The notes under the pieces were generated by a model, which saw nothing but the letters and a program-made list of their open reading frames with translations, had not been told where the DNA came from and did no database searches. A stretch of DNA of 32,493 bases. Source: Spirochaetales bacterium (GTDB lineage Bacteria > Spirochaetota > Spirochaetia > DSM-2461). The position numbers were made by a program, and so were the translations under genes. The stretch is from assembly GCA_028532905.1 (NCBI GenBank), contig JAQQAM010000142.1:1-32493 (forward strand), written 5' to 3'. Shown one piece after another: positions 1 to 32,493 of this stretch. Numbering within the stretch: position 1 is the stretch's first letter; the number at the start of each line of letters is the position of its first letter.

Positions 1-98
1 TGCCGGGCTAAACGTGCCGGGCTAAACGTGCCGGGCTAAACGTGCCGGGCTAAACGTGCCGGGCTAAACGTGCCGGGCTAAACGTGCCGGGCTAAACG
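1..98. repeat. Tandem repeat, seven 14-bp units
   Basis: Seven perfect head-to-tail copies of TGCCGGGCTAAACG fill the first 98 bases and probably continue beyond the left edge. An imperfect eighth unit follows. The array lies about 45 bp past the stop codon of the glycyl-radical enzyme gene. The end of that gene reads TTTAGCCGGCGGCA on the minus strand, close to the repeat unit on the same strand (CGTTTAGCCCGGCA), so the array may have arisen by slippage from the gene end. Perfect copies suggest recent expansion. No function is evident. Confidence 0.97.
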
Positions 99-100
99 TG

Positions 101-114
101 CCGCGCCGACGCGG
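101..114 (-). terminator. GC-rich hairpin after the glycyl-radical enzyme gene
   Basis: CCGCG (101-105) pairs with CGCGG (110-114) around a four-base loop, about 28 bases past the stop codon on the minus strand. There is no U-run, so it is at best a weak or factor-assisted terminator, or an mRNA 3'-end stabiliser. It separates the gene from the 14-bp array. Confidence 0.35.
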
Positions 115-141
115 CGGGTTGGATCGGCCAGCTGCCGCCGG

Positions 142-2529
142 CTAAATGACCTGCTCTGTCCGGGCAATAATATCATTCTGCGTATCTGCTGACAGGTTTG
201 TAAAGAAGGCCGAATATCCTGCTACACGGACAATCAGATCTCTGTACTCTTCCGGATTGGCCTGTGCTGCTTCCAGGGTGGCTCTGTCTACAATATTAAA
301 CTGTATATGCCAGCCCTTGAGCTCATCGAAAAAGCCGTGGAGCATGGCTCCAAGCTTCTTCCGGTTGGCCTGTTCCGCCAGAATGGCGGGGGGCATCTTC
401 TGATTGAGCAGGACACCACCCAGAATCTTATCTGTGGGCAATTTGGTTATGCTTCTCATGACCGCCGTGGGACCATTCTTGTCCGCCCCGGAGGAAGGAG
501 AGGACCCTTCGGCAAGAGGTTTTCCCGCTTTCCGGCCGTCCGGTGTGGCAGGAACGACCGATCCGGCGGGAACATTTCCTGAAATACTGGAGGTTCCGGC
601 GTAGTATTTACAGCCGATGGCACCCGAGCCTTCCCGGATGGTGCTGTAGTTTTTGATCTCGTCTATATAGGAGCCGTAGGCATCCACCAGCAGACTGTCC
701 ACATAGTCATCGTCATTACCGAATTTGGGAGCGTGATTCAGAAGAATCTGTCTGATCTTCTCACCTCCGGTATTCTCAAAATTATTTTCCAGAGCTTCCA
801 TCAGTTCTCCGGCGCCGATCCGTTTGTCTTCAAACACCAGCTTCTTGATGGCTGCCAGTGAGTCTCCCAGATTGGCGATTCCCACCTGCAATCCCGATTC
901 AAAATCGTACTTGCTGCCTCCCTCATGAACGGTGAGTCCCCGTTCCAGACAGGGCTCTGTAAAGGCGGAGCAGAGGATATCGGGAGCTTCATCCCGCAGA
1001 ACCACATCTATGGCTGCATCAATGGCAATTCCCGCTTTGGCATAGTAACGGACCTGTCTGTCCCAGGCTTCCTGGAGCTGGGAGAACTCGGTAAAGTCGG
1101 TGAGATGACCATTGCCTTTGCAGAACTGTCTGCCGCTCACAGGATCGGTTCCGTCATTCAGGGCAGCCATAAATACCCTCATAAAGTTGAGAAAGTGTTT
1201 TCCCGTGCAGCGGTAGCCCCAGCGGCCGGGAACGGCGGTTTCAATACAGCCGATGGCCGAATAGTCCCAGGCATCCTCATCTTCCACCCCCAGTTCCCGG
1301 AAGGCGGGAATGACAATGGAGTCGTTGTTGAAAGCGGGCATACCGAAGCCCATACGGATGACTTCAATACATTCATCCAGGAACTCTTTGGGGATACCGG
1401 GGTGAAAACGGACCGTCAGGTTGGGCTGGGTCAGTCTTGTTTCCCCCACAGAGCGCAGGATCAGATAACTGAGTTCATTGGTGGCATCCGAGCCGTCCCG
1501 AAGCTGACCGCCGATGGTCACATTCTGATACAGGGGCCCTCCTGCAGAAAAGCGGGTATGGGACCAGGAGCGGATCTTCTTCATGCTCACCAGCTTGAGC
1601 CAGGTGTTTTCCAGGAGCTCCATCACAAAGCCGTCTTCCAGAATTCCCTTTTCCCGGTCCTCTTTGTAGAAGGGGTAGAGATACTGATCCACCCGTCCCA
1701 TGGACTGGGAGTGACCGTTGCTTTCAATCTGGGTGACCAGCTGAAGGAAGAAGCTCATCTGCAGAGCCTGGTGGAATCCTTGTGCCGGCCGGGTTGAGAG
1801 ATTACGGCAGTTTTCGGCGATGATTCTGAGTTCTTCTGTCCTGCGGCTGTCTCTGCTGCTGCCGGCCAGAAGCTCGGCCAGCTCCGCATAGCGTATAATA
1901 AACCTTTGAAGGGCTCTCAGTGAAATAAGAGTGGCATTATAGTACTGATATTTTTTTATACCTGACGCATTGACCGTATCAGTATCTTCCAGAAGTTCCT
2001 CTACATAGTTCACATACCAGTCCAGCCCTTTTTCAAGGACTTTAGGAAAGTGAACGGCAATATGGGCATCTCCGGAGGTCAGGTTGCCTTCGGCACGGAT
2101 GATTCCGGCTTCATGGATGGCCAGAAGCTCTTCTGTCATCAGAGCCCGACCCTTGTCCAAAGTGGTTTTCCCTTCCCATTCTCTGCATATCTCAAGAAGT
2201 TCCTTTTTGCATTCCGCATCCGGAAAAAAGGCATCTCCCGGGCGTTTTTCAAACTCATCAATTTCTTTGATAATCCATTCCACCGCATACTCGGGGAATA
2301 TGGGAGCGGCATAAATAGCGGAGGAGTGGTTGCCCACAATAAGCTCTTCCGGTTCAATCCGGATGCTCATTTTTTCCAGTGTCTCTTTCAGAGCATAGGC
2401 TCGTTTCATAATAACCGGTTTGTCTGCGTGTTCTTTATAGGCTTCCGTATAGAATCGGGCCCTTTCCGTACAGATCCCCGGCTTTGTGCCCAGTATTCTG
2501 TCTCTGTATTCCGCCACTCTCTGATTCAT
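142..2529 (-). CDS. ybiW: Glycyl-radical enzyme, YbiW/PflF-like
   Basis: This 795-residue protein belongs to the pyruvate formate-lyase/dehydratase superfamily, oxygen-sensitive enzymes that use a backbone glycyl radical and a thiyl radical. Cys428 lies in AIGCIETAVPGRWGYRCTG, the catalytic loop. Gly771 lies in RVAGYSAFF, 25 residues from the C-terminus, the usual place of the radical glycine. From memory, the start (CTERARFYTEAY), GNLTSGDAH and the ending DIIARTEQ closely match Escherichia coli YbiW (PflF), whose substrate is not established. The GCIE(T) loop lacks the GCVEP seen in glycerol and choline lyases. The ATG has a good GGAGG ribosome site. The activating enzyme normally encoded beside such genes is not in view and is probably to the left. 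The gene diverges from a DeoR-type regulator that likely controls it. The family is near certain; the substrate is unknown. Confidence 0.93.
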   Translation of the reverse strand: MNQRVAEYRDRILGTKPGICTERARFYTEAYKEHADKPVIMKRAYALKETLEKMSIRIEPEELIVGNHSSAIYAAPIFPEYAVEWIIKEIDEFEKRPGDAFFPDAECKKELLEICREWEGKTTLDKGRALMTEELLAIHEAGIIRAEGNLTSGDAHIAVHFPKVLEKGLDWYVNYVEELLEDTDTVNASGIKKYQYYNATLISLRALQRFIIRYAELAELLAGSSRDSRRTEELRIIAENCRNLSTRPAQGFHQALQMSFFLQLVTQIESNGHSQSMGRVDQYLYPFYKEDREKGILEDGFVMELLENTWLKLVSMKKIRSWSHTRFSAGGPLYQNVTIGGQLRDGSDATNELSYLILRSVGETRLTQPNLTVRFHPGIPKEFLDECIEVIRMGFGMPAFNNDSIVIPAFRELGVEDEDAWDYSAIGCIETAVPGRWGYRCTGKHFLNFMRVFMAALNDGTDPVSGRQFCKGNGHLTDFTEFSQLQEAWDRQVRYYAKAGIAIDAAIDVVLRDEAPDILCSAFTEPCLERGLTVHEGGSKYDFESGLQVGIANLGDSLAAIKKLVFEDKRIGAGELMEALENNFENTGGEKIRQILLNHAPKFGNDDDYVDSLLVDAYGSYIDEIKNYSTIREGSGAIGCKYYAGTSSISGNVPAGSVVPATPDGRKAGKPLAEGSSPSSGADKNGPTAVMRSITKLPTDKILGGVLLNQKMPPAILAEQANRKKLGAMLHGFFDELKGWHIQFNIVDRATLEAAQANPEEYRDLIVRVAGYSAFFTNLSADTQNDIIARTEQVI

Positions 2530-2569
2530 CTGATCCTCCGTGTCGCCGCGTAGTTCTTTCTCTATTTAC

Positions 2570-2599
2570 AGAATATCAGATATTTCTAACGAAAGTCAA
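2570..2599 (-). promoter_or_regulatory. Promoter of the glycyl-radical enzyme gene
   Basis: On the minus strand TTGACT (2594-2599), an 18-base spacer and TATTCT (2570-2575) form a sigma70-like promoter. It would give a leader of about 35 bases before the ATG at 2529. A CGAAA element (2590-2594) overlaps the edge of the -35 box, so a bound regulator there would interfere with polymerase. Confidence 0.55.
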
Positions 2600-2633
2600 A
2601 ATGCTTATTATCGAAAATTATGAGAATTCATAA
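2590..2633. promoter_or_regulatory. Candidate operators between the divergent genes
   Basis: Two CGAAA elements (2590-2594 and 2612-2616) lie 22 bp apart, about two helical turns. An inverted repeat TTATGA-GAAT-TCATAA follows at 2618-2633 and contains GAATTC. A related palindrome TTAAGAATTCTTAA lies upstream of the symporter at 3543-3556. DeoR-family proteins bind repeated elements near their own promoter, so this is the natural place for autoregulation. The link to the protein is an inference. Confidence 0.4.
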
Positions 2634-2671
2634 AAAACACATATTGTCTGTTTTATCCTTTCAAAAGAAGA

Positions 2672-2700
2672 TTTACACCCGGGAAGGGGGATTCTATAAT
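2672..2700 (+). promoter_or_regulatory. Near-consensus promoter abutting the DeoR-type gene
   Basis: TTTACA (2672-2677), exactly 17 bases, then the perfect -10 box TATAAT (2695-2700). Transcription is expected to begin near 2707, the A of the predicted ATG. The resulting mRNA would have essentially no leader. The GGGGG at 2686-2690 resembles a ribosome site but would lie upstream of the transcript start. Confidence 0.7.
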
Positions 2701-2706
2701 ACTGGA

Positions 2707-3444
2707 ATGAATCAGCGTCAAAAGAGAATTCTGCATCTCGTCAGTCAGGGGGACGTCTCTGTTCAGGAGCTTTCCGATAAGCTTGCTGTGTCCCTGGTCA
2801 CCATCCGGAGTGATCTCAGAGTTCTGGAGGAACAGGATCTTCTGGTCAGAACCAGAGGAGGAGCGGCTCTGCCCGCCAAGGATGATATAGCCCATCGTCT
2901 GGGAATCAACACATCCGCCAAAATCAGAATTGCCAGAGCAGCCGCTTCCATGATTGAAGAGGGGGATACCATACTCCTGGAAGCCGGTTCCTGTATTGCC
3001 CTTCTAGCCAGAGAGCTGAAGGAGTTCAGGAATCTCAATGTTCTGACGAACAATGCCTTTGTGGCCCGGCAGCTGAAGGAAGCTCCCGGTGTCAGAGTGA
3101 TTCTGCTGGGAGGCGAGTTTCAGAAGGGAAGTGAGACTATGGTAGGTCCCATGATCAGGGAGTATATGTCCTACTATAATTTTTCAAAGGTCTTTATGGG
3201 GATGGACGGTTTCACAGCGGAGGATGGTGCCATGTGCCGGGACATTGACCGGGCCGAGGTGATGCGGGAGTTTGTCAGGCAGGATGCACAGGTCATTCTA
3301 CTGTCCGATTCCAGCAAATTCGGAGCCAAAGCTGTCCGTTCCTTTGCCAATGTGGATGAAATCGACACCATTATCACAGATCGGGAACTTGAAGATGACC
3401 TTTTTCAGACACTTGCAGACAGGCTGCAGATTGAGGCTGTATAA
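2707..3444 (+). CDS. DeoR-family transcriptional regulator
   Basis: A 245-residue regulator. The N-terminal helix-turn-helix (about residues 6-56) has the family pattern RQKRILHLVSQGDVSVQELS, then TIRSDLRVLEE and RTRGGA. The rest is the DeoR sensor domain, related to sugar-phosphate isomerases, with NVLTNN, LLGGEF and SDSSKFG. Such proteins usually repress carbon-source genes and release DNA on binding a phosphorylated metabolite. I chose the ATG at 2707 because it starts where family members start. An upstream in-frame ATG at 2620 would add about 29 unrelated residues, has no ribosome site and lies upstream of the promoter. It diverges from the glycyl-radical enzyme and precedes the symporter, the likely targets. 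The 245-residue length is normal for the family. Confidence 0.92.
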   Translation: MNQRQKRILHLVSQGDVSVQELSDKLAVSLVTIRSDLRVLEEQDLLVRTRGGAALPAKDDIAHRLGINTSAKIRIARAAASMIEEGDTILLEAGSCIALLARELKEFRNLNVLTNNAFVARQLKEAPGVRVILLGGEFQKGSETMVGPMIREYMSYYNFSKVFMGMDGFTAEDGAMCRDIDRAEVMREFVRQDAQVILLSDSSKFGAKAVRSFANVDEIDTIITDRELEDDLFQTLADRLQIEAV

Positions 3445-3542
3445 GCTTAAATTCAGTAGAATCCTCACAGGGTATGATGATTGTAGACAAAAATACTGAA
3501 TAAGAAATTCTGTTAAGAGAGAACAGTTCTTCGCTATTATTA

Positions 3543-3556
3543 TTAAGAATTCTTAA
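3543..3556. promoter_or_regulatory. Perfect palindrome upstream of the symporter
   Basis: TTAAGAATTCTTAA is a perfect 14-bp palindrome placed directly before the putative -35 box of the symporter. Its core AGAATTC(N)TAA is shared with the inverted repeat at 2618-2633. It is a candidate binding site of the adjacent DeoR-type regulator. Confidence 0.45.
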
Positions 3557-3557
3557 C

Positions 3558-3585
3558 TTGTTTATTCACGATTTAAAACTATTAT
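3558..3585 (+). promoter_or_regulatory. Putative symporter promoter
   Basis: TTGTTT (3558-3563), 16 bases, TATTAT (3580-3585). This is a moderate match to sigma70 promoters. The predicted start near 3592 gives a leader of about 55 bases that contains two further structures, described separately. Confidence 0.4.
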
Positions 3586-3592
3586 GGAATAG

Positions 3593-3630
3593 CCCCGTCA
3601 GGGGAATATTCTGTTCTTGATTATAAGAAC
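3593..3630 (+). promoter_or_regulatory. Two inverted repeats in the symporter leader
   Basis: CCCC-GTCA-GGGG (3593-3604) forms a short strong hairpin. GTTCTT-GATTAT-AAGAAC (3613-3630) forms a second perfect 6-bp stem just before the AAGGAAAG ribosome site at about 3635-3642. They may be operators or mRNA structures; no known riboswitch is recognised. Confidence 0.35.
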
Positions 3631-3646
3631 ACATAAGGAAAGTTAA

Positions 3647-4936
3647 GTGAGTGATCAAACAAAAAAGAAGGGCCTGTTTTCCTGGTACTTCAATGCAAAC
3701 CTGCTGCTGAGAATTCTCATCGGTCTTATTCTTGGTGCCGTACTCGGTATTATTGTCGGCCCCTCTATTGCTGTGATACAGCCTCTGGGAAGCATCCTTG
3801 TCAATCTGCTGAAGATGATCGTTATGCCTCTGGTTCTGACCTCCCTGGTCGTGGGAGCTGCCAGTATTCTGCCCAAGGAACTGGGTAAAATCGGTGTGCG
3901 GATCTTTATCTATTACATGCTGACATCTGCTCTGGCTGTCTCCATCGGCCTTCTTGTGGCCAATGTATTCTCTCCCGGTGCCGGTCTTCAGCTGTCAGCA
4001 TCCGCGGATGCCGCCGGAAAAGCTCTGACCCAGCCCAAATTCATTGATACTCTGATCGCCATTATACCCAAGAACCCCTTCGGTGCTCTTTCATCTGGAC
4101 AGGTTCTTCCCACAATCTTTTTTGCCCTTGTGTTCGGTATCGGAATTGCTGTTATCAGAAACTCTGAGGATGAAAGACTGGCAAAAAGCGGTGAAACACT
4201 CTTCAATGTTTTTGACGGTGCTGCCGAAGTCATGTATGTCATCGTAAAATGGATTCTGGAATATGCCCCCATCGGTGTATTCGCCCTGATTGCAGTTGTA
4301 TTCGGAAAACAGGGCGCCAGTGCTTTCGGTTCACTGGGACTGGTTACTCTGACAGCCTATGCTGGATTTATTCTTCAGATTGCCGGTGTCTACGGTGTCT
4401 TCCTGATTATCAATAAGCTGGGATACCTCAAGTTCTTCAAGGGCGCAAGAGAGGCTATGATTACTGCTTTTGTTACCAGAAGTTCAAGCGGTACTCTCCC
4501 CGTTACCATGAGAAATATGAATGAGAACCTGGGTGTCCCCAAAAAAATCTCATCCTTCACACTGCCTCTGGGAGCCACCATCAATATGGACGGTACAGCC
4601 ATCTATATGGGAGTCTGCGCCCTGTTTATCACCAACGCTGTGGGTATGGATCTGAACATGACACAGCAGCTGACCATTATTCTGACCGCTGTTCTGGCTT
4701 CCATCGGTTCTGCCGGTATACCCGGTGCCGGTGCCATTATGCTTCTGATGGTTTTAAACTCCATCGGTATCACCATTGAAGCCGGTTCTGCTGTTGCAGC
4801 GGCCTATGCCATGATTCTCGGTATTGATGCTCTTCTGGATATGGGAAGAACCATTACCAATGTAACAGGAGATATGGTGGGAACTATTCTGGTCTCCAAA
4901 GGGGAAAAAGAACTGGATATGGATAAGTGGTCCTGA
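3647..4936 (+). CDS. Na+-coupled acidic amino acid symporter (DAACS/SLC1)
   Basis: A 429-residue inner-membrane transporter of the glutamate/aspartate and dicarboxylate symporter family. All signature elements are visible: hairpin 1 RSSSGTLP (278-285), the Na+ site NMDGT (313-317), hairpin 2 SAGIPGAG (355-362), and the last helix GIDALLDMGRTITNVTGD (392-409). Asp398 and Arg401 match the residues that bind aspartate in the archaeal homologue GltPh. Neutral amino acid members lack that arginine, and DctA-type carriers read differently here, so aspartate or glutamate is the predicted substrate. The start is GTG, supported by AAGGAAAG just upstream. It lies downstream of the DeoR-type regulator behind its own promoter and ends before a strong terminator. 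Confidence 0.92.
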   Translation: MSDQTKKKGLFSWYFNANLLLRILIGLILGAVLGIIVGPSIAVIQPLGSILVNLLKMIVMPLVLTSLVVGAASILPKELGKIGVRIFIYYMLTSALAVSIGLLVANVFSPGAGLQLSASADAAGKALTQPKFIDTLIAIIPKNPFGALSSGQVLPTIFFALVFGIGIAVIRNSEDERLAKSGETLFNVFDGAAEVMYVIVKWILEYAPIGVFALIAVVFGKQGASAFGSLGLVTLTAYAGFILQIAGVYGVFLIINKLGYLKFFKGAREAMITAFVTRSSSGTLPVTMRNMNENLGVPKKISSFTLPLGATINMDGTAIYMGVCALFITNAVGMDLNMTQQLTIILTAVLASIGSAGIPGAGAIMLLMVLNSIGITIEAGSAVAAAYAMILGIDALLDMGRTITNVTGDMVGTILVSKGEKELDMDKWS

Positions 4937-4960
4937 CAGACCCTGATTCTTTATTCTGAG

Positions 4961-4993
4961 AAAAATCCTGCTCTCCGGAGCGGGATTTTTTTT
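4961..4993 (+). terminator. Rho-independent terminator after the symporter
   Basis: AATCCTGCTC and GAGCGGGATT pair around a TCCG loop and are followed by a run of eight T. The stem begins about 25 bases past the symporter stop codon. Confidence 0.9.
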
Positions 4994-5089
4994 GCAGTGT
5001 TCAGAAGGGCAGAAGGGCTCTCTTGACTTTTTTCTATAACGGTATTGAGATTGTAGAAAAATAAAACCTTTTGGACTAAGGAATGCGCC

Positions 5090-5114
5090 GCTGAAGCAGT
5101 AAACCGGCTTTAGC
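5090..5114 (+). other. Leader hairpin before the MFS gene
   Basis: GCTGAAGC (5090-5097) pairs with GCTTTAGC (5107-5114), with one G-U pair, across a nine-base loop. It ends six bases before the AAGGA ribosome site of the next gene and could influence translation. The rest of 4994-5131 holds a TTGACT at 5023-5028 but no convincing -10 box at the right spacing. Confidence 0.35.
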
Positions 5115-5131
5115 AGGATTAAGGAATAACC

Positions 5132-6358
5132 ATGATTACAACTGTTATTTTATTCATTATTTATTTTGCCTTTATAAGCCTCGGACTTCCGGATTCAGTT
5201 CTGGGAGCCGCTCTTCCCGCCATCAGCCGGCAGTGGGGACTTCAACTCAGCGACGGTAGTCTTGCCTCCATGCTGATTGTAGGCAGCACTGTTGTTTCCA
5301 GCTTTATGAGCGGACATATTATTGAGAAGGTCGGAACCGGCCGCATTACGTTTCTCAGTTGTCTGTTGACCGCCGGAGCCCTTATGGGAATCTCTTTTGC
5401 CCCGGCCTTTCTCTGGCTTCTGATTCTGGCTGTACCTCTTGGCCTGGGAGGGGGAGCTGTTGATTCTGCCCTGAATAACTATGTGGCCGTTCATTATGAA
5501 TCAAGGCATATGAACTGGATCCATTCCTTTTGGGGTGTGGGAGCCACACTGGGGCCTGTGCTGATGTCTTTTTCTCTGAGTACATTCGGAAGTTGGCAGT
5601 CGGGATACCGCCTGATTTCGATCATACAATTTGTATTTACTCTGGTCCTTCTTTTTTCTCTGCCCCTATGGAAGAAGGCTGACAGGGAGAATCAGAAGAA
5701 GACGGAAGACCCGGCTGATGGACGGGATGCCCCTGAGATCTCTTCTGTGGAGAGTACTGACCGCAGGGAAAATGTGTTCCGCATCAAGGGTGTCTGGCTG
5801 GCATTCGTCTTTCTCATCCTCTACAGTGTGGTGGAAGGAGGCCTGGGGCTCTGGGGGAGCAGTTTTCTGGTACAGTCCAGAGGTTTCTCCATAGAAAGAG
5901 CCGCCTTCTGGATCTCCTTTTATTTTGGAGGAATCACTCTGGGACGTTTTCTCTCAGGTTTTATCTCTATGAAACTGAACAATACGCAGATGCTTCGGGG
6001 CGGCCTCCTTATCGCCCTTGGCGGACTGATTCTGATTGCCCTGCCTCTGCCTAAGATCCTTACTGTTGCGGCGATGATCCTCACAGGATTCGGACTGGCA
6101 CCTGTTTTTCCGGCCATGCTCCATGAAACGCCGAACCGCTTCGGCAGAAGTTCTTCTCAGATTCTTATCGGTTATCAGATGGGTTTTGCCTATCTGGGTT
6201 CCACACTGCTGAATCCCTTACTGGGAGTGATCCTGCAGCTGACAAATCCTGCACTCCTTCCCTGGATTCTGATGGTACTGTCTTTCTTGATGATTTTTAC
6301 ATCCGGTCTGCTTATTGCTGTTACAAACTCAGGAGATACTGTGGGTTATGAACATTGA
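5132..6358 (+). CDS. MFS permease, sugar-transporter type
   Basis: A 408-residue, 12-helix major facilitator with a charged central loop at about residues 185-215. The N-terminal half contains SLGLPDSVLGAALP and HSFWGVGATLGP, patterns typical of the fucose/sugar-H+ branch (FucP, TsgA and relatives). The second half contains GFGLAPVFPAMLHETPNRFG, also usual in that branch. The start ATG follows AAGGA at a good distance. It stands alone between a terminator and a gene with its own promoter, so its context does not suggest a substrate. The family is certain; the sugar is not determined. Confidence 0.87.
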   Translation: MITTVILFIIYFAFISLGLPDSVLGAALPAISRQWGLQLSDGSLASMLIVGSTVVSSFMSGHIIEKVGTGRITFLSCLLTAGALMGISFAPAFLWLLILAVPLGLGGGAVDSALNNYVAVHYESRHMNWIHSFWGVGATLGPVLMSFSLSTFGSWQSGYRLISIIQFVFTLVLLFSLPLWKKADRENQKKTEDPADGRDAPEISSVESTDRRENVFRIKGVWLAFVFLILYSVVEGGLGLWGSSFLVQSRGFSIERAAFWISFYFGGITLGRFLSGFISMKLNNTQMLRGGLLIALGGLILIALPLPKILTVAAMILTGFGLAPVFPAMLHETPNRFGRSSSQILIGYQMGFAYLGSTLLNPLLGVILQLTNPALLPWILMVLSFLMIFTSGLLIAVTNSGDTVGYEH

Positions 6359-6403
6359 TCCTTTGGCCCAGTGTGAGGAACTTCCGGCTACAATACAAAA
6401 TCC

Positions 6404-6432
6404 TTTTCAGATGAAACTCTGTTTATTATATT
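6404..6432 (+). promoter_or_regulatory. Promoter abutting the 171-residue gene
   Basis: TTTTCA (6404-6409), 17 bases, TATATT (6427-6432). The -10 box ends 6 bases before the ATG at 6439, the same geometry as at 2707 and 28290. The only purine-rich stretch, AAGAG, ends one base before the ATG, too close to act as a ribosome site. A leaderless mRNA is predicted. An alternative -10 box TATTAT at 6424-6429 would have a poor spacing. Confidence 0.5.
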
Positions 6433-6438
6433 AAGAGT

Positions 6439-6954
6439 ATGAATCAACCAGAATGCCTCTCCGAATTAAACCGTGCCCTTCTTTCCCTTGAAGGACTGCT
6501 ATACGGTATTGTCTCCGATGACATTATTAATCAGAAAGAGCTGGATAAGCTCTCTTCCTGGAAAAAACAGAACAAAGACAAAATCGGACATCATCATGTT
6601 TCCGAACTGCTGCGGATTCTGGACAGTGTCATCGGCTGTCGTATCATTCAAAACGACGAGAAGGACTTTCTTGAAGAGTTCTGCCGGAGATATGGATGCT
6701 GCGATAAAGACAATGATCCTGTTCTGTGTGATCAGATCAGAATGAAAGGGTATATCGAGGGAATTCTGGCAGACAGCAAAATCTATGAAGGGGAAATCCG
6801 TTCCTTCCGGGAATGGCTGCAGGAAAGACCTCATCTGTCTGTTCTGTCTGATTACAGTGTACTGCTGGAGAACTGCGAGGGGTATCTGCTAAACAGGACT
6901 CCTGATGCCATTACACTGTACTCCCGGCTGAAAGAGATACACGATTGTTTATAA
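6439..6954 (+). CDS. Hypothetical protein with internal helical repeats
   Basis: A 171-residue soluble, acidic, probably helical protein that I cannot assign to a characterised family. The pattern L.GI..D..I...E...L..W occurs twice: LLYGIVSDDIINQKELDKLSSW (near residues 20-41) and YIEGILADSKIYEGEIRSFREW (near 109-130). A weaker copy lies between them (ILDSVIGCRIIQNDEKDFLEEF). The spacing suggests an internal duplication. The pattern recalls small helical domains found beside BRCT or TerB-like modules, but that is only a resemblance. The gene is monocistronic, with a promoter directly before the ATG. Its stop codon lies immediately before the sequence downstream of the initiator tRNA gene. Confidence 0.75.
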   Translation: MNQPECLSELNRALLSLEGLLYGIVSDDIINQKELDKLSSWKKQNKDKIGHHHVSELLRILDSVIGCRIIQNDEKDFLEEFCRRYGCCDKDNDPVLCDQIRMKGYIEGILADSKIYEGEIRSFREWLQERPHLSVLSDYSVLLENCEGYLLNRTPDAITLYSRLKEIHDCL

Positions 6955-7002
6955 TGTTCGAGTCCGATCCGGATTTTACCGTAATATCTACTGATTATAA
7001 AC

Positions 7003-7030
7003 AAAAAAGGCAAAGATAAATCTTTGCCTT
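7003..7030 (-). terminator. Terminator of the first initiator tRNA gene
   Basis: On the minus strand an 11-bp stem (AAGGCAAAGAT / ATCTTTGCCTT) is followed by a T-run and starts about 10 bases after the tRNA 3' end. Confidence 0.85.
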
Positions 7031-7039
7031 ATATCAATT

Positions 7040-7112
7040 TAGCAGGGGTAGGACTCGAACCTACGGCCTTCGGGTTATGAGCCCGACGAGCTGCCAACTG
7101 CTCCACCCTGCG
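7040..7112 (-). tRNA. Initiator tRNA-fMet (CAU), copy 1
   Basis: A 73-base tRNA with anticodon loop CTCATAA. Three hallmarks of bacterial initiators are present: an unpaired first position (C1 opposite U72), an A11:U24 pair in the D stem, and three G:C pairs at the base of the anticodon stem (TCGGG / CCCGA). The T arm is GTAGG TTCGAGT CCTAC. CCA is not encoded, so it must be added enzymatically. It has its own promoter and terminator. It is identical to the copy at 14938-15010. Confidence 0.97.
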
Positions 7113-7126
7113 TCGTGTGTTTTGAG

Positions 7127-7155
7127 AAGATAGACTCTTTCAGAATAATTGTCAA
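7127..7155 (-). promoter_or_regulatory. Promoter of tRNA-fMet copy 1
   Basis: On the minus strand a perfect TTGACA (7150-7155), 17 bases, TATCTT (7127-7132). The predicted start lies about 8 bases before the tRNA. The TTGACAATTAT block is shared with copy 2. The rest of 7156-7344 shows no gene. Confidence 0.85.
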
Positions 7156-7344
7156 TGCAATGGGAAATAATTATTGCTTTTATTGTATATAGGGATTGAA
7201 GCGTCTTCTTTCAATCCTGTTGCAGCGTATTATCAGCCCCCCGTCCGGAAAATATATTTTTACAATTCATGGAATCGTCTCTTTTCATAATCTGAGAATT
7301 AATAAATACTGCAATTGTTTAAGTATTATTGTTAAGGACTGTGT

Positions 7345-8019
7345 ATGTCAATTGAATCCCTGTTTGATGACTGTGCCCTGGATTATGACTCTGAAAGAAA
7401 AATTCTTGTTCCCTGTTTTGAAGATTTTTATGGAACTGCCCTGGAACAAATCCCTTTCGGGAAAGATGCATCATTAAAGGTGCTTGATCTTGGTGCAGGT
7501 ACCGGACTCTTTTCTTCCATGGTGTCCGCCCTGTATCCTCATGCAGAGTTGACTCTTTATGATATTTCACAGGGCATGCTTCATGAGGCCAGGAAAAGAT
7601 TCGAAAACAACAAAAAGTCCGTTCATTTTGTTGTGAAAGACTATTCAGAAAGTCCTATAGAAGGCAAATTTGATCTTATCATTTCTGCATTATCCATTCA
7701 TCATTTATCGGATATCGGAAAAAAACAGCTTTTTCAGAAAATATACAGGAACCTGAATGATAAAGGTGTATTTATTAATGCTGATCAGGCATTGGGTGAC
7801 AGTCCTGAGATTGAGCAGCAGTACAGATCGGTATGGGCCCGTCAGGTCAGGGACAAAGGCATAAGTGAAAAAGCATTTCAATCGGCACTGGAAAGAATGA
7901 AAGAAGATAAAATGTCCACATTGGCAGATCAGCTGGAGTGGATGAAACACGCAGGTTTCAGAAAAGTGAACTGCTGGTATAAAAATTACAGTTTTATTGT
8001 CTGTTCAGGAAGCAGATGA
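7345..8019 (+). CDS. Class I SAM-dependent methyltransferase
   Basis: A 224-residue cytoplasmic methyltransferase. Motif I is VLDLGAGTGLFSS (46-58), the acidic residue that binds the SAM ribose is Asp73 in LYDIS, and a post-motif segment reads FDLIISALSIHHLSD, the usual layout of UbiE-like enzymes. It acts on an unknown small molecule. The ATG follows AAGGA at 6 bases. It is transcribed alone, just inside the tRNA-bracketed segment, and is AT-rich like its neighbours. The family is certain; the substrate cannot be predicted. Confidence 0.88.
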   Translation: MSIESLFDDCALDYDSERKILVPCFEDFYGTALEQIPFGKDASLKVLDLGAGTGLFSSMVSALYPHAELTLYDISQGMLHEARKRFENNKKSVHFVVKDYSESPIEGKFDLIISALSIHHLSDIGKKQLFQKIYRNLNDKGVFINADQALGDSPEIEQQYRSVWARQVRDKGISEKAFQSALERMKEDKMSTLADQLEWMKHAGFRKVNCWYKNYSFIVCSGSR

Positions 8020-8032
8020 TAGGTCCTGAACG

Positions 8033-8061
8033 TTCCCCTGCGGGGCATTCCCCTGTATAAT
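8033..8061 (+). promoter_or_regulatory. Putative promoter of the two-component operon
   Basis: A perfect TATAAT lies at 8056-8061, 17 bases after a poor -35 (TTCCCC, 8033-8038), which suggests activator dependence. CCCC-TGC-GGGG (8035-8045) forms a small hairpin across the same stretch and could also end the preceding transcript. Confidence 0.4.
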
Positions 8062-8091
8062 AAATACTATTAAACAGGAGCCAGTACTGTC

Positions 8092-8754
8092 ATGAATGTA
8101 CTCATTGCCGATGATGAACCGAGAATGCGAAAACTCATTGCTGATTTTCTGAAGAAAGACGGCTACTCTACATTTGAAGCGGCAGACGGAGAGCAGGCTC
8201 TTGAGATTTTTTCAAGAGAGAGTATCCAACTTGTCATCCTTGATGTGATGATGCCCAAGTATGACGGCTGGTCGGTATGCAGGAAGATTAAAGAGGAATC
8301 TGATACTCCTGTATTTATGCTGACAGCACGCTGTGACAACTCGGATGAAATCTTCGGTTTTGAACTGGGAGCTGATGACTATATCAGAAAACCCTTCAGC
8401 CCCAGGGTTCTTGTGGCACGGGTCAATTCCCTGAGGAGAAAAATCGAAAAAAGGAATAGCCCTGCTGAATCCTTCGGGGGGCTTGAGTTGAACAGGCAGG
8501 GGCATTTCATCCTGATGGACTCCCGGAAGCTGGATCTGGCTCCCAAGGAATACGAACTTCTCCTTTATCTTATGGATCATCCCTCCCAGGCTCTCAGCAG
8601 GGAACAGATCCTGAATGCCGTATGGGATTTTGAATATTACAAAGGCATGCGGACTGTGGATACCCATATCAAAAAACTCAGGCAGAAACTGCAGGACTAT
8701 TCTGTTTATATTCAGACAGTGAGAAATTATGGCTACCGTTTCGAGGTCGAGTAA
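8092..8754 (+). CDS. OmpR-family response regulator
   Basis: A 220-residue DNA-binding response regulator. The receiver domain (1-120) has the acidic pocket Asp7-Asp8, the phospho-acceptor Asp51 in VILDVMMP, the switch threonine in MLTA and the lysine in RKPFS. The winged-helix output domain follows, with KEYELLLYLMDHPSQALSREQIL and a C-terminal TVDTHIKKLRQKL and RNYGYRF. An AGGAG lies 11 bases before the ATG. Its stop codon overlaps the start of the kinase gene (TAATG), so the two are translated together. It presumably controls nearby genes in response to the kinase. The convergent CotH operon is a candidate target, an inference from position only. Confidence 0.95.
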   Translation: MNVLIADDEPRMRKLIADFLKKDGYSTFEAADGEQALEIFSRESIQLVILDVMMPKYDGWSVCRKIKEESDTPVFMLTARCDNSDEIFGFELGADDYIRKPFSPRVLVARVNSLRRKIEKRNSPAESFGGLELNRQGHFILMDSRKLDLAPKEYELLLYLMDHPSQALSREQILNAVWDFEYYKGMRTVDTHIKKLRQKLQDYSVYIQTVRNYGYRFEVE

Positions 8755-10268
8755 TGTTCAGAAAATTATCCATCAGGACCAAGGTATTTTCCTGGATCAT
8801 TTCCCTTATACTGCTGTTTCTCCTTCTGTCTTTTCTGTTTACAGCCTTTCTGTTTAAACCCTACTATATTCTCAGGGATCAGAAGGAAATGCACGAAACC
8901 AGCGAGCTTCTTGCGTCTCTGGTTCCCTTGAATAATACAGAACTGGATACAGCCATAGAACGGGCTGAGAGAATGCAGGGGTATATGATTGAAATCATTT
9001 CCAGTGAGGGGGGTCTTCTGTACCCGGAGGAGGAGAGCTCCCCTCAGTTTCCGCCGGGATTGCATCCGGAACATCTGCCCCCTCCCGGACATCAGGGGAT
9101 CAACGTTCTGCCTCCTCCACCGGATTTCCGCTGGATCAGAGATGAATTAGACAAGCGGAGTGATTCCAATTTTATTTATAATGATGAATACGATGACAGA
9201 TTAAAGTCTCATATCCTCCATATTTATTATCTGATGGAAGACGGTGGTATGATTCATCTGAATCATCCTGTGGAGCCTATTGAGCAGAGTGTGATTATAT
9301 CGACTCAGTTCATTCTGTTTACAGGAGTCATTGATCTCATTGTCGGTATTCTGGCAGCCTTCCTGATTGCCCGGTTTTTTACAACTCCCGTTAAAGAGCT
9401 GACCTCCATTGCCAGAGATATGTCCAGACTGGATTTCAGCAGGAAATATGAAAGCAATAATGAGGATGAAATCGGAGATTTGGGACGTAGCCTGAACTCT
9501 CTCTCTGATCAGCTGCACAATTCATTAAACGAGCTGAACTCTCTTAATCATTCTCTACAGGATGAAATTGAGAGAAAAAGACGGATAGATGAGATGCGAA
9601 AGGGATTTATTGCCAATGTTTCTCATGAACTGCGGACTCCATTATCCCTGATTAAGGGCTATGCGGAAGGTCTGCAGGATAATATCAGTGAAGACAGGGA
9701 AAGCAGAGAGTATTACTGCAGTATTATAATGGATGAAACTCAGAAAATGGAAAAACATGTGGGGAGTCTTCTTGATCTGTCACAGCTTCAGTCTCAGCTC
9801 ATTCCCCTTGAAATCAAAGAGTTTGACATTGCCCAGCTCATAGTGGATACCGGCAAAAAATACAGAAAGAAATTTCAGGAAAACCATATTCAATTCAGCT
9901 TTCATCATGCCGGAACTCTTCTGGTCTCTGCTGACAGGGATAAAACAGAGCAGATTCTGGTCAACTATCTGGATAATGCCATCAACCATTGTGAGGGGGA
10001 ACGGAAGATTGCTGTAACCCTCGTCAGAACGGAATCGGATCTTCTTCGGGTAAAAGTCTCCAACCAGGGAGTTCAGATTCCGGAGGATTCCCTGGAAAAA
10101 ATATGGGACAGCTACTACAAAGTGGATAAAGCCCGAACCCGCGCATACGGGGGAACAGGTCTGGGCTTATCCATTGTAAAAGCCATTCAGGAGCAGTATG
10201 GTCAAAACTGCGGGGCTGAAAATTACAGTGAAGGTGTTATTTTCTGGTTTGATTTGACTCCGGTTTAA
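8754..10268 (+). CDS. Membrane sensor histidine kinase
   Basis: A 504-residue partner of the preceding regulator. It has helix 1 (about 12-35), an external loop (36-178), helix 2 (179-205), a HAMP linker (about 208-260), a phosphorylation helix with His291 in NVSHELRTP, and the ATPase domain. The N box is NYLDNAIN (404-411), the G1-like segment SNQGVQIP (436-443) and the G2 box GGTGLGL (466-472). The G1 wording N-x-G..IP recalls the VanS branch and need not mean loss of activity. The sensor loop contains a striking proline-rich stretch (about 97-123, including LPPPGH and LPPPP). The gene overlaps the regulator by one base and ends 4 bp from the convergent barrel gene. Confidence 0.95.
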   Translation: MFRKLSIRTKVFSWIISLILLFLLLSFLFTAFLFKPYYILRDQKEMHETSELLASLVPLNNTELDTAIERAERMQGYMIEIISSEGGLLYPEEESSPQFPPGLHPEHLPPPGHQGINVLPPPPDFRWIRDELDKRSDSNFIYNDEYDDRLKSHILHIYYLMEDGGMIHLNHPVEPIEQSVIISTQFILFTGVIDLIVGILAAFLIARFFTTPVKELTSIARDMSRLDFSRKYESNNEDEIGDLGRSLNSLSDQLHNSLNELNSLNHSLQDEIERKRRIDEMRKGFIANVSHELRTPLSLIKGYAEGLQDNISEDRESREYYCSIIMDETQKMEKHVGSLLDLSQLQSQLIPLEIKEFDIAQLIVDTGKKYRKKFQENHIQFSFHHAGTLLVSADRDKTEQILVNYLDNAINHCEGERKIAVTLVRTESDLLRVKVSNQGVQIPEDSLEKIWDSYYKVDKARTRAYGGTGLGLSIVKAIQEQYGQNCGAENYSEGVIFWFDLTPV

Positions 10269-10272
10269 TCCC

Positions 10273-11607
10273 CTAGAAAGAATACTTCAGCTGACAGTCT
10301 ATTTTCATGGAACTGTCTTCCAGTGACAGGGTCTCTCCTGTATTCAGTTCATAAACGGCATTAAAGGCATTGCCTGCCAGCAGATAGGACAGGGAGAGAT
10401 CAAACTCGAGACCGTCGCTTAATTGGAGGCTGTTGTGTATATCAGCTACCAATCCAATAAGACTGTAAAAATATCCATCACCTCTGAACAGATCTCCTGT
10501 GTTGGCGGCTCCCAGAATAAACTCTGTTTCAAGATCAAGGGGCATTATATGTTTAAATTCATAACGATATCCCAGTTCATAGATCAATAATCCGGGATCA
10601 TTATAGCTGATCACCCCATCGCTCAGGTTATTACTGACTATACTGAGACTCTCATCATCAAAGTATGCCTGACTGCTATAGGGACTTCCTCCGAAAAGCA
10701 GACCGAGTCCTGTATCCAGATTTCCCTCACCATCCAGGGTCTGAAACTGCCCCAGAGTGTCAAGTGAACCGTCTGAGCCGCTTGTCATATTGAATCGTGT
10801 GAAAATCGTATTGCGTTTGTTTGGTTCCAGCTTCAGTTTAATCCTAGTGAAATGAGCGGAGAGGGGGAGGGCGTATGTAACAACCTTTCCGAAGTTATAG
10901 GTATAGACTGCTTCAATTGAGAAGTCATTTATTTGTCCGGCAGTCTCGAAACCAAGCCAGCAGGAATTATATGTCAGTTCTTCGGTATCTCCATGATAGA
11001 ACATGGACCACAGGTCCAGATCCAGCAGAGTATCCTGATTCACTCCCAGATAAAAGAGATGATCCATATATTCAAGGGGCTGAGTACTTTCGTTATTCCC
11101 TTCAGTCAGGTTTGCTGCGGAATAGAATGTTTTGAGTTTCAAAAAGTCAAAATCATACTTGCCCTGCAGCCCCCACTCATCACTATCATAAACATAGTTT
11201 CCCGGTGTATTGATATCTATAATACCGGCTTTCATCTTGAAGGAGTTTTCCTGAAAACCAAGATACAGTTCTTTCATCTCAAGATCCAGAACATCTCCAA
11301 AGCTCAGATCCTCCTGGGTAAATTCCACATTTCCCCATTCCAGGAGGCTGTTCACATAAAAGGGGGAGTCCCATGTGACCTTCAGGCCAAGTCTGCCCCG
11401 TGCATCCCAGGCAATACTGCCGTCTGCTGTTTCATAATCCATATCATAGTTGTTCAGGTAGGCGGAACGGGTTCTTATTTCCCCCCCCATATCAAAGTCT
11501 ATGCCCCAGAGAGTAAAGTCTCCAAAGTTTTGATGGGCAGTCCCGTCATCAGCTTGAAGAACTGCTGCTGAACACAGGATCAGGAACACCAGAATCTTTT
11601 TTTTCAT
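10273..11607 (-). CDS. Outer-membrane beta-barrel protein
   Basis: A 444-residue protein with a cleavable signal peptide (MKKKILVFLILCSAAVLQA) and no later hydrophobic helix. The body alternates polar and aromatic residues in short strands and ends in KYSF, a terminal phenylalanine as expected of barrels inserted by BAM. It is likely a porin or surface channel; no specific family is recognised. It is the last gene of the CotH-VTC-DUF4956 operon, 3 bases after the DUF4956 gene, so it probably works at the cell surface with them. Its stop codon lies 4 bp from that of the convergent sensor kinase. Confidence 0.75.
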   Translation of the reverse strand: MKKKILVFLILCSAAVLQADDGTAHQNFGDFTLWGIDFDMGGEIRTRSAYLNNYDMDYETADGSIAWDARGRLGLKVTWDSPFYVNSLLEWGNVEFTQEDLSFGDVLDLEMKELYLGFQENSFKMKAGIIDINTPGNYVYDSDEWGLQGKYDFDFLKLKTFYSAANLTEGNNESTQPLEYMDHLFYLGVNQDTLLDLDLWSMFYHGDTEELTYNSCWLGFETAGQINDFSIEAVYTYNFGKVVTYALPLSAHFTRIKLKLEPNKRNTIFTRFNMTSGSDGSLDTLGQFQTLDGEGNLDTGLGLLFGGSPYSSQAYFDDESLSIVSNNLSDGVISYNDPGLLIYELGYRYEFKHIMPLDLETEFILGAANTGDLFRGDGYFYSLIGLVADIHNSLQLSDGLEFDLSLSYLLAGNAFNAVYELNTGETLSLEDSSMKIDCQLKYSF

Positions 11608-11610
11608 AAT

Positions 11611-12213
11611 CTACTCCATATACACAGTAATGCTGGCGGTATCTTTCAGATAATCGATCTTGTTTACTTTAATATCGCTGATTTTATATCCGGTTCTCTC
11701 TTCAAGGACTCTGATCAGTTCATCCCTTCTGTCTTCATGAATCAGCTCAATCTGTTCAAACAGAATCTTCCGGGAAGGCTTATAGTTTTTCAGCCACTTT
11801 CTCTCCATGATAAAAATCGCCATAACGATGATTATGTTGGCGAATACAATCTCAGCAAGACAGAGTTCCGATGTAATTGTTGAATTGATGGTCGCCATGA
11901 TGATGGATGTAAACATAAAGGTCATTTCCTTTATGGGGATGGCCTCTGTTCTGTATCTGAGTATAGAAAAAATGGCAAATAATCCAAAGGCAAAACCGGT
12001 TTCCAGAACTATCCTGCTCAGAAAACTGGCCACAAAAAATATGAGAATGTTAAATACTATAAAATTGAACAGGAATTGTGAATTGTTGTTCACTTTGTAA
12101 TAGGTTCCCATCAGGATTGTCATAAATATTATATTCATCAGAAAGCGCAGCAGGAGAATCTGTACTTCGGGATGATAACAGATAAGCTGTTGAATCAGAT
12201 CATTTTGGAGCAT
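11611..12213 (-). CDS. DUF4956 membrane protein
   Basis: A 200-residue protein with about four membrane helices in residues 18-140 and a soluble C-terminal domain (141-200). The segment GLFAIFSILRYRTEAIPIKEMTF is the hallmark of the DUF4956 family. No enzymatic role is known. These proteins are usually encoded next to VTC-type polyphosphate polymerase and CotH proteins, as here. In yeast the VTC polymerase domain is attached to membrane helices that carry the polymer across the membrane, so DUF4956 may supply the missing membrane part for the soluble VTC protein next to it. That role is an inference. The gene lies 12 bases after the VTC gene and 3 bases before the barrel gene. Confidence 0.85.
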   Translation of the reverse strand: MLQNDLIQQLICYHPEVQILLLRFLMNIIFMTILMGTYYKVNNNSQFLFNFIVFNILIFFVASFLSRIVLETGFAFGLFAIFSILRYRTEAIPIKEMTFMFTSIIMATINSTITSELCLAEIVFANIIIVMAIFIMERKWLKNYKPSRKILFEQIELIHEDRRDELIRVLEERTGYKISDIKVNKIDYLKDTASITVYME

Positions 12214-12225
12214 AATTATTCCTTT

Positions 12226-12993
12226 CTAATTAATTTCAAGTCTTTTCTGGAGAAAGAGAGATTTACGGATTTCTCTGTTTTTAATCTTCATATGATTCTT
12301 TTTTACATCACTGCAGAGATCGGATATACCAAGGCAGTATTTACTGAAGGACAGTCTCTTGATCTTCATCTGACTGAGGACCCCAGCCATAACTGATTTG
12401 TTAAGATCACCCTCATGTTTGATCTCGATGACTGCTAAATCGTTATATTCATTTTCTTTATCAAAACTTGCGCATTTAAGGTTCACATCAATTGTGATTC
12501 TTTCGGTTTCGGAATGATCCACAAGCATCAGCCTCCGGTACCGGATAATCAATTTCTGTTCCAGATTCTGCAGTTCCGGGGGTAGGGCCGTCTGGAGGAA
12601 TTCAGTCGTTTTCCTTACATTTTCCTCTGCATCAAGTTTTATTCGGTTTTTGATAACCCGTTTTTTATTATTTTTGAATTTGACTTCCAGATATTCGCTG
12701 CCTGTCAGCTCATAAGTCCTGTACCGTACTTTGTAACGGTTCAGTTTTCCGTTCTGATGAGCGCCGTAAAGTTTAAAATCCTGTGTATCAAAATAGACCG
12801 ACTTGTAGGGCATTATATTTTCACCGTTGATGTCAAGGATTTTGTAGTCTTCCACCACCCGCCCCAATATGACAGGCAGGAGCTCCCTATGGACTGTGTA
12901 TTTCACCTCTTTCCTGTTCATCAGCCTTACTGCATTCATGTTCTTCAGCAGAATGCTGGGGAACTCCTGGCAGATTCTATTCAAATTCTGCAT
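12226..12993 (-). CDS. VTC-domain protein, putative polyphosphate polymerase
   Basis: A 255-residue soluble protein of the VTC family, a branch of the triphosphate-tunnel fold. The tunnel residues expected in this fold are visible: RKEVKY (27-32), the basic strand RYKVRYR (86-92), EYLEVK (100-105), RYRR (151-154), EIK (190-192) and SFSKY (215-219). Eukaryotic relatives make polyphosphate from ATP; bacterial members are much less studied. There is no signal peptide or membrane helix, so it should act in the cytoplasm, probably at the membrane with DUF4956. It starts 4 bases after the CotH-like gene stop codon. It is strongly AT-rich (about 33-37% GC in two counted lines). Confidence 0.85.
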   Translation of the reverse strand: MQNLNRICQEFPSILLKNMNAVRLMNRKEVKYTVHRELLPVILGRVVEDYKILDINGENIMPYKSVYFDTQDFKLYGAHQNGKLNRYKVRYRTYELTGSEYLEVKFKNNKKRVIKNRIKLDAEENVRKTTEFLQTALPPELQNLEQKLIIRYRRLMLVDHSETERITIDVNLKCASFDKENEYNDLAVIEIKHEGDLNKSVMAGVLSQMKIKRLSFSKYCLGISDLCSDVKKNHMKIKNREIRKSLFLQKRLEIN

Positions 12994-12997
12994 GGAA

Positions 12998-14437
12998 TCA
13001 ATACCCGCTGAGGTAGCTTTCTGCCCTGCTGAGTCTGCCTGAAATCTGATTTTTCAGATCATCAATATCACTGTAGAAATCACTGCTGTCATATCCACTG
13101 TCATGCCAGGTATACCCATCTATTTCCGCAGTAACAGAATCTTCTATCAGAGCGGCATAGCAGTCTATCCATGAATCAAACTGAGTTTCATCAAACAGGC
13201 TGTCTGAATCTACAAAAAAGGAGGCAATGTATTTATCATAATCATCTCTGTAGTCTTCCAGATCCAGTATGTTTTCAAGAAGAGGCCATCCGTTGTAGGC
13301 CCCTCTGGATGAATCACTGCCGACATCAATACTCAGACAGAGGCTGCTGTCGGTGAATGATTCATTCAGGTCCCAGGGAAACCATGAAAAGCGGTCTCCA
13401 TCATTGGGATCTGCATAAAGATAGTAGTTATGGGCTTTTTCTCCATAAACATCCCAGTTCTGAATCGTATTGTTCACGGCCAGATATTTCAGAAATTTAT
13501 CAACATCAAATACAGATTCTATGGTGGACTGCCATGTGGAATCGCTTAATCCTGACGAGTCTATGGCCTCAATTAAATCTTTGATGTCACTCCAGTCCGC
13601 CTCATCTTCATTATTGGATTTACCATAGTAGTCAGTATTGAAATTATCTTCTGAGAGTGTCGAGTTATACTCATCATCCGGTTTATACAGATTACCACTG
13701 CTGCTGCCGAACTGTTCTTCCAGCATCTGATCAGAGGGATCCTCTATCATGGCATAAAGACCCCAGTAAACAGGTCCTTCTCCATCACCGCAGTCGATAT
13801 AGACCTCACAGAATGTTGCCCGGGCCGCTTCGACTCCGGCTTCCCTGTATGTTTCGGATGCCAGCACGTCTCGGATCATAGGATCATCGTTTTTCCCATT
13901 GCTGAATGTCATTTTCCTGAATCCCCAGAATCTCTGTCCTTCAATGACAGTCCAGACATCATCGTAATAGTCAAAATTCAGACGAAAGGGGAGTTTATGA
14001 ATACCGCTCTGCCAGGAGTCTCTCAAAGAGGAGTTTCCCTTATACCTCATGGCCACGTACCACCAGGTCTGATCATTAAACTCCACTGTGACAGGCACAT
14101 AAATCGGATCGTCATCGGCTATTGTCATCCTACCGGATGATCCAAAGGAGCCGTACAGATCTGTCATATCATCTTCCATCATCTCGTAATAGGCACTGTT
14201 AATAGTAATGTCCATACGATGCACAGTCGTCGTGTTGGAATCAAATAGTTGTTCATAATCCGGGTCGGCTTCTGAACTGTGACTGTCAAAAGTCCACCCT
14301 TCCCAGCTTTCAATGCTCTCCAGATAGGAGAGTTCTCCAAAGTCCTCAACTGTTTCGGAAAGAAAGTTTTCGCAGGAAACCAATTTCAGCAGTAAAGGCA
14401 ACAGTAATACTGTTCTGTATTTTTTAAGGTCAGTCAT
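12998..14437 (-). CDS. CotH-like lipoprotein (secreted protein kinase family)
   Basis: A 479-residue protein with an N-terminal hydrophobic segment and lipobox LVSC, with Cys22 as the lipidation site. The mature part shows the CotH pattern: RYKGNSS (131-137), GFRKMTFSNG, VYWGLYAMIED, NNTIQNWDVYG (322-332), NYYLY (337-341) and the metal-site segment WFPWDLNESF (352-361). CotH of Bacillus spores is an atypical kinase that phosphorylates secreted coat proteins. A lipid-anchored, acidic, serine- and aspartate-rich version suggests phosphorylation of envelope proteins, provided ATP or another donor is available outside the cytoplasm. It is the first gene of the four-gene operon. The ATG follows a weak GGGTG ribosome site. 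Confidence 0.88.
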   Translation of the reverse strand: MTDLKKYRTVLLLPLLLKLVSCENFLSETVEDFGELSYLESIESWEGWTFDSHSSEADPDYEQLFDSNTTTVHRMDITINSAYYEMMEDDMTDLYGSFGSSGRMTIADDDPIYVPVTVEFNDQTWWYVAMRYKGNSSLRDSWQSGIHKLPFRLNFDYYDDVWTVIEGQRFWGFRKMTFSNGKNDDPMIRDVLASETYREAGVEAARATFCEVYIDCGDGEGPVYWGLYAMIEDPSDQMLEEQFGSSSGNLYKPDDEYNSTLSEDNFNTDYYGKSNNEDEADWSDIKDLIEAIDSSGLSDSTWQSTIESVFDVDKFLKYLAVNNTIQNWDVYGEKAHNYYLYADPNDGDRFSWFPWDLNESFTDSSLCLSIDVGSDSSRGAYNGWPLLENILDLEDYRDDYDKYIASFFVDSDSLFDETQFDSWIDCYAALIEDSVTAEIDGYTWHDSGYDSSDFYSDIDDLKNQISGRLSRAESYLSGY

Positions 14438-14616
14438 CTATTTCACCCATCCCGGTTTAATGCCTTTGAGCCTAAAACTTCAGGATGACTTATAGATGTC
14501 TCTTTTGTGACCATTGTGAAAACTTTTTCAGGATGCAGGGGGCACAATCCATGTTGGATTTGTAGCGGATGGACATTCATACCGGTTCCGGCTGAATGTC
14601 CTCCTGTCAGATTGCG

Positions 14617-14747
14617 CTCCAGGTATTCGAAGCCGCATTTCAGGTTCGAGTCCTACCCGGTTTTGTACCGTAAATTCTACTGATTATAAATAAAAAAGAG
14701 TAAGGATAAATCCTTACTCTATCTTGATTTAGCAGGGGTAGGACTCG
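14617..14747. repeat. Direct repeat, left copy
   Basis: This 131-bp stretch recurs at 14825-14955 with a constant offset of 208 bp. The first 104 bases are identical, the next ten differ at several positions, and the last 17 (tRNA 3' end) are identical. Weaker similarity extends about 25 bases leftward. It contains the reversed T-arm AGGTTCGAGTCCTACCC, a terminator and the tRNA-fMet 3' end. Confidence 0.95.
14692..14720 (-). terminator. Orphan duplicate of the tRNA terminator
   Basis: An 11-bp stem AGAGTAAGGAT / ATCCTTACTCT with a T-run on the minus strand. It is identical to the terminator of tRNA-fMet copy 2 but lies behind a tRNA relic. Confidence 0.8.
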
Positions 14748-14782
14748 CTTTTCGGTCAACAGCATCCTGCTGCTGCCCTGCA
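14730..14782 (-). pseudogene. Relic of an initiator tRNA gene
   Basis: The last 18 bases of tRNA-fMet (plus-strand TAGCAGGGGTAGGACTCG) are intact here, but the central part is replaced. On the minus strand GCAGGG (complement of 14776-14781) can still pair with the acceptor 3' strand CCCTGC. An internal hairpin CAGCA-GGA-TGCTG lies between. The anticodon arm and most of the T and D arms are gone. It is either a decayed tRNA copy or an attachment-site scar carrying the tRNA 3' end. The gene-free stretch 14438-14937 holds this relic, the two repeat copies and no open reading frame. Confidence 0.6.
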
Positions 14783-14824
14783 ATCCCTCCTTCAATGCTA
14801 AAATGACCTCCTGTCATTTTGCTT

Positions 14825-14955
14825 CTCCAGGTATTCGAAGCCGCATTTCAGGTTCGAGTCCTACCCGGTTTTGTACCGTAAATTCTACTGATTATAAATA
14901 AAAAAGAGTAAGGATAAATCCTTACTCTGTATTGCTTTAGCAGGGGTAGGACTCG
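14825..14955. repeat. Direct repeat, right copy
   Basis: Second copy of the 131-bp unit. Here it runs into the functional tRNA-fMet gene. The reversed T-arm at 14850-14866 is an exact 17-bp inverted copy of the tRNA's own T-arm at 14944-14960, so the tRNA end, terminator and reversed arm together form a nested palindrome. Confidence 0.95.
14900..14928 (-). terminator. Terminator of tRNA-fMet copy 2
   Basis: An 11-bp stem AGAGTAAGGAT / ATCCTTACTCT followed on the minus strand by TTTTTT, about 10 bases past the tRNA 3' end. Confidence 0.88.
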
Positions 14956-15010
14956 AACCTACGGCCTTCGGGTTATGAGCCCGACGAGCTGCCAACTGCT
15001 CCACCCTGCG
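14938..15010 (-). tRNA. Initiator tRNA-fMet (CAU), copy 2
   Basis: Identical over all 73 bases to the copy at 7040-7112, with the same initiator marks (C1 opposite U72, A11:U24, three G:C pairs above the CAU loop) and no encoded CCA. Flanks differ apart from promoter elements and the terminator design. It marks a sharp change from AT-rich DNA on the left to GC-rich DNA on the right. Confidence 0.97.
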
Positions 15011-15024
15011 TCGTTTGCTCAATG

Positions 15025-15053
15025 AAGATATGCTGTATCCGGATAATTGTCAA
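15025..15053 (-). promoter_or_regulatory. Promoter of tRNA-fMet copy 2
   Basis: Minus strand: TTGACA (15048-15053), 17 bases, TATCTT (15025-15030). The hexamers and spacing equal those of copy 1, while most of the spacer differs, so both genes are probably expressed. Confidence 0.85.
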
Positions 15054-15114
15054 TAGAAAGTTTAAAAAAAGTTAAAATATCGTTTTTCTCACATCCGGTC
15101 ATGAATCCCGGTGG

Positions 15115-15816
15115 CTATAATCTGTAGGCATCCCTGTCTTCCTGCACAGCCTTGTCCATTTTACTGCGGGTATGCTTGTAGAGGATCAGGAGGAGGGGAA
15201 TGGTGAGCCAGGCAAGGGCGGTCCCGGTGAACAGGAAAAAGTCGTAGAGGCCGTGGTAGAAGACCGCCCAGATCAGACCGATCCATCTTATATCCTTCTG
15301 GGCGAATTTGGATTTTCCGATATAGTAGCCCATCAGTCCGGAGGCCAGTCCGTGAAGGGGGACCGATGTGACACCCCTCATAATAAGAAGGCTCCAGGGG
15401 TGGCTGGAGTTCATGCTGTACAGAATATTCTCCAGAAAGGCAAAACCCAGTCCAGCTGCCATGGTGTAAACAATCCCGTCATTGACCTCGTCAAACTCGG
15501 GCAGTTGATAGATAAACTTGTTGATAACCGCCATCTTGCAGCTCTCTTCCACCAGAGCCGCAATGATAAAAGCCCGGACAGCCGCTGCCGCCAGGGGATG
15601 GAGTCCTGAGGGAGTGAGGGATGTGAAGAGCATTTCTATGACCACCGCGGGGAGGGTGGAGGCAATGCCCCAGAGAAAGGCCTTTGTGACGGTACGCCTG
15701 GGTTCAGGACGGGGGTCTCTTCTGTAAAAGTATCCCAAAAGGATAAGCGCCGGGATCAGAGCCAGGAGAAAGTTGATGACCTGGGGCAGCAGCAGAAGAG
15801 AGAGGAGCAGGTACAC
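15115..15816 (-). CDS. PrsW-family intramembrane metalloprotease
   Basis: A 233-residue membrane protein with about seven helices and all motifs of the PrsW/CAAX-protease-like group: EESCK (90-94), FLEN (127-130), His155 in VPLHGLASG, and HGLYD (188-192). These glutamates and histidines are thought to hold the catalytic zinc. Bacillus PrsW cuts an anti-sigma factor; the target here is unknown. The start is GTG. Its ribosome site AAGGAG is formed by the last codons of hisC (CTG AAG GAG TAG), 7 bases away, so the genes are translationally coupled. Confidence 0.87.
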   Translation of the reverse strand: MYLLLSLLLLPQVINFLLALIPALILLGYFYRRDPRPEPRRTVTKAFLWGIASTLPAVVIEMLFTSLTPSGLHPLAAAAVRAFIIAALVEESCKMAVINKFIYQLPEFDEVNDGIVYTMAAGLGFAFLENILYSMNSSHPWSLLIMRGVTSVPLHGLASGLMGYYIGKSKFAQKDIRWIGLIWAVFYHGLYDFFLFTGTALAWLTIPLLLILYKHTRSKMDKAVQEDRDAYRL

Positions 15817-15820
15817 CCGG

Positions 15821-16876
15821 CTACTCCTTCAGGGTCTTCAGAAGTCGGATGAACTCCCTGTTCTGTTCTTCGGTACCGATGGTGTAGCGTATCCACTCAT
15901 TCATTCCGAAGGAGGCCAGAGGACGGATGGCCATCCCCTGATCCAGAAAGGAGTCAAAGACCTCTTTGCTGTCTCTGTCCACCTTTATACAGATAAAATT
16001 GGCTTCACTGGGGTAGAAAAAGAAGCCATTCTCTTCAAGGGCTTTGTAGAGATACTCCTTTCCGTCGCTGCAGAGTTTCAGAGTCTTTCTGATAAACTCA
16101 TCATCCTTCAGGGCTTCGGCTCCGGCTTTCTGGGCCAGCAGGTTGACATTGAATGCCTGTTTGGAGCGGAAGATCTCTTGTACCAGATCGGGGTGTCCCA
16201 TGGCGTAGCCCAGACGGAGTCCCGCCAGTCCGTATATTTTGGAGAAGGTTCTGGTCACCAGCAGATTGGGGTAATCCATCACCATATCCCTGCCGGAACA
16301 GAAATCCCTGTGACCGGCAAACTCGGCATAAGCTTCATCCAGCACAAGGATGACAGAGTCCGGCAGACGATCCATAAAGCTTTTGATTTCACTGCAGCTG
16401 AGGAAGGTTCCGGTGGGATTATTGGGATTGGCAATAAATACCAGACTGGTTTTTTCTGTAATTGCATTCAGAAGGCCATCCGGGTCAAAGCGTCCTTTCA
16501 CCAGAGGAACCTTCTTTACATGACCTCCAAAAAGGAGTCCCGAGAAATTATATTCTGAAAAAGTGGAGTCGGCGGTGACCACTTCCTGTCCTTCTTCCAG
16601 ATAGGTCCCTGCAATAAGAGCGAAAATTTCATCCGATCCGTTTCCGGCAATAAAACAGTCACTGCTGAGGCTGAAATGTTCGGCCAGAGCCTGAATCAGC
16701 AGGGACGATCTGCCGTCGGGGTAGCGGTGCAGATGATTCATTTCTCTGCTGATAGCGGCCAGGGCTCTGGGTGAGGGCCCCAGAGGGTTTTCATTGGACG
16801 AGAGTTTGACCGCTCCCGCTTTTGTTTTTCCGGCAACATAGGGGGTTACGGATTCAAGGGTTTTCCGGATTTTCAT
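15821..16876 (-). CDS. hisC: Histidinol-phosphate aminotransferase
   Basis: A 351-residue PLP enzyme of fold type I, catalysing the glutamate-dependent transamination step of histidine synthesis. Visible motifs are KLSSNENPLGPSP (24-36), NPNNPTGT (150-157), DEAYAEF (180-186) and the PLP lysine Lys213 in TFSKIYGLAGLRLG. The length is normal. The ATG has AAGGAG 5 bases upstream. No other histidine genes are nearby; such isolated enzymes may also act on aromatic amino acids. It is cotranscribed with prsW. Confidence 0.9.
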   Translation of the reverse strand: MKIRKTLESVTPYVAGKTKAGAVKLSSNENPLGPSPRALAAISREMNHLHRYPDGRSSLLIQALAEHFSLSSDCFIAGNGSDEIFALIAGTYLEEGQEVVTADSTFSEYNFSGLLFGGHVKKVPLVKGRFDPDGLLNAITEKTSLVFIANPNNPTGTFLSCSEIKSFMDRLPDSVILVLDEAYAEFAGHRDFCSGRDMVMDYPNLLVTRTFSKIYGLAGLRLGYAMGHPDLVQEIFRSKQAFNVNLLAQKAGAEALKDDEFIRKTLKLCSDGKEYLYKALEENGFFFYPSEANFICIKVDRDSKEVFDSFLDQGMAIRPLASFGMNEWIRYTIGTEEQNREFIRLLKTLKE

Positions 16877-16898
16877 GTATGCTCCTTCTGCAGCAGAT

Positions 16899-16948
16899 AA
16901 TGGCTGTTCAGCTTCCGACTCCTCCGGGGCTTTTTAGGTTCAGCCATT
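16899..16948. other. Inverted repeat between hybrid kinase and hisC
   Basis: AATGGCTG (16899-16906) and CAGCCATT (16941-16948) are perfect complements around a 34-base loop. It lies in the 85-bp gap between two same-strand genes. It may be an operator or a weak processing structure; no U-run follows it on the minus strand. Confidence 0.3.
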
Positions 16949-16961
16949 GATGAGAAGGAGT

Positions 16962-18362
16962 CTATTTTTCTCTACAATATTTAAGGAGCATCTCTTTTAG
17001 GTCAATAGGACTGACAGGTTTTCCCAGAAAATCGTTCATTCCCGCTTTTTTTATCTTCTTTTTATCAGCATCAAGAGCCAGGGCGGTCAGAGCTATTATG
17101 GGAGTCTGTTCATCCTGACCTTCTTCCATTTCACGAATTTCAGCAGCTGTTTCATACCCGTCTTTTCCGGGCATCTGAATGTCCATGAGAATCAGGTCGG
17201 GTTTGTGTTCCCTGTACCGTTTTATTCCCTGGAATCCGTCTTCCGCTGTAACAACTCTGTATCCAGCTTTCTCCATTGTTTTCACGGCCAGCAGCTGATT
17301 CACACGGTTGTCTTCCAGCAGGAGGATCAGTGGACCTTCGGAACTCAGATGGAAATCCTGTTTTTTTTCTTCCACCGTACCGGTTTCATCTTTCTCCTGT
17401 TCCGGGAGTATCAGGGGCAGAAAGAACCGGAATGTGCTGCCCCTGGAGGCTCTGCTGTTCACATCGATCTGTCCCCCCATACAGCTGGTCAGATAGGCGC
17501 AGATGGCCAGGCCCAGACCTGTACCACCGTATTTTCTTGTTGTAGAAGCATCGATCTGAGTAAATGACTTGAACAGAAGATGCTGTTTTTCTTCGGGTAT
17601 GCCGATTCCCGAATCTGAAATGGAGAAGTAGATTCTTGATTTGTCAGTATCCACATAACTGGAAAACTCAATATAGCCCTCGGGTGTGAATTTCAGGGCA
17701 TTGTTCAGCAGATTCTGAATGATCTGTCTGATCCTTACGGGGTCGCCCATAATAATTTCAGGGATATCATCTTCCGGATGGTAGCGGAACTCCAGCCCCT
17801 TGGATTCAGCCTGGGGAGTGAACAGTTTCACAATGCTGTCCAGAAACACAGGAAAGGGGATGGGGATGTTTTCCATGTTCAGGCTTCCCGATTCTATTTT
17901 TGAGTAGTCCAGTATGTCATTGATGACCCGCATAAGAGAATTGGCAGACAGTTTTATAATGCTCAGATATTCCTTGAGAGTCGGGCTGAGCTCTTCTTCA
18001 ATGGCCAGGTCCGTCATGCCGATTATACCGTTCTTGGGCGTTCTGATTTCATGGGTCATGGCTGCCAGAAATGTGGAGGCACCCCCTTCATTGACACTGT
18101 CTCCCTGAAGGGATTCGGCAGGATTGAGAAGCCACATGATCAGGCCGGTGGTCTTGTCTTTGGAAATCTCCTCGCTCCGGATTTCTCTCTGCCTGGGAGT
18201 CAGAAGGGCATGAATATGCCTTTTCAGGAGTTCTTTCTGGGTCATTCCCAGCAATTCTTCGGCTCGGCGGTTAACGCTCTCAATAAGACCTGACTTGTCT
18301 GTTATGATCAGGGCTTCACTCATGCCGTGATACAGTGACTGCATTTGCCCGGGGCTGATCAA
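16962..18362 (-). CDS. Hybrid histidine kinase (PAS-HisKA-HATPase-REC)
   Basis: A 466-residue soluble hybrid kinase. Order: PAS-like sensor (about 8-75), HisKA helix with His104 in MTHEIRTPKNG, ATPase domain with N box NLLNNALKF (217-225), G1 DSGIGIP (250-256) and G2 GGTGLGL (279-285), then a receiver (345-462) with Glu350-Asp351, Asp394 in ILMDIQMP and the lysine in LGKPVSP. Most relatives have methionine where Lys110 stands. No membrane helix is present. The start is TTG, overlapping the stop codon of the upstream permease gene (TTGA). GGAGGAG lies 5 bases before it, and no better start is available. Coupling to that permease suggests it receives a signal from it. Confidence 0.9.
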   Translation of the reverse strand: MISPGQMQSLYHGMSEALIITDKSGLIESVNRRAEELLGMTQKELLKRHIHALLTPRQREIRSEEISKDKTTGLIMWLLNPAESLQGDSVNEGGASTFLAAMTHEIRTPKNGIIGMTDLAIEEELSPTLKEYLSIIKLSANSLMRVINDILDYSKIESGSLNMENIPIPFPVFLDSIVKLFTPQAESKGLEFRYHPEDDIPEIIMGDPVRIRQIIQNLLNNALKFTPEGYIEFSSYVDTDKSRIYFSISDSGIGIPEEKQHLLFKSFTQIDASTTRKYGGTGLGLAICAYLTSCMGGQIDVNSRASRGSTFRFFLPLILPEQEKDETGTVEEKKQDFHLSSEGPLILLLEDNRVNQLLAVKTMEKAGYRVVTAEDGFQGIKRYREHKPDLILMDIQMPGKDGYETAAEIREMEEGQDEQTPIIALTALALDADKKKIKKAGMNDFLGKPVSPIDLKEMLLKYCREK

Positions 18363-20554
18363 AGAGCTCCTCCTTCGGATAAAATCTGATAGGTATAGTA
18401 CAATACTGCGATAGAATTACTGGAATTTCCAGCTGAAGCATCAAAATTGAGTATCGAGCGGATCAGGGGAGCCGCCCCCTTGCCGGGGTTTTGTACTTTC
18501 CTTAAGATTTCCTGACACCATATCCATAAGGCCCTGAAATCCTGTTCCGAATAGCTGGCGTATAACCGGGGCTGAGCCTGGAAGAACAGATCCATTTCCC
18601 TGGTTTCATCCAGAAGGATATGAATTCCCTCTCCCTGTTCCATATTATTCATCTGATAAATCCATCCCAGAGGGGGGCTCATATTCCTCTGACGGCTGAA
18701 CAGGGTATACAGGCTCTGCTCATAGGTCTCTCCCTGGGCGCTTATCTCTTTAGAAAAAAGACTCTCCATCCAGTCTCCGTCGGGGGCCATATTGTGCAGG
18801 GCAATGAGATAGTTCAGATCCCGTGTGATATTCCCCCGTCTGCCGTTGATGTATCTGTCATATATTTTTCTCATGCTATCGGTATGTCCGATCCGCCCCA
18901 GGGATTTAGCGGCATTGGACGCGGTCAGACTGTCCGGATCATCCAGAAGCTTGATCAGTGCTTTCTCTACCCGGTTGGACGGGTAGGCTCCCAGAGCGAA
19001 GATCGCTTCCTGTCTGTACAGGGAATGGATTTCTTCCGCTTCTCTTATAAGGTCGGGTATTAAATCGGGTCTTTTTCTCTCAAAAAGGGTTTTCATTATG
19101 TCCGATTTTTCTGAGCTGATGGGATTGTGGAACATCTGCCTGATCTCTTCATTGGCAAGGGATGATCCCGTATAGGCCAGTGAGAGAATCAGAGTTTTCC
19201 GTTTATGGGTGTTGTTGCCGCTGCTCAGTCTGCTGATGTCACGGAAGGTCCTCATATGTTCGATTGAAAAAAGCATGGTCCATGTCTTTTTCATGGTGGC
19301 GCTTCCCTTTTCATAAAAGCCGGCGGCCACAATGGTGATAAACACACAGATCAGAAGAGCCAGGGCAAAGGTCAGCCCGTACACATTCAACAGAGGGAGA
19401 TTCACTCCGGCTGTTCCCAGGTCTGCCAGCCCTCCGGCGATGAATCCCAGAAGAAGAGCCAGAATGGATGTGACCACAATATCCATGGAAGTAAAGGAGA
19501 CAGACCCTTCATCGGGAATGGACTGAATAAAGAGGCGGGCCGTCAACAGAGAGAGAATGTTCTGAATAAACACGGTGAGAAAACCAAGGATATAGAAAAA
19601 CTCCGGACTCCTTTCAGGGGATATGGTCATCCATGTGAAAAATAGGAGTCCCGCCGCTATTCCGGAAGGGAGAATAAAGGGTCTGCTCCCCATTCTGTCG
19701 GCAAAAGGACGGATCATCAGGGCCGCCCCCACCGACGAGACCGTAATGATAACGGTATACATAAAAACCTGTGCCGCCGTGAATCCGGCAAACTGCCTCA
19801 GAAACGGAACCGTCATGGCGGTGAGTATTTCAATGCAGATTGCGGACCAGCGCAGGAGGAGGATGGTTTTCTCTCTTTTCTTACTGAAGGCTTCTTTTAG
19901 AATTTTCCCTATATGCTGACCGGGCTCATAATCCACAACCTCCCTGTTGGGCATTTTCTTCAGATTGAGACTGGCAAAAGTATTGGCCAGGACACCGATC
20001 ATCTGCAGGGTCAGGATTCCGGCCAGTTCCGAGAGAAAGTGGAGAGAGGTGAGAATATAACTGAAAAAGCGTGAAACCAGAGCAATCGAATTAAACCGGG
20101 TGGATGCTGTCATCACCACTTCTCCCCGGGTCCGGCTGGTGGAAATCATTTTCTGTATGGACTGCTGAATGGCGACACCGATGGTTCTTGTTATACAGAA
20201 GAGAGTATAGGTGATAAGAATTATCCAGACAGCTGACGGTCCTTTCAGAAAGGGGAGAATCAGATAGCCGAGGCATACCAGTCCTCTGAGCATCCAGGCG
20301 ATATAACCCACCTGTTTACTGGATCTCCCTCTGAACAGACGGGGGTAGAATATAAGCAGTCCCCCCGTAATGTAGGCGGCTGCAGAGATATATCCCAGCT
20401 GCAGGTTGGTTGCCCCATACAGAATAGCCAGCAGATAAACCGTTGTGTTTCCGAGAAAACTGAAACTGACGCCGTTAAAAGAGACAAAACGGAAATAATA
20501 TTTCCTGGCAGTCTCACGTTCTTTCTGTGAAAGGTACTTGGTTTTTTTAATCAT
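18359..20554 (-). CDS. MFS-like permease with C-terminal HEAT-like domain
   Basis: A 731-residue fusion. Residues 20-415 form about 12 membrane helices in the major facilitator arrangement, including the loop RPFADRMGSRP. Residues 420-731 are soluble. They contain HEAT-like helical repeats around 450-575 (YRQEAIFALGAYPSNRVEKA, then SNAAKSLGRIGHTDS) and a further helical part. Such repeats are protein-binding scaffolds. The stop codon overlaps the start of the hybrid kinase gene. This arrangement suggests a transport-linked sensor in which the permease or its scaffold talks to the kinase; that is an inference. The substrate is unknown. Confidence 0.85.
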   Translation of the reverse strand: MIKKTKYLSQKERETARKYYFRFVSFNGVSFSFLGNTTVYLLAILYGATNLQLGYISAAAYITGGLLIFYPRLFRGRSSKQVGYIAWMLRGLVCLGYLILPFLKGPSAVWIILITYTLFCITRTIGVAIQQSIQKMISTSRTRGEVVMTASTRFNSIALVSRFFSYILTSLHFLSELAGILTLQMIGVLANTFASLNLKKMPNREVVDYEPGQHIGKILKEAFSKKREKTILLLRWSAICIEILTAMTVPFLRQFAGFTAAQVFMYTVIITVSSVGAALMIRPFADRMGSRPFILPSGIAAGLLFFTWMTISPERSPEFFYILGFLTVFIQNILSLLTARLFIQSIPDEGSVSFTSMDIVVTSILALLLGFIAGGLADLGTAGVNLPLLNVYGLTFALALLICVFITIVAAGFYEKGSATMKKTWTMLFSIEHMRTFRDISRLSSGNNTHKRKTLILSLAYTGSSLANEEIRQMFHNPISSEKSDIMKTLFERKRPDLIPDLIREAEEIHSLYRQEAIFALGAYPSNRVEKALIKLLDDPDSLTASNAAKSLGRIGHTDSMRKIYDRYINGRRGNITRDLNYLIALHNMAPDGDWMESLFSKEISAQGETYEQSLYTLFSRQRNMSPPLGWIYQMNNMEQGEGIHILLDETREMDLFFQAQPRLYASYSEQDFRALWIWCQEILRKVQNPGKGAAPLIRSILNFDASAGNSSNSIAVLYYTYQILSEGGAL

Positions 20555-20598
20555 GTATCCACTTCCATTCTGTTCAAGTCCATTGGTGATTACAGAAA

Positions 20599-20627
20599 AT
20601 CATAGAACTTTCCAGGAAACAGGTAAA
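20599..20627 (-). promoter_or_regulatory. Promoter of the MFS-HEAT/kinase operon
   Basis: Minus strand TTTACC (20622-20627), 17 bases, TATGAT (20599-20604). The leader would be about 38 bases. The remaining gap up to the aldo/keto reductase gene shows no clear plus-strand promoter. Confidence 0.5.
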
Positions 20628-20745
20628 GAAAAAAAGGTATAAAAAAGCCGGTTCTTTTTATGCCTGTAAATCGCACCCACCGCCGTGACCCAGGGAGTAT
20701 ATGTTCTGAATCTTTTGGTGTAGGATGAAATTCAGGAGTATTAAT

Positions 20746-21663
20746 ATGACAGAAATTAAAACAGCGGTCTCCGGACTTTCCATCCCTTCAGTTGCCCTGG
20801 GGTGCATGAGAATCGCAGAAATGAGTCCTGAACAGGTAAACGAGCTTATCTGTGGGTCCGTAGAAGAGGGTATCACCTTTTTTGACCATGCCGATATTTA
20901 CGGCGGGGGGGCTTCGGAAGAGGTTTTTGCCAGAGCTCTGGCACTGGGTCCCTGCAGGCGGGAAGATCTTATCCTTCAGTCAAAATGCGGTATCCGGGAC
21001 GGTTTTTTTGATTTCTCCGAGAGCCATATAGTAAGCTCTGTTGAGGGTATACTAAAGAGACTGGATACGGATTATCTGGATATCCTTCTGCTCCACAGAC
21101 CCGATACGCTGATGGAACCGGATGAGGTGGCCTCTGCCTTTACCAAGCTGGAAGAGCAGGGCAAGGTCAGGCACTTCGGTGTGAGCAACCAGAATCCTTT
21201 CCAGATAGAACTGCTCAAAAAATCGGTGAAACAGCCCCTCCTCTTCAACCAGCTGCAGCTCAGTCTGATGCGCAGCGGTATGATCGATTCAGGTTTCAAT
21301 GTCAATATGAAGGTGGATGCCTCCGTAGACCATGACGGGGGTATTCTGGATTACTGCCGGCTTAATGACATTACCATTCAGGCCTGGTCTCCCTTTCAGT
21401 ACGGTTTTTTTGAGGGCGTGTTTCTGAACAATGATCAATTTCCTGAGCTGAACAAAGAGATTGACAGACTGGCAGAACAATACGGTGTCACCAACTCCGC
21501 CATAGCCGTGGCCTGGATTCTCCGCCATCCTGCCCGAATTCAGACCATTATAGGAACCACAAAGATTTCCCGTGTCAAAGATATGGCTGCTGCCGCTTCC
21601 TTTTCCCTGAGCAGGGAAGAGTGGTATTCCCTCTACAGGGCAGCCGGAAATAGTCTACCCTGA
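20746..21663 (+). CDS. Aldo/keto reductase, YdhF-like
   Basis: A 305-residue NADPH-dependent oxidoreductase with the TIM-barrel fold. The catalytic tetrad is visible: Asp and Tyr in FDHADIYGG, Lys in LQSKCGI, His in LLLHRPD. The cofactor end has IIGTTKISR. The wording of these blocks recalls E. coli YdhF, whose natural substrate is unclear. The ATG at 20746 is preferred because AGGAG lies 7 bases before it. An in-frame ATG 21 bases earlier has no ribosome site. Confidence 0.88.
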   Translation: MTEIKTAVSGLSIPSVALGCMRIAEMSPEQVNELICGSVEEGITFFDHADIYGGGASEEVFARALALGPCRREDLILQSKCGIRDGFFDFSESHIVSSVEGILKRLDTDYLDILLLHRPDTLMEPDEVASAFTKLEEQGKVRHFGVSNQNPFQIELLKKSVKQPLLFNQLQLSLMRSGMIDSGFNVNMKVDASVDHDGGILDYCRLNDITIQAWSPFQYGFFEGVFLNNDQFPELNKEIDRLAEQYGVTNSAIAVAWILRHPARIQTIIGTTKISRVKDMAAAASFSLSREEWYSLYRAAGNSLP

Positions 21664-21684
21664 TTGTAAACCGAGGCATTGTGA

Positions 21685-22173
21685 ATGGAATTTATCATTT
21701 TATCATCACTCACAGCAGTACTGCTGCTGATCTCTTTTCTGAAAGACAGAAAGAAGAGCATGAAAGCCTTGAAAATGGCAGGCAAACGGCTGCTTAAGAT
21801 CGTCCCCATGATCCTGATTATGGTCATTCTGATTGCCATTATCCTGTACTACTTTCCCCCGGATGTGATGTCCCGTTATCTGGGCGGGGAAAACCGTTGG
21901 CTGGCAATGCTCTCAGCAACTGTTCTGGGGACCATTGCCCTTATTCCGGGATTTATCGCTTTTCCTCTGGGGGGAGTTCTCCGGGACAGCGGTGTTCCTT
22001 ATATGGTCATTGCCGCCTTTACTTCGTCTCTGATGATGGTCGGTCTTCTGACTCTTCCGGTTGAGAAGCAGTATCTGGGAATGAAGGTCTCTTTGCTCAG
22101 GAATCTGGTGTCATTTGTCATTGCTCTTACTGTGGCTGTAGTAACAGGGATCTGTTACGGGGAGATATTTTAA
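21685..22173 (+). CDS. Half-size permease, YraQ-like, N-terminal half
   Basis: A 162-residue protein with about five membrane helices, resembling one half of the two-domain permeases of the YraQ/DUF318 group. The block RYLGGENRWLAMLSATVLG, PGFIAFPL and PVEKQYLGMK has a counterpart in the next gene (RHLGEEGG, GPMIVCLPV, FESSYLGVK). The two are therefore diverged copies of one unit that are usually fused. Its stop codon overlaps the next ATG (TAATG). GAGG lies 8 bases before the start. The substrate is not known. Confidence 0.72.
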   Translation: MEFIILSSLTAVLLLISFLKDRKKSMKALKMAGKRLLKIVPMILIMVILIAIILYYFPPDVMSRYLGGENRWLAMLSATVLGTIALIPGFIAFPLGGVLRDSGVPYMVIAAFTSSLMMVGLLTLPVEKQYLGMKVSLLRNLVSFVIALTVAVVTGICYGEIF

Positions 22174-22691
22174 TGAACCGGAAGACAATATCACTGACCG
22201 TCATAATAATTATCTGTATGGGAGCTTTAGCCGCTCTTTTTGTTCTAGACCCTGAAGCGCCGGGGGCCATCGGAAGGATCTTTGCCTCCAACATACTTTC
22301 CATGCTGAAGATTCTCCCTTTTGTTTTTATCCTGATTGCTCTTTTTGATGTGTGGGTGAACAGGGAAATTATTGAGCGGCATCTGGGAGAAGAGGGGGGA
22401 GCGGTGAGTTTTCTCTGGGCTGTTCTGCTGGGAGGAACCACTGTGGGTCCCATGATTGTCTGCCTGCCGGTGGCAGCCGCTTTGTATAAAAAAGGGGCCC
22501 GTCTGACAGTCATTTTCACGTATATCGCCGCCTCAACGGTAGTCCGGGTTCCCATGACCCTGTTCGAGAGCTCCTACCTGGGGGTAAAATTCACAATAAT
22601 CCGCTATGCTGTCTCACTTCCGTTGATTATCGGAACCTCGGTTCTCATGGGCAGAGGACTGCAGAAAAAAAACTATGAAATAAAAGAATAA
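22173..22691 (+). CDS. Half-size permease, YraQ-like, C-terminal half
   Basis: A 172-residue membrane protein with about five helices, paralogous to the preceding protein. It overlaps that gene by one base, so equal amounts are expected, as suits a heterodimer. It ends in a short charged tail and is followed by two terminator-like hairpins. Confidence 0.72.
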   Translation: MNRKTISLTVIIIICMGALAALFVLDPEAPGAIGRIFASNILSMLKILPFVFILIALFDVWVNREIIERHLGEEGGAVSFLWAVLLGGTTVGPMIVCLPVAAALYKKGARLTVIFTYIAASTVVRVPMTLFESSYLGVKFTIIRYAVSLPLIIGTSVLMGRGLQKKNYEIKE

Positions 22692-22743
22692 TTTTTTGTA
22701 ACCCCCTGTCTGTTCTCTGGTTTTCAGTGTGTAGAACAACAGG

Positions 22744-22819
22744 AATTCTCCTAAGAATTTGTAGATTTTTTTCATTTTGCTCGCCTCCGGGTTTCCTCCT
22801 TTTCCCGGGGGCTTTTTTT
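22744..22819 (+). terminator. Two terminator hairpins after the permease pair
   Basis: The first is AATTCT-CCTA-AGAATT (22744-22759) followed a few bases later by TTTTTTT. The second, stronger one pairs GCCTCCGGG (22783-22791) with CCCGGGGGC (22804-22812), with one wobble pair, followed by seven T. Both read on the plus strand. Confidence 0.75.
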
Positions 22820-22869
22820 GTCCGTCCGGTTTTTCGGCTCACTACCCTGTATGAAGATGTACAGGCATT

Positions 22870-24834
22870 CTAATCCGCCGCTGCAAAGAAGTTCTGGAAC
22901 TCATCGTCTGCGGGTCTGGTAAAACGTCTTAAATCGTCATCACTGCATTCTGTCAGTTCTCTGAATGTACAGGAAGCATTGCTGTCAATGTCTTCACTGT
23001 GACGGATGTATGTGGTCTGGTAAAAGGAAACCTTTTTTGAGGGGTGTATGCCCATTTCAAGGAGTCTCTGGGCGGCAGAGCGGATCAGTTTCAGTTTTGT
23101 CATCAGATCTTCATCGGATGTAACGGTCCATACCCCCAGAATGATCGGTTTCTTGTCGTTATTCATGTCACCGATAAACTCGCCCCGAACCAGCTGCTCC
23201 TTGTCCTTTTTCAGATAAGGGGCAAAATCAAGATGCTCCGCCAGTTTTCTGTCTGTGGCCCTGAAGTTGCCGTTTTCCGGGTTCATGGTAAAGATAATGA
23301 TGTTGTTCAGAGCCTGGCCGTAACTTTTGAACAGGGCTCCCCGAAAATCTTCCTCCTTCCGGGCTGTCTTCAGCTTTTCCTTCCGGGCTTTGATCTCCTG
23401 GGAAATCTCCAGAAGCCAGAGTTTCATACTTTCGTCTTCACAGCGGTATGAGGAGAGCTCTTCCTCGAATTTCTCCCGGCTGAGAGCCCCTTCCACATAA
23501 GACAGGACCGTTCGGAAAATAACTCTGATATTATGGAATTTGCTGAACTTCAGAATCAGATCGAATAGGAATATCTCCATCTTCCGCAGCTGCCAGATGG
23601 AAGCAATCACCGCATTGCGGCTGGCTCCCTCATGGACATCCGGTTTTTCCCAGAGAACCTTGAATTCGTTGAGGCGGCGTTCCATCTGGATATGCCATTT
23701 ATCCATTTTTCCTGAGATTTTTTTCAGTCTGATTTTCCAGACAGTCCCCTCTCCGGGGCGGCTGACAACATCAATGTTCTCAGCTCCGAAGGTGGCATAA
23801 ATCTGGCGTGTCCCCAGACCTTCTCCGGTTTTGTTCCCCTTGGTGGTGACCCCCACAAAGGCGGGGAGTCCGTCTTTTCCGATGGTCAGTTTTTCTTTGG
23901 GTATTCCCGTTCCGTTATCTTCCAGTTCCAGAAGAATATGATCCACATCCCGCAGAAGGGATATGCGGATCACCCCCCTGCGGCCGCTGTCGCTGATGGC
24001 ATCCAGAGAGTTGGAGGCCATATTGATCAGTGCCCGTCCAATATTTACAAAAGAACCGGGAACAAAGGCTCCTCTGGTTTTCAGTTCCAGATGGAGTTCA
24101 CAGGGGGTGGTTGAGGCTTCGATGTAGGGAATGATCCTCTCCAGGATCACATCCTGCAGATTCACTGTATGGGAGGCCAGCAGATTGTCTCTGTAGGAGT
24201 TGAGCATATTGATCATGGTTGTGGTTTCCCTGTTGATATCCTCAATGATCCTGTCTGCATTATCCATGGACAGCATATCCACCATATTGGACATGAGTCT
24301 CAGGGTTTTCCGGGCATCGTGCCGTGTTTTTCCTATCTCTTCAGAGGCCAGAGGAGCGACCTGCTGCTTGCGTCTGTCCAGAACCAGAATATCGTGTTTG
24401 TCCGCCAGCATGTGGCAGTACACAAGATTTCTGTAGACAATGGGCTCACCCTGACGGAATCCCTTGTTCTGGAAAAACTCAATGGTATCTCCCTGTTTTT
24501 CCCATATATACAGATACACTCTTCCGTTGCCGGGTATTTTGGACGCCAGAGATTCTATAAAGGCCGTACCGATGCCCCTTCCTCTCCCGAAGGGGCTGGT
24601 GACCAGTTTATAGATGTGGAAATTCCTTTTGTAGCGGTCCGTATAGACCAGCATATACCCCAGTATTTCTCCCTCATCCACCCAGACACAGCTGTAGTCC
24701 CTGTCTTTTTCAATATCCGGATCCCGAATATAGGGGGAGGGGATAATAAAGGTGTCGATATTGAGCAGGGGGTTGCCTGCCACCTGGTCTTCAATGGTCT
24801 CTGTAAGGGGTTGAATATGGGGATTTCGTTTCAT
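22870..24834 (-). CDS. GNAT acetyltransferase fused to GHKL ATPase
   Basis: A 654-residue cytoplasmic fusion. Residues 1-150 are a GNAT acetyltransferase with the acetyl-CoA loop RGRGIGT (84-90) and the C-terminal FFQNKGF. Residues 165-220 form helices with RHDARKTLRLMS; His172 stands where some GHKL kinases carry their phosphorylated histidine (HDxxN type). Residues 225-372 are an ATPase domain: N box NMASNSLDA (271-279), G1 DNGTGIP (306-312), lid TTKGNKTGEGLG (330-341). Residues 380-654 match nothing I recognise. The pairing of lysine acetylation and kinase modules in one chain is unusual. Its start overlaps the HD gene stop codon, and it is the last gene of the sulfatase operon. Confidence 0.82.
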   Translation of the reverse strand: MKRNPHIQPLTETIEDQVAGNPLLNIDTFIIPSPYIRDPDIEKDRDYSCVWVDEGEILGYMLVYTDRYKRNFHIYKLVTSPFGRGRGIGTAFIESLASKIPGNGRVYLYIWEKQGDTIEFFQNKGFRQGEPIVYRNLVYCHMLADKHDILVLDRRKQQVAPLASEEIGKTRHDARKTLRLMSNMVDMLSMDNADRIIEDINRETTTMINMLNSYRDNLLASHTVNLQDVILERIIPYIEASTTPCELHLELKTRGAFVPGSFVNIGRALINMASNSLDAISDSGRRGVIRISLLRDVDHILLELEDNGTGIPKEKLTIGKDGLPAFVGVTTKGNKTGEGLGTRQIYATFGAENIDVVSRPGEGTVWKIRLKKISGKMDKWHIQMERRLNEFKVLWEKPDVHEGASRNAVIASIWQLRKMEIFLFDLILKFSKFHNIRVIFRTVLSYVEGALSREKFEEELSSYRCEDESMKLWLLEISQEIKARKEKLKTARKEEDFRGALFKSYGQALNNIIIFTMNPENGNFRATDRKLAEHLDFAPYLKKDKEQLVRGEFIGDMNNDKKPIILGVWTVTSDEDLMTKLKLIRSAAQRLLEMGIHPSKKVSFYQTTYIRHSEDIDSNASCTFRELTECSDDDLRRFTRPADDEFQNFFAAAD

Positions 24835-25400
24835 TATTCTCCTGCCAGTCCGGTTTCCTGAGCTGCCGTTTTCATGCCTTCAATGGTCATTTCTATGAGT
24901 TCGCCTGTTTCCATTCCCAACAGGGCGGCTCCTTTTTCTATGATGCTCCGATCCACACCTGCAGAAAAGCCCTTGGCCTTCCACTTCTTTTTCACCGATT
25001 TGACTCCCAGGTCCATAATACTCTTTGAGGGTCTTACATAAACGGTCGCCGTTATCAGTCCTGTGAGTTCATCACAGGCATAGAGAACTTTTTCCATCTC
25101 GTGTTCCGGCTCCACGGTGCTGCAGATGCCCCAGCCGTGGGAGACCACTCCGTGAATGAGTTCTTCCGGCCAGTCTCTTTCCTTCAGAATCTCTTCGGCC
25201 TTCACACAATGCTCTTCAGGATACTGTTCATAGTCGATGTCATGAAGAAGCCCCACCATTCCCCAGAATTCAGGATCATATCCCCTCTGCCGGGCGGCAT
25301 AGCGCATAACCGCTTCTACCGAAAGGGCATGGGTATACAGGCTCTCCGATGTATTGAACTCCTTAAACAGTGCCACTGCCTCATCTCTTGTCTGTTTCAT
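24834..25400 (-). CDS. HD-domain hydrolase
   Basis: A 188-residue metal-dependent phosphohydrolase of the HD family. The metal site is His24, His53-Asp54 in LLHDIDYE, and Asp110 in ACDELTG. Such proteins often cleave nucleotides; the substrate is unknown. It lies 3 bases after the sulfatase-like gene, with AGGAG spanning that gene's end, and its stop codon overlaps the GNAT-GHKL start. Confidence 0.87.
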   Translation of the reverse strand: MKQTRDEAVALFKEFNTSESLYTHALSVEAVMRYAARQRGYDPEFWGMVGLLHDIDYEQYPEEHCVKAEEILKERDWPEELIHGVVSHGWGICSTVEPEHEMEKVLYACDELTGLITATVYVRPSKSIMDLGVKSVKKKWKAKGFSAGVDRSIIEKGAALLGMETGELIEMTIEGMKTAAQETGLAGE

Positions 25401-25403
25401 TGC

Positions 25404-27128
25404 CTACTCCTGTTGTTTGCTTTGTCCTGCCACTGCGGCCGGAGGTCTGGAACGCAGTTTCTTTTCCTTCACCAGTAGATCCCGGACCTGTTTGTCGCTG
25501 AAATCTCCCTCTTTCTGCCATTTTTCAAGATCCAGCTGTTCCAGATCCACAATACTCTCTTTTTCAACACACTGGAGCACTTCATCCACAAAGCTGTTCA
25601 TTCTGTTCTGCTCTCTGGGATCTTTTATGCTCTTCTGGAACACAGGGTACCGGCCTGCTGTGTCATGATTCTCACTGCTTCCTTCCAGGGAGATGAAGTC
25701 ATCTTCACTCAGACAGCCCTCAGGCCCCCACAGCCTCTCCATCTCCATCAGCCGGGAGCGGAGATCTGTTCTGACCTTCTGTACTTTTTCATCCTGTGAA
25801 CTGAACAGAAGGTTCCGGCTCTCATCCGAATCGTTCTTCAGATCAAATAATTCTTCCCGCCCCTCTCTGTAATAGTAATTGAATTTGTAATCTTCTGTCC
25901 GCAGGGATATCCATCTTCTGCTGCCTGATCCGTATTCCACATATTGGGCCTTCCGGTCTTTCCGGCCGGATTGACTGTCCAGAAGAAGACTTTCTCCCGG
26001 CAGTTTTGTGGTGGTGTAGGAAAACTGTATTCCCGCGGCATCCAGTATAGTGGGGAAAATATCGTTGAGGTCTGCAAAATCGTGATTCACTTCACCGGGA
26101 CTGATTTTCTCCGGATAACTCAGAATCAGGGGGATTCTGGTACAGCTGTCATAGGGCAGACCTTTTTCCATACAGTCATGGTCTCCCAGCATATCGCCGT
26201 GGTCACTGAGGAAAATGATCAGGGTATTCCGTCTCTGATCCGTATCTTCCAGACAGTCCAGAACCCGGCCTATGTTGTAGTCCACCTGTGATACGGCACT
26301 GTAGTAAAGCTCCCTGTACCGTTTGAACCACTCTGAGGGAATCTTTCTGAACTGTTCGGCGTTGCTGCCGGCTGTATGGCTCAGAGGGGTTGTGGATTTT
26401 CTTAAGGGGGGGAGTTCCTTTTCTGTGTAGAGTTCTGTGAATCTTCCGGCAGGCGACTGGGGAGGATGGGGTGTGTGCCAGCTCAGCTTCATCATCCAGG
26501 GATGCCTTCCTCTGTTGGTTTCCAGAAAATCCAGAGCCCTGTCGGCTATCCAGGTATCACCCTGGTGTTCCTCCGGCAGCAGGGGATTCTGGGGGATATG
26601 ATACAGCAGATTCTCACAGCCGTGGATGTTGAGAATGTGGCCGTATCCCTGATTCTTCAGATAGAGGGCATAGTCGTCCTCTTCCCTGAAACGGGGGTGG
26701 GGTTCCATCAGATGAATCCTGTCATATCCATGATGCCGCCGGGGCGGAAAAAAACGGTTTTTTCCTATGGACAGGGTCTCATAACCGTGGTCCGACAGAA
26801 GTTTGGGGCAGCTCTGAATCCATCCGGGAACCGCAAAACTGCTGTTGCCGTCGGTGCAGCCGTGGGTTTTCCCTGTCAGTCCGGTGAGCAGATTGTGCCG
26901 CGCAGGCATTCCGTCGGGAACGGGAGTAAAGGCATTGCTGTACAGACGTCCCGATGCGGCCAGTCTGTCAAGCTGAGGAGTATACATGAACTCCGCTCCC
27001 CCCGCTCTGAAGCTGTCGAATCTCTGCTGGCCGGTCATCAAAATCAGGATATTGGGTTTAACCGAATCCGCATCTGTCCGTTCATAGGGCAGGGTTGTGA
27101 GTGTATCTGTTTCCCGGGAACCATCCAT
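25404..27128 (-). CDS. Sulfatase-fold protein, catalytic residue missing
   Basis: A 574-residue member of the sulfatase/alkaline phosphatase superfamily: NILILMTGQQRFDSF (26-40), SDHGDMLGDH and the later lysine in MEKGLPYD. Active sulfatases need a Cys or Ser in CxPxR that becomes formylglycine. Here that segment is GMPAR (73-77), with Gly73 in its place; I checked the codon (GGA). The usual metal-binding Asp before Q-Q is Gly33. No signal peptide is seen. The chain is full length and in frame, so it is not a decaying pseudogene by length. It may be a binding or regulatory protein, or use another mechanism. It is the first gene of an operon with HD and GNAT-GHKL proteins. The ATG has GGGAG 11 bases upstream. 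Confidence 0.83.
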   Translation of the reverse strand: MDGSRETDTLTTLPYERTDADSVKPNILILMTGQQRFDSFRAGGAEFMYTPQLDRLAASGRLYSNAFTPVPDGMPARHNLLTGLTGKTHGCTDGNSSFAVPGWIQSCPKLLSDHGYETLSIGKNRFFPPRRHHGYDRIHLMEPHPRFREEDDYALYLKNQGYGHILNIHGCENLLYHIPQNPLLPEEHQGDTWIADRALDFLETNRGRHPWMMKLSWHTPHPPQSPAGRFTELYTEKELPPLRKSTTPLSHTAGSNAEQFRKIPSEWFKRYRELYYSAVSQVDYNIGRVLDCLEDTDQRRNTLIIFLSDHGDMLGDHDCMEKGLPYDSCTRIPLILSYPEKISPGEVNHDFADLNDIFPTILDAAGIQFSYTTTKLPGESLLLDSQSGRKDRKAQYVEYGSGSRRWISLRTEDYKFNYYYREGREELFDLKNDSDESRNLLFSSQDEKVQKVRTDLRSRLMEMERLWGPEGCLSEDDFISLEGSSENHDTAGRYPVFQKSIKDPREQNRMNSFVDEVLQCVEKESIVDLEQLDLEKWQKEGDFSDKQVRDLLVKEKKLRSRPPAAVAGQSKQQE

Positions 27129-27236
27129 TATAAGTCCATCTCCCTTTGTGTGTATTACTGTTACTATAATACAGCAGGAGGGATCAGGGGAGGGCTTTGG
27201 GACAAATTAAAGGGGGATGCTGCCGCCGCCGGGGAG

Positions 27237-28088
27237 TTATTTCTCTGAAATTTCACCTCTGCCGTAGGCTTCTGTGTAGTTTCTGAACAGATCCATCACT
27301 TTCCGGGTTTTGTCTCCAACCCTGCCTGATGCAATCTTTACCTCATCAACCTGAATAACCGGTATGATTTCCTTATTGCTGGCAGAGATGAAAATCTCAT
27401 CCGCCCGGAGCAGATCCTCTCTGCTGACTTCTCCCGGCTCCACGGTAAACTCGGATTCCATCAGTTCAATTATGACAGAGCGGGTAATTCCCGGAAGGAT
27501 ATCCCTGTCCGGAGTGACCCAGCGGCCGTCCAGATGGAGGAAAATATTGGTGGTCGTCCCTTCGTGGACATTTCCCTTCCGGTCTACATAGACGGCTTCA
27601 ACGGCTCCGGCTTTTTTAGCCTGCTGCTGAGTGAGTACGGCATTCATATAGTTGGTACTTTTGGCCTCGGGCATATAGCGTTCCACCTGGGCTGTGATGA
27701 TTTTCACTCCCTCTGTGTACCACCATTCGGGGAGTTTCATCCGTTCGGTGACCATAACAATGAACTTTCCATTGCCCCCGGGACTGACTGAATCGGCACT
27801 GATGCCCCCGGTATAGATGATCCTCACATTTGATTCTTCAAAACTGTTCCGGGACAGGGTTTCCATGACCACGTCATAGATTTCTTGTTCAGACAGGGGG
27901 AGGGGAAGTCCCATACAGTCTCCGGAATGGGCGAATCTTCTGATATGTTCTTTCAGGTAAAAGGGTCTGCCCCTGTAGGTTCTCATATAGTCGAAAATGG
28001 CATATCCCCTCAGCACGGCCATATCGTTGACCGGCAGGACTGCCTTGTCAGATTCAATAAACTCTCCGTCCATGTAGTAAATACTCAT
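27237..28088 (-). CDS. Class IV (D-amino acid/branched-chain type) aminotransferase
   Basis: A 283-residue PLP enzyme of fold type IV. The PLP lysine is Lys143 in EAKSTNYMNA, and the conserved glutamate is Glu176 in HEGTTTNIF. LPGITR (198-203) binds the cofactor phosphate. The family includes branched-chain and D-alanine aminotransferases and 4-amino-4-deoxychorismate lyase. The lysine block AKSTNYM fits aminotransferases, but the substrate is open. AGGAG lies 8 bases before the ATG. A second class IV enzyme lies at the right end of the window. Confidence 0.88.
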   Translation of the reverse strand: MSIYYMDGEFIESDKAVLPVNDMAVLRGYAIFDYMRTYRGRPFYLKEHIRRFAHSGDCMGLPLPLSEQEIYDVVMETLSRNSFEESNVRIIYTGGISADSVSPGGNGKFIVMVTERMKLPEWWYTEGVKIITAQVERYMPEAKSTNYMNAVLTQQQAKKAGAVEAVYVDRKGNVHEGTTTNIFLHLDGRWVTPDRDILPGITRSVIIELMESEFTVEPGEVSREDLLRADEIFISASNKEIIPVIQVDEVKIASGRVGDKTRKVMDLFRNYTEAYGRGEISEK

Positions 28089-28253
28089 TCAGGGACTCCT
28101 GTTGCTCGTAGGCTTGATTCAAGTGTAAGCCGTATTGTATAGAAAAACAGTAAAATGTGCAGGCCGATATGACGTTTTATTCGTATTTTCTGCATCGGGA
28201 GTCTGCCCTGAATAGTACACAGGGAGGATAGGGTTCTTTCGGGGGTAAAATGC

Positions 28254-28283
28254 TTTACAATCCCTGTGTTTTACTGGAATAAT
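28254..28283 (+). promoter_or_regulatory. Promoter abutting the chemoreceptor gene
   Basis: TTTACA (28254-28259), 18 bases, AATAAT (28278-28283). The -10 box ends 6 bases before the ATG at 28290, so transcription should start at or next to the start codon. GGGG at 28285-28288 is too close to the ATG to be a normal ribosome site. Apart from a short CCCTG/CAGGG inverted repeat near 28207-28224, nothing else is seen in 28089-28253. Confidence 0.5.
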
Positions 28284-28289
28284 TGGGGC

Positions 28290-30521
28290 ATGAAAAAAGT
28301 TATCCTCGGTATTCTTATAATATTTACAGCGGCCAGCGGTTTCGGACAAAGCGTAAACAAGGGTAAACTGGACCTTTCTCAACATGACTGGAACCGTCCG
28401 GTACCCTTGAACGGCGAATGGGAGTTTGCCTGGGAACAGCAGCTGGAGCAGCCGGGGAGCTTCGATGCTTATGTAAAGGTTCCTTCCTCCTGGAATTCCT
28501 ACGATCTGGGGTCCGGCAGAACCCCCGGGAGTACGGGATATGCCACCTACAGTATGACTGTAAGCCTTTCCGGGGATGAACCTCCCCTGGCACTGGAACT
28601 GAACAGACCGAATAATGCCTACAGGGTCTATTTCAACTCCGTTCTGGCGGGGCAGGCTGGTGTGGCGGGCACCTCTAAAAAGAGTACAGTTCCCCTTTAT
28701 GATAAGGAAATCTTTATAATTCCTCCCCATATAGAAGAACTTGAAATCAGTATTCAGATCAGTAACTTCCATCAGTACACCGGAGGCATTCAGGAACAGA
28801 TGGTTCTGGGGGAATACGGACAGATAAAATCCGGATGGGACCGTAAACGGGGACTGGAAATGCTTCTGATCGGAGTTTCTCTTTCCATGATGATCTACTA
28901 TCTGGTACTCACCCTGTTTATGAAGGAAAAATCCTATTTATACTTTTTTCTCTTTACCATGATCGCCGTAGTCAGAGCCCTGGTTACGGAGTCCATATTT
29001 ATACAGGAACTGATTCCTGCCTTAAGCTGGCAGATCCTGATCCGGGTGGAATACCTGACCTTTGCCACTATCGGAACGGCTATGGTTGTTCTTTTAAAAG
29101 AACTGTATCCGAAGGATGTCCACAAAGTCCCTCTGTTCATTTCCCTGGGGCTGTCGGGACTCTACTCCCTGATCATCCTATTTACACCGTCGGTTTTTTC
29201 AACTTCCTTTATTACTGTTCAGCAGATGATCATGATACTCCAGAATATCTATATCATTTATATTGGCGTCAGAATTGTCCGCAGAAAAAGGGACAGCGCC
29301 GTTTATGCCCTGGTGGGTATTATGATTCTGATGGTGGCTTTTGTGAATGATGTTCTGAATGCCATGGTCATTCTTCAGACTAAATCCATCCTCAGCTTCG
29401 GTATGATGGGTTTTCTCCTCTGTATGGCTTTTCTTCTGGCCAGACAGTTTACGGCTGCCAAGGACAGAAGCGACCGCCTGAGCCATGATCTGGAAGTCTC
29501 AAGCCGTCAGTTGGAAGCCCTGTTTCAGGAGATCCGCCTGGCCGGGGGCAACCTGTCTGAATCGGGTCAGGCCCTGAACCGCAGTATGGAGAGTGCCCGG
29601 GAGGCTGTTTCGGAAATCACAGGCCACATCAACTCCGTGGACAAGGAAGTCAGCAGTCAGAACCAGGGAATTAATGAGAATGCCGAGGCATCAAGCAAGC
29701 TGAACACCTTCCTCACGTCTCTGGATGCAGGAATCAACAGGCAGTCGGAGCAGACGGAACGGGCGGCTACAACTATTGCAACCCTTCTGGAGGAAACAGA
29801 GGAACTGTTCAAGCGCTTTGCCGGAATGGAGGATTCCTTCAGGGATCTGTCTGAATCCAGTTCCTCCGGAGAAGAGCTGATGACGAATATGAGTCAGCTG
29901 GCAACAGCGGTGAGCCGCCGTTCTGAAAGACTGATTGAGACCAATGAGCTGATTTCCGGTATTTCCAGCCAGACCAATATGCTGGCTATGAATGCCGCCA
30001 TTGAAGCCGCCCATGCGGGAGACGCAGGAAAAGGATTTGCTGTCGTGGCCGATGAAATCCGCAAACTGGCCGAACAGACAGCCGATCAGTCTTCCGAGTC
30101 TGACAAAGAGCTGAAAGAGATCCTTTCAGAAATCAGGGGAATGGTCAGTGCCACGGAAAATGTGGAAACCCAGTTTCTGAACATTCAGCAGAGTATTACG
30201 GATTTCAGGAACAATCTGAATGAGATGAAAGGGGTTCTGGATGAACAGAACCGGCAGGGAGATGCCATCAGGGACAGCCTTGAGTCGGTACAGAATGAAT
30301 CGAATCAGGTTCTGAGTGAATCGTCTGAGATCAGAATCAGCAGGGAAAAGGCGGAAGCCAGTCTTGTGCATCTTCAGGAGCTGAGCTCCCAGGTGAACAG
30401 ACGAGTGGAGGAGATGCTGGAAAGCACCTCCCTCCTACATGACGCCCTGTCTGCCGCCGGCACTATGGAACGGTCAACGGGAGAGGCGATTAAACGGCTG
30501 ATCACTTTGACTGAACAGTAG
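28290..30521 (+). CDS. 7TMR-DISM receptor with chemotaxis signalling domain
   Basis: A 743-residue receptor. A signal peptide ([20 protein letters not shown]) leads into an external beta-sandwich domain (about 25-180, beginning LNGEWEFAW), then seven membrane helices (about 188-388), then a long helical cytoplasmic domain. The tip of that domain (about 560-598) reads [39 protein letters not shown], split over the usual CheA/CheW-binding hairpin; shorter parts such as [10 protein letters not shown] are diagnostic. No HAMP linker is visible. The 7TMR-DISM sandwich often binds carbohydrates. A GTG 24 bases upstream is in frame, but the ATG at 28290 gives a clean signal peptide. Confidence 0.9.
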
Positions 30522-30526
30522 TCTCC

Positions 30527-31861
30527 TCATCCGGTCTTCTTTCCTGACAGGACCGGAATGCCGGCCAGTCCCAGAAGGCCGGCTGCCAGAACGCCCAGCC
30601 AGCCGGTGTGTCTGTAGTGCCCCCATATGGTTTCCATCAGACTAAAACTCCAGGGACCCAGGGCGCTGCCGGCAACCATGGCGCTCATGGCCATACCTGA
30701 AATAGCCCCCAGATGCTCCCGGCCGTAGAGTTTAGGCCAGGTAACCGAATTGATGACACCGAACAGACCTCCGGCTACCCCGAAGCCTCCAATCAGAAGA
30801 AGCTGAGACCTCGTACTGTAGGGGAGGGTGAGGGCATAGGCTCCGGCAATAATGGAAATGACTGTGGCATAAAAATGATATTTCATATCGATTATATCAC
30901 TGAGCCAGCTGCCCAGAAAACGGGAGCCCACCGACAGAAAGGATATAGGCAGAAAGATAGCCACGGCCTGAGTTGTGGTCTTCCCCATTGATGAAAATAT
31001 GGAAGTTACATGAAAGGTGAAGGCTGTATTGTAGAGGGCCCAGAAGAAGAGAATACCCATATAACACCAGAGCCTCGGATCTCTTCGGGCTTCTTCCAGA
31101 GTGCAGGAACGGACCGGCTCTTTCTGTTTCGCTTTACTGCCGGTCCGGATGGTCACTCCCTCTTCCATCTCCATGCCGCAGTCCTCGGGGCTGTCCCGGA
31201 AGACTGTAATAATAAAGGGAATAATCAGGACTATCATAAAAAGTCCCATATACATCCAGGATCTGTTCCAGTCGGACAGTTCAATCAGACCCTGCAGTAT
31301 CCGGGGAGCATAGGAGAAGCCGAAGGCTGTAAAGATCCCCATCACAGCAGAGGCAAAGCCCCTGTGGGCCTCGAACCAGCGCATCACCATGCCCCTTGAA
31401 ACCAGTGTCAGCACCCCCTGTCCGAAAAAGCGGATACCGAAGAAACCCAGAATCATAAAAGCAAAGGCTCCCTGAGCTCCCTGTATGGGGAGAAGAGAGC
31501 TCAGAGCGCCAGTGATCTCAACTGAATAGGAGAGAAGTATAAGACAGAGTCCCAGACCCAGTGCCGAACCGGCGGCTGCCACCCGGGCTCCAAAGCGGTC
31601 ATAGAACACCCCGGCTCTGGTCATTACAAATGAACTGGCCAGGGTTCCTATCATATAGGCTGTAGAAATCTGAATCCGGCTGAGTTTCAGATTCTTAATC
31701 AGATGGTCTGTATAGACAGACACCCCCATGGTCTGTCCGGGAATGCTGAAGAGGATACCCAGGGCACCGGCAGCAAGGACGACCCATCCGTAGTAAAAGG
31801 GAACCTTCTTTGGTGAGAAAGGGAAGGTTCCCGGAATAATGTGATTTTTTTCAGTATTAAT
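30527..31861 (-). CDS. MFS permease (OFA-like), apparent ATT start
   Basis: A 12-helix major facilitator of the oxalate/formate antiporter-like group. The first ATG in frame (31729) would remove most of helix 1. Upstream the frame stays open and encodes KVPFYYGWVVLAAGALG and LFSIPGQT, a normal first helix for this group. A strong AAGGAG (31868-31873) precedes it. No ATG, GTG or TTG occurs between the upstream in-frame stop (31883-31885) and 31729. The codon at the right distance, 6 bases after AAGGAG, is ATT (31859-31861). With it the protein is 444 residues. The start is therefore unusual; the gene itself is certain. It lies 72 bp after the aminotransferase, probably in one transcript. Confidence 0.8.
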   Translation of the reverse strand: MNTEKNHIIPGTFPFSPKKVPFYYGWVVLAAGALGILFSIPGQTMGVSVYTDHLIKNLKLSRIQISTAYMIGTLASSFVMTRAGVFYDRFGARVAAAGSALGLGLCLILLSYSVEITGALSSLLPIQGAQGAFAFMILGFFGIRFFGQGVLTLVSRGMVMRWFEAHRGFASAVMGIFTAFGFSYAPRILQGLIELSDWNRSWMYMGLFMIVLIIPFIITVFRDSPEDCGMEMEEGVTIRTGSKAKQKEPVRSCTLEEARRDPRLWCYMGILFFWALYNTAFTFHVTSIFSSMGKTTTQAVAIFLPISFLSVGSRFLGSWLSDIIDMKYHFYATVISIIAGAYALTLPYSTRSQLLLIGGFGVAGGLFGVINSVTWPKLYGREHLGAISGMAMSAMVAGSALGPWSFSLMETIWGHYRHTGWLGVLAAGLLGLAGIPVLSGKKTG

Positions 31862-31933
31862 AAAAAACTCCTTGAAGTCTATTCAAGTATATAGAAAAGG
31901 AACTTCAGGGAGAAGCTTGTGTCTGACCAGGGT

Positions 31934-32493
31934 TCAGGAATAGATCAGTTTTGTAAAAGCCTCTTTGAGCGTCAGGGTCAGGGGACCCGGTTTTCCGTCT
32001 CCCACAGTCCGTTTATCCACCGAAATAACCGGAATCAGCTCGGCTCCCGAACCTGTGAGGAAGCATTCATCCGCCGTATACAGGTCAAAGCGGGTCAATG
32101 TGGTCTCTTCCGAAGGGATGTCCAGGGCATCCGCCAGATCCAGTATGGTGTTGCGGGTAATCCCCTCCAGCATGCCGTGCCAGGACGCCGGTGTCAGGAG
32201 GCGGCCGTCTTTCACCATAAAGATATTATCTCCCGTACACTCGCAGACATATCCCTCTTCACTGAGCATAACCGCCTCAAGGCAGCCGGCATCAACGGCT
32301 TCCATTTTGGCCATGATGTTGTTCAGGTAGTTGAGGCTCTTGATCCGGGGGTCAAAAATCCTGCCGCTCAACCGTCTGGTGGCTGCTGTTATAATGGGAA
32401 TCCCCGTCTCATACAGCTCAACAGGATACAGCTGGATATCCTCAACAATGATGATCAGAGAGGATTGGGGGCAGATAAAGGGGCTGATTCCCA
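31934..32493 (-). CDS. Branched-chain-type aminotransferase, partial
   Basis: The C-terminal part of a class IV PLP aminotransferase whose 5' end lies beyond the right edge of the window. The frame is open to the edge, and I read it through as GISPFICP, then ELYETGIPIITAATRRLSG. The PLP lysine is in DPRIKSLNYLNN, the conserved glutamate in CECTGDNIF, and the phosphate-binding loop in LEGITR. This wording is close to bacterial branched-chain aminotransferases (IlvE). A TTG inside this frame gives a shorter reading but is not the true start. An MFS gene follows. Confidence 0.88.
   Translation of the reverse strand, partial: GISPFICPQSSLIIIVEDIQLYPVELYETGIPIITAATRRLSGRIFDPRIKSLNYLNNIMAKMEAVDAGCLEAVMLSEEGYVCECTGDNIFMVKDGRLLTPASWHGMLEGITRNTILDLADALDIPSEETTLTRFDLYTADECFLTGSGAELIPVISVDKRTVGDGKPGPLTLTLKEAFTKLIYS

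Follow-up and report, generated by a model that had tools for sequence, protein, structure and literature searches.

A Pel-independent CotH–VTC–DUF4956–barrel operon in a Spirochaetales bacterium: a diderm variant of a known three-gene core

A core of three genes, encoding CotH, VTC and DUF4956 proteins, has been described as accessory to Pel loci in Gram-positive bacteria, although no mechanism is given (PMC7112168). In Streptococcus intermedius, where the set is SIR_1592–SIR_1594 (DUF4956, a VTC-type polymerase and CotH), deletion of DUF4956 or CotH alters Pel amount and aggregation, Pel going up without DUF4956 and down without CotH, and no Pel or aggregation phenotype is reported for the VTC deletion; the same study names the C-terminal domain of DUF4956 an ACT domain, and states that the three genes are arranged in this way in Pel loci only (PMC12345266). 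VTC and CotH genes are also clustered, with a glycosyltransferase, in the NELoc-2 cluster of Clostridium perfringens (PMC2879425), in which the genes named ‘tubulin/FtsZ’ beside VTC probably encode DUF4956. CotH kinases act extracytoplasmically, and where they obtain ATP in Bacillus spores is described as an unanswered question (PMC7821199).

The window analysed here, 32,493 nucleotides of a Spirochaetales contig (JAQQAM010000142.1), contains the same three families contiguously, in the gene order CotH, VTC, DUF4956, barrel, with gaps of 4, 12 and 3 nt (Table 1). A preliminary description of this DNA had proposed a four-gene operon of these families with a two-component system converging upon it, and both proposals hold: all four open reading frames lie on the minus strand at the expected coordinates, and the histidine-kinase gene, on the plus strand, ends 4 nt from the barrel stop. 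Its view that the pathway is undescribed was, for the gene set, too strong, the three-gene core being known from Gram-positive Pel loci (PMC7112168). Compared with SIR_1592–SIR_1594, whose DUF4956 and CotH proteins influence a surface polymer (PMC7112168, PMC12345266), the window set lies outside any pel locus, carries a predicted outer-membrane barrel of 444 aa, has a two-component system converging on it, and lacks DUF4832 and a glycoside hydrolase; NELoc-2, by comparison, is monoderm, with a duplicated VTC pair and no barrel (PMC2879425). No PelG homologue was found among 1451 neighbourhood ORFs and the window set is not contiguous with pelDEADAFG, so that a strict Pel accessory set, with no pel genes nearby, is ruled out; a pel-like locus with pelG does occur in the same genome, on another contig. 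The present loci contradict the claim of a Pel-only arrangement (PMC12345266), and the window set is a diderm, Pel-independent variant of the known three-gene core, with an added barrel and regulator.

Table 1. Features of the locus, with coordinates as positions in the window.
Feature	Coordinates	Strand	Basis or remark
tRNA-Met, island left edge	7040..7112	-	ARAGORN
OmpR-family response regulator	8092..8754	+	Response_reg, Trans_reg_C
Sensor histidine kinase, convergent with the operon	8754..10268	+	HisKA, HATPase_c, HAMP
Predicted outer-membrane beta-barrel, 444 aa	10273..11607	-	beta-rich low-confidence model
DUF4956 membrane protein, 200 aa	11611..12213	-	Pfam E 1.3e-43
VTC polyphosphate-polymerase domain, soluble, 255 aa	12226..12993	-	Pfam VTC E 2.4e-28
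CotH-family kinase, predicted lipoprotein, 479 aa, net charge -67	12998..14437	-	Pfam CotH E 7.3e-55
Candidate regulator-binding element TCACAATGGTCACAAAAGAGACA	14497..14519	-	upstream of CotH, just before -10-like TATAAG
tRNA-Met, island right edge	14938..15010	-	ARAGORN

VTC and DUF4956 behave as a single unit. Across 247 genomes of the phylum, 18/19 VTC genes lay ≤5 kb from a DUF4956 gene and 17/19 had one within 1 kb on the same strand (co-occurrence, Fisher p about 2e-15, with kinship between genomes not removed), and in a second survey, of 80 further VTC loci mostly from Bacteroidota, DUF4956 was next to VTC in 76, with a median overlap of 4 nt. Both surveys rule out a chance neighbourhood and bear out the earlier statement that these families occur together elsewhere. 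The four-gene order was found in three other spirochaete genomes, two of them with the same two-component system; homologues of the histidine kinase and response regulator occupy the same place in L036 and L037. VTC–DUF4956 pairs of this subtype were detected in Spirochaetota, Bacteroidota, Calditrichota, Marinimicrobia and a Methanoperedens archaeon, in a contig scan that favours relatives of this VTC subtype, the VTC-wide alignment having been too diverse and a narrower one used. Because it recurs in several bacterial phyla, the set is a real envelope system.

The window VTC protein, which has no membrane segment, scores 99.7 bits against the VTC domain (Pfam PF09359, curated cut-off 23), and its profile matches structures of yeast Vtc4 (E 4e-20), which are its best structural relatives. 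As the preliminary description would have it, the tunnel residues are conserved: equivalents of Vtc4 K200, R264, R266, K281, K294, R361, R373, E426 and K458 are kept in 92 to 94 of the 94 aligned sequences. These matches suggest polyphosphate-polymerase activity; a literature search found no paper in which such a bacterial VTC had been assayed. Phosphatases with an acidic patch are known among related tunnel enzymes that share these centre residues (PMC4641920), and residue 29 of the window protein is acidic likewise, as expected if VTC had some other activity, such as that of a triphosphatase, in an operon unrelated to polyphosphate. However, most of that patch is absent, positions 27 and 192 being basic instead (R27 in 88/94 and K192 in 94/94 VTC sequences), and this, with Vtc4 as the closest structural match, makes such an enzyme most improbable. 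Like the eukaryotic VTC complex (Vtc1–Vtc4 in yeast), the window set combines a Vtc4-like tunnel and the same basic residues with a constant membrane partner, but its polymerase lacks a fused membrane domain and DUF4956 has no detectable relation to a solved VTC membrane domain. Yeast VTC stores phosphate in vacuoles (PMC10657179), and the two-component system adjoining the operon would also suit a role in which VTC builds cytoplasmic polyphosphate reserves and its neighbours are transport or sensing parts. Yet PPK1 is also encoded in this genome, so that VTC is not its sole route to polyphosphate, the operon contains no phosphate transporter or phosphatase gene, and a surface kinase is needless for storage, which leaves this explanation very unlikely.

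The CotH domain scores 187 bits (Pfam PF08757, curated cut-off 23.8), with Asp motifs, and matches the spore coat CotH structure 5jd9 (E 3e-7). Its lipobox, LVSC, ends in Cys22; this Cys, D329 and D356 do not vary among seven aligned CotH proteins, and the two Asp residues align with the motifs NFD and PWD in 5jd9 and, judged from their spacing, are the putative counterparts of the catalytic D228 and its partner. The window protein resembles the Bacillus spore-coat kinase in family, in alignment over the catalytic region with both Asp-containing motifs kept, and in its predicted action outside a living cytoplasm; unlike it, it is a predicted lipoprotein in a diderm, is very acidic, and has no CotB/CotG substrate in the operon. 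At least one CotH partner carries a Por_Secre_tail surface-sorting domain. The phosphate donor of the window CotH, and its target, are matters for guesswork; Bacillus CotH uses ATP in vitro.

DUF4956 consists of membrane helices and a C-terminal ferredoxin-like (ACT-type) domain (AlphaFold2 model, pLDDT 88), with R86 and R88 occupied by K/R in 74/74 aligned sequences. It appears to be the partner of VTC; the distance correlation between VTC, DUF4956 and a third gene (r 0.66–0.72) includes shared species history and is not evidence of contact. Fold comparison linked the membrane domain clearly to no solved channel or membrane protein and gave no convincing match to a Vtc1-like channel, the matches chiefly covering the C-terminal domain; transport through DUF4956 is put forward as a guess. 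That ferredoxin-like domain could instead sense a metabolite, DUF4956 being then, together with VTC, a regulatory accessory that tunes synthesis of an exopolysaccharide or matrix whose proteins CotH phosphorylates using ATP, while no polyphosphate crosses the membrane. The opposite Pel phenotypes of the S. intermedius DUF4956 and CotH deletions, the lack of a reported effect of the VTC deletion and the link of the set to Pel in Gram-positive loci all favour such a role, but the loci studied here are not at Pel, even if the genome has a pel-like locus elsewhere, and the tracking of the unit by an outer-membrane barrel is left unexplained; we regard it as a possible, somewhat unlikely account.

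The 444-aa barrel matched no Pfam family above cut-off (weak Porin_4, E 0.03), but it has a signal-like start and a terminal F, and a beta-rich model (pLDDT 42) from which Foldseek retrieved outer-membrane porins and AlgE, a likeness at class level only. Profile searches gave no match to solved structures that would place it in a known porin or exporter family, and the model supports a fold class only. Its homologues close the same operon in L035, L036 and L037, and a DUF2490 protein, probably an outer-membrane barrel, was encoded in 61 of the 80 further VTC loci; the next gene is DUF2490 in most Bacteroidota loci, so that diderms add an outer-membrane candidate, and the barrel's earlier inclusion as a true component of the set stands. 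CotH lay within five genes in 31/80 of these loci, and Cthe_2159 in 5/80.

The genome holds two more sets, B and C, beside surface-polysaccharide genes (dTDP-rhamnose genes, a flippase, glycosyltransferases and a glycerophosphotransferase). The barrel of set B had been taken, from a motif read by eye, for an OprO/OprP-type phosphate porin, which neither Pfam nor PDB search supported. Set C, in common with several other genomes, has CotH and DUF4956 without VTC; CotH–DUF4956–barrel also exists with no VTC in the same genome, and CotH genes in L025, a genome of another family, are adjoined by a barrel related to that of set C. Such loci would be expected if CotH, DUF4956 and barrel formed the core that modifies the surface, with VTC an optional extra for recycling or buffering phosphate; in Bacteroidota, however, the pattern is reversed, VTC–DUF4956–barrel being constant and CotH variable, and VTC practically never occurs without DUF4956, so that we consider an optional VTC unlikely. 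VTC loci without CotH, together with CotH–DUF4956 loci without VTC, also weaken the case for a strict VTC–DUF4956–CotH chain.

The operon lies on a low-GC island of ~7.8 kb flanked by two tRNA-Met genes identical in sequence, and a congener has an empty site between tandem tRNA-Met copies; the island is horizontally acquired. Upstream of CotH, the candidate element TCACAATGGTCACAAAAGAGACA has 12 positions in register across 4/4 type-A operons and occurs once in the window (0 in 100 shuffles) and twice in the 5-Mb genome. The adjoining two-component system probably regulates the operon. An upstream RNA regulator, such as a c-di-GMP riboswitch, was sought and none was found in seven loci, where only the two tRNAs turned up.

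Taken together, we tentatively read the operon as encoding a machine across the envelope that produces phosphate groups or polyphosphate and brings them to the surface, where matrix or surface polymers are modified, a reading we hold as a serious possibility short of probable. With the proteins localised as we infer, VTC, docked on DUF4956, would polymerise phosphate from ATP in the cytoplasm; DUF4956, as the inner-membrane subunit, would pass the product outward or present it there, much as the membrane portion does in the eukaryotic VTC complex; the lipoprotein CotH, outside the cytoplasm, would phosphorylate a surface protein or glycan; the barrel might be, at a guess, an outer-membrane outlet or an anchor for CotH; and the two-component system would switch the set on. 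The near-inseparability of VTC and DUF4956 in two surveys, the Vtc4-like tunnel without most of the phosphatase patch, the DUF2490 gene of Bacteroidota loci, the surface-sorting domain of a CotH partner, the surface-polysaccharide genes by sets B and C and the Pel phenotypes of the S. intermedius DUF4956 and CotH deletions argue for this machine; against it stand the absence from the searched literature of an assayed bacterial VTC of this kind, the use of ATP by Bacillus CotH in vitro, the occurrence of CotH and VTC each without the other, the presence of PPK1, the want of a clear solved channel relative for DUF4956 and the S. intermedius VTC deletion, which has no reported Pel or aggregation phenotype (PMC12345266). 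Polyphosphate export via DUF4956, and its use by CotH, as the preliminary description suggested, are plausible conjectures. The fullest version, a bacterial counterpart of the VTC complex in which VTC and DUF4956 make and translocate polyphosphate that replaces ATP for extracytoplasmic CotH and the barrel carries product to the surface, is decidedly doubtful.

If true, however, a CotH fed by polyphosphate would represent a novel way of coupling energy to extracytoplasmic phosphorylation, and a conserved operon that sets a membrane protein, an outer-membrane barrel and a phosphate polymerase beside CotH makes the question of its ATP source testable. As the subtype recurs across several phyla, a mechanism would explain many unannotated loci.

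Four genes, encoding CotH, VTC, DUF4956 and a barrel candidate, lie on one strand with intergenic gaps of only 4, 12 and 3 nt, and a response regulator and histidine kinase converge on them, the stop codons of the histidine-kinase and barrel genes being 4 nt apart (see table). Both the operon and the convergent two-component system of the preliminary description are thereby borne out. The Pfam identity of CotH, VTC and DUF4956 is beyond doubt, and searching NCBIfam returned a model for none of the four operon proteins.

Features of the window and of two further sets (B and C) in the same genome
Feature	Location	Strand	Remarks
tRNA-Met	7040-7112		left edge of low-GC segment
Response regulator + histidine kinase	8092-10268	+	convergent on operon
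Barrel candidate, 444 aa	11607-10273	minus	no Pfam family over cut-off
DUF4956	12213-11611	minus	Pfam
VTC	12993-12226	minus	Pfam
CotH	14437-12998	minus	Pfam
tRNA-Met	14938-15010		right edge; identical to 7040-7112 copy
Set B	contig C198		VTC-DUF4956-barrel-CotH, then rmlA, rmlC, rmlD, rmlB
Set C	contig C198		barrel-CotH-DUF4956 without VTC, downstream of flippase, glycosyltransferases and glycerophosphotransferase

The modules had been said often to occur together, and neighbourhood comparison agreed. Among 247 genomes of the phylum, DUF4956 was found in 38, CotH in 38 and VTC in 19 (18 over cut-off). VTC genes over cut-off had a same-strand DUF4956 gene within 1 kb in 17/19 cases, DUF4956 within 5 kb in 18/19 and CotH within 5 kb in 13/19, the single VTC gene lacking DUF4956 within 5 kb coming from a genome 76% complete. 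Fisher p values (~2e-15 for VTC with DUF4956, 1e-21 for DUF4956 with CotH) are inflated by kinship between genomes. In one genome of the phylum (locus L011) the carbohydrate-binding protein Cthe_2159 takes CotH's place.

Scanning named genomes with the VTC alignment yielded 80 loci, chiefly from Bacteroidota, with others from Calditrichota, Marinimicrobia and one Methanoperedens. DUF4956 adjoined VTC in 76/80 (median overlap 4 nt), and within five genes of VTC lay CotH in 31/80 and Cthe_2159 in 5/80. A third gene family, a representative of which matched DUF2490 (E 1e-22), occurred in 61/80 loci, mostly immediately 3′ of DUF4956 and in every case on the same strand; a signal-like start (43/52) and terminal F (30/52) were common among its proteins, which probably form an outer-membrane barrel. 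From these frequencies, VTC and DUF4956 together with a probable outer-membrane barrel make up the diderm unit, partnered by CotH or another secreted protein. A surface-sorting tail was present on a CotH partner of the commonest long type. Two small families (~142 and ~169 aa) lay just 5′ of VTC, always on the same strand, in 30/80 and 21/80 loci (for example, L062 9071-9484 and L092 9417-9986, both Bacteroidota) and could be substrates.

The Vtc4 tunnel is present in the window's VTC, a soluble protein: a profile of 14 relatives matched yeast Vtc4 structures (E 4e-20), and the tunnel residues, whose conservation the preliminary description had made a check, were retained in 92 to 94/94 sequences (equivalents of Vtc4 K200, R264, R266, K281, K294, R361, R373, E426 and K458). 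In tunnel phosphatases an acidic patch replaces basic residues (PMC4641920). By spacing, residues 27, 29 and 192 would correspond to the published Glu-2, Glu-4 and Glu-171; position 29 is acidic (D/E), and the other two are basic (R27 in 88/94 sequences, K192 in 94/94), so the enzyme leans towards a polymerase rather than a tunnel phosphatase.

The window's CotH, a strongly acidic protein with a lipobox, matched the solved spore-coat CotH structure; in the alignment, NWD and PWD of the window protein pair with NFD and PWD of the spore-coat protein, and from the spacing of these motifs the aspartates appear to be the B. subtilis catalytic residue D228 and its partner. The DUF4956 model was confident (pLDDT 88), with five helices in 14-141 followed by a beta-alpha-beta-beta domain (147-199), and showed no clear resemblance to solved membrane proteins; R86 and R88 were K/R in 74/74 aligned sequences. 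The 444-aa protein gave a beta-rich but poor model (pLDDT 42) with Foldseek matches including porins and AlgE, making it a candidate outer-membrane barrel by fold class only.

Sets A (the window operon), B and C each have their own barrel candidate, with no homology detectable between the three by phmmer. In one surface-polysaccharide locus, a glycerophosphotransferase gene has as its neighbour the gene for a 963-aa protein with YidC-like (60KD_IMP) and sulfatase-type domains (L010 13252-16143). Among 61 relatives searched, three carry the window barrel in addition to the source genome: one is congeneric, one is from a different genus in the family and one from a different family in the class. 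The order CotH-VTC-DUF4956-barrel was identical in all three and the convergent regulators recurred in two; the barrel is therefore a component of the type-A system, and the two-component system probably is. In 4/4 type-A operons the region upstream of CotH contains a 23-nt element, TCANAANNNNCACANNNNNNACA; this element occurs twice in the whole genome and once in the window, against 0 in 100 shuffles, a chance level that is optimistic because the element was picked by inspecting the alignment. The type-A operon of another genus has a diguanylate cyclase nearby, equipped with a 7TMR-DISM sensor (L035 13302-15137); in bifidobacterial Pel loci the equivalent set includes a cyclase/phosphodiesterase.

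The preliminary description took the pathway to be undescribed; the gene set is not, since its CotH-VTC-DUF4956 core has been reported from Gram-positive Pel loci, where it forms an accessory set (PMC7112168). A similar cluster is C. perfringens NELoc-2 (PMC2879425). In S. intermedius, Pel rose on DUF4956 deletion and fell on CotH deletion, both of which reduced aggregation, and no effect of VTC deletion was reported; the authors found the arrangement at Pel loci only (PMC12345266). The present data contradict that restriction, since no PelG homologue occurred among 1451 neighbourhood ORFs and the source genome's own pelG is on a separate contig from the operon. That contig (C29, locus L131) carries a pel-like locus with PelG over the Pfam cut-off and, by eye, an adjoining PelF-like glycosyltransferase, and none of CotH, VTC or DUF4956.

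G+C is 40-45% from ~7113 to 14937, compared with 47-55% in most of the remaining window, and a ~200 bp repeat (85% similar) accompanies the two flanking tRNA-Met genes. In one congener, window flanks 142-6358 and 15115-20554 are joined by a tandem tRNA-Met array and the operon is missing; three more congeners have tRNA-Met copies at this junction and lack any trace of the operon at that point; and in genome G249 operon and regulators lie elsewhere (about 2.05 Mb vs 0.14 Mb). Low G+C, tRNA-Met flanks, empty sites and altered location indicate that regulators and operon most likely move horizontally as a unit. No integrase was seen among ORFs of the low-GC segment. Beside the right tRNA-Met copy, a direct repeat of 131 bp with remnants of tRNA 3′ ends (14595-14955) is what repeated insertion or recombination at the tRNA array would leave. 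The segment also bears a class I methyltransferase gene (7345-8019), not seen beside the operon in related loci.

The source genome has PPK1 and two VTC genes, and gave no match to the Ppx-GppA exopolyphosphatase family. The eukaryotic VTC complex couples polyphosphate synthesis to membrane transit (PMC10657179); by analogy, DUF4956 might pass polyphosphate outward, as originally proposed. Bacillus CotH uses ATP in vitro, its source in spores having been called unanswered (PMC7821199), and our guess is that CotH here might use exported polyphosphate. The presence of CotH and of VTC each varies among loci, which argues that neither is an obligate partner of the other. The best-supported part of the proposal is that VTC and DUF4956 form a working pair tied to surface polymers.
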